The notes under the pieces were generated by a model that worked only from the letters and a program-made list of their open reading frames with translations, ran no database searches and was not told where the DNA came from. A stretch of 64,000 nucleotides of DNA, from assembly GCA_013420905.1 (NCBI GenBank), contig JAAXNY010000001.1:1674001-1738000 (forward strand). The letters are read 5' to 3'. How positions within the stretch are numbered: position 1 is the first letter of the stretch; each line of letters begins with the position of its first letter. This DNA is from Collybia mongolica. Lineage: Eukaryota; Basidiomycota; Agaricomycetes; Agaricales; Clitocybaceae. Position numbers and translations under genes: made by a program. This document shows positions 1 through 64,000 of this stretch, piece by piece.

Positions 1-463
1 ATCTGAGTGTACTCGATGGTGTAAAGTATGCCTGACTAACAGGGAGTCCTTCCGAGTTCTCAATGACTTGCGCGATTACAAGTGAGTATCATGAGAGAAC
101 TTCATACTTGATGGATGTAGTCAGTGACTTCTCTGATACATATGTGTCAAGATTCAGCGCCCAACGGATTTGAGGGCATCGGTTAGCATTTGATTATGTG
201 TGGGATATGGAGTTGGCGCATCTAGGGAAAGCAACAGGTGTTAGCGTTGTAATTACTGTTGAAAAATATCATTTAAAGGCGAGGGAACGAGTGCGGTCAA
301 TTCTCATACCATAGCATGGTTCAAGCTTAGCTCATGAAGTAGCGCAACAGAAGGGAAGTGCTGACTTCGATGCTAGTTTCAGGGCGTACGAGCAGGCGAC
401 AGAAATGGATAAGTCAGAGATCGGGCTGCCCAGATGTATCCCCTTGATTACTGTCAAGGTATG
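1..463. other. Intergenic, no gene seen
   Basis: I see no convincing coding region or RNA gene here. It lies downstream of the minus-strand pseudouridine synthase gene and presumably holds that gene's 3' UTR. Confidence 0.5.
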
Positions 464-2038
464 TTACTCGTTTCCATCAAAATCGTCGTCACTTGCGCCC
501 ACAGCTGCCTTCCGCCGTTCGTTCCTTCTAAGGCCTTTCCCGAGTCGCCACCGCTCATTCGTCACCTCCACGGTATCTAGTCTGCTTCGACGTAGTAGAG
601 GTACATATTTTTCTTGACCTGTCCGTTTGTACGTCCCACCGCCGAGCGGAATGAGTAATTTGGCAAGTGTCGCGGACGCGGGAGTTTCAGTGACCGGCTT
701 TGATGATGGCGGGAGGTGGAACCTCGAAGCTGCCGTGAGGAAGTGATCGTTGAGAGCGGTGTAAATCTGCGACCGTGTATGAATGGAATGTAGTTGTTGG
801 TAGAGGTCTGTTCCTCCGTTGACGATTCCATTGGCGTTTCCTTTCGAAATACAACTATCCTCTGATGGCGTTGTTCGCCAGTTCAGATCACTTTCGGGAT
901 ACCCACAGTCCCAAAGCATCAAAGGGAGTGCGTCAGCCATCTGATATTCCGGTTTGCGGTTAACGATTTCGATCGCCCCATCAGTCGAGCCCACCTCCAC
1001 CTCCAATCCGTCCTCAACATTCATCAACGATGTGACCACGGAAGGGTCTTCCAGTCCCGACCCCACCATAAATAGGATAGCCATAATATGCCTAACTTGA
1101 TGGTAGAGGAACGCGCTGCCAATTAGATTGAGGACATACATCCCTGTTTCTCTGTCAGCTTTTAGTGGCTCAATATCAGCCCGCATAACCTTCCGTCGGA
1201 ACATCGTAATCTGCTTGGCTGGGTCCAGCTTGCATAAATTACGAAAATCGTGTTCCCCGACGAGACGAGAAGCAGCAGCCCTCATCCGATCGATATCCAA
1301 ACCAGGGCCTGGGAGGGTTTTGGGAGAGAAGAAATATTTATAATGTCGGAACGTGCAGGAAAATCGAGCGGAGAATGTGTCTGAAACCGGAGACCAGGCG
1401 AGAATTCGTATTGTCGGAGGGAGGAGGCGGTTGATCATGGAAAGATAGTCGTGTTCCGATCTTGCAGGGGACTGTAGATTTGAATTAGACTGGGGGACGT
1501 CCAGGTCACCTTCGTCAAAGTCAAACTCAAGGCCTGGTATCTGTTCACCATCTTCAACGCTCGTAGACGGTGTCATCGCAGGGGCAGGTCCGTCGTCTGT
1601 CGCAGAGGGGTTAGGCTGCGTCATCTGCGTTTTATCCTCGCCAGATCCAAGGGCACTCCTGATCCATAGTGAGATAACTTGCCCAGCTGCACTTACCCCT
1701 CTGTCTGTGCGTCCACACTTCTCCCATCCACACCCACCAAATCCGCCTGCAGCATCGACAAGTTTGGCCTTCGCCATTGCGTCAAACAAGACACCTTCCA
1801 CAGTTGGAAGGGATGTCTTCATATTCTGAAACGCCAGCCCTCCATATTCCCAGCCAGAGTAGCAAAATTTGAGGGCAATTTTTCGACGGGCATGGGTGGC
1901 AAAATCGAACGTTTTCTTGTTCCTCAATTTTGGTGATGGAGGACGTTGTTTCGGACGAGTGCTCCGATGTTCAAGTTCAGACAGGCGAGAAATGAGATCT
2001 TCTCGCGACCAGCCTTCATATGTTGATGGAGAGGCCAT
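464..2038 (-). CDS. DEG1: tRNA pseudouridine synthase, TruA family (Deg1/Pus3-like)
   Basis: This enzyme converts uridine to pseudouridine in the tRNA anticodon arm (positions 38/39 for the Deg1/Pus3 group). It is a single-exon gene of 524 residues. The TruA core begins near residue 52 (RKIALKFCYSGWEYGGLAFQ), and the catalytic-aspartate motif CGRTDRGVSA follows with Asp at about 112. The later signature SAFLYHQVRHIMAIL is also present. An acidic, proline- and serine-rich insert at about 130-215 separates the first catalytic block from the rest and is probably a disordered fungal expansion. The reading frame is open 70 codons further upstream, but I chose the ATG at 2038: it opens a charged helical segment (MASPSTYEGW...) and the upstream extension has no recognisable family sequence. 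The family is certain; Deg1/Pus3 rather than Pus1 is inferred from the motifs. Confidence 0.88.
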   Translation of the reverse strand: MASPSTYEGWSREDLISRLSELEHRSTRPKQRPPSPKLRNKKTFDFATHARRKIALKFCYSGWEYGGLAFQNMKTSLPTVEGVLFDAMAKAKLVDAAGGFGGCGWEKCGRTDRGVSAAGQVISLWIRSALGSGEDKTQMTQPNPSATDDGPAPAMTPSTSVEDGEQIPGLEFDFDEGDLDVPQSNSNLQSPARSEHDYLSMINRLLPPTIRILAWSPVSDTFSARFSCTFRHYKYFFSPKTLPGPGLDIDRMRAAASRLVGEHDFRNLCKLDPAKQITMFRRKVMRADIEPLKADRETGMYVLNLIGSAFLYHQVRHIMAILFMVGSGLEDPSVVTSLMNVEDGLEVEVGSTDGAIEIVNRKPEYQMADALPLMLWDCGYPESDLNWRTTPSEDSCISKGNANGIVNGGTDLYQQLHSIHTRSQIYTALNDHFLTAASRFHLPPSSKPVTETPASATLAKLLIPLGGGTYKRTGQEKYVPLLRRSRLDTVEVTNERWRLGKGLRRNERRKAAVGASDDDFDGNE

Positions 2039-5000
2039 TACGCGTCGATGAATAGATAGAGGGCCCTTTGATACAAGGCCAAGAGTCATATAACCACCGT
2101 GAATGGGGATCGGAAATTGGAAATTTATTGACAGATGGGCCAAATAAACCAATTCGTACACGCTCCACACAAATTTCTTGCATGTATGAATGCCATTCCT
2201 TGAGTACGGCCTCCCCTCTTTCCTAATCACTCTTATAATGGTAGACAATTCGTTATGCAGAGCATCACCTGTACGCTATGCACAACAAGCCAGCACAAAA
2301 CTACCCATTGCCTGTGCCCCGGCACGAGTTCGCCGCGGCATGCCTACCCACCGCAGTGTGCCCGTACAGCAACACAGGCCTGCCCCAACACCTGTACCCC
2401 GGCACGAACCTGGGCCGCCACGGTGAGCCCGTACACTACCACCATACTCCCTTAACAGTACACCAGCACGAGCCCAGTGTGCCACCACCGATCCATGATT
2501 TAGTACGAACATGACCCATCACCTCAGGTCCGTATGCTAGCACGAATTCACTATGCCGCCACTAGTTCATGATGTGTGACACCACACGAACACGGCGACT
2601 ACCTCATGTCTACAATATATCCTGGTACAAACTGCCCAACGCTCATATGCCAACTCGGACGTGACCATCACCGCATGCCTGCACGCCAACACCAATTCGC
2701 AAGGGCACCGCCGGTTTATATCATCACGCGAAGGTGACCCACTTCCAGGCCGGCACTAAAAACCAAAATCAATCTTTTGAGTTGTAAGTCTTCATAGGAT
2801 AATACCTTTTTCGGGGTTCGTGTTCCAACACGAAGCTTGACCAAAACAAAAGAGTCGTAACCCGGAATGAAGCCAGACAACCATCATCTGCATCACGCCT
2901 ACCCACCCGACACATGCACCTAACGCAACTCGCCCCACCCCTATCACATCGGTACCCAGAGCCACAGCAAAAGAGGTTCATATCGATTATATCAGAGGCC
3001 TACCTACGACATCGGAGATGTGTATGTCTACGTCGACGTCTAGATGTAACGGATGGTTTGTCTATGGAGGGTGAATAGGACGGTGGTCATGGGTTTCGAA
3101 TGTGTACGGGTTGTGGCTAAGAGGGGCGCGGACGGGAAACTACGGGTGGCTATCGTATAAGATGAGAAGCGATTCAACGATAGAGCGAGAACGTGACAGA
3201 AGTAAGGGCTCAAAATTAACGGCGGCGGCCACCTCTCATAAGAAAGTGGCAGGTTTGGGAAGAGCCCGCAAATATCAGTCCCGTTCAAGTCCAGTCTTTG
3301 TTCCGCACGGGTCGTCGAACGAGATATTCGTCTCCTTCAGACGTTACCCCGAGGGCGTTTCGCAGCGCTCGCAATATTGGTTATTTTCATGATTTTCTAC
3401 ATGATGTTCGCCTATTGCCCCTAAGACTCCATCAATGCATCACTCAACAACCCAGACCTCGGCGCGTTCCTGAACACAGCACTCAATCACACATCCTCGC
3501 AATTAATTCACTATTGCCGGAAGGTTTCCAACAACACTGATAGGGATGTGCAATCACAATCAAGTACCTTTGAGCTGTGTGGTCAGGATCAAGATTGCTA
3601 CGTGTCCGTCGAACCTCACTCTTAATTGAGCAAGTTTTGGCAATCAGGCCAAAATACATTCATCCCAGACTTTACAGTAAAGGATGATTATGCTTATATT
3701 TATATATGGCGCATGGGGATCAACCCAACCACGGCACTTTAAGCCACACAAGCTGGAAATTGACATTCACCTGGCATATACTTTAGGCCACGCAGGGTTA
3801 CTCTTCATCCATTGCGTTATCAACTGCGTCTTGTCGCGACTGTGGCCGAGCCACGACGTAATTATCATCCGCCCTGACCGTACGAGTATGTCGTGTGACC
3901 TTGCTCTTGTTCCCGACAGATGTCATTATAAATAACAAGAGTTGCTGTACATCGCTTGATACTATACATTCGAGATATATACTGATCGGGTTTTGCAAAT
4001 CGGCCTTGATTTACACAACAACTTAACCGGGGACTGATTGCTCACAGGTCAAGTGTTTTTATGCCTCTTGTATTAGAGATTTTTTGCACCTGCCAGAAAA
4101 CATCAATAAGTTTGTGAGATGAGGTTATTAATGGGTGATTGGAGCCAAGCCCCAACAAATCATGAGATCATACTCTGTTTTAGCCTAGCACAGGGTTATC
4201 TTTAATTTCTTTATTCATACATAGTGTTGCCACTTGCAGGCATTGGTGCAGGAACTACTGGACATATTACTGTGTATAGTGTTGGGCAGGAGTGTGCCGG
4301 GAAAAGGTGTGGAGCCGGATTTGTTTTTTGAGTCTCACTTAGCTTCTCCCCGAGATTATAGGAAATTCCAAGGTGCAAAACATTTCTATTAGAGCTCTTT
4401 TGCAATATTTCTTACAGGAAACTGGGTGTGACAAATAGACATGGTTTCCTGGCCGAAATTTAACTCTGCCCCATCAACACCCTTCCTGTCAAGCGATTTG
4501 ACGTGTTGCCATCAAAATTGAGCGGTTGCTGCAACTAAGGTTGGTGTGACCCGAGCAGTATGATTTTTGCGGAACCCAGTAAAAATGGAATTGCACACCA
4601 CCATCCACCTTCCCCTTACTTTAAAGTATTAAAACTAGAGGTTATTAAAGCTGTGATATTGGGCTTGTGGTTGGTGCAAGAATTAAAGGATTATCTCATG
4701 TGGATGTCAAGTAATTCACTAATCTTGTAAAATTTGCAAAGCTCGATCAGTGATAGTAGCGTTGGTTCCCATCAAATCACGGTGCATGTTTACAAAGTTT
4801 ACTATATTTGAGACTTGGTGATCCCAATACTTCGGAAATGCCCGTGATGCCTGGTGGGACAGTCCTTGCTAGTCGGACTGACGGGTTACCCTCATCTCAC
4901 TAGAGACTCAGCTAGACTCAATACGCTCGACCCAAAATAATACCACATTGTACGTACGTGGTTCCCAGCTCGTGACTATGCTATAGCATCAGCTTTGTAC

Positions 5001-5436
5001 AGTGTCATAACACACGTTCGCGCGTCCGCATCAATGCTCACCAGGTTCCTGTTCACACGTCATCTAACTTAAGCCCTCCCGCTGCGAGTGAAAACAAGGC
5101 GATAATAGCCCTCACCAGACTGGGCATTCGATTCACGCCGACCTAACGACCACTAGGCTCAATGTCAATCAAGTTACCACCGTATTTAGGTTGCCGTGGA
5201 AGCATCCGCTTGTCATGATTAACATCTGCATATACGTATCCTATTAAGTCTGCGATTGTCAAACAATATCTGATTCTATCAGAGTATGTATATGGCGTTT
5301 GCTGCCTTTCCTTGACATATCCTTTCCCTTAATATTACTACCAAAGCCCTTGCTCCGCCCTGTCTACGAAGCCCACCAAACTGCCGATCTAATAACTCAA
5401 CTTCGTTCCCGAGTAGTGTTTGCTCAAGGCACGACC
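2039..5436. other. Intergenic stretch without supported genes
   Basis: Only short unrelated open frames occur here. Positions about 2260-2760 are C-rich with many degenerate blocks around 'GCACGA' and 'CCGGCACGA', giving open frames in several registers at once, as expected from composition and not from coding. An AT-richer stretch at 3.6-4.8 kb may be repeat-derived, but I cannot name it. Confidence 0.4.
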
Positions 5437-6926
5437 ATGAATACATGTGAGCTTCTGAGGTTTGTTCTTTGCACATTGGCGAGAGACGCTTATACTTGAC
5501 CTTGTCTATAAGCAAGGGTGAATCCCAATGTCATTCATGCTTTTAACGCCCTTCAGTTCGCCGGCGCAATTACCTTCGGGCTTACTACTATCTCTGCATT
5601 TATTGTTCAGCATCGGACTCAGAGTAGACACGCAACTTGGTTCAGCTTTTGCTTTTCGTGGATCGTCCTCTGTATTTCATACACTCTCCTAACTATTACC
5701 GGCCAACAACATCATCCAAGCCATGGTATATGCGTTGCTCAGTCTGCACTTGTATATGCTGCGACCCCGTTGTACGTGATTGCTGTGCAAAGCCACTCCG
5801 AATCCTAGTTAACCTTGGTTCTGTATCATGCTAGGGCGGGTTCTGCCACATTAGGCATTTGCACACATGTGAGTTCTCTTTGAGTCAGTCGTATCGAGGT
5901 GAATGCAATACTTAGCTAAAAACTGGCGTAGCTCCTTTTGAGCATCCTTGCCGCACTTTCAAGCCCTTCAGCGAAGAAAATGTTCTCCCGAGTCATGAGT
6001 TCGGTAGGTTCTCTCAATAGATAGTCATCTGGATTGCTGAATTTTTTTGATAGCTCACCGTAATTTCTTGGGTCTTGTGGATTATTATTCTTATTGTTGA
6101 CTTGATGGTATGCAGCGCACGTTCCTTATCGTATGTGGAACACTGACTTGCACTGTCAATAGTTCGGAATACAACACCCCAGCTCCGTACAATTGTCTCC
6201 AAACGGAACTTATTGTTACTTGAAAGGAGCCAGCGTGTATGTACAGACCCTTCGGTTTATAAATGGATGACTTGAGGTATTTCAGTGCGCAAGTGACATC
6301 AATATGGACTGCTTGTACAGGATTTATCATCATTATTGAAGAAGGTCAGCGGGAGTGTATCCTCCTATATATTGACTAATGGGACGCAGGCGTAATCCTC
6401 TACCTTTTGTACCGTAATCGGAAGGCCCTTTCAGGCTCTAGGAAGACCGCCACAATGGCTACTCGAGTTGGAATATTCACGATAACAGCGGTAATCGCTA
6501 TCGTGTACGTTGCTTGTTTGCGCCCCTGTCCGCGTTTTGTTTAAATTAAAACACCTATCAGCGTTGGTCTTCTATTCAGTCTGGCCCCACAAGCGGGGGG
6601 GCCGTTTGAGCTCCTCTTATCAGTCAGTAAGTCATGCCCCGCCCTTTCCAAAACATTTATCTGACAATCAACCGTAGTTCCCATTACCACTGCCATCATT
6701 TTCGGCACCCAAAAAGTGTGTTGCTTCTTCTAGGATCTTCCCATTGGTTAAGCATGCAAAATAGGATCTTCTTCAAGTTTGGCTGTTCTGGAAGCCCCGT
6801 AACGCGCAGGAAGAAACACCAGCAGCTACGCCTGGAGCTTCAGTAGCGTTTACCACCATCCTCTCCGGGATTTCGGCTCCATCTGCCTCTCATACAACAC
6901 AAAGCCAACAACAGGATCTGGCATAA
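5437..6926 (+). CDS. Seven-transmembrane, GPCR-like protein of a basidiomycete family
   Basis: Exons, all with GT-AG introns of 40-70 nt: 5437-5446, 5513-5771, 5835-5868, 5932-6003, 6054-6107, 6163-6236, 6277-6344, 6390-6504, 6562-6626, 6678-6715 and 6765-6926. The sum is 951 nt, giving 316 residues. The product is almost entirely hydrophobic helices. It opens with an N-terminal NPNVIHAFNALQFAGAITFG helix, followed by ATWFSFCFSWIVLCISYTLL and LTVISWVLWIIILIVDLM. A loop with YCYL follows, then VTSIWTACTGFIIII, a basic cytosolic loop (YRNRKALSGSRK), two more helices and a polar Ser/Thr/Gln-rich tail. The pattern matches a large Agaricomycete family of predicted 7TM receptors without known ligands. 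The first exon (ten nt) is the weakest call: the conserved N-terminus is preceded by GTG at 5518, so an ATG had to be found across an intron. If exon 1 is wrong, the start is damaged. Confidence 0.68.
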
Positions 6927-7349
6927 TAATTATCAAAGAACGGGTACAGCTCCTCGGCTTATCACCCACTCGCGATTAATCCGAGCGGCCGAGATTTCCA
7001 CTATATGCAGTTTGTAATGGAGTCGTTCTGGGTGAACGCCGTGTTCTTATTATGATTGTGGACTTCATCTTGGACATCATGGGCTAAGCGAGAGGAGGGG
7101 GGCTAGGTTGTATCCCATTGTTCAGATACGTTGGATTCCTGATAATTCGCCATCGATATATTCGACCCTGTATTTTGGTAAGATGTTTTGTTACTGACGT
7201 GGATGATGATATTTACAAGACGTATATAAATGTAGTTTTTCCTGCTATGAGATGATCAAAAAAGTCCAACTTTTCATTTCATAGTAAATGCTATTACATC
7301 AAGTACGCATTATTTATGTATTGGGAATAGGTAGACTGCGACTGGTGAA
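6927..7349. other. Convergent intergenic spacer
   Basis: This spacer lies between the 3' end of the plus-strand 7TM gene and the 3' end of the minus-strand F-box/LRR pseudogene. I see no coding potential. It should contain both polyadenylation regions. Confidence 0.4.
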
Positions 7350-8792
7350 TTACCGTTTCAAGTCGAACACTGACCATCCTGGTTGAAGTGTTTCAACCTC
7401 AAGATTTGTGAGTGCTTTGAAGATTGCAACTCGACATTCCGTTATATCCCCCAAGATGCGGCCTAGAGGGCGGGCGTAAAGACATCGGAGCTTCCAGTCC
7501 AAATAGTCATGCATCCGCAAAGCTTCATAAAGCTGTGAAATAACGGCCGGTTAGATCGATATGAAATATAATTGGACAGGTACAGGCCTGGTACAGGCTA
7601 GGGACAATTGTCTAGATGTTTCTAAATATAACTGGGAAATATCCTAGTTTCAAGCGATGTAAAGGTGGTGCCCTCATCACTATTAGATCAAGCCGATTGG
7701 GGCTGAACCGGTAAACATTAAAATCCACCTTCCTAAGGTAGTCCGTTCCAGAGAAAGCGCTAAGCAGAGTGTTTACTTCGGACAATGTAAACGCGACAAA
7801 TCGTAGGGCAACAGATGTGAGGGAACTTCTTCAGGTAGTAGCAATCCGATGTAGGTCGGCAGCGAAATATTCCATTCCAAGATTCAAAGATTGTAAATCC
7901 GGGAGTTGATCTTGAAGAAATTCCTGCTGGAACCATATCCTGGGCAGCAGATACTCTACGAGGATGTCGTTCGCTGGACGAAACTGGATATCAAGCTCTT
8001 GGAGGCTGTTTGAGCGTATTTAGAGAAGATGATGAAGTCCAGCAGTATCTGGCTGCTCGGAGGAAGTAAAGTGATAATCAATCTTTATCTTTGTCAGTTT
8101 TGATGATCGTTGAAGCCCACCGAACAAGGTGCCGAGGTTGACATAGTCGTAAGAGATCTCGAAATATTACGGCGAAACGTGGTGATTGTTATGAAAGATT
8201 GTTCATGATCACTGAGCAATTATTCGTGCGGTACACTTGAGAGGTGTTGATGACTAGGGGTTCGAGATGAGGGAACAAGGGATAAGATGTATCTACACTC
8301 CTCGAGTGCGACATTCAGTATCATGACTCGTAAGTTGTATCCGAACGCGGCCCACCCCACTTTAGTGAATGTGGAGAACATGATCAGGTCGGGAAAATCA
8401 ATGCAATACCAGCATTGATGAACATATTCTGTGAGATTAGTCATTTCGCGAATAACATCTCCCATAGCTGCGATAGCTCGGAAGGTAATGCCAGGTTGTC
8501 CCAATATCCGTTTTGTAATGGTGTTTTGGAAAATTTCCATCTTGAGGTTGGTTTGTCCTCGGCAAGGTTTGAAATGATTTGGGGCCATATTTCGAACCTG
8601 CGAACGCGTTTGGTATGTTGCTTTTATCCCCTAGCCATGGAATGGGCCGTATCGTCGTATGACATAGTCCTGAGACACCGCAAGAACATGAAAATGCTGT
8701 TATTTTCTTGCGGTGACGGAAATGTAGAGTTTGAAACGTTCATCCATTGTAATGCTGAACAATGCATGATTTACAGAGAAGAGACCCTGTAG
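7350..8792 (-). pseudogene. F-box/LRR-type protein pseudogene
   Basis: On the minus strand, pieces of a leucine-rich F-box-type protein can be followed from about 8790 down to a stop at 7350-7352. The segment 8588-8220 carries an LRR-like run (TNLTEYVHQCWYC, GWAAFGYNLRVMILNVALEE). After it, at about 8130-7650, another frame reads LGTLFGGLQRSSKLTKIKI and NSLQELDIQFRPANDILVEY. The final exon, after an acceptor near 7533, reads LYEALRMHDYLDWKLRCLY and ends ALTNLEVETLQPGWSVFDLKR. The LRR segment has two in-frame stops, TAA at 8020-8022 and TGA at 7831-7833, so the gene looks dead. Its N-terminus may reach 9180, but I could not identify the F-box itself. Such proteins normally serve as substrate receptors of SCF ubiquitin ligases; that role is inferred only from the family resemblance. 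Confidence 0.45.
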
Positions 8793-10317
8793 TTCATGTG
8801 AGGGGATAATTCGTGCGATTCGTGCAAGGTTGAGCTAAATTTCGAATGGAAAGTCCATGGTTGGGGGAATGCATCAGAGGACAAGGTGCGCGCGCCATAT
8901 ACTATACTTGGCGCTGGGTTTGAAAACGGGTAGGTTTTTGAAAACTCGGAACATCTATGTCTCCCGCGAACTTGGGCACTCTGGCGCTTCGGAACAGGTG
9001 CTCAGTGTTCATACGAAGTGGGCTGTCAAGTTTACCCGAAGGAAATCCATGGAGTTTTGGTAAAACTGGAGGGAAGGTGGGCAAAGGTTTGAAATCCCGG
9101 TAGAAAACCACATCTGAATGATTGTTGAGATGTAAAATTGCAGAAGAAATTTGATACAATACAATCTTATATATATGCAAAGCTCTATGTCAAATCCCAG
9201 GTCCTAGTAGTGGCTGTAGCGTTCATGGTGGAGAGTTTGAAATGAGCGTGACAATCCATCCTGAGCGGGGTTTCAAATCGCAAACTTAAATTAATCGTCG
9301 ATCGCGCCTGGCGCGCGTGATGAACGCGTCGCGCAGTATGGTATTCGGTTTAGTTTGTTGACCGACTTTACACGCTCTCTGCCCTCACTGATGGCATGCC
9401 ACGGGAAGAGTTCCAACCACTTTACATCCTTCGCAAATAATACTCAATCTAATCATGCACAAGGATCTACCCCTGTGTGCTCCAACGTGCTTCCTTATTC
9501 TCCGTATCCTAGCCACTTCAACGGGACATCGTATCCAGGTTACATCACACATAATCCATCTTATTACAATGTCAATACTTATCCTTCACATTAGTAGTAC
9601 AACACTCACCATTGTAGTTACTTCAAACTGTAGCATATTACACCCTTGGAACCCCACCCACGCACATAGACACGATATAACATTGATCATCGCGACTTGT
9701 CAGTGCAGTGACAATGATCGTGTCGCGTTGCTGGTGCCGAGCGGAGAGTGAATCGGCTTGACAGGCACCGTGACTGATGTGACTCAAATCTTTTCAAAAA
9801 CTCACCTTTCAGTTCCGGCAAGGTGCTCCCCAGGATGCAACTACTGGTATTTGACTTTTTATACATAGGTGTCTAGGTTAGAAGCATATATGCCCCCAAA
9901 AGAAAGCCGGTAGCCCATATCTGCCAGAAAGTAGGTTTCCGAGACAGGTTTTCAAAAGTTTTCAAAAACCTACCCTACGATAGTATGCATATAAAAGTCA
10001 TCAACGTCGGTGTCGGAGGGTGGACATGACTGGACCCTGCAAGAACGAGTATAACCGTGTGCATTTCAGATGGGGAGTGAAGGTTTTTTCAGTTTTTTGA
10101 GGGCTCGGTCTAATGAGTTTGGGCATCTGGCCATCAGAACTACAAATTTCTCACGCCTCTTGCACGCCTGTGTCACCTTGAACGATAGCCCCGCCAACCG
10201 AACTCTTCAGAATCTATTCAACACCTTCCATTGGGTTCCTTCCAGCCTACTTGAAATTTTTGTTTTTTGAACCGCCTGAGTGGCTGAAACGCCAAGAGGT
10301 ACCGGTTCTGCTATAAC
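8793..10317. other. Intergenic, no supported gene
   Basis: Short open frames only. Positions 8902-9180 on the minus strand could be a further N-terminal piece of the F-box/LRR pseudogene, but I find no motif that settles it. The last 200 bp should hold the COQ3 promoter; no clear TATA box is visible. Confidence 0.35.
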
Positions 10318-11312
10318 ATGCAAGTCTCTCGCGCTGTACGCGCTCTCCAACAAGCGCATCTTTCGACGGTCCATGGAACGGTAAATCCTTCAGAAATTGC
10401 CCATTTCTCTCGGCTCTCCTCACAATGGTGGGATGAACAAGGGGAATTCGGTTTTTTGCACAAAATGAATCCAGTACGCGTCCAGTTTATACGCCAAAAA
10501 TTACTCGAGGTCTTTCGAGAAGAAGGGAACGAACATGGACCGGGATTGGGAGTTATGGACGGTCTAGACGTACTGGACGTAGGGTGTGGTGGTGGTCTAC
10601 TCTCGGAGGTTCGTATGGCAAACTTGGCTCTTTTTTTCCCATCCCAACCTTCGCAGTAGAGCCTTGCGCGTCTTGGTGCCCGGACGTTGGGAATTGACGC
10701 GTCAGAGTCGAATATTGCAATTGCAAAGATTCATGCTTCAGTGGACCCCAAACTGGATACGTTATCATACCTCCATGGCCCGGCAGAGTCTCTCCTAGAA
10801 TCCCAAAAGCGTTACGATGTTGTCTGTTCGATGGAAGTTCTTGAACACGTTGATAATCCGGCTTCATTTCTTTCCACATGTGCGGAACTCGTCAAGGTGA
10901 GTGTCTTCGAAGGTAGTTATGCGCTGAACTGACTCAAACGCAGCCTGGCGGACACCTCTTCCTCTCCACGATCTCACGCACACCACTCTCATACATCCTA
11001 ACGATTCTTCTCGCCGAAGACATCCTTCGTAAGGTTTCTAAAGGTACCCATACACATTCGAAGTTCATAAAGCCCTCGGAGCTCGTATCCTTCTTTCAGA
11101 AGCACCGTTCGACCCAAGGAGATTCACAGATGTCGAGAACTTGGATATCTCCACAATCCTCTCCAGACGGTCCCCCGCGAACAGAAGCCGAAATACGTGG
11201 ACTCATATACCACCCACTGCAGGCAAAATGGTTTCTTGCTCCTCGTTACGCTTGGGGTGCCACAGATTGCAATTACATCTTTTGGGTGCGAAAGCCCAGC
11301 TTAGAATCATAG
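10318..11312 (+). CDS. COQ3: Ubiquinone biosynthesis O-methyltransferase (Coq3)
   Basis: Coq3 is the SAM-dependent enzyme that carries out both O-methylation steps of coenzyme Q synthesis, on the matrix face of the mitochondrial inner membrane. Exons are 10318-10608, 10660-10896 and 10944-11312 (897 nt, 298 residues). The N-terminus MQVSRAVRALQQAHLSTVHG is rich in Arg, Ser and Ala and lacks acidic residues, as in a mitochondrial presequence. Conserved blocks follow in order: FSRLSSQWWDEQGEFGFLHKMNP, then the SAM-binding motif I LDVLDVGCGGGLLSE, TLGIDASESNIAIAK (motif I-post), VVCSMEVLEHV, PGGHLFLSTISRT, and the C-terminal FWVRKP. For intron 1 the acceptor used is the second of two adjacent AGs (10658-10659), because the first would put a TAG in frame. 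Confidence 0.9.
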
Positions 11313-12971
11313 TTTTAATGAGACTTTATTTTCCGATTATCTATCTGCTGATTCACTTTCTGGATCCCATAACGTTCTTTCAGAGGTGCGCCTGTTCATA
11401 GAATATTATGTAGGTTCAAAGCTAGCTCTATTTAAGCGGACAATAGTTCAACCTGTTGGTTCCGGGGCCATGCGTATGCAACCCCAAGCCCAAGGCACAC
11501 TGCTGATAGACAATGCAAATTATATGTCATGCAGAATAAGCTGTAGCTTAGGTCGAATGATCACTGCAATGTATACCTATGTAATGCTAACGAAAGATAT
11601 AAGAATAGTATTTTGTTCCATTTGCTAAAGGGAATGTCAACAGCTATACGTTAGTCACGCAGATTTAAGCGGTGGTTGTATCGGCTAAGAGAGACTGGAC
11701 ATGATTCTTAAAATTGGTGTACTGGGTATGACGTAGGAACTTATACTTATGTATACAGATATTTGAAATTGTAAGCCCTAATCCGTAGGTCAAAAGGCAG
11801 AATCCCTATGCACAGCACAAAACCGAAAATAACCCGTCGAGGATAATTTTGAAGTTATTTAGATATTCCCACATACAGTAGGTCTGCCATCACAAAAAAC
11901 GAGCTAAAGACCCGTGCCTTCGGCACGGTGCCACACAATGCTTTATCCCACTAATGGGCACAATTGCTAATCCAAATAATATGTATGACTTTTTTTTGGC
12001 ATGATAGGCCCTTGCTTGAAGGAAAGTATATGAGCTACTACTAATCTATGGGTAGACATTGAGGTGCTCATATTGTATGTGACATTTATATCTGTGATCT
12101 TGGCAATTACTTGCCATGAGTGCTTGAAATTAGACTCACCTGGGTTAGAGTGTGGGTCAGATCCCCAATGCCTGTGAAATTATATGTACCTTTTCCATAA
12201 TATTGTAGGGGGGGATGCCCAATATACTATTACAACTCTCAATATCAACATTCACTCATTGTTCATCAGATACCCTGCTGTCAGCACACCTCTTGCCATT
12301 GGCACCTGTACACCCTGCTATTGTGATGCCCAGTATTGCCACCCATATGCCTTACTTATTGCATAACCATCAGAGCACAATGACTTGCTTGAACAATAGG
12401 ACTTCATAACTATTATCTAGAATAAGTATATAGAATAGAGACCCCTAGCAGAGGATCTGCAGAGTATTCCCCTCTGCTAGGTAAATAGGCAGCCTCTACC
12501 TTAAATATGCCTTTGGGTTCCTCTGCAAGATCTCATTCTGGCCAACCTTGGGTTAGCACAGCATGACATAGGGTTGCATTTACAACTATCAACTACCATT
12601 TTTCTGTGCCTGTATCATTGTCTACAGTAATTAGCCCATGGCACAGGTATTCCAACAGATATTGTTCCCCTGACCCATAGATCCATAACCCTACAAATTT
12701 CAGAATGGCCAAGGATTAACCAAATTATAATCACAATAGAATCTTTTCATTGTTTTGAGTGGGGCCCTACTTTTGGGGCCCCAAGGCACCATTTCCTGCA
12801 GGCTGGACAGATACCCATGCCTTAATGGGGTCAGGTAGAAAACCTGCAAGAGCACCTCATATGCCCCTCCTGGAGCTATAAAAGTAAAGAGACAGAACCC
12901 ACTACTAAAGGAGCAGAAATCTTGAGTTTGATACTAATTACTACTACAACCCACTCCAATAGCAGGGGTCT
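11313..12971. other. AT-rich intergenic stretch
   Basis: No gene is supported here. A perfect short hairpin lies at 11911-11928 (stem CCGTGCC / GGCACGG, loop TTC). The 3' part, to 12.97 kb, is the target into which the LINE copy inserted. Confidence 0.4.
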
Positions 12972-12985
12972 GAAGCAATGCAAAC
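12972..12985 (+). repeat. LINE target-site duplication, left copy
   Basis: The sequence GAAGCAATGCAAAC recurs with one mismatch as GAAGCAATACAAAC directly after the poly-A at 17001-17014. This defines the ends of the LINE insertion. Confidence 0.75.
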
Positions 12986-15900
12986 CCCCATCAGGGGACC
13001 CCCCGTCCACCCGGACTGGATTCCCATGTTCCCCAAAGGGTTCGATGCTGCTGAAGATTGGCCGCGCGTCGTGGCCTATGTCAACTGAGCTATCCGCTCG
13101 GTGAAACCTAAGCTCCGATCGGACGTCGTTAACCACCGTGACGTCATGCTCATCACTGTTCAAGGGCACCTTGGCCCAGTGCATTTGATGAATGTCTACT
13201 CAGATGAGAATGGATCAGCAGTCCGGTTCCTTGAAGACCACCTGGATGAGTTCCCCAATGTTAGCTATATGGGGGGTGATTTTAATTGCCCCTCAGCGCA
13301 TTGGGATACTACCCTCAATCATGAGCACCCCATGGCCAACAGGCTCATGGAGTGCGCGGCCGCCCTCAGTCTTGAGCAGATTGCCCCCCCCTCGGGGCGG
13401 GTCATGCATCAGCCGTATAATTCGGCCCTGCGCGGCTCAGTCCTTGACCTTGTGTTTGTCCCGGCATTCCGGGGTTACACAGCCGACCTGACGATAGGTG
13501 ATAAGGGTGAACCTGATCACTTTCCTCTACTCCTAGACATCCCCCTTAGGGTCGAGTTCCCCGAAGGGAAGATGTCAATCAAAATCAACTCCGAAGAAGA
13601 GACCGCTTTCCTTGCGGAAGTGTGTTCACTTCTCAGGCTCATCCAAATCCCTGACATCTCATCAGCGGAACAAACTCAACTAGTTGCTCAGGTGATAGCT
13701 AAGGGCTTTGAAACAGCGTGGTCCCATCACGCTAAGACTAACTGGGCTTGCGCCTGGTCTAAGTCTTGGTGGGACTCGGACTGTGCTCGGACGAGGTCTG
13801 AGGCCATGAGCTCTGATCTCCCAGAGGACTGGAAGGCCTTCAAGGCCGCCACGCATAGAGCAAAACGAAAGCACTTCGACGAACGCATCGACGAAATTGC
13901 TAATACTAACCTCAGACCATGGGATCTCATGGACTGGGTAGGCCCATGCAAGACACCTCCGGTCGAGGCTATCTCGTACCAAGGCATGCCATGCAGCACC
14001 ACAGAGTCGCTATGGAACGCATTGCACTCCACCTTCAACTCAGCTATTGATAGGCCAATTGACCTTGACAAGCTGGGCAATGCTTGGACCTCACTCACAA
14101 CGCGGGTGTGGGTCCCCTACTCTGCCGCTGAGATGTCGGATACCCTTTCAGGCACCTTGAATCGATCCGCCCCTGGGCCGGATCACATCTCATGGTGTCA
14201 CCTTAAATGGATCATCCAAGATGACCTGTGCAGCAAACTACTCTTGTGGCTTGCAAACGCTTGCCTCTCATCAGGCCATTGGCCTGCCGAGTTTAAAGCA
14301 TCCATTACGGTGGTCATACCCAAGCTGGGTAAACCATCGTATGACACTCCCAAGTTGTTTCGCCCAATAGTTCTATTGAACACACTGGGCAAACTTCTAG
14401 AGAAAATGTTGTCCACCAGGATGCAGTTTGAAGCTGCTCAACATGGTGTACTTCACCCCAATCAGTTTGGAGGAGTCCATCAGAACTCCACCAAGGATGC
14501 TGGCTGCTTTCTCACACACGTTGTCCGCTCAGGATGGTGTGCCAAACTCAAGACGAGCGTCGTTGCTTTTGACCTAGCTCAGTTCTTCCCATCCATAAAC
14601 CACGAGGTCCTCTTACACATCCTCGAGAGACAGGGATTCGCGCCAGAAGTGGTTGCGTTCTTCAGGTCATACCTCATTGATTGTCATACTAGATACGCAT
14701 GGGACGACGAAGTGTCCCCGCTCTTCCCATCCAGCGTGGGTCTGGGACAGGGCTCCGCCATGTCCCCCATCCTCTCTGCCCTATGCCTCGCACCCCTCCT
14801 CAAGGAATTCGAACGGAGGGTCTGCATAGCATCACTAATTTCCTATGTGGATGATGGCACCATTATAGTGCAGTTGGACACATTCGAACAGAACCTTGTT
14901 AAGCTCAAAGAGGCCTACAAAGTCGTATTCGAGCTCACCCAGGCTATGGGTTTGGTTCTTGAACACAGCAAGTCAGAGGGATTCCACTTCTCTCAAAAAC
15001 ATGGTGATATCAACCCTGACATCAACCTTGGCTATGCCCCATATACTGGGGACACCCCCCTCTGCCCTGGCACCATTTGGCGCTACCTCGGATTCTTCTT
15101 TGACCGTCCCCTCACATTCAGAGAGCATGTCAAACGATACATGAACAAAGCCCTCACCTCTGTAAAGGCTATGCTCTCCCTTGGCAACTCGGTGCGCAGA
15201 CTTAGGCCCAAGCACAAACGAATGCTATACCGAGCCTGTGTTCTTCCCATCACTACATATGGGAGCAGGCTTTGGATGTACGAAGGGGCCCGCATGGCAG
15301 GCCCTCTCAATAACCTCCGGAAGATGCAAAGACAAGTGTGCCTTTGGATCACTGGCGCCTTCAAGACATCCCCAAACAGGGCTGGCGAGACCCTCGCAGG
15401 CATACCCCCTATCCACCTCCATGTCAGAAAGCTGGTGGAAAGGAGTCATGTCCGCTCCCGTGCGCTCCAGGCCTCACACGCCTTTTGACGCCTCATCAAT
15501 GGGAACCACAAATTCTCTGTCAAGACCCTCAATGCCCGCGACCCAAGCCGTAGGCTCGGTAAACTAGTATCGCCCATTGTAGAGGCCTGGTCTAACCTTG
15601 GCCTCTCTTCCCTGGATCTGGACCCTGTCCACCCACTCAACCAACCAGGCATGCGCCCCAAGGACCTGTTCCCTGGTCGCATTGTCTACAACATTGTCAC
15701 TCCCCCACCTAAGGGCAGTGATCACTGCGAGGAATTCATGAAAGACCGCACCACATCGCTGAAGAGCGCTGTCGATGAGGCCTCTCATTCCCCATGGAGC
15801 ATCTGCATTATCACTGATGCATCCACCCCCCTTCCTCCCATGCAGTCAGTCATGGTGTACCGCGTCTGGCACGATGGAGATTTATATGAGGACTGGTTTG

Positions 15901-17000
15901 CTACCGGCCTATCTACGTCTGATGATGCCGAACTGTGAGCGATTGCAGAAGGCGCCCAACAGGCAGCTGACATTGGACTAGAGGACATCCATGATGTCCA
16001 TATCTTCTCCGACTCCATCAACGCCCTCAGGCATTCCCTCGATGCGTCGCACCACTCAGGTCAAGCATCAGCCCTCAAAGTGTGCAATGTGCTGCTGCCT
16101 TGGCTGCAGCTCCGCGCCATCCACAAGATTCTCCTCCACCATATTACAAGTGGCATGGAGATTGAAGACCACCAACTGGCACACATCAGTGCCGTCTCAA
16201 CTCGTGTTGAGGCAGGTGGAGCGCCAGTTATATCTGCTGACTTTGCACGATGCAAAGCAGTTACACGCATGCTTGACGGCTGGAAGTCTCTCTTCCAGTC
16301 CAAGAAGTACATTGGCTCCAATTTCCTGACGCTCTATGCGAAAAAGGACACCCCGCTCACTCCGACCCATGTAAACAATGGGCCGTGGATGCGCAAGACT
16401 GGTCACAGCCATGCTCTGACTGCCCGCTTGGTGCGATGCATCACTGGACACGCTCCAATTGGGGCGTTCCAATCGCGATTCTTCAAGGAAGAATCTGTCT
16501 CCTGTAGGTGCGGTGCTCCCTTGGAAACCATACAACACGTCCTATTCGACTGTCCACGGCACGGATGGGAAGACAAGCCCAGCCACCAGCTGCGCTATGC
16601 GTGGCTGGTTGAATTCCTCTCGGAGAACAAAAACACTTTCGTGTTCGATGTTCCCTAGTCCTAAACAGGCTAGGGGCGGTACTCAGTGTTCTAAATGACG
16701 GCTATAGGGTGCTCCCTGCCCGAACATGCGAACCTGGATAATTGGTGGACTTGAAGCCACCACCTGCTGCAGAGCGCCGCAGCAGGGGGCCCACCCCCTG
16801 GCGTAGATTGGCCCTTCCAGCCTGTGTACAACGAGCTCTGGCTCCATTTGCTAGTCCGACCCCAGTCGGGTGAGCACCCTAGCCCTGCAGCGCTTTGTCT
16901 CCTGCCCCCCTCTCCCCCCTTGCCCAATTACTACTTGTAGTGACCAGCACATGTATTATGTACAGTTGGTATATAAAATGTTGAACTAAAAAAAAAAAAA
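12986..17000 (+). mobile_element. 5'-truncated LINE (non-LTR retrotransposon)
   Basis: The element ends in a 13-A tail (16988-17000) and is flanked by a 14-bp target duplication, so both ends are defined. It starts inside the endonuclease part of ORF2. ORF1 and the start of ORF2 are missing, as expected from incomplete target-primed reverse transcription. About 330 nt of 3' UTR follow the ORF2 stop. A fungal Tad-like clade is likely because an RNase H domain follows the RT, but clade assignment needs a phylogeny. Confidence 0.85.
12987..16658 (+). pseudogene. LINE ORF2: endonuclease, reverse transcriptase, RNase H
   Basis: One frame runs through the whole element. It encodes the C-terminal part of an exonuclease-endonuclease-phosphatase domain (MGGDFNCPSAHWD, SVLDLVFVP, DHFPLLL). 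A reverse transcriptase follows (FRPIVLLNTLGKLLE, AFDLAQFFPSI, GLGQGSAMSPILS, active site YVDD near 14845), then an RNase H domain (IITDAS, DDAEL, IFSDSINALRHS) and a terminal Cys-His cluster (CRCGAPLETIQHVLFDC). The frame has no indels but is closed by three TGA codons at 13086-13088, 15486-15488 and 15936-15938. In each case Arg (CGA) would fit, so they look like C-to-T changes at CpG. The element made DNA copies by target-primed reverse transcription but this copy cannot. Confidence 0.85.
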
Positions 17001-17014
17001 GAAGCAATACAAAC
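17001..17014 (+). repeat. LINE target-site duplication, right copy
   Basis: This is the partner of the 14-mer at 12972-12985, differing at one position and immediately following the poly-A tail. Confidence 0.75.
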
Positions 17015-18815
17015 TGTTTTCTTGTAGTTGTTCTCATTACAGCTTATCCCTGGTTGAGCAGATCATAGAAAGAAATTTTATATGGGTGGGATTGACCGAT
17101 GTTTTGACTGGGTCACATGATCAGTACAGTTGTGTGCAGCAGACTATAAGAGAAGGATTTGAGAGTGATTACAAATAGCTGACAAATATTAGTCATGTTG
17201 ACCAATGCTGACTCATCCTTGAACAATTCCCACGTTGACTCTCCCATATGTTATAGATAAGCTTAGGGCCTGTGGCTACGCCATGGCACTGTGGCACTGG
17301 GCCATGGTTCATCACAAATCCTTGGCTTGCTGGGGGCTCTGCCCCCAGACCCCCCCTTCATTTCAGAATTTTTATCACACATCACATCTCAAAATTTTAG
17401 TCAGTGCCTTCACTTTCATAGAGAAATCTATATACTGTATCCAGCATATTATATAACCCAATATCCTATAAAACCCCACATTGTAGCATTTCAGTTGCAC
17501 CCCAATCCTTGTCTTTATCTTAAAACTTCTTTGGAGCCAGTTACTCTATTGTATCCTATTGCACCCTACTGCACATGCCTGGAAACAAAACATACACTCT
17601 CAGCTTACCATTTTTATTTCTATCTCATTCATATAGCCTATATCATATTTATAATCACTATTTACCTCTTAAGGCTCCAATTGTTTCATTTGTTTACTGT
17701 TTACCATTTCTGTTTAGTTTACTCACCACCTATCTAAATGCTAAACAATTGGTAAACAAACAGTAGTAAATGGTCACCATGAGTGGTGGGGTGGTGATAC
17801 TACAGCATGCTGTATCCATACTTATATTATATAGCTTCCTGTAATTGGCAAATGGCATATGTTATGAATAACCATACTATGGCTGTCAAAACACAACTGT
17901 TAAGGAGGTATGTACTTATATAAAAGACAACCCAGCCAAGGCCTCTTAGATTTGGTTCAAACTTCATCATTTGTTTGCAAATGGTCCATTACCATCTACT
18001 TGATGCATTAAAGTTTATCTGAGTGCTTGTTGTCCTCAATGGCCTTCTTATCATTTGGTAAGTGTTTGGTTTATATTATTTTATGAACAAAACTATGTAA
18101 ATGGTTGGGGCTTTGTTGTACTTACAATCTTCATGATATTACCTCAGTCCTGCTTCCAGATATGGCCCTTTATTATTCCAATCCAGCAGTTAGTCAACCA
18201 CCCTATGCATTATTGTCATATCCTATTTTATCCTGTCTTCCAGATCTTACAAACCTACTCTTGCACATCCATATTTGTGTTATTGCTATATTTATGTCCA
18301 TATTTCCCCTCTGTAGATAAACAATCATATATACATAACTTGGTTGAACTGTAACCCAAAACTGTGGATACAAATAGTCTAAGGTCAGATCCAACATTGT
18401 GTAGTTATTGTCCTACCATATTTGTTAGTTGCCATACATAATCCAGCATAGAAGGGTGATTGATATTGGCTTAATTTAACAAATATCAGTTCTATTCAAA
18501 GTTCTTGAAATCAATTATATTATTTCACTTAATGATTTGCATTGGATTCCAGTTGCTTTAAATATAAGCTTAGAAAGAGGTAGTGATGATCCATGAATAG
18601 GGCTCAAGCATTCATTGGGGTACATGCTGTGGCTCCATCAATTCTGTCATATGCAACAGAATTAACATGTGGTATGCATATCTTAGCATTTCCATGAATT
18701 ATTTCCAGTATTTTGGAAGAGTTTATATCATTATATTTGGTGGAAAGAGAGTTTTTTTTAGTGTATAATGTATCAGGTTTTAAAACAGGATTTGTAATCT
18801 CAGAATACATTGCAT

Positions 18816-19343
18816 TGATTAAAGGCTTGATGGCAGAATTGATTAGGTAAAGTCATTTCCATGTTTGTCTGTATATTCTTGATTTGTAATTTTATAAGCA
18901 GTAGCACCATTTAAATACCTATTTTACTGTTTTAGTTGAGCATCTGAAACTTGTCAGGCAGGATATACACACAAATAAGTTAAGGATAACAGATAATATT
19001 TGTTGACTTTAGTCCACTTTAGTTGTGGTTATCCTGTGCTGTAAAGCAGGTGATTATGTTTGTTTTGAGGCAGGTGACTTAGCATGTGATCATGACCTGG
19101 ATAGAACATTTTTTTATTATAAATATAATGCAATATGATGTAATTAAAATAGGGTTTGTTTGGAATATATTGTGTGAATTAAAGGTTTTATAGCAGAATT
19201 GGTCAGGTAAAAGTCATTTTCATTTTTGTCTGTGTGTAATTTCATGAGCAGTAGCACCATTTGAATGTATTTTTTATAAAATAGTTTGAGCATCTGAAAT
19301 TTATGAGGAAGTGTGCATACAGATGGGTTAATATTTATTGACT
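18816..19343 (+). repeat. Diverged direct duplication of about 200 bp
   Basis: Copy 1 is about 18816-19013 and copy 2 about 19178-19343. Shared blocks in the same order include ATTAAAGG, GCAGAATTG, AAAGTCATTT, GAGCAGTAGCACCATTT (AAGCAGTAGCACCATTT in copy 1), GAGCATCTGAAA and TTGTTGACTTT/TATTGACTTT. The level of divergence suggests an old tandem event or two old insertions of one repeat. Confidence 0.55.
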
Positions 19344-19388
19344 TTGTGCGCTTTGGAGGTCATGTGATGTGGTGGTTATGTTGTGTTT

Positions 19389-19450
19389 TGAGGCAGGTGA
19401 TTTGAGCTGGTTTGAGCAGGTGATTTGAGCAGGTGACTTGAGCAGGTGAC
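19389..19450 (+). repeat. Short GAGCAGGTGA minisatellite
   Basis: The words GAGGCAGGTGA, TTTGAGCAGGTGA and CTTGAGCAGGTGA occur four to five times in about 60 bp. It is imperfect and non-coding. Confidence 0.6.
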
Positions 19451-19909
19451 ATAGCATGTGACTTTAACAATTTTTCTTGCTTTGTCATCCTTAGTCAGCA
19501 CTCTACTTATAAGACAACTTTTTTTGCTGCTTTGTCAGACTTAGTCAGCGCTTAGTCAGGATTAGTCACAATCAAATTCACACACTAACTGTATTTTATA
19601 ATATACAGATGCCACAAAATTTTAAGCCCTAAGTAGTCCTTATTTTATTTACAAGTCATACAAAGTGTCGAAATGAATTTATACACTTACTTGGACATTG
19701 AGTGGTCCTATTTTTAATTGCAAGGCCATTTAATTTTGAATCAAATGCATTGGAAAGGTAAGCAAGGCTGTCATACCATTCTGATGCTCACAATGCATTG
19801 TGGCCATTTAAAGGCCTCGGATTCTTGCACCAGCCTTGCGAGGTCAAAAAGGCCTTTAATTCTTGGAAAGTCCTCATTGGCCTCAAAAGCTTCCCAAGCC
19901 CACTCAAGG

Positions 19910-20310
19910 TACAGTGGCTCAAAAAACTGCCCCAATGTTTGTACATTTTTGAAAGATCAATATGGTATGAAGTGCTGACATAAGCAGGGGACCTGGGGTA
20001 ATTATGTAAGATACTATGACATCGTGGCTTTCCAATGGACCCTGGATCATGTGATTTGGATCAAAACCCATTAAGCTATAGGCCAAACAAAATGATTACT
20101 CATTGGGGCAGTTTTTTGACCCTCTATTAATTTTCTATCTAATACTTTGTATGACCACCTTTTGCCTTTATAACTGCTTGTATCCGCCTGGGCATACTTT
20201 CTATCAGGTTTTGGCATACCTCTGGTGGAATTTCACCCCACTCTTCAGCCAATCTATCCCACAACTCATGTACTCCTTTGGGTGGTGTCGGATATTCTTT
20301 AAGACGGCGC
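19910..20310 (+). mobile_element. Tc1/mariner-like terminal remnant
   Basis: The remnant begins with TACAGTGGCTCAAAAAACTG after a TA. An inverted partner arm lies at 20101-20126 (CATTGGGGCAGTTTTTTGAC). The following stretch (CACCTTTTGCCTTTATAACT... CGCCTGGGCATACTTTC) resembles the sequence just inside the ends of Tc1-like elements. No transposase frame is left. Element 1 begins at 20311 and cuts it. The assignment rests on end sequence style only. Confidence 0.4.
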
Positions 20311-21526
20311 TGAAAGGGGGCTCCTGGGCTATAAGTGCGCTGATGCTATGAAATGTAATCTCTCTCACACACACACCAAACCTAACAATCAACACACGAA
20401 CAGTAGGAATCGCCTGTTTTGAGTTCGGGTTCAAGTGCTTAGAAGCACTAAGCTTTGAATAGTACTAGCCAAAGCCCTTTCCAATGATCTCTTGACGGGT
20501 TCGATTTAGACAAAAGCTTCAACACAGGTTCAAAAACCTGCTAGGTATATTTATAATATCTCTCGATCCAATAGACTGAGTACCAAGTATACGTTCAATT
20601 ATTAGTGATCCCAAGCGGATCTATAAGTCCAAGTGACTTATCAAACAATACAGTGCCAAGTGCACTAAGGCCAAGTGCCTAGTAATTCCAATGGACAATA
20701 CGGTACTAAGTTCCAAGTGAACTAAGTTTCTTTAATTCTGTGGTTCTCCAATCAATTCCAATCAAGACACGTTGAAGCAATCTGATCCTTAATTCGGGCA
20801 CGCAATAGTGTTTTAACAAATGTGATTTGTATACTCTATAGTTGCGAGAAGTGGGGGCAAGATTCCTTACCTTAGCGCTACTCATCTACAGTCTATTTAT
20901 AATGTACAAACTAAATATCATACGGAATTGTAAATTTTACACGGAACCGCGCTCCCGCGCGCCAAGGATCTGTATTCAATACCGACGCGTCTACTACAGC
21001 TTGGCGCGCGCGCCACGCGTGCCAATTATGTCGTTTACTGGTTACTTATCAAATATTGAAAGAGCGGGCTAAACTCTTATCAAGTCCCGACCACGCGCTT
21101 TGTTATTTAAAACAGCGCGGCACTGTCGTTTACTCCCCCTGATTGTCCCTGTTGTTATTCACGGTGTCCCGTCGCTTCCGGTAGTTAACACCAAGTACCC
21201 CTGACTAGGATCGGGTTGTGCAAGTCCCGAATTTACAATTACTTCTCCTATTAATGATGATCCCCGGACTAATGATATCATACTACAACGGTTACTTATG
21301 AACTAAGACACCGAGGTTGTAACCGGGCATGGTGAATAGGACTAATAATAGACCGTACTCATAGTCCTCTGTACTGATAGTGTATTATCCATTAGACTAG
21401 TTCACTCTGATTAGCCGTCTTGGAGCTCGACTCTAATCCTTTATTACCGCTTACTTGGTTATTAGAAATGACACTAATAGCCTTACTTGTCGACTTTATA
21501 AGTGCAAACAATTTCGGGCCCTATCA
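20311..21526 (-). repeat. Element 1, 3' LTR (1216 bp)
   Basis: In element orientation it starts TGATAGGGCC and ends CCCCTTTCA. It is a direct match to 33307-34522 and an inverted match to 37417-38633 and 48451-49667. It contains a cluster of CCAAGTG / CACTTGG words at about 20590-20720 that may be transcription-factor sites or simple internal repeats. Confidence 0.93.
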
Positions 21527-21540
21527 TCTCCCCCATACCA
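21527..21540 (-). promoter_or_regulatory. Polypurine tract of Element 1
   Basis: In element orientation the sequence just before the 3' LTR is TGGTATGGGGGAGA, the expected primer for plus-strand DNA synthesis. The identical tract precedes the 3' LTR of Element 2. Confidence 0.75.
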
Positions 21541-21978
21541 CAAATGTAGACTGTCCTCAGTCTCTCTTTGCCAGCATGTTGGTCCAATACTTCGGGTCTG
21601 CACGCGTCTAATCTTTCAGTACAATGTTACAACGGTTCCGCTTTTAGACAGGTAGGCGCGCGATGTTGGGATCGAGCCCAGAGGTTTTACTTCCCATCAG
21701 GATCGTGACAGCTATATACATCTCCTGAGAGAGTACTTGACATTCGGACATCGCTTTACAGATATTTCAGTCATCTGGACATTTTTCTCGTTATGTTTCT
21801 GACACTTCAGCAAGAGATCGGTACTCCTGTTTGTCTTTCAGAGCTTCGCAATGCAGGGTTGTGCGTTTTAAAAAGCTCGCGTCCTTGCTAAGTTTTAGAC
21901 AATTTGGACTTTATAGCCCATTTCTAAATCTCTTTGCTATCTGCATTGCTCAAACGCTCCAACTCTTTTCAAACAGAA

Positions 21979-23924
21979 ATGTCTTCCACTTCCACTTCCG
22001 CCATGGCTCGTGCTCTGCGCTCGCCTTCCGCACTGTCCCTCTCGCTTTCTGCCGCGATTCTGCCGACTGAGGGCCGTTCCCCCACCATGGTCTATGTGGA
22101 CCAGCCGATCCCTTCCTTCTCGGACCTCCTCGAAGATGCCGAGGGCGACGTCTTCGTCGCTATGGAGCAAGGGTGGATTATCATGGCCGAGGAGCTCGCG
22201 CCCCGTATGGACCACCAAGGTCCCCTTGACCTTGATGACTTGATCGACTTTGTCGATCACTGCTCCATGCTCATCGTACGCCCATCTTTTACTTGTTAAC
22301 TCCTTTTACTTATTTACTGGTCTCAGGATGCCATCACTGGCGTGGTCCGTGGCGCGCGTTTCTCGCTGCCATATCCGGCTATCCTCCTCCTGCGCGCGCT
22401 TCACCTTCAAGTGATGCGCATCCCTGTCGACGCGCGCGAGGCTTCGTGGTCTTCCTGGCGCACGGTCATATCGACTGACCTGGGCCACAATTCCATTCTT
22501 CTGGTAAGTGACTTGTTTACTTCTTTACTCTGCCTGCCCTTGTCAAGCTGACTACCTTTTACTTTAGGGCCAGGCTCCCACTGTGGAGCAAGTCCTGGAC
22601 CAGGTGGGGTCGCGCTTCAAGCGCGACAACGGTGAAAGTATCTTTCAGGATACTTTCCTCGTCCCTCCTCGCATGGTGGGCGCACCGCGCCGTTACCATC
22701 AGTACCGGGACAATTGGTCCGCCGCGCCCTTGCCGGCGCGCTCCCCGGTCTTGGTACCTGCGGTTCGTTTATCACTGCTTTTTATTACTTTCCTTCGGTG
22801 GTTGACTTATTTTAATAGCCCCTCAAGCGGAAGCGTAATGCTGGGTCCAAGGGAAAAGGCCGTGCGGTTCCCCAGGTATATCCTTTACTTTACGAGTTTC
22901 ACATTATTGCTGACTTGATTTCAAAATTCTAGTCCGACATGTCGCGCGCCCAGGGGACTGGCAGTGCTTCCGCGCTGCGTCCCTCGGAAGCAGGCCCGGT
23001 ATGTCTCTTTCTGAAGTCATTTACGTTTACTCATCTTTATCTCCTTAGTCCTCTGGGCAGCTGCCGGTGAAGGTTGAAGTCCCTGAGCTTCGGCTCTTCG
23101 ATGATGAGATCGCACGCCAGTTGGCTCAAGAGGGGTTCGCGGAGTTGTTGCCTCCCGCGGCCCCTTCTCCTCGTCGGTTGCGTAAGACCACCCGTTCTAG
23201 GGATAGGGCTCAGGCGACACGCCGCAAGCACGCGCTGGTTCCCAACCGGGAGCTGACGCCGCTACAGTCCCCTATTACCTCCCTGCTGGCTGACCTTGCG
23301 CCATGGCGCTCTTCCGTATGTTTATTACTACTTTATTTCTTGTTACTGATCATTTTTTTACTAGGTGGGCTATCCTTGCACGATGTGCGCCACCCGCGGC
23401 GACATTGAGTGCACCTTCAACGGTTGGGGTAAACCGTGCGTTGAATGCGCCACCGCCAAGAAGGGGAAGTGCAGCTTCAGCCTCACTCCCCAGAAGCGCG
23501 CTAGGCTTCGTGAGGATCTGGGGCCGATGCTTGGTGCGGGCATTTCTAGTAAGCCATTTTCTTTCTGTCTTTTTGTTTACTAATGATTTTACTTATTCTA
23601 CTAGCGGTTGCTGAAGCCTATGCTCAGCTAGGCAACGTGGACTCTCTTGCCGCGGAGGTCATTCAGGCCGCTAACCGCGCGCTTGAAATGCGCAACTCCT
23701 TGTTGGCGCGCATAGTTGGCACCATCGGTAAGTTGTACGAGGAGGAAGGCCTGGAGGGCCTTCAAAACCTCTTGCTGACTACGCCAGCCACGGAGAGCGC
23801 TCTCCTCTTCTACGCGGATTTCCAGAACCTCCCTTGGCCGCCCTTGGAGGAAGAAGCAGAGGTTGATGACGGTTCTTCGTCGTCAAGTTCCTCTTCGTCC
23901 GTGCCTGACAGCGAGGAGGAGTAG
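21979..23924 (+). CDS. Element-borne antisense gene A: Zn2Cys6-like protein, 520 aa
   Basis: Exons are 21979-22275, 22327-22503, 22568-22762, 22819-22875, 22933-22998, 23049-23315, 23365-23548 and 23605-23924, all GT-AG, summing to 1563 nt with no internal stop. It runs opposite to gag-pol and starts 453 bp inside the 3' LTR. Exon 4 has a basic nuclear-localisation-like motif (PLKRKRN, about residue 226). Exon 7 has six cysteines spaced C-x2-C-x7-C-x8-C-x2-C-x7-C (358-389: CTMC, IEC, CVEC, GKC), close to the fungal Zn2Cys6 binuclear cluster. The C-terminus is a Ser/Glu-rich acidic tail. A nuclear DNA-binding or regulatory role is plausible but inferred. I do not recognise the rest. Codons are GC-rich compared with gag-pol. 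Element 2 carries a diverged, broken copy (46169-47998). Confidence 0.75.
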
Positions 23925-24495
23925 CCGCGCCGCGCCCCCCCCCCTATATTTTTTTTTTATCTACTTGTGTTTTCCCGGGCCCCTGTGCCCTTACATATTA
24001 CTTATTCCCCCGCCTTTCGTTGGGCTTCAATTTTATTAATTGAAGTCCAACACATGTTTCTACATACAGTCCCCTGGACTATAAACAATACAATTGGTTT
24101 ACCCGTTGTTCTATTGTCTTCATAAGAAAGCTTCCGCCCTTGCACCGGCTACTTAAGTTATAAATATGGTGCAATTCTCTCGATCATTAAGACCGTGGTG
24201 CGATCACTGACTTTTTATAGACAATCTATTTCAATCCTTGTAACCTTGGTAGGTTTTTTCAAATCGATTTTGCTTATACCCATCTCCCCCTCAACACTGA
24301 CAACAACTGTCCCAGTTGTCATGCGGACACTGCCGCGCTCCACATGAATTTTTACGGAGCTCCTTTTTCAATTGGGCCCAGCATTTCAATTAGGCACGCG
24401 TCTCGGACCTGTTCAGTTGAAATGTATAGATTTTTCTGGGGATAGAACGCGCGCAACGAATGAGAGACTGGGTAGCGCTTCTCTAGTCGTAGAGG

Positions 24496-24504
24496 TATAA
24501 AAAG
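24496..24504 (+). promoter_or_regulatory. TATA box of antisense gene B
   Basis: TATAAAAAG lies about 100 bp upstream of the gene B start codon and is conserved in Element 2 (reverse strand, near 45568-45577). It supports independent RNA polymerase II transcription of gene B. Confidence 0.5.
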
Positions 24505-24601
24505 GGCACTGGCTGTGCTTTTTGTCCCAAGACATCGCCCGACTCTATTATACTCTCTTTACAACGTTCTGGTTCGAAGAATCAATTTCCTCTGCATTAT
24601 T

Positions 24602-25984
24602 ATGACTAGCCCCCCCAACTATCAAGACATCAAGAACTTCAAGATGGTCCAAGCTCAGTGGCACACCTTTCAAGCTCGTTTATCGATGGACACCCTTGTT
24701 GAACAAAGGGTCAGCATCCGGAAGTTAGGTGAAACCGCGGTACACTTTTTACCAATTACACTTTTTAAAACGCCGTTTTTGTAACCAGGTTTTACAATTT
24801 ACAGCTACTCCTGACTGAGTCCAAATTGGTTTTGACGGAGCGGTCCTGGCAGAATGTTATTTTTGGCGTCCGTAAGGCATTCCAGGGACTACAACATGTA
24901 TACCCCGAGTTACTTCAAGAGCCTGTTTACCGTAATATTGTGACTCTGACTGCCGCTATTCACCGTCACCGTGAAAAGGTCCGCACTGAGCACCTGTCTC
25001 AAACCGCGGTGCGTGCTTTTTACCTCATCTCGTACTGTACTGCTCTTTAAACCATGGTTTTCTGGTACTAGGTCCCTGCTACTGGTGGTGAAGCGGATGG
25101 TACCACTATTCCAGGCGAGGTCATTGCTGGCGGTGAATATGATGGTGACATTGAAATGTCTGGTACTGACTTGGTATGTTTCTTTTTAGCTACCGCGCTG
25201 TCAGTGCGCGACATACTCAATGGCGTCTCTTCTTTACTCAAGAATATGGTCATTGATTCCAGCGCTACAGCTAGTGCTACTGTCTCTGGATCAGTGACTA
25301 GTCGTCTCCTTAGTGAAGGACCAATCACCCGTAGCCGCAAGGAGAAGGAGAACATTAAGGTTCCCCATGTCAAAAGGACTAAGGCTGAAAAGGCTGCCAT
25401 CAAGGTACCCATTCTTGTTTTTGCTCTGTCTATTACTTTGTTTCTTATTCCTACAGGACGGCAAGCGTTCCGAGCTCAATCGCGGCAGCACTCTTCGTCC
25501 CAAAAAGCGTACGAGGCAAGACACCCCGGATGAAGATCCAAAGGTATCTGCTGAGGGTACGTTTTCTAATAATAGATGGTCCTAAATTTATACCGACTGT
25601 GCATCAGATACTCGTGTCTTTATTGACTTCCGTCCCTCCAAGGAGCACGATGTAGTCTTAGCGCGGGCGCGCTTGATTGCAGACGCGGGCGATCCCATGT
25701 CGCACACCAAGCAAGCCCTCGGTAGGATGCTTTTAAACTACCGCGCTGAGTTGGAGGAGATCAGTCATACAGTGTCCTTCTTATTGAAGCGTCGTGATGC
25801 CACTATGGACGAGGTTACTCGCCTCAATGGTCTAATGAACGAGGCCGCTCTGGAGGGAGGCTCTGACGAGGCTGCCACTGCGAGCACTACGGAAGTCCAT
25901 GACCAGGATGACAATGATAAGGAGGAGGTAGCTCCGGCTGACTTGCCCTTGCCCGAGGTTGAAGACGACTTCATATCTGCTTGA
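24602..25984 (+). CDS. Element-borne antisense gene B: unknown protein, 360 aa
   Basis: Proposed exons are 24602-24739, 24805-25008, 25072-25173, 25243-25404, 25457-25556 and 25608-25984, summing to 1083 nt and open throughout. The N-terminal 110 residues are helical (MTSPPNYQDIKNFKMVQAQW...). The middle is Ser/Thr-rich, then basic (RSRKEKENIKV, KRTKAEKAAIK, RPKKRTRQD), suggesting nuclear or nucleic-acid contact. A likely coiled coil (RAELEEISHTVSFLLKRRDATMDE) precedes an acidic C-terminus. I recognise no family. Intron 3 is the least certain: the stretch 25174-25242 is also open, so a longer product is possible. It ends 146 bp from the convergent end of pol. Element 2 has a copy about 2% different in exon 1 but missing the last 65 or so codons. 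Confidence 0.68.
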
Positions 25985-26130
25985 GGACAGTCCAATTAAC
26001 TTCCTCCTGAGTTATGGTGTCCCTCCCCACGCTCCTTTGTATTACTGTCTTTACTCGGCTTAACACTGTCCTTACTACTTCGCTTAGTTGCTTATACTGT
26101 CTTTACTGCTTCTGTTTCCATACTGATTTA

Positions 26131-29100
26131 TCACCTATGCAACTTCCGGTGTGACATAGTAGTTTGTGGTAGCGCCGGCGCTATCCCCTCCTCAGTGTTC
26201 TCACTAGAGCTTGACTCTGAATCGGACTGATCCAATTGGACTCTGTCAAACGTATAGTCACGCTCCTTGTAAACTTGCCTATTAGCGGGATCTTTCGATT
26301 CCACTAAAGCATTTAGTGTTTTGCTAGAGATGTCTATTAGATCTTGCAGATTATCCGGCAGTTCAATTGTACTCCTAGCAAAATAGGGAATAACCCTAAA
26401 CGCCCCCACTTTATGTTGCCACACCGATCCATCCATTTCGCAAACAATATAGGCTCCCCCGCGGTTTCGTCTAAGGACTATCATTGGTCCCAGGTACCGT
26501 GGCTTCAGCTTTTTATCGAGCGAACTTTCGACCTCGGTATTTCTAACTAGTACTAAACTTCCTGGTTTGAAATCATAGTCTCTGATGGTCGCGCTGTGAT
26601 CCTTCTCATACTGTAATAGTCTCCTTCGTTTTTCTATATTGATACGTTTCCTCATATCGGCCACATGCTGGACGTGCTTAGCTAGAGCCTGCGCTCTAAA
26701 TCCAATGAGTTCCTCTGTAGTCAATATTTTTCCTGGTAACTTTACTAACCAAGTGGCTTCGATAATATCTAACGGTAAGGTTGGGTGCGCGCCCGTAATC
26801 ATAAAATAGGGGGAGCAACCCGTCCCTTTCCATATAGTAATTCTGTCAGCCCACATTACATGGTGGAAGAAGTAGTACCACTTCTTTACATCACCACCTG
26901 TAGCTTTGAAGACAGCTTGACGCACATCCCAATGTGCGCGCTCGGCGATCCCATTTCCTTTGGAATTGTATGGTGATATACTTATTCCTGTAATACCATA
27001 CTTGGATTCCAGCCACGCTTTGGCTGCGACAAAGGCAGGACCATTATCCGTTACAATTTCCGTTAGGGAACCCCATCTACAAATTACTTCTTCGAAACAG
27101 CCACCTTCCCAAGGTCTTGCCATCCTCAGATTTGAGGGGCGCGCCTTCCATCCACGAAGACAGCGCACATCTCCCTTGGACAATGTATTTATAACCGTTA
27201 GACGATGGGCTCATATACATGGTGTCCGCATGCAATACTTGGAATATAGACGGCGTGTGGGTTATGACAGGAGGGATTCTCAACAAAGTTAAGAGCCTTG
27301 TCTGACAGATGTGACATGACTTCACATACCATGATACATCGCGTTCCATTTCTGGCCACCAAAATCTTTTATCTATTAAGGATTTTGTTGCATAGAAACC
27401 CCTATGTCCAACAGAATCGTGAGACGCCTTCATCATATATGTCCGGTGATTTTTATCAACAACAAGCTGGTGCGCGCTATCGATATTTTTCCTATACATC
27501 CTGCCTTCTGGATCCAAAAAGAAATTAGACGCCTGCCTTGCAAACTTTAGGTAGGCGCGATCTGTCATTCCTTTTGGTCTCTTTTGTGGTCTTTTTAACC
27601 ATTCTTTTATTAAAGGTAGGTTTTTATCCTGTTCCTGCGCCGTAGGTGTTCGTTTAGACTCATCATATACTTCCCTTACATTAGGGTCATATTTAAACTT
27701 TTCATCGGGTATGACAGTAGTATTTACAAGTTGCTTTAGATAAGCTTCTCTTTGAATACCGAACCGTCCTAAACCTAAGTGCTGTTTTACTTCTCCAATA
27801 AATGCTGCTTCACCAGCCCAGGCATTGTTTACTTCAACTTCAAAATCAGAGATTTCCTTCGCAAGTTGGAATAAATATCCGCTGCGCGTGTCGATCTCCT
27901 CTTTAAAATCTGACAGCTCCAAAGGGTCATCCAATCCTTCCGTTGGGTTGATAAACCTTAAAGGACCTGAGGGTTCGTCGTAACCATCGTCTGGGTCCGG
28001 GTAGACAGGATCCCCTAGCCGCGCGTCTCGTCTTGACAGACCATCTGGGCCAAAGCCTTTACCAGCTTTATGAACCAGAGTAAAGTGGAACATAAGTATC
28101 CTATCAATCCACCTATTTACCGTTGCATTAGGTCCTAGACTTGGGTTTGATAACATCCCCTTAATGTACTTTGCATCCGTTTCCACTACCAAATTTCGTA
28201 CTCCAATAAACCAATAATAACATGCCATTAGAACTCTCATCAATCCGAATAGCTCTCGTTTGGGTTGTGAGAAGCGCGCTTCGCGCTCATTCAGAGTTAT
28301 CGAGTCAAATCTAGCATAGTGCTTTCTTCCAGGTATATCAGGGTCTTCCTGATAGATATAGTAGCCTACGGCTTTCCATGACGTATCTACTGACAATACC
28401 ACTGGCGTATTCCAGGTGTAATTAATTGGACGGAGCGCGGGGCTATTTTTAAGTGCGTCTAACAATAGCTGCTGCGCTTCTTCTTGCTCAGGCCCCCATA
28501 TCCAAGGTTCACTACTTCTAGTTAACTTTTGAATTGGTTGGCCTATACGGGCGAAGTCTTTAATGAAATTCCTGCATACACCAATAGTTCCCATGTAAGC
28601 GCGTACTTCACTGACATCTTTGCATGGTCCCCATCTTTCAACTACACCGATTCTATCTGTAGTAGGTTTTCGTCCTTCATAGGTACATCTATGTCCTACC
28701 ACTAGAATTTCACTTGCGCATAACATAGACTTATATCCTGAAAACGTTCCTCCAGAATACTTCATTCTCTGTACGACGCGATTTACATTTTGCATATGTT
28801 CCCAGAAGAAGCGCCTAACACCTGGAGCACCAGGTAGCTCTTCTTCTGTTCCGTCCGGCAGTTCGTAGCGCGTTGCTGGACCGCGCACAGGGTACATCAT
28901 CAATGTAGGGTATTGTGACATGTGGTACCTCATCCTGTAGGATGTATGTGACATCATCATGAAATATTGGAACTGAATTCGTCCATCCCATAGGAAGTGT
29001 TACTAGTCTCAGCGCGCCAAACGGTGTTTGGAACGTGGTTAGATCGCGCGAGGTTTCTGCTAAAGGCCTCTCATCGTATCCTACATATAGATCCATCATT

Positions 29101-30176
29101 CCGCCACAAGCGCGCCCTGCGAAGTGTTCTGCTAGTTCTTCGGTAGCGGGTGGTAAGCCCGAGTGCGCTATTGTGACTGCATTCAGCGGTTCTAGACTAT
29201 GTACAATTCTAAGCTTCTTTCCTGGGCCTTTCTTTAATACGGTAAACCATCTAGACCTATATGATGAATTGGATCTCTCATAGACTCCTGCATCAATTTT
29301 AGTTTTGATGATTTTACAAACATCTTCATAGATCCCTGGTGGGATTCTAATGTTCCTTTCTGTCCACGGCGTATGTGGGACTACTGGTATCTCGACGGGA
29401 GGAAAATATTCCTTCTTAAAGCTACCGCGCTCACTATCATTCCAGGCAAAACCATCATTATGTTTGCACATAAAGTCGTGAATTATATCCATCTCTTTAG
29501 GTTTTAAGAAGCTCTCTTCTTCGTGTACCCTTTGGAATTCCGCGCGCCTTTCCTCAGTATACCTTCCAGTTGGTTTAAACGGAGGTGGGTTAGGCGTTAG
29601 AACGGGTAGGGCCGCTAAAGGGTCACCCTTTATATCTCTGATAATTCTAAATTTATCAGGCAGGTCCGCCAGTGTTGGTTTTGTTTTCAAATGTACTGGT
29701 TTATACTTCTTTCCTACTAACTGATCCATGGGCTCAATATTACACTTTTCACTTGTTGCAGTTCCAAGACCGCGCTCGTTGGTGCCAATTTGCCACCGCT
29801 TTAATTTACTTAAAGCTTTATCGATCATGGGCTGTTCTTGAGCGTATGTCATAGGTCTAGTGGGTGTACTTGCTGGGTCGCTGCTGTTCTGCTCGTAGTT
29901 TATTACTGGTCCATCGCGCTCATCTACGGAAGCCAAGTACGTGGCTAGTAATTCGCGTTCAGGTACTGTACTATTCATGTTCACATCACTTCTAGACAAA
30001 AAGACATCTCTAAGTTCTTTGTGACCAAAATTCCGTTTATCAGTAGGGTGTCTATAACCCGTTATAATAAAGTTTCCGTTCTCATCTTCAGCAATTTCTA
30101 CGGCTAGCTCTCCTTGATCACTTTGGATTAATTCATCGAAGGCCGAAAATCCTGCTCCGGTTGTCTTTTCAACAGC
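26131..30176 (-). pseudogene. Element 1 pol: RT, RNase H, integrase (two frameshifts)
   Basis: The pol frame opens after a TAA at 30177-30179 and overlaps the protease frame in the -1 register. It encodes a reverse transcriptase (LPMGWTNSVPIFHDD, active site YIDD) and an RNase H (VVLSVDTSWKAVGYYIY, ETDAKYIKGML). The integrase has an HHCC zinc finger (ASHDSVGHRG, CHICQ) and the DDE core residues in ADTMYMS, TDNGPAF and [10 protein letters not shown]. The order RT-RH-IN makes it Ty3/gypsy-type. Relative to Element 2 there is one extra base near 28889, just after YIDD. A second extra base near 27094 splits the integrase core. No chromodomain is visible at the C-terminus. This copy cannot make a full Pol. 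Confidence 0.85.
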
Positions 30177-31344
30177 TTAGGCGGTGATCCCTTTGCATGG
30201 GTAGGGATAGTACACCTTCGTCCCGTGTTAGGGTCCGTGATAGTGACTACTTGTCCCCCGTCCCGAGCATTTTTGATCTGACTTTCCGTGAGTGTATCAA
30301 ATGGTCTCCCAAGCAATACTTTGTATGCGGGTGAATTTATGATATGTACTTGGAGGTAGATGGCCATGTCATTAAACAAGAAAGGAACATTGCGCGCTAA
30401 TCCCGCTGTTTTCTCAACTTGTTTATTAGCACTCTGCATGTGTATGACAACGTCCGGATCCCATGAAATATCTAAGTCTAAAGCCGTTTGTTTAGCCATT
30501 GATACTATTTGGGATCCCCCATCTAATAAAGATTCCTCCGTTCCTGCCCCATTTATTACTGGATATACTGCGCGCAAAGAGGCCGATTCTTTTGCTACAT
30601 ACAACTGTTTGGGCTCTTCCCCAGCTGGTAAAGATTCTAAATACTGTAGGACTGGGTCTCCGCATATTATAGATCCCTTAGGTATTCCGCCGCGGTCATA
30701 CTCCGAGATGAAGAAAGACTGGAATGGGATTGACTCTACTGGTAGCGCGTCATGCCGTAAGTAGTTATCATCAAGTTCCCAGTCCCCTCCAAAGGGTAAG
30801 ACGTCTTCCTCATCTATTCCGTTTATTTGCAAGTTAGCGTCCCTTTGGGTAAGGGACTTACGTCTGGCAGTTACAATATTCTTTATTCCATCTCTAATGG
30901 TTTTTGACGAGCCCATTAACTCTCCCGTGGTCAATGTGATAGGGTTGTCTAACACTTTAGCAATTATATCGCCACTTTTTAATTTTACTTCTATCGGGGA
31001 CTTAGTTTCATAAGTCGGACCGCGCTTAGTGTTAAAATTAGGTAGCGGATCAACTGGTTCAGGGTTGCATTCCGTTCTCCGGGGTATGTAGGGTACCATG
31101 GGCACATCGATGTAGGGTAATTCTTTTCGTACTGGAGACTTTACTGATGGTTCAACAAATTTTACTTTCTTTTTCCTAGGAGACGGCACTACCAACTCCT
31201 CTTCGCTACTATCCCGACTACTCTCCGAATCGTTACTTTCTTGACGACTATTTCTGTTTTTATTTCGGTCCTCTGGCTGTCTCTTGGAACGCGACCTAGT
31301 CGTAGGTCTAGCGTGTTCCTTAGCCTCCTTCATCGGACCTAATT
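30128..31344 (-). CDS. Element 1 protease-region ORF (-1 frame relative to gag)
   Basis: A frame of about 400 residues with its own possible ATG (at 31333), open back to within gag. The N-terminal half is basic and Ser-rich (TRSRSKRQPEDR). The C-terminal half holds the retroviral-type aspartic protease: LLDGGSQIVSMAKQTALDLD, then HIINSPAYKVLLGRPF. The active-site triplet reads DGG instead of the usual DTG/DSG in both copies, so it is either a lineage variant or a defect fixed before they separated. Heptamer GAAACCC (GGGTTTC on the coding strand, 31345-31351) precedes the gag stop in the phase needed for -1 frameshifting. Confidence 0.78.
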
Positions 31345-32850
31345 GAAACCCGACTCTTTAACCTTGTTTTGGTTATTGAGTTCTGCTACCTGCCCTAATA
31401 AAGTACTCATTTGTGCTTGTAAGGCTACTATGTCAGGATTCGGCGCGCTCTTTGCCGTAGGATTATAGTTATTATTTATATATTCCTGTTTCTGCATCTG
31501 AGGCGGTACTGGCAACGCAGTTTGCGCGCCCTGTTGTCCTAACATTTGTTGCGCTTGAAATTGTGCCATTTGTGCCATTATGGCTTTCAAGGTTCCAATG
31601 TCATTACTATTGTCTACTGCATTATGTGACTGCATAACGGACAATACTCCTGGAGCGGGTCCTTCTGTGACATCTCCGTAATAAAGGGCCGCTACCTTCT
31701 TTGAATGGAAGTGTTCCACTTTATCTTTCAATGATACCGTTTCTGGTTCTCTTGGAATATATGATCTGTCTGGTAAGCATACTCCTCCATTTGCGTTGGT
31801 TTTTATTTTCCCTTCCTCAAAATGTTTCTGTTTCTCGGGACAGGCCATTATGAAGTGTCCGGGTGTAAAACAGTAGTGACATTTATACGCATTTGGTCTT
31901 TGCGGTTGTCCTTCTTTAGGCTTTCCGTACTGATTCTGATACTGATGCTGCTGGGGTGCGCTATTCGTGGCATGGTTCTGAACAGTTGCTTGTTGAAGCG
32001 CTTTCATTACATCCTCGAATCCACTCCTCGTATTCTTCTCATTTACTTGGAGACGGTCTAACAAATTAACTATTTGTTGTTTTATTTCATCCATCTCTAC
32101 TTTGATTTTGGGCGCTGCAGTTGCTGTTACGGACGTTATAAACGATCTATTTGTGTCTGGAATATTCATGTTGGCTACACCTTCAGAAATGCTGATTGCA
32201 GTTGCTATAACTTCCTCCAGATCGTACTGATCCCCTTTTCGTCGCGCGAGCGCGGCGGCTTCAGCAATAGTATTAGGATCTGCTCGGTTGTTTGTAGCAA
32301 TGGCTTGTCCTGCCTGTGTAGCATTAGACTGATTATTCCCTAGCAGGGTTAGCCTTCCTTGTACTTGGGATCTGAAGACTTCGTCTAGACACCCCAAGAA
32401 CTTGGTAACTAATTCTCGGTTAGAGATAATAGGTGGCCTAACTCCCAAGAGTTTAATAGATTCTGCTTTGAATTCACGCTTCAGCTTTTTCAGCGCGGCC
32501 TCATCGGTTACTCCAATACGTGGGTTGGCGCGACACACTGCTTCTAACTTGGCCACTGATCCTTCTACTTGATCGAGTGCTTCCGGATAACTAGAGATCA
32601 ACTCTGTCTTGAAATCCGTCCAAGTGCCTGTCTTATAGTGGTCTAATGCCCTCCACTCATTCTCTGATTGTAGGTCTGCGTATTTTCCTAACATTAACTT
32701 CTTTTCTTCATCATTTGTAATGTTACACTCCTTCCATAGGACCTCCATTCGCTCCAGAAACCGGATTAAACCCGTGGGCTCTTTTCCTTTGAATACTGGT
32801 GCATCACGGATGCCTGGTTGGGGCATATATTTACGAGGGGGTTCAGTCAT
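31339..32850 (-). CDS. Element 1 Gag
   Basis: Intact 503-residue Gag starting MTEPPRKYMPQ. A capsid-like helical region (about 15-200, with FLERMEVLWKE and YKTGTWTDFKTELISSYPEA) is followed by an Ala/Gln-rich linker. A single zinc knuckle, C-x2-C-x4-H-x4-C (CHYCFTPGHFIMAC), lies at about 320-335, and a Gln-rich, coiled-coil-like C-terminus ends the protein. It packages the element RNA in virus-like particles. It differs from the Element 2 copy by only a few residues. Confidence 0.85.
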   Translation of the reverse strand: MTEPPRKYMPQPGIRDAPVFKGKEPTGLIRFLERMEVLWKECNITNDEEKKLMLGKYADLQSENEWRALDHYKTGTWTDFKTELISSYPEALDQVEGSVAKLEAVCRANPRIGVTDEAALKKLKREFKAESIKLLGVRPPIISNRELVTKFLGCLDEVFRSQVQGRLTLLGNNQSNATQAGQAIATNNRADPNTIAEAAALARRKGDQYDLEEVIATAISISEGVANMNIPDTNRSFITSVTATAAPKIKVEMDEIKQQIVNLLDRLQVNEKNTRSGFEDVMKALQQATVQNHATNSAPQQHQYQNQYGKPKEGQPQRPNAYKCHYCFTPGHFIMACPEKQKHFEEGKIKTNANGGVCLPDRSYIPREPETVSLKDKVEHFHSKKVAALYYGDVTEGPAPGVLSVMQSHNAVDNSNDIGTLKAIMAQMAQFQAQQMLGQQGAQTALPVPPQMQKQEYINNNYNPTAKSAPNPDIVALQAQMSTLLGQVAELNNQNKVKESGFN

Positions 32851-33306
32851 GATTACTGAACGGTTCTGAGTAGCTAACGAGTTCGGGTTTGCTACTGGGT
32901 TTACTACGGACGATCTTCCGCGCGCTACTGGTTTACTAGTAGTCGATATGTTTCCTAAGGGCTCTGGAGTTCTAAATACTTGCCTTGGTCCTGAAGATCC
33001 AAAGGCTGGGTGTGAAGATCCTCGTGTGCGCGCTCGCCTAGGAGGTGGTAACGACTCTGTTACTCCAGCGTTTTGCGAATTTTTAGTCTGCCGCGTTTTT
33101 GTAGCTACTTGTCTTGCAAGTGGCTGATTAGTTAGTCTGTTTGACGAGCTGGCTTGTGGGCGTGGCTCTTGAGACAGATTGACTAAACTTTCTCCGCTCT
33201 ACTTCAATTTGTAGACGACGTTACTCGTCTTGGTATAATATTTTTCAAAGAAAGATGCTCTCTTTAGACTATTCAAAAACTCTGAACCCTCGCGGTGGGC
33301 TCCAGA
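32851..33306 (-). other. Element 1 leader, open in the gag frame without ATG
   Basis: The gag frame stays open for about 116 codons upstream of the first Gag ATG and then meets a TAG. The predicted extension is rich in Ser, Arg, Pro and Gln (e.g. PPPRRARTRGSS) and is conserved in Element 2. The putative primer binding site is at its 5' end, next to the LTR. Confidence 0.6.
33287..33304 (-). promoter_or_regulatory. Putative primer binding site, Element 1
   Basis: Two bases after the 5' LTR the element-strand sequence reads TGGAGCCCACCGCGAGGG, starting with TGG as expected for pairing with a tRNA CCA end. The tRNA was not identified. Confidence 0.5.
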
Positions 33307-34522
33307 TGAAAGGGGGCTCCTGGGCTATAAGTGCGCTGATGCTATGAAATGTAATCTCTCTCACACACACACCAAACCTAACAATCAACACACGAACAGT
33401 AGGAATCGCCTGTTTTGAGTTCGGGTTCAAGTGCTTAGAAGCACTAAGCTTTGAATAGTACTAGCCAAAGCCCTTTCCAATGATCTCTCGACGGGTTCGA
33501 TTTAGACAAAAGCTTCAACACAGGTTCAAAAACCTGCTAGGTATATTTATAATATCTCTCGATCCAATAGACTGAGTACCAAGTGTACGTTCAATTATTA
33601 GTGATCCCAAGCGGATCTATAAGTCCAAGCGACTTATCAAACAATACAGTGCCAAGTGCACTAAGGCCAAGTGCCTAGTAATTCCAACGGACAATACGGT
33701 ACTAAGTTCCAAGTGAACTAAGTTTCTTTAATTCTGTGGTTCTCCAATCAATTCCAATCAAGACACGTTGAAGCAATCTGATCCTTAATTCGGGCACGCA
33801 ATAGTGTTTTAACAAATGTGATTTGTATACTCTATAGTCGCGCGAAGTGGGGGCAAGATTCCTTGCCTTAGCGCTACTCATCTACAGTCTATTTACAATG
33901 TACAAACTAAATATCATACGGAATTGTAAATTTTACACGGAACCGCGCTCCTGCGCGCCAAGGATCTGTATTCAATACCGACGCGTCTACTACAGCTTGG
34001 CGCGCGCGCCATGCGTGCCAATTATGTCGTTTACTGGTTACTTATCAAATATTGAAAGAGCGGGCTAAACTCTTATCAAGTCCCGACCGCGCGCTTTGTT
34101 ATTTAAAACAGCGTGGCACTGTCGTTTACTCCCCCTGATTGTCCCTGTTGTTATTCACGGTGTCCCGTCGCTTCCGGTAGTTAACACCAAGTACCCCTGA
34201 CTAGGATCGGGTTGTGCAAGTCCCGAATTTACAATTACTTCTCCTATTAATGATGATCCCCGGACTAATGATATCATACTACAACGGTTACTTATGAACT
34301 AAGACACCGAGGTTGTAACCGGGCATGGTGAATAGGACTAATAATAGACCGTACTCATAGTCCTCTGTACTGATAGTGTATTATCCATTAGACTAGTTCA
34401 CTCTGATTAGCCGTCTTGGAGCTCGACTCTAATCCTTTATCACCGCTTACTTGGTTATTAGAAATGACACTAATAGCCTTACTTGTCGACTTTATAAGTG
34501 CAAACAATTTCGGGCCCTATCA
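33307..34522 (-). repeat. Element 1, 5' LTR (1216 bp)
   Basis: This is a direct copy of 20311-21526, about 1% different by eye and nearly all transitions. Its outer end (TATCA at 34518-34522) abuts TCGTGTTAAAC of the KDZ-associated gene fragment, with no GCGC target duplication. Confidence 0.93.
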
Positions 34523-36156
34523 TCGTGTTAAACTTATCAAAGGCACTGCTATTCATGATCAAGCCTATATTGTTTCTGGGAAATGTTTCAAATGCAACAC
34601 TATATACTATGCTGATCATGAACAATCACTTGACAACAACTCAGCTAAACAATTATATTTGGAGTCAGCTCCATATCTTAAAGCTGGTCAAGCACTTTGG
34701 GTTGATCGCATTTTTGGCAAAACAGTTCTAAATGCCATATTGTATATAGCTTTCATGGATCTACTGCAGCTTATATGGAGTTTTGGAACAATAGCTTTGC
34801 CAATTCTGAACTAAATCTGAGCCATCAGCAGATCTGGAAAGTGTTTGTTGAAGAGTCCACTCGCATGATTGCTGCTGCATCTGACCAAACCTTGGTTCTG
34901 GATGATAATATTTCTATTGAAGAAGTAACTCAAAAAGCATATCAAGAACTATGCTCAGATGGAAAAATTGCTTTGGCTACTAATCATGTTTGTACTGAAT
35001 GTACTCAACCATATAAACAACATACTGAATTTCTAACTGGAGATGATCCTGCTGCTGTTGTTAATGTTGATGAAAATGCTCCTGTTCCTGTTCTAATGGG
35101 TGAATTTGCTCTTGATGCTGCTCTTGATCAACAACGTGCGGTGGAAAATGCTACCAATCAAAATCTACCACTTGTTAACTTTGTTAATCCTCTTGGAAAT
35201 CCTGGCATATGTAATATGATTGTCATGGATGGCATTGTTATGGGTGTACAACATTGTGCTTTTGAAAACTGTTCACAATTACTGTTCAACATGCGTGGAG
35301 GTGTCTTTTGCCATGAGCATGACATTGAATATGGTGATAAATGTCATGTTAAAAACTGTAATACTGGAAAAATTCATGGCACTCAGGCTTGTGCTGAACA
35401 TCAGCCAGACTGGCAGAGACATGTTCAAAGACAAACTTGGGATAACTTTTCTGGTGCTTGCAGAGTATTGCAAAGAGCTGCAAATGAGAATCAACCTTGG
35501 CAACCACAACAAAGATCTTATATTCAGCCACATGATGAAGATAATAATGATACCACTATACAATCAAATTACTTTACTGCTGCTTGGTTCTACTGTGTTG
35601 AAACGATATGCAAACCTTGTGGTGTTGTGGTAGCTTGGACAAAATTTGCTCGTTCTGAATCTCCAACCAATATTCTCAACTTTTTAAATAAAGTTTATCC
35701 TGAGAAAGAAACTCAACCATCCTATATCTGCATTGACAAAGCTTGCTTGGTACTTCAAACTGCTCTTGCCAATCCCATTTACAATGATTGGCTGGATACA
35801 TCAAGATTAATTGTTGATGTTTATCATTATAAGAATCATCATACTTCAGATTACTTGTGTCGAAAATGGTGTAATCCAGCACCCTTGAATGGTTCTGCAC
35901 CAAATCTTGTTGTTGTGGCTCAGGACAATCAAAGCAATCCTTACTACAAGTGTGCATTCAATACACAAGTAAGTATTGTTTATACACACTTTAATATTTA
36001 TTAATTTTAAAACAGGCTTGTGAACAACTCAATGCATGGTTGGGTGGATTTGAATCTATCATGAAAAGAATGACTGGAGAAAACTTTGATTGGTTTATCC
36101 ATGTTATGCTTTTTTATCATACTCAACAGATTTTAAAAAGACAGGCTGAAAGATAG
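34523..36156 (+). pseudogene. KDZ-transposon-associated CxC6-type protein, truncated
   Basis: The fragment begins inside a reading frame directly at the LTR edge (RVKLIKGTAIHDQAYIVSGK), so the N-terminus is missing. A frame change near 34742-34755, where about 5 extra bases lie, separates it from the main exon to 35968. After an intron (35969-36015) the last exon ends at 36156. Cysteine clusters CFKC, CTEC, CAFENCSQLLFNMRGGVFCHEH and CHVKNC are followed by WFYCVETICKPCGVVVAWTKF, YICIDKACLVL, DVYHYKNHH, CRKWCNPAPLNGSAPNLV and ACEQLNAWLGGFESIMKRMT. This order matches the CxC5/CxC6 proteins linked to Kyakuja-Dileera-Zisupton transposases of Agaricomycetes. The function in that system is unknown to me. 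Confidence 0.72.
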
Positions 36157-36238
36157 TAATTTAGTACTTCAAAATGTTAGATATACTGTTGACTTTATTG
36201 ACTGTTTTGACTTAAAACTTATGAATTCTGATCAGAAT

Positions 36239-36384
36239 CCGAGTGGAATGTTGCAGAATTCCTTTCAGAATTTTCTTCTTCCACACTTTGTAAGAAATTC
36301 CCCAAAATTCTGCGGAATTCCGATGATTTCAATCAGAATTCTGTGTTCCGAGTGGAATATTGCAGAATTCCTCAAAGGAATTTT
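36239..36384 (+). repeat. Duplicated GAATTCC-rich motif
   Basis: CCGAGTGGAAT(G/A)TTGCAG followed by AATTCCT occurs twice about 110 bp apart. The surrounding sequence holds many GGAATTCC-like inverted words that could fold. Confidence 0.6.
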
Positions 36385-36806
36385 CTGTTTTAAAACTTTT
36401 TCAAAATCTTCCTGCATTCCTCTGGATTCCGATTGGAATCCTCTGCAGGATGTGGGGGAGTGTGAAGTACTGAAAGATAGTTAAATTACCAAGGCTGAAA
36501 TGTTGCACTGTGAAACTGAGAATAGATGAAATTCAACCCTGTGTTTCATCCTCTTAAATAAGAGAAATAATACATTAAAAATATGAAATTCATTCAATTA
36601 ACAATCCTAAAATGTAATGAATTTCATCTCAAAGATGTTTGAAAACACACCCCCTGTAGGGGGAAAAATGGAGGGAAAACCCCCCCTTAAGGTATAATTT
36701 GATGGATGAATTTCATGCAAAATTTGTCCGTATTCATACCCCTCATAATTCACCCTCATGGGATGAATTTCTTACTATCAAGGGTGCTATACTAACCTTT
36801 CAAAAA

Positions 36807-36950
36807 GGATGAATTTCATACTAATAAGGGGTGAGAATAACACCCTTGCAAGTCTTACATGGGGGATGAATTTCATACTATTAAGGGCAGAAATAACACC
36901 CTTGCGAGTCTTACATGAGGGATGAATTTCATACTATTAAGGGCAAAAAT
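36807..36950 (+). repeat. Tandem repeat, 56-57 bp unit
   Basis: Units at 36807-36863 and 36864-36919 and a partial unit at 36920-36950 all start GGATGAATTTCATACTA. The first two contain AATAACACCCTTGC and AGTCTTACATG. More degenerate relatives start near 36700 and 36760. Confidence 0.7.
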
Positions 36951-37200
36951 ACTGGCATTTTATGAGAGATGAAAATCATATGTTTGAATTCATCCCATTT
37001 TCCTCACTTAAATTCATCCTCTTTTTCATCATTTTACTGGATTGTTTTCGGATGAAAGTAGTACTAACTTGTCATCCATTGAAAGGTTGAAATGCACTCA
37101 TTTTTATTTGGATATTTCATCCTCTTATAGATGTTTAAATTTATGTGATTCAACATTTAACAATATTCTAATGATTAGTAGGCTTCTGATTCATTCCCTT

Positions 37201-37260
37201 CCTCATCCTCCTGGTCCTCATCCTCCTGGTCCTCACCCTCCTGGTCCTCACCCTTCTGGT
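37201..37260 (-). repeat. 15-bp coding minisatellite
   Basis: Four copies of CCTCATCCTCCTGGT (with small changes) encode a repeated Asp/Glu/Gln unit in the acidic tail of the split minus-strand gene. Confidence 0.8.
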
Positions 37261-37412
37261 CCCCATCCTCTTCCCCCTCATCACTACTATCTACTTCATC
37301 CTCATCATGCTCATTTAAGTCAATGTCAACATCCATTTCCTCCTCATCATCAGCATTACTGCCCCCTACTGTATTTCCAGTCTCATTTGTATACCCACAT
37401 TTACGAGCATAG

Positions 37413-37416
37413 GCGC
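37413..37416 (+). repeat. Target-site duplication GCGC, left of Element 2
   Basis: GCGC directly before the 5' LTR is matched by GCGC at 49668-49671 directly after the 3' LTR. Removing one copy restores the reading frame of the interrupted gene, which supports a 4-bp duplication. Confidence 0.75.
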
Positions 37417-38633
37417 TGATAGGGCCCGAAATTGTTTGCACTTATAAAGTCAACAAGTAAGGCTATTAGTGTCATTTCTAATAACCAAGTAAGCAGTAAT
37501 AAAGGATTAGAGTCGAGCTCCGAGACGGCTAATCAGAGTGAACTAGTCTAATGGATAATACACTATCAGTACAGAGGACTATGAGTACGGTCTATTATTA
37601 GTCCTATTCACCATGCCCGGTTACAACCTCGGTGTCTTAGTTCATAAGTAACCGTTGTAGTATGATATCATTAGTCCGGGGATCATCATTAATAGGAGAA
37701 GTAATTGTAAATTCGGGACTTGCACAACCCGATCCTAGTCAGGGGTACTTGGTGTTAACTACCGGAAGTGACGGGACACCGTGAATAGCAACCAGGACAA
37801 TCAGGAGGAGTAAACGACAGTGCCGCGCTGTTTTAAATAACAGAGCGCGCGGTCGGGACTTGATAAGAGTTTAGCCAGCTCTTTCAATATTTGATAAGTA
37901 ACCAGTAAACGACATAATTGGCACGCATGGTGCGCGCGCCAAGTTGTAGTAGACGCGTCAGTATTGAATACAGATTCTTGGCGCGCGGGAGCGCGGTTCC
38001 GTGTAAAATTTACAATTCCATATGATATTTAGTTTGTACATTATAAATAGACTGTAGATGAGTAGCGCTAAGGCAAGGAATCTTGCCCCCACTTCGCGCG
38101 ACTATAGAGTATACAAATCACATTTGTTAAAACACTATTGCGTGCCCGAATTAAGGATCAGATTGCTTCAACGTGTCTTGATTGGAATTGATTGGAGAAC
38201 CACAGAATTAAAGAAACTTAGTTCACTTGGAACTTAGTACCGTATTGTCCGTTGGAATTACTAGGCACTTGGCCTTAGTGCACTTGGCACTGTATTGTTT
38301 GATAAGTCGCTTGGACTTATAGATCCGCTTGGGATCACTAATAATTGAACGTACACTTGGTACTCAGTCTATTGGATCGAGAGATATTATAAATATACCT
38401 AGCAGGTTTTTGAACCTGTGTTGAAGCTTTTGTCTAAATCGAACCCGTCGAGAGATCATTGGAAAGGGCTTTGGCTAGTACTATTCAAAGCTTAGTGTTT
38501 CTAAGCACTTGAACCCGAACTCAAAAACAGGCGATTCCTACTGTTCGTGTGTTGATTGTTAGGTTTGGTGTGTGTGTGAGAGAGATTACATTTCATAGCA
38601 TCAGCGCACTTATAGCCCAGGAGCCCCCTTTCA
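37417..38633 (+). repeat. Element 2, 5' LTR (1217 bp)
   Basis: It starts TGATAGGGCC and ends CCCCTTTCA, nearly identical to 48451-49667. A TATAAATAG box lies at 38042-38050, the likely promoter core for the genomic RNA. Confidence 0.93.
38042..38050 (+). promoter_or_regulatory. TATA box in the LTR
   Basis: TATAAATAG sits about 590 bp before the LTR end, in the sense direction of gag-pol. It is the best candidate for the U3 promoter. The same word is in the 3' LTR near 49077 and in the matching Element 1 LTR, except where T/C changes occur. Confidence 0.45.
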
Positions 38634-38635
38634 TC

Positions 38636-38653
38636 TGGAGCCCACCGCGAGGG
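38636..38653 (+). promoter_or_regulatory. Putative primer binding site, Element 2
   Basis: TGGAGCCCACCGCGAGGG starts two bases after the LTR, identical to Element 1. It begins with the TGG expected for a tRNA 3' CCA end. Confidence 0.5.
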
Positions 38654-39088
38654 TTCAGAGTTTTGAATAGTCTAAAGAGAGCATCTTTCTTTGAAAAATA
38701 TTATACCAAGACGAGTAACGTCGTCTACAAATTGAAGTAGAGCGGAGAAAGTTTAGTCAATCTGTCTCAAGAGCCGCGCCCACAAGCCAGCTCGTCAAAC
38801 AGACTAACTAATCAGCCACTTGCAAGACAAGTAGCTACAAAAACGCGGAAGACTAAAAATTCGCAAAACGCTGGAGCAACAGAGTCGTTACCACCTCCTA
38901 GGCGAGCGCGCACACGAGGATCTTCACAACCAGCCTTTGGATCTTCAGGACCAAGGCAAGTATTTAGAACTCCAGAGCCCTTAGGAAACATATCGACTAC
39001 TAGTAGACCAGTAGCGCGCGGAAGATCGTCCGTAGTAAACCCAGTAGCAAACCCGAACTTGTTAGCTACTCAGAACCATTCAGTAATC
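38654..39088 (+). other. Element 2 leader, open in the gag frame without ATG
   Basis: From 38741 to the Gag ATG at 39089 the gag frame has no stop and no ATG. It begins directly after a TAG at 38738-38740. The predicted segment (SGESLVNLSQEPRPQASS..., PPPRRARTRGSSQP) matches the Element 1 leader. It could be an N-terminal Gag extension made by splicing or non-AUG initiation, or simply unselected open sequence. Confidence 0.55.
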
Positions 39089-40600
39089 ATGACTGAACCC
39101 CCTCGTAAATATATGCCCCAACCAGGCGTCCGTGATGCACCAGTATTCAAAGGAAAAGAGCCCACGGGTTTAATCCGATTTCTGGAGCGAATGGAAGTCC
39201 TATGGAAGGAGTGTAACATTACAAATGATGAAGAAAAGAAGTTAATGTTGGGAAAATACGCAGACCTACAATCAGAGAATGAGTGGAGGGCATTAGACCA
39301 CTATAAGACAGGCACTTGGACGGATTTCAAGACAGAGTTGATCTCTAGTTATCCGGAAGCACTCGATCAAGTAGAAGGATCAGTAGCCAAGTTAGAGGCA
39401 GTGTGTCGCGCCAACCCACGTATTGGAGTAACCGATGAGGCCGCGCTGAAAAAGCTGAAGCGTGAATTCAAAGCAGAATCTATTAAACTCTTGGGAGTTA
39501 GGCCACCAATTATCTCTAACCGAGAATTAGTTACCAAGTTCTTGGGATGTCTAGACGAAGTCTTCAGATCCCAAGTACAAGGAAGGCTAACCCTGCTAGG
39601 GAATAATCAGTCTAATGCTACACAGGCAGGACAAGCCGTTGCTACAAACAACCGAGCAGATCCTAATACTATTGCCGAAGCCGCCGCGCTCGCGCGACGA
39701 AAAGGGGATCAGTACGATCTGGAGGAAGTTATAGCAACTGCAATCAGCATTTCTGAAGGTGTAGCCAACATGAATATTCCAGACACAAATAGATCGTTTA
39801 TAACGTCCGTAACAGCAACAGCAGCGCCCAAAATCAAAGTAGAGATGGATGAAATAAAACAACAAATAGTTAATTTGTTAGACCGTCTCCAAGTAAATGA
39901 GAAGAATACGAGGAGTGGATTCGAGGATGTAATGAAAGCGCTTCAACAAGCAACTGTTCAGAACCATGCCACGAATAGCGCACCCCAGCAGCATCAGTAT
40001 CAGAATCAGTACGGAAAGCCTAAAGAAGGACAACCGCAAAGACCAAATGCGTATAAATGTCACTACTGTTTTACACCCGGACACTTCATAATGGCCTGTC
40101 CCGAGAAACAGAAACATTTTGAGGAAGGGAAAATAAAAACCAACGCAAATGGAGGAGTATGCTTACCAGACAGATCATATATTCCAAGAGAACCAGAAAC
40201 GGTATCATTGAAAGATAAAGTGGAACACTTCCATTCAAAGAAGGTAGCGGCCCTTTATTACGGAGATGTCACAGAAGGACCCGCTCCAGGAGTATTGTCC
40301 GTTATGCAGTCACATAATGCAGTAGACAATAGTAATGACATTGGAACCTTGAAAGCCATAATGGCACAAATGGCACAATTTCAAGCGCAACAAATGTTAG
40401 GACAACAGAGCGCGCAAACCGCGCTGCCAGTAGCGCCTCAGATGCAGAAACAGGAATATATAAATAATAACTATAATCCTACGGCAAAGAGCGCGCCGAA
40501 CCCTGACATAGTAGCCTTACAAGCACAAATGAGTACTTTATTAGGGCAGGTAGCAGAACTCAATAACCAAAACAAGGTTAAAGAGTCGGGTTTCAATTAG
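39089..40600 (+). CDS. Element 2 Gag
   Basis: Intact 503 residues starting MTEPPRKYMPQPGVRD. It has a capsid-like helical region, a Gln/Asn-rich linker and the zinc knuckle CHYCFTPGHFIMAC. Over the first 290 nt it differs from Element 1 at about five sites, mostly silent. The last sense codons are TCG GGT TTC AAT before TAG, giving the slippery GGGTTTC at 40588-40594. Confidence 0.88.
   Translation: MTEPPRKYMPQPGVRDAPVFKGKEPTGLIRFLERMEVLWKECNITNDEEKKLMLGKYADLQSENEWRALDHYKTGTWTDFKTELISSYPEALDQVEGSVAKLEAVCRANPRIGVTDEAALKKLKREFKAESIKLLGVRPPIISNRELVTKFLGCLDEVFRSQVQGRLTLLGNNQSNATQAGQAVATNNRADPNTIAEAAALARRKGDQYDLEEVIATAISISEGVANMNIPDTNRSFITSVTATAAPKIKVEMDEIKQQIVNLLDRLQVNEKNTRSGFEDVMKALQQATVQNHATNSAPQQHQYQNQYGKPKEGQPQRPNAYKCHYCFTPGHFIMACPEKQKHFEEGKIKTNANGGVCLPDRSYIPREPETVSLKDKVEHFHSKKVAALYYGDVTEGPAPGVLSVMQSHNAVDNSNDIGTLKAIMAQMAQFQAQQMLGQQSAQTALPVAPQMQKQEYINNNYNPTAKSAPNPDIVALQAQMSTLLGQVAELNNQNKVKESGFN
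40588..40594 (+). promoter_or_regulatory. Putative -1 frameshift site, gag to protease
   Basis: GGGTTTC fits X-XXY-YYZ in the gag frame (TC-G GGT TTC), two codons before the gag TAG. The protease frame is -1 relative to gag and is open from 40582. The same heptamer in the same phase is present in Element 1. Confidence 0.6.
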
Positions 40601-40605
40601 GTCCG

Positions 40606-41811
40606 ATGAAGGAGGCTAAGGAACACGCTAGACCTACGACTAGGTCGCGTTCCAAGAGACAGCCAGAGGACCGAAGTAAAAATAGAAATAGTCGTCAAGA
40701 AAGTAACAATTCAGAGAGTAGTCAGGATAGTAGCGGAGAGGAGCTGGTAGCACCGTCTCCTAGTAAAAGGAAAGTAAAATTTGCTGAACCATCAGTAAAG
40801 TCTCCAGTACGAAAAGAATTACCCTACATCGATGTGCCCGTGGTACCCTACATACCCCGGAGAACGGAACGCAACCCTGAACCAGTTGATCCGCTACCTA
40901 ATTTTAACACTAAGCGCGGTCCGACTTATGAAACTAAGTCCCCGATAGAAGTAAAATTAAAAGGTGGCGATATAATTGCTAAAGTGTTAGACAACCCTAT
41001 CACATTGACCACGGGAGAGTTAATGGGCTCGTCAAAAACCATTAGAGATGGAATAAAGAATATTGTAACTGCCAGACGTAAGTCCCTTACCCAAAGGGAC
41101 GCTAACTTGCAAATAAACGGAATAGATGAGGAAGACGTCTTACCCTTTGGAGGGGACTGGGAACTTGATGATAACTACTTACGGCATGACGCGCTACCAG
41201 TAGAGTCAATCCCATTCCAGTCTTTCTTCATCTCAGAGTATGACCGCGGCGGAATACCTAAGGGATCTATAATATGCGGGGACCCAGTCCTACAGTATTT
41301 AGAATCTTTACCAGCCGGGGAAGAGCCCAAACAGTTGTATGTAGCAAAAGAATCGGCCTCTTTGCGCGCAGTATATCCAGTAATAAATGGGGTAGGAACG
41401 GAGGAATCTTTATTAGATGGGGGATCCCAAATAGTATCAATGGCTAAACAAACGGCTTTAGACTTGGATATTTCATGGGATCCGGACGTTGTCATACACA
41501 TGCAGAGTGCTAATAAACAAGTGGAGAAAACAGCGGGATTAGCGCGCAATGTCCCTTTCTTGTTTAATGACATGGCCATCTACCTCCAAGTACATATTAT
41601 AAATTCACCCGCATACAAAGTATTGCTCGGGAGACCGTTTGATACGCTCACGGAAAGTCAGATCAAAAATGCTCGGGACGGGGGACAAGTAGTCACTATC
41701 ACGGACCCTAACACGGGACGAAGGTGTACTATTCCTACCCATGCAAAGGGATCACCGCCTAAGCTGTTGAAAAGACAACCGGAGCAGGATTTTCGGCCTT
41801 CGATGAATTAA
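40606..41811 (+). CDS. Element 2 protease-region ORF
   Basis: 401 codons from the first ATG; the frame is open from 40582, inside gag. A basic, Ser-rich N-terminal part is followed by a proline-rich stretch and the aspartic protease core (LLDGGSQIVSM, AYKVLLGRPF). It cleaves the Gag-Pol precursor in this class of element. It ends RPSMN-stop; the pol frame overlaps by about 50 nt in the -1 register. Confidence 0.8.
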   Translation: MKEAKEHARPTTRSRSKRQPEDRSKNRNSRQESNNSESSQDSSGEELVAPSPSKRKVKFAEPSVKSPVRKELPYIDVPVVPYIPRRTERNPEPVDPLPNFNTKRGPTYETKSPIEVKLKGGDIIAKVLDNPITLTTGELMGSSKTIRDGIKNIVTARRKSLTQRDANLQINGIDEEDVLPFGGDWELDDNYLRHDALPVESIPFQSFFISEYDRGGIPKGSIICGDPVLQYLESLPAGEEPKQLYVAKESASLRAVYPVINGVGTEESLLDGGSQIVSMAKQTALDLDISWDPDVVIHMQSANKQVEKTAGLARNVPFLFNDMAIYLQVHIINSPAYKVLLGRPFDTLTESQIKNARDGGQVVTITDPNTGRRCTIPTHAKGSPPKLLKRQPEQDFRPSMN

Positions 41812-44315
41812 TCCAAAGTGATCAAGGAGAGCTAGCCGTAGAAATTGCTGAAGATGAGGACGGGAACTTTATTATAACGGGTTATAGACACCCTACTGAT
41901 AAGCGGAATTTTGGTCACAAAGAACTTAGAGATGTCTTTTTGTCTAGAAGTGATGTAAACATGAATAGTACAGTACCTGAACGCGAATTACTAGCCACGT
42001 ACTTGGCTTCCGTAGATGAGCGCGATGGACCAGTAATAAACTACGAGCAGAACAGTAGGGACCCAGCAAGCACACCCACTAGACCGCTGACATACGCTCA
42101 AGAACAGCCCATGATCAATAAAGCTTTAAGTAAATTAAAGCAGTGGCAAATTGGCACAAACGAGCGCGGTCTTGGAACGGCAACAAGTGAAAAGTGTAAT
42201 ATTGAGACCATGGATCAGCTAGTAGGAAAGAAGTATAAACCAGTACATTTGAAAACAAAACCAACACTGGCGGACCTGCCTGATAAATTTAGAATTATCA
42301 GAGATATAAAGGGCGACCCTTTAGCAGCCCTACCAGTTCTAACGCCTAACCCACCTCCGTTTAAACCAACTGGGAGGTACACTGAGGAAAGGCGCGCGGA
42401 ATTCCAAAGAGTACACGAAGAAGAAAGCTTCTTAAAACCTAAAGAGATGGATATAATCCACGACTTTATGTGCAAACATAATGATGGTTTTGCTTGGAAT
42501 GATAGTGAGCGCGGTAGTTTTAAGAAGGAATATTTTCCTCCCGTCGAAATACCAGTAGTCCCACATACGCCGTGGACAGAGAGGAACATTAGAATCCCAC
42601 CAGGAATCTATGAAGATGTTTGTAAAATCATCAAGACAAAAATTGATGCAGGAGTCTATGAGAGATCCAATTCATCATACAGGTCTAGATGGTTTACCGT
42701 ATTAAAGAAAGGCCCAGGAAAGAAGCTTAGAATTGTACATAGTCTAGAACCACTGAATGCAGTCACAATAGCGCACTCGGGTCTACCACCCGCTACCGAA
42801 GAACTAGCAGAACACTTCGCAGGGCGCGCTTGTGGCGGAATGATGGATCTATATGTAGGATACGATGAGAGGCCTTTAGCAGAAACCTCGCGCGATCTAA
42901 CCACGTTCCAAACACCATTTGGCGCGCTGAGATTAGTAACACTCCCTATGGGATGGACGAATTCTGTTCCAATATTTCATGACGATGTCACGTACATCCT
43001 ACAGGATGAGGTACCACATGTCACAATACCCTATATTGATGATGTACCCGTGCGCGGTCCAGCAACGCGCTACGAACTGCCGGACGGAACAGAAGAAGAG
43101 CTACCTGGTGCTCCAGGTGTTAGGCGCTTCTTCTGGGAACATATGCAAAATGTAAATCGCGTCGTACAGAGAATGAAGTATTCTGGAGGAACGTTTTCAG
43201 GATATAAGTCTATGTTATGCGCAAGTGAAATTCTAGTGGTAGGACATAGATGTACCTATGAAGGACGAAAACCTACTACAGATAGAATCGGTGTAGTTGA
43301 AAGATGGGGACCATGCAAAGATGTCAGTGAAGTACGCGCTTACATGGGAACTATTGGTGTATGCAGGAATTTCATTAAAGACTTCGCCCGTATAGGCCAA
43401 CCAATTCAAAAGTTAACTAGGAGTAGTGAACCTTGGATATGGGGGCCTGAGCAAGAAGAAGCGCAGCAGCTATTATTAGACGCACTTAAAAATAGCCCCG
43501 CGCTCCGTCCAATTAATTACACCTGGAATACGCCAGTAGTACTGTCAGTAGATACGTCATGGAAAGCCGTAGGCTACTATATCTACCAGGAAGACCCTGA
43601 TATACCTGGAAGAAAGCACTATGCTAGATTTGACTCGATAACTCTGAATGAGCGCGAAGCGCGCTTCTCACAACCCAAACGAGAGCTATTCGGATTAATG
43701 AGAGTTCTAATGGCATGTTATTATTGGTTTATTGGAGTACGAAATTTGGTAGTGGAAACGGATGCAAAGTACATTAAGGGGATGTTATCAAACCCAAGTT
43801 TAGGACCTAATGCAACGGTAAATAGGTGGATTGATAGGATACTTATGTTCCACTTTACTCTGGTTCATAAAGCTGGTAAAGGCTTTGGCCCAGATGGTCT
43901 GTCAAGACGAGACGCGCGGCTAGGGGATCCTGTCTACCCGGACCCAGACGATGGTTACGACGAACCCTCAGGTCCTTTAAGGTTTATCAACCCAACGGAA
44001 GGATTGGATGACCCTTTGGAACTGTCAGACTTTAAAGAGGAGATCGACACGCGCGGCGGATATCTATTCCAACTTGCAAAGGAAATCTCTGATTTTGAAG
44101 TGGAAGTAAACAATGCCTGGGCTGGTGAAGCAGCATTTATCGGAGAAGTAAAACAGCACTTAGGTTTAGGACGGTTCGGTATTCAAAGAGAAGCTTATCT
44201 AAAGCAACTTGTAAATACTACTGTCATACCCAATGAAAAGTTTAAATACGACCCTAATGTAAGGGAAGTATATGATGAGTCTAAACGTTCAATAAGAAGG
44301 ACACTGTATGACTGA
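41763..44315 (+). CDS. Element 2 pol: RT and RNase H, integrase deleted
   Basis: The frame opens after TAA at 41760-41762. The likely entry is by -1 slippage at GGATTTT (41787-41793, CA-G GAT TTT in the protease frame). It encodes RT with LPMGWTNSVPIFHDD and YIDD, then RNase H with SVDTSWKAVGYY and ETDAKYIKG. The frame continues to VREVYDESKR and then crosses the deletion junction into reversed gene B sequence, adding SIRRTLYD before the stop. Integrase is missing, so the copy is not autonomous. Unlike Element 1, the sequence after YIDD is in frame (VRGPATRYELPDG). Confidence 0.85.
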   Translation, partial: AVEKTTGAGFSAFDELIQSDQGELAVEIAEDEDGNFIITGYRHPTDKRNFGHKELRDVFLSRSDVNMNSTVPERELLATYLASVDERDGPVINYEQNSRDPASTPTRPLTYAQEQPMINKALSKLKQWQIGTNERGLGTATSEKCNIETMDQLVGKKYKPVHLKTKPTLADLPDKFRIIRDIKGDPLAALPVLTPNPPPFKPTGRYTEERRAEFQRVHEEESFLKPKEMDIIHDFMCKHNDGFAWNDSERGSFKKEYFPPVEIPVVPHTPWTERNIRIPPGIYEDVCKIIKTKIDAGVYERSNSSYRSRWFTVLKKGPGKKLRIVHSLEPLNAVTIAHSGLPPATEELAEHFAGRACGGMMDLYVGYDERPLAETSRDLTTFQTPFGALRLVTLPMGWTNSVPIFHDDVTYILQDEVPHVTIPYIDDVPVRGPATRYELPDGTEEELPGAPGVRRFFWEHMQNVNRVVQRMKYSGGTFSGYKSMLCASEILVVGHRCTYEGRKPTTDRIGVVERWGPCKDVSEVRAYMGTIGVCRNFIKDFARIGQPIQKLTRSSEPWIWGPEQEEAQQLLLDALKNSPALRPINYTWNTPVVLSVDTSWKAVGYYIYQEDPDIPGRKHYARFDSITLNEREARFSQPKRELFGLMRVLMACYYWFIGVRNLVVETDAKYIKGMLSNPSLGPNATVNRWIDRILMFHFTLVHKAGKGFGPDGLSRRDARLGDPVYPDPDDGYDEPSGPLRFINPTEGLDDPLELSDFKEEIDTRGGYLFQLAKEISDFEVEVNNAWAGEAAFIGEVKQHLGLGRFGIQREAYLKQLVNTTVIPNEKFKYDPNVREVYDESKRSIRRTLYD
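41787..41793 (+). promoter_or_regulatory. Putative -1 frameshift site, protease to pol
   Basis: GGATTTT lies in the protease frame as CAG GAT TTT, six codons before the protease stop (TAA 41809-41811). Slipping back one base enters the open pol frame (TCG GCC TTC GAT). It is of the GGATTTN type known from betaretroviral pro-pol junctions. Confidence 0.5.
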
Positions 44316-45469
44316 TCTCCTCCAACTCAGCGCGGTAGTTTAAAAGCATCCTACCGAGGGCTTGCTTGGTGTGTGACAAGGGATCGCCCGCGTCAGCAAT
44401 CAAGCGCGCCCGCGCTAAGACTACATCGTGCTCCTTGGAGGGACGGAAGTCAATAAAGACACGAGTATCTGATACACAGTCAGTATAAAAATAGAACCAT
44501 CTATTATTAGAAAACGTACCCTCAGCAGATGCCTTTGGATCTTCATCCGGGGTGTCCTGCCTCGTACGCTTTTTGGGACGAAGAGTGCTGCCGCGGTTGA
44601 GCTCGGAACGCTTACCGTCCTGTAGGAATGAGAAACAAAGTAATAGACAGAGCAAAAACAAGAATGGGTACCTTGATGGCAGCCTTTTCAGCCTTAGTCC
44701 TTTTGACACGGGGAACCTTAATGTTCTCCTTCTCCTTGCGACTACGGGTGATTGGTCCTTCACTAAGGAGACGACTAGTCACTGGTCCAGAGACAGTAGC
44801 GCTAGCCGTAGCGCCGGAATCAATGACCATATTCTTGAGTAAAGAAGAGACGCCATTGAGTATGTCGCGCACTGACAGCGCGGTAGCTAAAAAGAAACAT
44901 ACCGAGTCAGTACCAGACATTTCAATGTCACCGTCATATTCACCGCCAGCAATGACCTCGCCTGGAATAGCGGGACTATCCGCATCACCACCAGTAGCAG
45001 GGACCTAGTACCAGAAAACCATGGTTTAAGAACAGTACAGTGCAAGATAAGGTAAAAAGCACGCACCGCGGTTTGAGACAGGTGCTCGGTGCGGACCTTT
45101 TCACGGTGACGGTGAATAGCGGCAGTAAGAGTCACAATGTTGCGGTAGACGGGCTCTTGAAGTAACTCGGGGTATACATGTTGTAGTCCCTGGAATGCTT
45201 TACGGACGCCAAAGATAACATTCTGCCAGGACCGCTCCGTCAAAACCATTTTGGACTCAGTCAGGAGTAGCTGTAAATTGTAAAAGTTGTTACGATAACG
45301 GCGTATATAAGTTAATTGGTAAAAAGTGTACCGCGGTTTCGCCTAACTTCCGGACGCTGACCCTTTGTTCAACAAGGGTGTCCATCGATAAACGAGCTTG
45401 AAAGGTGTGCCACTGAGCTTGGACCATCTTGAAGTTCTCGATGTCTTGATAGTTGGGGGGGCTAGTCAT
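44281..45469 (-). pseudogene. Element 2 copy of antisense gene B, 3'-truncated
   Basis: It starts MTSPPNYQDIENFKM at 45469 and follows the same exon pattern as 24602-25984. It breaks after the HTVSFLL codons, where the integrase-spanning deletion joins it to reversed pol. The frame closes two codons later at 44281-44283. About 65 C-terminal residues, including the acidic tail, are lost. Confidence 0.72.
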
Positions 45470-46168
45470 AATGATGCAGAGGAAATTGATTCTTCGAACC
45501 AGAACGTTGTAAAGAGAGTATAATAGAGTCGGGCGATGTCTTGGGACAAAAAGCACAGCCAGTGCCCTTTTTATACCTCTACAACTAGAGAAGTGCTACC
45601 CAGTCTCTCATTCGTTGCGCGCGTTCTATCCCCAGAAAAATCTATACATTTCAACTGAACAGGTCCGAGACGCGTGCCTAATTGAAATGCTGGGCCCAAT
45701 TAAAAAAAAAAGGAGCTCCGTAAAAATTCATGTGGAGCGCGGCAGTGTCCGCATGACAACTGGGACAGTTGTTATCAGTGTTGAGGGGGAGATGGGTATA
45801 AGCAAAATCGAATTGGAAAAACCTACCAAGGTTACAAGGATTGAAATAGATTGTCTATAAAAAGTCAGTGATCGCGCCACGGTTTTTAATGATCGAGAGA
45901 ATTGCACCAGAATTAAACCGTACTATTTATAACTTAAGTAGCCGGGGCAAGGGCGGAAGCTTTCTTATGAAGACAATAGAACCACAGCCAAATCAATAGC
46001 ATTGTTTATAGTCCGAGGGACTGTATATAAGACATGTGTTGGACTTCAATTAAAGAATTGAAGCCCAACGAAAGGCGGGGGAACTTAGGTAGCAGTAATA
46101 AAAGGGCCAGGGGCCCGGGAAAACACAAGTAGATAAAAAAAAAAAATAGGGGGGGGGGCGCGGCGCGG

Positions 46169-47998
46169 CTACTCCTCCTCGCTGTCAGGCACGGACGAAG
46201 AGGAACTTGACGACAAAGAACCGTCATCAACCTCTGCTTCTTCCTCCAAGGGCGGCCAAGGGAGATTCTGGAAGTCCGCGTAGAAGAGGAGGGCGCTCTC
46301 CGTGGCTGGCGTAGTCAGCAAGAGGTTTTGAAGGCCCTCCAGGCCTTCCTCCTCGTACAACCTACCAATGGTGCCAACAATGCGCGCCAACAAGGAGTCG
46401 CGCATTTCAAGCGCGCGGTTAGCGGCCTGAATGACCTCCGCGGCAAGGGTGTCCGCGTCGCCGAGCTGAGCATAGGCTTCAGCAACCGCTAGTAGAATAA
46501 GTAAAATCAGTAGTAAACAAAAAGACGGAAAGAAGATGGCTTACTAGAAATGCCTGCACCAAGCATGGGCCCCAGATCCTCACGGAGCCTAGCGCGCTTC
46601 TGGGGAGTGAGGCTGAAGCTGCACTTCCCCTTCTTGGCGGTGGCGCATTCCACGCACGGTTTACCCCAACCGTTGAAGGTGCACTCAATGTCGCCGCGGG
46701 TGGCGCACATCGTGCAAGGATAGCCCACCTAGTAAAAATGATCAGTAACAAGAAATAAAGTAGTAATAAACATACGGAAGAGCGCCGCGGCGCAAGGTCA
46801 GCCAGCAGGGAGGTAATAGGGGACTGGAGCGGCGTCAGCTCCCGGTTGGGAACCAGCGCGTGCTTACGGTGTGTCGCCTGAGCCCTATCCCTAGAGCGGG
46901 TGGTCTTACGCGACTGACGAGGAGAAGGGGCCGCGGGAGGCAACAACTCCGCGAACCCCTCTTGAGCCAACTGGCGTGCGACCTCATCATCGAAGAGCTG
47001 AAGCTCAGGGACTTCAACCTTCACCGGCGGCTGCCCAGAGGACTAAGGAGATAAAGATGAGTAAAAGTAAATGACTTCAAGAGAGAAAAGAGACATACCG
47101 GGCCTGCTTCCGAGGGACGCGGCGCGGAAGCACTGCCAGTCCCCTGGGCGCGCGACATGTCGGACTAGAATTTTGAAATCAAGTCAGCAATAATGTGAAA
47201 CTCGTAAAGTAAAGGATATACCTGGGGAACCGCACGGCCTTTGCCCTTGGACCCAGCTGTACGCTTCCGCTTGAGGGGCTATTAAAATAAGTCAACTACC
47301 GAAGAAAAGTAATAAAAAGCAGTAATAAACGAACCGCGGGTACCAAGACCGGGGAGCGCGCCGGCAAGGGCGCGGCGGACCAACTGTCCCGGTACTGATG
47401 GTAACGGCGCGGTGCGCCAACCATGCGAGGAGGGACGAGGAAAGTATCCTGAAAGATACTTTCACCATTGTTGCGCTCGAAGCGCGACCCCACCTGGTCC
47501 AGGACTTGCTCCACAGTGGGAGCCTGGCCCTAAAAGAACAAGGTAGTCAGCTTGACAAGGGGAGGCAGAGTAAAGAAGTAAACAATTTATTTACCAGAAG
47601 AATGGAGTTGGCGCCCAACGCGCGCCACGGACCACGCCAGTGATGGCATCCTGAGACCAGTAAATAAGTAAAAGGTTTTAATAAGTAAAAGATGGGCGTA
47701 CGATGAGCATGGAGCAGTGATCGACGAAGTCAATCAACTCGTCGAGGTCAAGGGGGCCCTGATGGTCCATACAGGGCGCGAGTTCCTCGGCCATAATAAT
47801 CCACCCTTGCTCCATGGCGACAAAGACGTCGCCCTCGGCATCTTCAAGGAGGTCGGAAAATGAGGGGACCGGCTGGTCCACATAGACCATAGTGGGGGAA
47901 CGGCCCTCAGTCGGTAGAATCGCGGCAGAGAGCGGGAGAGACAGCGCGGAAGGCGAGCGCAGAGCACGAGCCATGGCGGAAGTGGAAGTGGAAGACAT
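46169..47998 (-). pseudogene. Element 2 copy of antisense gene A, exon 2 deleted in part
   Basis: The exon structure matches 21979-23924, with start MSSTSTSAM at 47998 and the same stop context at 46169. Exon 2 is 56 nt (47595-47650) instead of 177 nt. The loss is not a multiple of three, so exon 3 is read out of frame and soon meets TGA. The zinc-cluster exon (CTMC...CVEC, about 46.68 kb) is still intact at sequence level. Exon 1 is unusually diverged from Element 1. Confidence 0.72.
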
Positions 47999-48436
47999 TT
48001 CTGTTTGAAAAGAGTCGGGGCGTTTGAGCGATGCAGATAGCAAAGAGATTTAGAAATGGGCTATAAAGTCCAAATTGTCTAAAACTTAGCAAGGACGCGA
48101 GCTTTTTAAAAACGCACAACCCTGCATTGCGAAGCTCTAAAGAACAAACAGGAGTACCGATCTCTTGCTGAAGTGTCAGAAACATAACGAGAAAAATGTC
48201 CAGATGACTGAAATATCTGTAAAGCGATGTCCGAATGTCAAGTACTCTCTCAGGAGATGTATATAGCTGTCACGATCCTGATGGGAAGTAAACCTCTGGG
48301 CTCGATCCCAACATCGCGCGCCTACCTGTCTAAAAGCGGAACCGTTGTAACATTGTACTGAAAGATTAGACGCGTGCAGACCCGAAGTATTGGACCAACC
48401 TGCCGGCAAAGAGAGACTGAGGACAGTCTACATTTG

Positions 48437-48450
48437 TGGTATGGGGGAGA
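48437..48450 (+). promoter_or_regulatory. Polypurine tract of Element 2
   Basis: TGGTATGGGGGAGA lies immediately before the 3' LTR, identical to Element 1. It primes plus-strand synthesis. Confidence 0.75.
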
Positions 48451-49667
48451 TGATAGGGCCCGAAATCGTTTGCACTTATAAAGTCAACAAGTAAGGCTAT
48501 TAGTGTCATTTCTAATAACCAAGTAAGCAGTAATAAAGGATTAGAGTCGAGCTCCGAGACGGCTAATCAGAGTGAACTAGTCTAATGGATAATACACTAT
48601 CAGTACAGAGGACTATGAGTACGGTCTATTATTAGTCCTATTCACCATGCCCGGTTACAACCTCGGTGTCTTAGTTCATAAGTAACTGTTGTAGTATGAT
48701 ATCATTAGTCCGGGGATCATCATTAATAGGAGAAGTAATTGTAAATTCGGGACTTGCACAACCCGATCCTAGTCAGGGGTACTTGGTGTTAACTACCGGA
48801 AGTGACGGGACACCGTGAATAGCAACCAGGACAATCAGGAGGAGTAAACGACAGTGCCGCGCTGTTTTAAATAACAGAGCGCGCGGTCGGGACTTGATAA
48901 GAGTTTAGCCAGCTCTTTCAATATTTGATAAGTAACCAGTAAACGACATAATTGGCACGCATGGTGCGCGCGCCAAGTTGTAGTAGACGCGTCAGTATTG
49001 AATACAGATTCTTGGCGCGCGGGAGCGCGGTTCCGTGTAAAATTTACAATTCCATATGATATTTAGTTTGTACATTATAAATAGACTGTAGATGAGTAGC
49101 GCTAAGGCAAGGAATCTTGCCCCCACTTCGCGCGACTATAGAGTATACAAATCACATTTGTTAAAACACTATTGCGTGCCCGAATTAAGGATCAGATTGC
49201 TTCAACGTGTCTTGATTGGAATTGATTGGAGAACCACAGAATTAAAGAAACTTAGTTCACTTGGAACTTAGTACCGTATTGTCCGTTGGAATTACTAGGC
49301 ACTTGGCCTTAGTGCACTTGGCACTGTATTGTTTGATAAGTCGCTTGGACTTATAGATCCGCTTGGGATCACTAATAATTGAACGTACACTTGGTACTCA
49401 GTCTATTGGATCGAGAGATATTATAAATATACCTAGCAGGTTTTTGAACCTGTGTTGAAGCTTTTGTCTAAATCGAACCCGTCGAGAGATCATTGGAAAG
49501 GGCTTTGGCTAGTACTATTCAAAGCTTAGTGTTTCTAAGCACTTGAACCCGAACTCAAAAACAGGCGATTCCTACTGTTCGTGTGTTGATTGTTAGGTTT
49601 GGTGTGTGTGTGAGAGAGATTACATTTCATAGCATCAGCGCACTTATAGCCCAGGAGCCCCCTTTCA
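48451..49667 (+). repeat. Element 2, 3' LTR (1217 bp)
   Basis: Nearly identical to 37417-38633; two substitutions were noticed, near 48466 and 48688. Confidence 0.93.
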
Positions 49668-50340
49668 GCGCGTTTGTTCTTCAAATGTGACTTGATCAAT
49701 TCTTGAGTGGCCCAGCCATTATGGAATTTTTTGAGGTATGTATGCCAACTTTCGGCCTGAAATAAATTATTTAAATGAGTAACAAAGCAGCAAAGAAAAG
49801 ACTTACCACATGGATGATTTGACTTGTGCCAAACAACCAAGTAGTTGAGGCCTGCATTACCAACTAAACTACAAACACAGTGCTATTACTTGTAAGAAAA
49901 AAGATTGGAGCAAAGGGTTTTAAGAAGTAAAACTTACACGAATGGCCTTGTATAAATCGGAATCATCTTGGAGTTGCATTTCAGCTTGGAGATTGAATCC
50001 ATTCCCTGCGACGCCGCACGGTGGGTGTGGTATGACATTCTTCTGCTGTTCTTTAGCATGGGTGGCTTTGCAAAGGGCTACGAGTTCAGCTAGTCATGTT
50101 AGTATGGTATAGGAAGTATGCAAAAAAAAAAGTAATACCTTTCATTTTCTTCATTTTTGCTTCCATTGCCATTGTCTCTGATATATTTATCCATGTACCT
50201 GATGAAACAAAATGTAATAATAGGTAACATGTTTCCATTTGAAAATCACAGTATCTACCTTTAACTCTCTGGGATGAGCCTGAAGACAAGGCCACCTTGT
50301 GAGATTGCTTCACTTTTTGAAATGCGGTAGACTTAGCCAT
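49668..50340 (-). pseudogene. 5' part of the gene split by Element 2
   Basis: It starts MAKSTAFQKVKQSHKVALSS at 50340. Exons follow at 50259-50340, about 50140-50200, 49950-50090 and 49805-49865, and from 49757 to the LTR, all with plausible GT-AG borders and continuous phase. Segments read TWINISETMAMEAKMKKMK, AELVALCKATHAKEQQK, TWLFGTSQIIHV and AESWHTYLKKFHNGWATQELI, ending SHLKNKRA at the insertion. The layout resembles repeated basidiomycete genes found near DNA transposons, but I cannot name a function. The C-terminal part is at 37175-37416. Confidence 0.62.
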
Positions 50341-50699
50341 AGTTTTATGGAAGAGGGTGCGTTGGAGAAAGAGCTGGTGGCAAAGTTGAAGAAAGGCGAG
50401 ACCAAGCGAATGAGGAGATGCTGGGAGACACAGAGAAAGAGGGTTCTTTTAAATTTGAGGTGGAGCAGGTTCCATCCCCAAGGACAACAGAACCAAGCTC
50501 AAATCAATTCGCACAGAGGATGAAAAAGAAAAAAAAAAGGGTTCCGGGCTTTGGGGTGGGCAAAGGGATTTCTATAATCTGACTAGCTTTGGATTCCAGA
50601 TCTTTAACTGTACTCGGGTAGAACTGTTGGGGTTTGGGGCATGAGCACAAAATAAAACATATAAAGGACCTTGGAACTCAAAAAAATAATCACAACGTA

Positions 50700-51292
50700 A
50701 TGGCCACTGGCCTCACACCCAACCCTCCAGACACTTCCCCTACCCACTGTGTGCTGCAGAATGATGATGTTTCCAGTCATGTTGTGGAAAGCATGATGGA
50801 ATCCAAGACTGAATCAGACTGTGGACCATTTGATTGTGCTTTCTTTGGTCCTTGCTCACCAGAGAATCAACTTGGTCTATTGGAAAATAGAAACTGGTTT
50901 ACGGACCTTTGCAAGTCCGAATCTTCAAGCCATGGATCCAGTGTACCCAAGGATAACAGTAAGCAATAATCTAACTCCACGTGATGCTGAAGGAAAAACT
51001 CTTACCTAGGTGATATTAAAACAGAGGCAGACATAGTCCCTGAAGAGTGTAAGGTGAATATCAGCACTATCAACCCATTGGAGGGGAAGGTATGTGAATC
51101 AACTCACATAACCAGTTTCTGACAGTATCTTATTAATTGACAACAAAGTTTATTATTCAGATCTGTGTCAAAGGTGGCAACTTAATCAATCCAGTATTCA
51201 ATTTTAACTTCCAGGAAAAAGTAAAGAGCAAAAAACGGAGACATAAATCAAGTAGAAGGGACAATGAGCAGGGAAAACGGCAAAAATTATGA
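50700..51292 (+). CDS. Small hypothetical protein with basic C-terminus, 156 aa
   Basis: Exons 50700-50958, 51010-51089 and 51161-51292 (GT-AG) sum to 471 nt without a stop. The N-terminal half is acidic and Cys/Ser-rich (ESKTESDCGPFDCAFFGPCSPENQLGLLENRNWF). The C-terminus has a strong nuclear-localisation-like run (KVKSKKRRHKSSRR). No family was recognised. It lies between the split gene and the Spt5-like pseudogene, both on the other strand, and may belong to the same mobile cassette. It could also be a decayed fragment whose frame survived by chance. Confidence 0.5.
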
Positions 51293-51361
51293 TGTGTATA
51301 TACATGTGATGCAGTAAAGTCCCAAAAGATATATGCAAAATTGAAAGTAATGCCTGTTAAT

Positions 51362-54032
51362 TATTTTGTGCGAGTTTTATGAGCATCCTTTCGAAGAGCA
51401 GTCATTAATCCCTCATTTTGTGCCTTTTCTTCTTTGGTTTCATGGCCAATGCAGAGTACATCAGGGCTTAGTTCCCGAAAGTGTTTTGTGGCCTCCCTCA
51501 GTCCGGTTGATGACGGCCAATATCATAATTGGCTGGCCATTCTTGTAACAATGGTGAATTCAGCGGACATATTGGCCCAGGTGGTCACCTTCAACTACAA
51601 CCAACAATCTGTTATCACATGTAGGATTGGGACGTTTTGGTGTGAGGTCTCCTGGAGGCAAGGATCCCAATGTCTTGTAGTGGTTGAACCGGACTGATAA
51701 TGCTCCCTCTATCCGCACTACGGAGACCACCATTTCTTTACCTTGATATTGCCCACCTGTAACCAACACCTTTAATTTAATATCAATAAGCTGTGGATCT
51801 AATAATGGGTGAGCAGGTCCCTGCTGTTGTGATATAGTTGGTGGAGGGGAGGCTTGAGAGGAGGATCTACATCAGGCATTCGAGATGAGGGGTTCCAGGC
51901 CGGCATCAAGTGGTGAAAGTCAGGCATGGGCATGCTACCCCCCACTGCTGCAGTAGTGGCAGCCACGGCAGGTTCCTGGGGAGGGGGGAATTTGGCAACA
52001 TGGCCTGGGAGGGGGACAAATAATTTGTTCTTGGGTGGGGTGAATTTGTTTAATCTGAGGCGAGACCTTGGGGGAGAAATTAGCTCATAATGAATATGAA
52101 GAAGAATATAATATTTATGGAGATTCTACAACATCATCGTAGTCCAGAACTTTGCCACTGAATGGATGTGCAGGATTCAAGTGAATAAATTGAACAGTAA
52201 CTTGGAGTCCACTGAGTGTAGTTTTCGAGAGTTGAACATCTTTGATCACTGCACGAGAACCCTTCATTGCATGTCCTGTTTTGACGACCAAAACCTCAAG
52301 CCCTATCCAGGAAACTTCCTCACGTCTAATTGGGATGGTTGGTACATTACTCAATGTTGGTGGTTGACTGTGGAGTATTATTGGAGGGTCAACTACTTTC
52401 ACCCAGTTCCTATGGACTTTGAGTGGCTGTTTAAAAGTAAATTACAATGTAACTGGCATAATATCTTAAGTTTTTACCTTGAGGGAGTTTGGACTGATGT
52501 AACTCTGCAGTCCTTGTGTTTCAAGACATTCGACAATCCGTCACCTCAACTACCCATCCCTTTTCCCCTTGGAGAGCCCCACTGATTACTTCTGTGAAAT
52601 GGCCATGAGTGATGTACTTCCACATATTGGACCACAGGACCATGTGTAAACCCTCATTTCTAGTTCCACCTCTGCCGAATCAATACCAACAGACTGGATG
52701 ATACCCCTCTTAGAGGATTCCTTTATGACCACCTGTTTGCCTTCAAAAAATTGCCATTCTGAAGGGCATGGGAATCGCGCGCTTTTGATTTCAGGGTGAG
52801 GACAGCATAGAAACAAGTCCATCATCTTGCTTTGTAAGGAAATGGGGACACACGATACCAAACCAAAGCCATAAGTTCTGCGTTCAAGGAAAAATTCAAA
52901 TTGGTGACCAAAAGCAGCAAAATGGCCCATAGTTTTGCTGTCAATGATAGTGACTCTGGGGTGAGTTTTGATGATTCGGTCCTGTTTTTCATCGTCAAAC
53001 AAACCCAGCTCGGAGCGGAGGGTACCTCGTTTCCTTTTCTTGGAGGAATCTCCGTCTTGAAGGGGAGGGAGGCGAGGTAACAGCAGGACTTCCAGTTTTC
53101 CCCAATTCTCTACTGAGGAAACATATCCTACATCCCCTTTGTAGAGCCCCCTACAAATCATGACCCAACCTCCAGCAGAAGGGGTCTCTTCAGAATGCCT
53201 TAAATTCAACAGAGACACCCATTCCCCCAGCTTCACCCCCATAATACCATCCCAAGGGTGAAAAATTGAGGGTGATGATTTTAGAAGGGCTAAAAGGTCG
53301 GCATTCATTGTGCCCTTGATGTAGAACCAGCCATGTATGGAATCTCGACAAAATGCTGATCTGAGCTGATGTCAAGAGTCTGTATTATTGAGGAGAAAGG
53401 AAACAGCGTCTCTTTCCCTCCCCTCCTAGAATACATTGCGTCAAGTCTCAGTCATAGTATCAGTAAGATGCAGGTACTGATGCTCACCACACAATGGACT
53501 CTCATTAATGGGCTGTCTTCGCCTGTTGGAAGTCGTTCCACATCCAGACCAGGGTGTCTTGAAAGGCCTTCATTGACTGGGGGTTGTTCCTCGTCCAGAT
53601 CGCGGGGTTTTGGCGTGCCTTCATCAGAAAAGTATCTGTTTGCAAGGCGATAATAATAGTCATCTTCATTGTTCCCCTCCATATCGCTGTCCCTGTCTGA
53701 CTCCTCCTCACGACTTGCCCGTGATTGTCTCATTATCCCATGAATAAATTTATCAAATTTGTCATCGTTGTTGAGAGGGCTGTTGGCGGAAGTTGACGGT
53801 CTTGGTGCACTGCCCGACTGCCCGTTGTCCTTGTTGACCTCATCGTCAATGAAGTCATCTGTAAAATGGGTTGGTGTTAACGTGCCTTGAATCTGAATGG
53901 GTAGATTGGCATACCGAGTCCCGGCTCCTCTCCAAAGAGATCGTCCTCCCCCTCGTTGTCCACCTGTGCTTTGAGGTCAATGAAGTGGTGTACCATGTTG
54001 CAGACATCATCAGGCATGGTCTTGTCCTGCAT
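51362..54032 (-). pseudogene. Spt5-like KOW-repeat protein, decayed
   Basis: A degraded gene of a multi-KOW family related to transcription elongation factor Spt5, common as a transposon-associated gene in Agaricomycetes. The N-terminal exons are acidic (DNEGEDDLFGEEPG; EEESDRDSDMEGNNEDDYYY). At 53308-52600 a KOW-like stretch reads GGWVMICRGLYKGDVGYVSS followed by KKRKRGTL and PCPSEWQFFEGKQVV. A second, SGALQGEKGWVVEV, and a third, VLVVKTGHAMKGSRAVIKDV, follow. The end reads HETKEEKAQNEG to 51362. An in-frame TGA near 53369, a frame change near 52680 and another near 51450 make it non-functional. The start at 54032 is tentative. Confidence 0.6.
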
Positions 54033-54198
54033 ACTGGTGATGTCCTTAGGTTTCCTGTAGGATCATTATTAGCTTTTATTAATGTTCTTAACAAAGTCTT
54101 ATAGTTTTGTATTGGAATTCAATTAACTACTACAAATTCTACTATACTAATTGTAATCTATCAAGAAAAAGTACTTACAACAAGGGGGAGGGGGCCAA

Positions 54199-54463
54199 CG
54201 GGTGATGGTTGTGGTACAAGAGCAAGAGGGAAAGCGTGCGAAAGCAGGCTGCCAACACATGATACAGCTTGGAATGTTCAGCCGTTGGGCATCTCGGTCA
54301 TATCACTCTTATACAATGTGACTCAGATTTCTCAGGTAACAATTTAGCCGTAAAGGCCCAATCCCCGAGATGCCCGACGGCTGAACATTCCAAGCCATAT
54401 CATGTGCTGGCAGCCTGCTTTCGCACGCTTTCCCCTTTGCTCCCGTACCACAACCATCGCCCG
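54199..54463. repeat. Long inverted repeat, 99-bp arms
   Basis: Arms 54199-54297 and 54365-54463 are reverse complements with about 9 mismatches and no large gaps, separated by 67 bp. Landmarks are GGAATGTTCAGCCGTTGGGC in the left arm and GACGGCTGAACATTCC in the right. A transcript would fold into a long hairpin. It lies just upstream of the Plavaka-type gene and may be a foldback or MITE end. Confidence 0.8.
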
Positions 54464-54827
54464 CCGCAACTTCTGCCCAGCCTCCTGGCCCCTTCCCCAG
54501 CCTCCCTCCTCAGTATTTCAGTAAGTAAAAGACATTTTTTAGTATATAGTATATAGTAGTTCTATACAAATGTAGTCAGTATGTTATAAGTACTCAATAT
54601 TGAATACAATATAAGATTTCGCAACCTGAGCTAAAAATAAAGAAGCTAATGATCCATTGTAAATAGGCAAACTAGGACTGTTACTGCAGGCACAACATGC
54701 GCAACACCCCACGTTTCATAAGACTGAGGAGGTCATTGTGGCTTTCTAGGGGCCTTGAGACCTGGTGCGTACACATTTGCCTTGTTTACATACCAACTTA
54801 TATATTTTACTCTCCAGGTGAACACGC
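54464..54827. other. Spacer upstream of Plavaka-type transposase
   Basis: No coding feature seen. An acceptor-like TCTCCAG at 54811-54817, 10 bp before the ATG, hints at an intron in the 5' UTR. Confidence 0.35.
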
Positions 54828-57014
54828 ATGATGGGCGGTAAGACAGTGCTTTGTGCATGTGGCTGTGCCAAAAGGGTCAACTCCAGGACTGAGAGCTGGC
54901 ACTTGAAAGGGAAAGGGCACTCTCACCTCATGTCAAAAATCCTATCACAGAACCGGTCTCTTATCCAGAGCCTCAACCAGGAAGATCAGCCCCAACGGAA
55001 AATGTTGTCCTGTCCCCATCCCAAGCATAAAGTTATTGGATCCACCCCCCACCCACGAGCCCGACTAGCAAAGAAACCGGCCCCTAGTTCTACAAAGGGC
55101 AACGCCTCTTTCAGCTCTCAAAATAATGCAGAAGAAATTATTGATAATTTGACGGGCGAGGCAGGACCATCTGGATTTCATGACAGCTCTCCCAATCCAC
55201 CATTGGCGCCATCCTTAACTCCATTGGAGGATTGCTCAAACAAATACAGCTTGTCCAACTTACGCCACTCTTCTCGCATTGCAGGACATATCAATCAGCT
55301 CAGCCAGCAATGGTGGGGGCTTAATTCAACACAACAATTTACTGTTGATGAGGATGATGGGGATAGCAACAATGATGAGATTGGATCTGGAGAAGACAAA
55401 GGCAACAACGATATGGGGGGGGGGACTTCGACAGTTCCAATGAAGACTTTGGGGAAGACAGTGATGGATTTGAAATGCCAATTGCGGAGGCAAGCCAGGC
55501 AGGAATCTCAGTATGGGATCTCCTTGGGGAGGGATTTATGAAGGAAGTCTCGCAATTAGGTATGTACATTGTTATCATTATGTGCATCATATTAACTAGT
55601 TTACAGACCAAATGCTAGATATGAGTGATATGAAGCTCATCCAGTTCTTTGCCCTGAAAGTTCAAGATGGCCTAATGGATAGAACGTTCCAGAAAATCCA
55701 CTATATAACTTCAACAGAATCGCTGAAGAATACACAGAAACGTATTCAGTTTCTCTCTGGTTTTCAGCCTGTATGCTATGACTGCTGTCGTTCATCTTGT
55801 GTCTGCTACACTGGCCCATACAAAGCCCTCAAACAATGCCCTAAATGTAATTCTGACCGCTATAAATCTGATGGGACAACACCCTATTCATATCTAGAGT
55901 ATCTCCCTATTATTCCCCGACTCCGTGCAATGCTTGGAAATTTCTTGTATGCTCAAAAAATGCAGTATCGATCCAATCACAAACATGACCCAAGAAAAAT
56001 GACAGATATCTTTGACGGCACCCATTATCAACTACTCCAGAAGACATTCATTACAATTGGTGACAAAGAACTTCCAGAGTGGTTTTTTTCTGATCCTCGT
56101 GATATTGCACTTGGGTTATCTACAGACAGCTTTGGTACTTTCAAGCACCATACCAAGACAGCATGGCCTATAATCATGTTTAATTATAACCTCCCTCCTG
56201 AGGAACGCTTTCTCAAGGATGACATAATTTGTCTAGGGACTATTCCAGGGCCCAAAAAGCCTGATGATGCAGATTCATTTTTTTGGCCTGTAGTTCAGGA
56301 GCTTCTGCAGCTCAAGATTGGGGTTTCAGCCTTCGATGGAATCAGCAAAGAAATCTTCCTACTTCATGCTCACCTCATCGTCGTCTTTGGCAATATTCCT
56401 GCAATGTCAATGCTCATGCGCATGAAGGGCCACAATGCAATATATCCATGCCAAATGTGTACTATTTGGGGAGTTTGCATTCCCTTTTCACAAAAAACGA
56501 CACACTACGTTCCATTGCAATGAAATGGCTTTCCAGACCCTCAACAACAATATCATGCATCCACACTTCCACTACGAGACCATGCAACATTCTTAAGACA
56601 AGCAAAGAAGGTCCAATATGCCTCGAACACTGCAGAATCTGAATGCCTTGCTACTAAATATGGTGTCAAAGGCATTCCACTACTCAAAGGCATTCCACTA
56701 CTCAGCACTTTGAGTTCCCTCTCTTTTCCAGTCTCATTTCCCTATGACTTTATGCACCTTATATGGTCCAATCTCATTCCAAATCTGATTTCCCTGTGGA
56801 CTGGAAATTACAAAGATCTTTCCCATGATGGTGCAGGCTATGTGTTAGCACCAACTGTATGGGAAGCTATTGGTCAGGCCACAGCAAAGGCTGGGGATAT
56901 AATTCCTGCAGCATTTGGTTCAAGGGTCCCAAATATTGCATCAGAAAAGGCACAGATGATTGCTGAAACCTATTCAATCTGGACTTTATATATTGCACCA
57001 ACTCTCCTTAAAGG
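54828..57014 (+). pseudogene. Plavaka-type (CACTA-like) transposase, broken
   Basis: Exon 1 starts MMGGKTVLCACGCAKRVNSR, a Cys-His zinc motif. It is shifted at a 10-G run (55415-55424): beyond it the family-like reading (GFEMPIAEASQAGISVWDLL) is in another frame. After an intron (about 55560-55605) come LSGFQPVCYDCCRSSCVCYTG, KTAWPIIMFNYNLPPEERF, IPGPKKPDDADSFFWPVVQEL, MLMRMKGHNAIYPCQMC and SFPYDFMHLIWSNLIPNLIS. These blocks are typical of the Plavaka group in Agaricomycetes. An in-frame TGA sits at 56521-56523, and an 18-bp tandem duplication at 56668-56703 repeats GIPLLK. The gene is interrupted at 57014 by Element 3 and resumes at 63943. Confidence 0.78.
57010..57014 (+). repeat. Target-site duplication AAAGG, left of Element 3
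   Basis: AAAGG directly precedes the 5' LTR, and AAAGG directly follows the 3' LTR at 63943-63947. AAAGG also follows the 5' LTR internally, which makes the exact LTR end slightly ambiguous. Confidence 0.65.
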
Positions 57015-57486
57015 TGTTACAAATTCCTTAACATGCCCTATTACTTCTTTTCTTTACATATTACTGATTACCAGATATCTATCGACTCTTATCTCTTAAG
57101 ATCCATATATGCATTCCCTTTCCCATGCTTATTCATCTTTTTGTATTATGCTTACTCATTCTCACTCTAGCTTACTCATTCCTTTATCTATAACGAATAG
57201 CGTAAACCACGCTTATTGGACTCTTACCTATATATATGGATAGTTTAGCTTAGCTAGTTCTTTAGCTTGACCTAGCTGAATCAACCTTATTCACATACTC
57301 TTGACTCCTTGACGCAAACTCGATCCTACTTGCCTTACAAAGGGAGTAGTGCATCTTTGATTCAACAATCTGACTTTAGCCCTATTGAGGGAGTCATTGG
57401 ACGTTAGACTTATGAAGTCAACGGTCTATAGTGAATGAATGATAAACCAGATTGATCTAAAGGATAAGGCCTAAACAGCCATAACA
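57015..57486 (+). repeat. Element 3, 5' LTR (472 bp)
   Basis: It starts TGTTACAAATTCCTTAAC and ends CAGCCATAACA, with short inverted termini TGTTA/TAACA. It matches 63471-63942. Confidence 0.93.
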
Positions 57487-57533
57487 AAAGGTCAAGCTGA
57501 TCAGAATCGTCAACCTATTAAGGTTCAGACGCA

Positions 57534-58703
57534 ACGGCACCACGATACGGATTAAAACCTGCGAGCAGCAGTGAAAGCAGTAGAAGCAGCAGTAGGCAAA
57601 GCGCCTTTAGCAATGAAGACTTCCAAGATGCAGAAGAACAACCAAGACTCTCAGTAGTCACACAAACAGTAGAAACGCCCACCACACCGAAACCAAAGGC
57701 AGAAAGTTCCAAAGGAAAGGAACCAGAGAAACCATTGAAACCCGAATCACCAGATTTCCCGATACCACCCGACTCAGACGTAGAAATGGCAGATGAACGA
57801 AAACCCACTGAAATCAAACTTAGTTCACCAAACATCTTTGATGGAAACCAAAGAATGACAAAGGACTTCGTCCTCAACTGCAAGATGTACTTGCAAGCAA
57901 ATGATAGAATTTACGACACGGAATGGAAAAAGATCCTTTATGTGCTCTCATACATGAAAGGAGGAACAGCAGGACCATGGAAGAAATCCTGGTACGGAGA
58001 AAATAGTACCCACCCAGGAACCTTTACAGATTTCATAGCAACCATCGAAGAAGCGTTCTCTACACCAGACAAAGCAGGAGATGCAAGACAAACCCTGAAA
58101 ACACTGTGCATGACAGGAAATATGACAGCAGATGACTACATTGTGGAATTCAAATCAGCCGCATCAGAGAGTCAGATCACCGAAAGTGAAGCACTTGTTG
58201 AGTACTTTATGGAAGGAATACCTCCTTCCTTGATGCAGAAAATCTTGACAATGGATAACCCACCAACCACCATCAAGGGTTGGTATCAGAAGGCATCTAT
58301 ATTTGACACTCAGTACAGATGTGCAAAATCAATTGTAGCACGAATTAAAGGAAACACAGGAAAATCAACAGGAGGAAACAGTGGAAAAAAATATAATTTC
58401 CAACAAAACAACCCCAAATATGTTCCAAACAAAGATCCAAATGCAATGGACATAGATTGATTGACCATTCAAGAAAGAGACGAACATATGAAACGAGGAT
58501 TATGCTTTGAATGCCATAAATTTGGACATCGAGCATCTGATCACAAAGCAGGAGGTTCAATTCCTCAAACTCCACAAAAAGAAGAACCAAAATTACCAAT
58601 GAAAGGCAAAGATGCCTACATGAAAATCAGATCTCTTATGGCAGAACTAGATGAAGACGAAAAGGAAATTGCCTTAAAGAATATGGAAGACAAGGGTTTT
58701 TAA
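57534..58703 (+). pseudogene. Element 3 Gag
   Basis: A single frame is open from just after the LTR with one TGA at 58458-58460. Family-like sequence starts APRYGLKPASSSESSRSSS, but the codon before it is ACG (57534-57536), perhaps a mutated ATG. The next ATG is at DVEMADERK (about 57786). A capsid-like domain follows (FDGNQRMTKDFVLNCKMYL, GGTAGPWKKSW, LKTLCMTGNMTADDYIVEF). After the TGA comes a zinc knuckle, CFECHKFGHRASDH, with His in place of the last Cys. It ends KGF-stop with GGGTTTT (58694-58700) just before TAA, fitting -1 frameshifting into pol. Confidence 0.8.
58694..58700 (+). promoter_or_regulatory. Putative -1 frameshift site of Element 3
   Basis: GGGTTTT sits as AAG GGT TTT immediately before the gag TAA (58701-58703). 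Slipping back one base yields TTA AAG AGG CGG, the open pol frame. Confidence 0.55.
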
Positions 58704-61700
58704 AGAGGCGGACTGAATCGACATCAGTACCTGCCGAGACCTATTCTGTTACATTGTCACCTGTAATTTTAGGAGAGATGAATTGACAATCATTATCTAT
58801 TCCAATTACAGTGGTTGAAGAACAGAAAAAGGTCGAAACTCCAGCAATTGGACTCATTGATTGTGGAGCCGGAGGAATCTTTATCGATAAAACATTTGTT
58901 GAAGAAAACAAAATAAAGACAACTCCGTTGAGAAAATCAATTTTGGTCAGAAATGTAGATGGGACAAAGAACAAATCAGGGAACATCACAGACTGTGTAT
59001 GGACCAAGATTTGAATTGGAGATGAAGAAATCAGAATCCGACTATTAGTTAGCGGACACAGAAAAGAAAACATCATCCTCAGACTACCATGGTTAAAACG
59101 ACACAACCCCAAGATCAATTGGGAGAAAGGAACACTCGACTTCGGACCAAGTATCAAGAAAGGAGTTCTATCGGAAGCAATCCGAAAGAAATTAGAAATC
59201 CGACAGATGAAGCAAGAACGGCAATACCCCAAGGCAACAGTAACAGAAATACAGGAAGAACATCTAGAAGAAATCCCAAGGAATCAACCCCTTGAAGACT
59301 GGCAACCAATTCTTTTAGGAATCGATGAAGAAGACAATGAACATGAAGTCAATTTACTTAGGACGTACATTTATCCAGAAGACAATGAAGAAGAATCCAT
59401 CTGGATAAATGCAAAAACATCAATATCACAAGAACTGGAACACAAAGCAGAAATCGAAGATCAAAAGCTGAAGAAGACGCTACCAGAATTTTACCAGAAA
59501 TATGCGTCATTATTTGACAAAACAAATTCAGAAAGAATGCCAATACGATGATCATGGGACCATGCAATAGATTTAAAACCAGACTTCATTCTGAAAGACT
59601 GTAAGATCTATCCCATTAGTCTAGCGGAACAAGGAAAATTTGACGAATTCATTGATGAAAATCTACGGAAAGGATATATCCGACCATCGAAATCTCCACA
59701 AGCATCACCCTTTTTCTTTGTATCAAAGAAAGACTCAGCGAAACTTCGACCAACTCAGGACTACAGAAGACTAAACAAAGGAACAGTAAAGAATGCATAC
59801 CCTTTACCACTTGTAGGGGAACTTCTTGACAAACTGAAAGGGGCCAAATATTTCACAAAACTGGATTTACGATGGGGATATAACAATGTCCGGATCAAAG
59901 AAGGCGATGAATGGAAAGCAGCATTCAAAACTAACAGAGGATTATTCGAACCTCTTGTTATGTTTTTCGGCTTATGCAATTCACCGGCGACATTCCAAAA
60001 CATGATGAATGATATCTATGCAATAGAAATTGACGAAGGATGGATCCTGATCTACATGGATGACATTTTAATTTCCTCCAACAACATTGACAATCTGCGA
60101 CAAAAGACCACGAAAGTCTTGGATAAATTAAAGGAAAACAACTTATACCTAAATCTGGACAAATGCGTATTCGAAGCCACAGAACTTGAATACCTCGGAT
60201 TGGTTATTAGAGAAAACAAAATAGGTATGGAACCAACAAAGTTAGCAGGAATCGCAGATTGGCCAGCCCCAACAACAGTGAAACAAGTCCGATCATTCCT
60301 AGGATTTGCAAACTTCTACCAAAAGTTCATTGGACACTATGCTGAACTTAGCAGACCATTAACAAATCTGACAAGAAAAGACATTGAATGGAAATGGACT
60401 CAAGAATGTCAGGAAGCATTTGACGGATTGAAACAGAAATTTTTGAAATCACCCGTCCTCATGATGCCAGACAAGAACAAACCATTTCACATCGAATCAG
60501 ATGCTTTGAAATGGGCCACAGGCGCGGTACTATGACAACAAAATGACAACGGAGAATGGCATCCATGCGGATACATTTCACATTCATTTACAGAAACAGA
60601 AAGAAACTATGAAATTTACGACAGAGAACTATTAGGCATCATCCGAGCCTTGAAAACATGGAGACATTACCTCGAAGGATCACAATTTCCCACAGTAATT
60701 CTGTCAGATCACAAGAACCTGATGTACTTCCGAACAGCACAAAAATTGAACCGACGACAAGCAGGATGGAGCTTGTTCCTGTCACAATTTGATCTGAAAC
60801 TTGTACACACACCTGGAACACGAATGATACAATCTGATGCTTTATCAAGATCAGACTATGTCAGTACAGAAGACACAGACAACGAAGACCAGATCCTTCT
60901 ACCAGATGACATTTTCATCAAAATGATTGACATAGGTTTACAAGAAGACCTAAAGAAATCAGTTGAAGAAGATGATTTGTTTGCAAAATCAATCGAAGCG
61001 TTAAAAGAGACAGGAACACCACTGATCAAATCAAACTTATCTGATTGGAAATTCGAAGATGGACTTCTGTTTTTCAAAAACAGATGTTATGTAGGACCAA
61101 ACACAAAGCTGCGATGAGAAATAGTGTGAAGATATCATGACACAAAACCAGGAGGACACCCAGGCCAATACAAAACACAAGAGTTAATCAGTCGAGAATA
61201 CTGGTGGCCAGGAATGGGAGTATTCATAAAGAATTATGTTGATGGCTGCACCACATGCCAACAGATGAAAGTCAACACGCACCCAACAAGACCAGGTTTA
61301 ATACCGATTGCAACAAATAGAGAACCACACCCTTTCTCATTTGTCACAGCCGACTTTGTCACAGACCTCCCAGAAAACAATGGAAAAGACAGTCTCATGG
61401 TCATGGTAGATCATGGCCTTATGAAGGGGGTAATTTCTATCCCTTGCACCAAAACAATTGATGCTCTAGGAACAGCAAACCTTTACCTGGAACATGTCTA
61501 CAAAAGATTTGGATTACCCAACACCTTCTTATCTGATCGAGGCCCTCAATTTGCGGCAAAAGTCTTCAAAGAACTAGGAAAACTCCTCAGAATCAAGCTT
61601 GTAATGAGCACAGCGTATCACCCACAAACAGATGGAGAAACAGAACAATTAAATCAAGAACTCGAAATCTATTCCCGAATGTTCTGCCAGAACAACTCAG

Positions 61701-62380
61701 CAATATGGAAGGATCTTAACCCAATTGCAGAATTTGCGCATAATCAAAGAACACACTCCACAATGAAAAGATCCCCATTCTTCCTTGTGATGGGATATGA
61801 ACCACAAGCAATTCCATCAGCATTCCAGAAGACAAACGTTCCAAGTGTGGAGCAACGGATGATTGAACTTAATAGAGCAAGAGAAGAAGCCATGGCAGCA
61901 CACGATTTGGCAAGATGAAAAGTTGCAGAAAGGACAACATGAGGTTTCACTCCATTCAAACAAGGAGAACACGTTTGGTTAGAAGGAACAAACCTTCGAA
62001 TCCCTTATCCTTCAAGGAAACTAGCACCAAAACGAGAAGGACCCTTCGAAATCCAAGAAGTCCACAGACCAGTAACGTACAAACTGAAACTTCCATCACA
62101 ATGGAAGATCCACCCCATGTTTCATGCTTCTCTTCTTACACCATACAAGGAAACCGATACTCACGGACCCAACTTCTTAGAACCCCCACTGGATCTTGTG
62201 AATCAAGAAGAAGAATATGAAGTAGAAGGGATTATCAATCACTGACGACGAGGCCGAGGCTTCCAATACCTCGTGAAATGGAAAGATTACTCATCCGCAC
62301 ACAACACGTGGGAACCTGAAGACCATTTAAAAAGAGCTCAAATGATACTTCAATCCTATCAGAAGCTACATTGCCTCTAA
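58703..62380 (+). pseudogene. Element 3 Pol: protease, RT, RNase H, integrase, chromodomain
   Basis: One frame without indels over 3.68 kb. Protease core GLIDCGAGGIFIDKTF (DCG instead of DTG/DSG). RT has [31 protein letters not shown] and active site YMDD. RNase H has [34 protein letters not shown] and SDHKNLMYF. Integrase has a zinc finger ending CTTCQQMK and core motifs TADFVTDLP, LSDRGPQFAA and DGETEQLNQE. The chromodomain begins EEYEVEGIINH and continues [19 protein letters not shown]; it normally directs integration to histone-marked chromatin. Nine TGA stops (58784, 59012, 59549, 60533, 61115, 61127, 61916, 61940, 62243) interrupt it, with no TAA or TAG. Confidence 0.88.
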
Positions 62381-62430
62381 CCAACTATTGTCTACCATTG
62401 CTCTCAACAAATTCCAGACTTTTAACAAAC

Positions 62431-63437
62431 ATGTCTTCCCCTACCAACTTCTACATCACCACTGCCACTGCTCTCACCAATCCTCCCAATACCCCTATCA
62501 TTAACATGGCATCTCAAGAATGTCTTGAAATCGCAACAAAGATCATATGTCGTCAGAAGTTCCTATTGTGGTTTATGCATGAAGAACATCGCGAACAAAT
62601 GATTCAAGCATCCAATCAACCACCACACGATCAACTCATTAAACTAGTTGAAAAATACCTGGAAATCAGGGACATGTTATACCATCAAACTGCAAATATC
62701 AGCCAGGCTCTAGATCAAACTACAGAAGAATTAGTGGACACACAAGAATTTCGAATTCTGGATAACCTAATTCCATTATTACAAGAAGGAATTCGACTAC
62801 CTACATCCATGCCTTCAACATCCACAGAGTCAACCGAAAGAGTCAATACAGTTGATGAAGAAGTACAAACATCCCCTCCCAGAACACCCACACCTTCGAC
62901 TCCGAATTCTCCTATTTATCAACCCAAACCCCTCCCAATTCCACCTTTTCGCGAAACATCTCCTTCACCATCGCAACATTCCACTCCTGATCCAGCAGAC
63001 ATGGTTCCAAACACGGAAATATTTAAACATTTAAAAGGTCGAAAAGCCACCAAATCCGTCATTAAAAAGAAGAAAGCACCCAAACCCATCAAATACACAA
63101 TGAACCCTCTCAATTATGTTGGAAGTCGAGAAAAACCCATTGACCTCACACAAGTAGAAAGAGCGCTCATCTACAAAAATGTATTATGCTCTAGATGCCT
63201 TAACTTTGGACATTCGTCAATAAACGCGAAAAACATTATTGTCCAATATGTTTTCAACCAGCACCAGGACATCATCATGACCAATGCCCCGAAAGACCCA
63301 TGACTAGAACAGCAGGGTATTATCAAAGCTGGCGACGAATTGGGGATGAACGAGAAGAGGTAGATGATGGGATTGACGACCCTTTCGACTACCCAGAAGC
63401 CATCGCAAACATGACTGGGGAGCCAATTGATTATTAA
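62431..63437 (+). pseudogene. Element 3 third ORF downstream of pol
   Basis: A separate frame starts MSSPTNFYITTATAL about 50 nt after pol. The N-terminal half is helical (FLLWFMHEEHREQMIQASNQ). A Ser/Thr/Pro-rich linker (TSPPRTPTPSTPNSP) and a basic block (KKKKAPKPIKY) follow. It has CSRCLNFGHSS, and after a one-base frame change near 63225 it continues as CPICFQPAPGHHHDQC, together resembling a double zinc knuckle. It ends GEPIDY at 63437. Possible roles are RNA binding or a second nucleocapsid-like protein; it has no membrane segment, so it is not an envelope-type protein. Confidence 0.62.
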
Positions 63438-63459
63438 AGCTGGGACGCTTTAAAGATAG

Positions 63460-63470
63460 AGGGGGGGTAA
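63460..63470 (+). promoter_or_regulatory. Polypurine tract of Element 3
   Basis: AGGGGGGG followed by TAA directly precedes the 3' LTR. It is the expected plus-strand primer. Confidence 0.6.
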
Positions 63471-63942
63471 TGTTACAAATTCCTTAACACGCCCTATTAC
63501 TTCTTTTCTTTACATATTACTGATTACCAGATATCTATCGACTCTTATCTCTTAAGATCCATATATGCATTCCCTTTCCCATGCTTATTCATCTTTTCAT
63601 ATTACGCTTACTCATTCTCTCTCTAGCTTACTCATTCCTTTATCTATAACGAATAGCATAAACCACGCTTATCGGACTCTTACCTATATATATGGATAGT
63701 TTAGCTTAGCTAGTTCTTTAGCTTGACCTAGCTGAATCAACCTTATTCACATACTCTTGACTCCTTGATGCAAACTCGATCCTACTTGCCTTACAAAGGG
63801 AGTAGTGCATCTTTGATTCAACAATCTGACTTTAGCCCTATTGAGGGAGTCATTGGACGTTAGACTTATGAAGTCAACGGTCTATAGTGAATGAATGATA
63901 AACCAGATTGATCTAAAGGATAAGGCCTAAACAGCCATAACA
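63471..63942 (+). repeat. Element 3, 3' LTR (472 bp)
   Basis: Partner of 57015-57486, with about eight differences, five of them C/T or G/A at CpG. Confidence 0.93.
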
Positions 63943-64000
63943 AAAGGACGATTTACAAGTCCACAATATCATACACACTTTATTAAATTAGTTAGGTTAT
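63943..64000 (+). pseudogene. Continuation of the Plavaka-type transposase
   Basis: After the AAAGG repeat the frame reads RFTSPQYHTHFIKLVRL, which continues LYIAPTLLK from 57010 in frame, as expected for this transposase region. It runs off the window. Confidence 0.65.

Follow-up and report, generated by a model that had tools for sequence, protein, structure and literature searches.

Two multi-intron antisense genes under protein-level selection in a mushroom Ty3/gypsy retrotransposon family

A Ty3/gypsy-type LTR retrotransposon family of the mushroom Collybia mongolica carries two tandem multi-exon genes, A and B, on the strand opposite to gag-pol. Their gene structure, their presence throughout the family and purifying selection on their proteins are established by sequence comparison. 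Since selection has preserved both genes across the copies, they do not merely travel along with the element but belong to its working equipment. On balance, and judging from the sequence, A and B would be antisense accessory genes spliced by the host, whose products most likely bind DNA in the nucleus and regulate the element that encodes them.

Results

Structure of the element and of its antisense genes

We analysed a window of 64,000 nt that contains two copies of the family, Element 1 and Element 2 (Table 1). Element 1, with gag-pol on the minus strand, is bounded by a pair of direct LTRs that have the termini TG...CA, and the polypurine tract GGGGGAGA lies ahead of the 3' LTR. Its LTRs are 98.9% identical (13 differences over 1218 aligned positions, blastn), and the pol domain order of RT, RNase H and integrase is that of Ty3/gypsy, with Pfam matches above the cut-off for RT_RNaseH and Integrase_H2C2 and below it for RVT_1. 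The pol of Element 1 is broken into three frames, whereas many other copies have a single open frame of 1347 aa. GCGC stands on both sides of Element 2; the flanks of Element 1 share no match.

Table 1 Features of the antisense genes and of the elements that carry them.
Feature	Position	Strand	Remarks
3' LTR, Element 1	20311-21526	-	blastn of the LTR pair; ends read from sequence
Near-invariant LTR block	21211-21410	.	0.1-0.5% divergence per 50-nt bin vs 2-10% in other LTR bins; 25 copies vs window
Antisense gene A	21979-23924	+	between integrase and 3' LTR
Gene A exons	21979-22275, 22327-22503, 22568-22762, 22819-22875, 22933-22998, 23049-23315, 23365-23548, 23605-23924	+	520 aa
Six-cysteine cluster C-x2-C-x7-C-x8-C-x2-C-x7-C	23377-23472	+	wholly inside A exon 7; no Pfam match
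TATAAAAAG	24496-24504	+	106 nt upstream of the B ATG, within a conserved stretch (about 24275-24575)
Antisense gene B	24602-25984	+	between integrase and 3' LTR
Gene B exons	24602-24739, 24805-25008, 25072-25173 or 25072-25162, 25243-25404 or 25190-25404, 25457-25556, 25608-25984	+	360 or 374 aa
pol (RT, RNase H, integrase)	26131-30176	-	three frames in the Element 1 copy; ORFs and Pfam
Protease-region ORF	30128-31357	-	409 aa, frame -1 with respect to gag; PF13975 matched weakly, under cut-off
gag ORF	31339-33198	-	619 aa; zinc knuckle, PF13696 slightly under cut-off
5' LTR, Element 1	33307-34522	-	TGATAG...CTTTCA; blastn of the LTR pair; ends read from sequence
Genes A and B in Element 2	44288-47998	-	sequence comparison; Element 2 itself on plus strand

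The initial annotation had described gene A as eight exons joined into an open frame of 520 aa and gene B as six exons joined into one of 360 aa. Both models were reproduced exactly from the sequence, and the 12 introns as first read (seven in A, five in B) are 49-69 nt long with GT/AG ends, but the boundary between exons 3 and 4 of B (intron 3) is probably wrong. The 69-nt reading of this intron (25174-25242) would excise a peptide that is retained in P0001, a protein of the mushroom Collybia nuda that comes from an independent gene model and is 62% identical across all of B. When the options were aligned with this relative, a 27-nt intron (25163-25189) scored best at 1171, against 1152 for retention and 1095 for the 69-nt intron, and a product of 374 aa appears more likely than one of 360 aa. 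Across the 27 complete copies that we compared, the 69-nt stretch does not vary in length, which is weaker evidence because four of the 11 other introns are also constant.

P0001 is the only relative that we found for B, and none of known function was detected; the structure model of P0001 was too poor for a fold search (mean pLDDT 40), as was that of A exon 7 (mean pLDDT 56). For A, database searches gave no protein relative (7996 candidates, and 572 candidates for residues 335-480), nor a relative in Pfam or PDB. Neither gene matched any Pfam family, TRP28 (PF04195) included. Inspected by eye, both proteins show basic segments and an acidic tail, to which the A protein adds the six-cysteine cluster.

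The cluster in A had been called Zn2Cys6-like. It does have six cysteines in a cluster-like array, but the PF00172 (Zn_clus) profile matched neither A at E up to 1 nor A exon 7 at E up to 10, and the first loop of seven residues departs from the canonical spacing C-x2-C-x6-C-x5-12-C-x2-C-x6-8-C. The same x7 loop is found in two further gypsy families of this genome (families 2 and 3), in which an antisense gene also lies right after the integrase, although the integrases are 41-50% identical. A similar six-cysteine cluster occurs in the antisense genes of these two families, at all 7 places in one and at 6 of 7 in the other, and the cluster exon of family 2 likewise had no PF00172 match at E up to 10.

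Occurrence across the family

The two genes belong to the family and are not the capture of a single copy. B exon 6 lies in the same antisense position at 82 of the 97 long integrase matches in the genome, and the distance to the integrase is 153 nt in 73 of these 82 linked copies; among the B exon-6 matches listed, 88 of 92 have an integrase match within 2 kb. The other 15 integrase matches have no listed B exon-6 match, and just one of them is near a stretch that we fetched. For the copy comparison we took the 34 best-scoring copies of the genome, 27 of which are complete, so decay is under-sampled. None of the copies examined was shown to be full-length and devoid of both genes, and both genes are fully intact in 20 of the 27 complete ones. 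Frames, splice sites and exon lengths are held across these best-scoring copies, for which random decay of the frames is rejected. All 12 introns are present in all 27 complete copies, which is what one would predict if they stand in the genomic RNA as the reverse complement, and is consistent with the idea that antisense placement lets introns survive.

Element 2 carries both genes at the same place, as first noted, but not in intact form: gene A has a 120-nt deletion in exon 2, and one deletion takes the end of B exon 6 together with the end of the integrase. We dropped the reading of Element 2 as a non-autonomous subfamily; its deletion junction was found once genome-wide with up to two mismatches.

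Selection on the proteins

Divergence at codon positions 1, 2 and 3 is 0.026, 0.025 and 0.083 in A and 0.024, 0.012 and 0.046 in B (27 copies). When the expectation is set by a CpG-aware mutation spectrum of intergenic and intron DNA, the N/S ratio amounts to 0.29 of it for A and 0.41 for B (26 copies), and these copies contain no internal stops where 50.4 (A) and 32.8 (B) were expected. Six subgroup representatives gave 0.32 for A and 0.51 for B, again with no stops against 14.1 and 9.0 expected. By the same measure the integrase end has a ratio of 0.27; selection on A is thus about equal to that on the integrase, and selection on B is somewhat weaker. The noncoding reference has a flaw: synonymous changes in A exceed the expectation (1070 observed, 608.9 expected), probably since some of the reference DNA is conserved too. 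Length changes not divisible by three occur in six of the 12 introns, whereas the exons of intact genes vary by just 0, +30 or -9 nt.

Conserved noncoding stretches

Gene B appears, from the sequence, to have its own TATA promoter between A and B, where every one of the 33 aligned copies spanning the site (window included) retains TATAAAAA. This promoter and the LTR block are the most conserved of the noncoding stretches compared, which points to a regulatory role over one in replication. A search for a shared binding motif showed CGGTTAC-N23-GTAACCG in the LTR block. Inverted repeats in this block are not above the level of shuffled sequences (as many in 43 of 200 shuffles for an arm of 7, and in 20 of 200 for an arm of 6). 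The number of CGG and CCG triplets, set against the shuffled mean, is 10 vs 4.6 in the LTR block, an excess picked post hoc and a hint at most, 5 vs 7.0 in the A leader and 6 vs 9.3 in the B promoter. With inverted repeats at the shuffle level and triplets below it in the A leader and B promoter, any binding sites are putative.

Transitions at CpG are the fastest among the noncoding classes compared, at about twice the rate of the rest, and CpG sites account for 10 of the 13 positions that vary within 25150-25249. Such CpG-biased change would be as expected of methylated copies. For CpG, the observed/expected ratio stands at 0.96 in gene A and at 0.81 in gene B, implying that decay through methylation is mild.

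Discussion

We propose that the host transcribes A and B towards the integrase, splices and translates them, with a separate TATA promoter in the inter-gene stretch serving B, and the leader or the adjoining 3' LTR serving A. The introns would persist because the RNA that is reverse-transcribed carries the other strand. The targets of the A and B proteins would be the invariant LTR block and the promoter between the genes, through which they would tune or de-silence the element, in a role most likely comparable, by analogy, to that of retroviral antisense accessory proteins or element-encoded anti-silencing factors.

Whether the proteins instead serve the replication cycle, in nuclear import of the pre-integration complex, in integration targeting to chromatin or in packaging, deserves weighing, and we regard this as unlikely though credible. 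B adjoins the integrase at a distance that is fixed in most of the linked copies, A is under selection of about the strength seen for the integrase and B under somewhat weaker selection, and nuclear transport of the pre-integration complex is raised for plant elements in the review PMC7264820. However, the conserved LTR block and B promoter favour regulation, and nothing links the A and B proteins physically to the integrase. That A and B are recently captured host genes hitchhiking without function is improbable: their many introns and GC3 of 0.70 (A) and 0.54 (B), above the 0.39-0.44 of gag-pol (against 0.49 for one gene of the window that we recognised by eye as a host gene), would fit such a capture, but the family-wide presence, the purifying selection and the Collybia nuda relative oppose it, and just 4 of the 92 listed B matches are without an integrase match within 2 kb. 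Host-gene capture is plausible as their ultimate origin. We give slightly less weight still to the antisense RNA itself damping the element through double-stranded RNA, with the protein frames incidental. Transcripts from the antisense strand would have their complement in the 3' part of the genomic RNA, and the review PMC7264820 raises the possibility, but the depressed N/S, the lack of internal stops by substitution, and exon indels in multiples of three in intact genes alongside frame-blind intron lengths largely refute it. Artefacts of frame picking in decayed DNA have practically no probability, since the splice sites, frames and selection seen across copies and the Collybia nuda alignment refute them, even though the introns are short and reader-chosen and B intron 3 looks wrong. 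We reject chance frames, decay (for the best-scoring copies examined), non-functional capture and a purely RNA-level role, and we retain regulation of the element as the preferred reading.

VANC of the plant VANDAL DNA transposons, with which A and B may by analogy share an anti-silencing role, lifts DNA methylation from its own copies, and HBZ of HTLV-1 is spliced. HBZ is also an antisense-encoded nuclear protein (PMC11963269), and its likeness to A and B is one of working principle alone, with no sequence relationship claimed. The plant aORF-3R elements (Grande gene23, RIRE2, Retand, PvRetro13) are described as having antisense ORFs between pol and the 3' LTR, and share with A and B this place and orientation, the presence in most copies and a conservation about like that of other element proteins; nuclear or DNA-binding roles have been suggested for their products (PMC7264820, PMC11963269). 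A and B differ from them in being two tandem genes with seven and five introns, in the six-cysteine cluster and in their mushroom host, and they lack the TRP28 domain (PF04195) that Retand has in its antisense ORF. Introns are unmentioned in the main text of both sources (PMC7264820, PMC11963269). The impression that fungi lack such genes found no support: Boty of Botrytis and Sclerotinia is cited as having an antisense gene (PMC7264820), called brtn in the Boty-like elements of Botrytis (Zhao et al. 2011, as mentioned in PMC7264820 and PMC8365987). Boty and the family of Element 1 are both fungal LTR elements with extra antisense coding, but the passages on Boty mention one gene, in ascomycete hosts, and the comparison is by description alone (PMC7264820, PMC8365987). 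The available text of a review of fungal LTR retrotransposons (PMC3248453) has nothing on antisense genes. A literature search for fungal gypsy elements with genes that are antisense or spliced gave no mushroom case among the papers listed, an absence that is unproven because most subscription papers lay outside the search. Antisense accessory ORFs themselves are already known; new are the two multi-intron antisense genes and the recurrence of an antisense six-cysteine gene across families.

Tentatively, A and its counterparts could represent an old mushroom gypsy class of intron-bearing antisense six-cysteine genes after the integrase, with a phase-0 intron just ahead of the cluster, kept across families and joined by B in the A/B family. 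It is possible that LTR DNA is bound by these proteins, which would activate or de-silence their own element specifically, and that the host-spliced genes form a two-strand regulatory system.

As a rule, a retroelement cannot retain introns. This family carries 12 of them, the boundary of one being in dispute, because the genes lie on the opposite strand, and it is the spliced product that is under selection. If A and B regulate the LTR or lift methylation, the family would be a compact, testable case of a mushroom retrotransposon that encodes its own transcription control. In genome annotation, genes of this kind may pass for ordinary host proteins, and the Collybia nuda relative of B is perhaps such a case.

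Structure of the element and its gene models

Element 1, a Ty3/gypsy-type LTR retrotransposon in a genome of 46 Mb and 26 contigs, contains gag, then a protease-region frame, then pol, and between integrase and the 3' LTR it carries two genes on the opposite strand, of which B adjoins integrase and A adjoins the 3' LTR. Its pol is broken, with parts spread over three frames, and many other copies have a pol open frame of 1347 aa. Gag shares 19 nt with the protease-region frame, which in turn shares 49 nt with pol, and at both overlaps the next frame is −1 to the one before. GGGTTTC, a possible slippery site, occurs in the first overlap, and the second has no such heptamer. A Ty3-type element with two −1 shifts in succession would be unusual. 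The insertion of Element 2, the second family member in the window, looks recent because only 2 of 1217 aligned positions distinguish its LTRs; despite these near-identical LTRs, the end of integrase is missing from it, as are parts of A and B, and its deletion junction is found at a single place in the genome.

Features located in the window and in stretches of other gypsy families
Feature	Location	Strand	Remark
Element 1 LTRs	33307-34522 and 20311-21526	−	13 differences in 1218 aligned positions
Element 1, gag to pol overlaps	28815-33198	−	
Element 2	37417-49667		
B intron 3, short candidate	25163-25189		
Conserved stretch before B	~24275-24575		
Conserved LTR block	21211-21410		200 nt
Region of the CGG/CCG count	21190-21420		
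Long frames	13089-16658	+	resemble a non-LTR retrotransposon (by eye)
Second gag-pol	57522-63303	+	gypsy-like (by eye); followed in the same orientation by a 327-aa frame with no clear Pfam match
Family 2 antisense gene	L044:449-1147	−	six-cysteine cluster encoded
Family 3 antisense gene	L045:2335-3075	+	six-cysteine cluster encoded
Integrase end beside the family 3 copy	L045:1-1551	+	another gypsy element, chromodomain-like tail (by eye)

The exon sums of the initial annotation for A (520 aa) and B (360 aa) were reproduced exactly. The only database relative found for B, P0001 of the agaric Collybia nuda, is 62% identical over its full length and fits introns 1, 2, 4 and 5 of B, while the annotated 69-nt intron 3 would delete a peptide common to both proteins. 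From the origin of P0001, the host is probably itself an agaric. A 27-nt intron 3 gives a gapless match to P0001 there and a B protein of 374 aa. It is an unusually short candidate, the other introns (49-65 nt) being far longer, and intron retention, giving 383 aa, is the alternative.

Preservation of both genes across the family

Searching the genome at the DNA level produced 36 matches among the best 34 of 164 candidates, and all 36 were taken, as 34 stretches; leaving out seven truncated or incomplete ones (L036-L042), 27 copies remain, the window included. Random decay of the frames, the outcome that the initial annotation set against its own reading, is not what these copies display: both genes are intact in 20/27, with ATG, stop, GT or GC plus AG at every intron, and an unbroken frame, although decay is under-sampled in these best-scoring copies. 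A lesion was found in A in six of the 27 and in B in one; A has one −1 exon change in copy L010 and has lost its terminal stop codon in L031. Exon length changes in intact genes are 0, +30 nt (L012) or −9 nt (L013), and intron lengths shift by non-multiples of three in 6/12 introns (A intron 4 measures 57, 58, 61 or 62 nt, and B intron 1 61 to 66 nt); A intron 5 varies by 6 nt, and five introns are constant. In L043, an old and decayed copy whose B exon 6 is 81% identical, the first exon of B is missing, B shows many CpG-type changes, and no A could be recognised in the stretch.

The proposal that the genes belong to the family rather than to a capture in one copy was supported across the genome. 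The integrase-end search scored 139/139 candidates and gave 138 matches, of which 97 were retained (at least 85% identical over nearly the whole query) and 41 shorter or more distant ones set aside. For 82/97, B exon 6 is found on the opposite strand no more than 1.5 kb away, at exactly 153 nt in 73 of these 82. The 15 without B exon 6 among the matches listed are an upper limit because the B search scored the best 113 of 277 candidates; some are local deletions, judged from the listed coordinates. At C2:304278, A almost directly adjoins integrase, and at C24:10563 B exon 2 is present and exon 6 is absent among the matches listed. Conversely, 88 of the 92 listed B exon 6 matches have integrase no more than 2 kb away on either strand, and B lies at most 12 kb from 73/102 protease-frame matches, the other 29 showing no such link among the matches listed. 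These linkage counts concern B; A was scored by its presence in the complete copies (27/27). No full-length member without both genes was seen among the 27; such members may exist elsewhere in the genome.

Selection on A and B

Mean divergence at the three codon positions is 0.026, 0.025 and 0.083 in A and 0.024, 0.012 and 0.046 in B, and plain dN/dS is 0.19-0.25 between subgroups and 0.33-0.38 between the closest copies. Since CpG sites mutate fastest, plain dN/dS could mislead, and we therefore computed an expectation by applying to the exons the substitution rates by base and CpG context of introns and intergenic DNA. Across 26 copies, counted as non-independent differences from the window copy with the terminal stop codon excluded, N/S was 0.60 against an expected 2.03 in A (ratio 0.29) and 0.91 against 2.24 in B (ratio 0.41), and no internal stop was observed against 50.4 expected in A and 32.8 in B. 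Six subgroup representatives gave ratios of 0.32 (A) and 0.51 (B), with no stops against 14.1 and 9.0 expected; taken one at a time, these six span 0.23-0.40 in A and 0.29-0.87 in B. The noncoding reference is imperfect, with 1070 synonymous changes in A against 608.9 expected, an excess that probably reflects conservation in part of the noncoding DNA itself. The integrase end, treated identically, gave a ratio of 0.27 and three stops against 27.8 expected, indicating that the constraint on A is close to that on integrase and the constraint on B somewhat weaker. At the level of sequence comparison, this demonstrates that A and B are protein-coding, spliced-type antisense genes kept by selection while the element multiplied.

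Antisense six-cysteine genes in other gypsy families

The integrase-end search also reached families 2 and 3 of the same genome, known here from integrase and the antisense gene, with one stretch read per family (L044 and L045). At seven family 2 places (integrase 43-45% identical), an opposite-strand gene follows the integrase match by 422-432 nt in 7/7; at seven family 3 places (41-50% in the main pieces), it follows by 285-537 nt in 6/7, with none among the matches listed at C16:23385. The remaining places are 87-100% (family 2) and 92-99% (family 3) identical to the gene read. The L045 gene sits between another element's integrase on its own strand and family 3 integrase on the opposite one, and was assigned to family 3 on the grounds that it occurs together with that integrase at six places. 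There is a hint of a fourth family on contig C9 (integrase 36%, protein 33%), and C10:2940071, another distant integrase, has no such gene among the matches listed.

Over 47 C-terminal residues the proteins of families 2 and 3 are related (36%, pairwise E 1.3e-5), and pairwise comparison found no significant similarity of A to either. The cysteine spacing is x2-x7-x8-x2-x7 in A, x2-x7-x8-x2-x6 in family 2 and x2-x7-x7-x2-x6 in family 3, and all three have a phase-0 intron that precedes the first cysteine by four or five residues, the family 3 donor being our pick among candidates. The common cluster and intron position make a shared origin of the cluster exon plausible, but do not prove it.

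Antisense additional ORFs are already known from plant LTR elements (PMC7264820; excerpt of PMC11963269), and Boty of Botrytis is mentioned as a fungal element with an antisense gene (PMC7264820; excerpt of PMC8365987). As far as the papers listed from the openly licensed literature show, the new features are two tandem multi-intron antisense genes, a probable mushroom host, selection on antisense genes measured beside integrase, and an antisense six-cysteine gene recurring across gypsy families.

Putative regulatory DNA and proposed mechanism

The sequence TATAAAAA lies 106 nt upstream of the B ATG and is kept in 33/33 aligned copies covering the site; the stretch around it diverges by 0.4-1.6%, whereas the four 50-nt bins that directly follow gene A diverge by 5-12%. 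The LTR block diverges by 0.1-0.5%, against 2-10% in other LTR bins (25 copies), and the ten CGG/CCG triplets in and around it compare with a shuffle mean of 4.6. Sequence tests of the LTR block and the putative B promoter against shuffles gave no demonstrated binding site; their conservation is as expected of promoters or protein-binding regions.

On established knowledge, genomic RNA carries the introns as their reverse complement, so that they are not removed before reverse transcription. The presence of 12/12 introns in 27/27 complete copies agrees with the earlier suggestion that antisense placement lets introns survive retrotransposition. Host polymerase would transcribe B from an inter-gene TATA promoter and A from the leader or LTR; basic segments would place the proteins in the nucleus, where the cysteine cluster may bind DNA. 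CpG transitions run at about twice the rate of other noncoding changes, which suggests that element copies are methylated, though CpG depletion is mild (observed/expected 0.96 in A and 0.81 in B). The proteins may regulate transcription or silencing; a function in lifting silencing, though attractive, is a guess.
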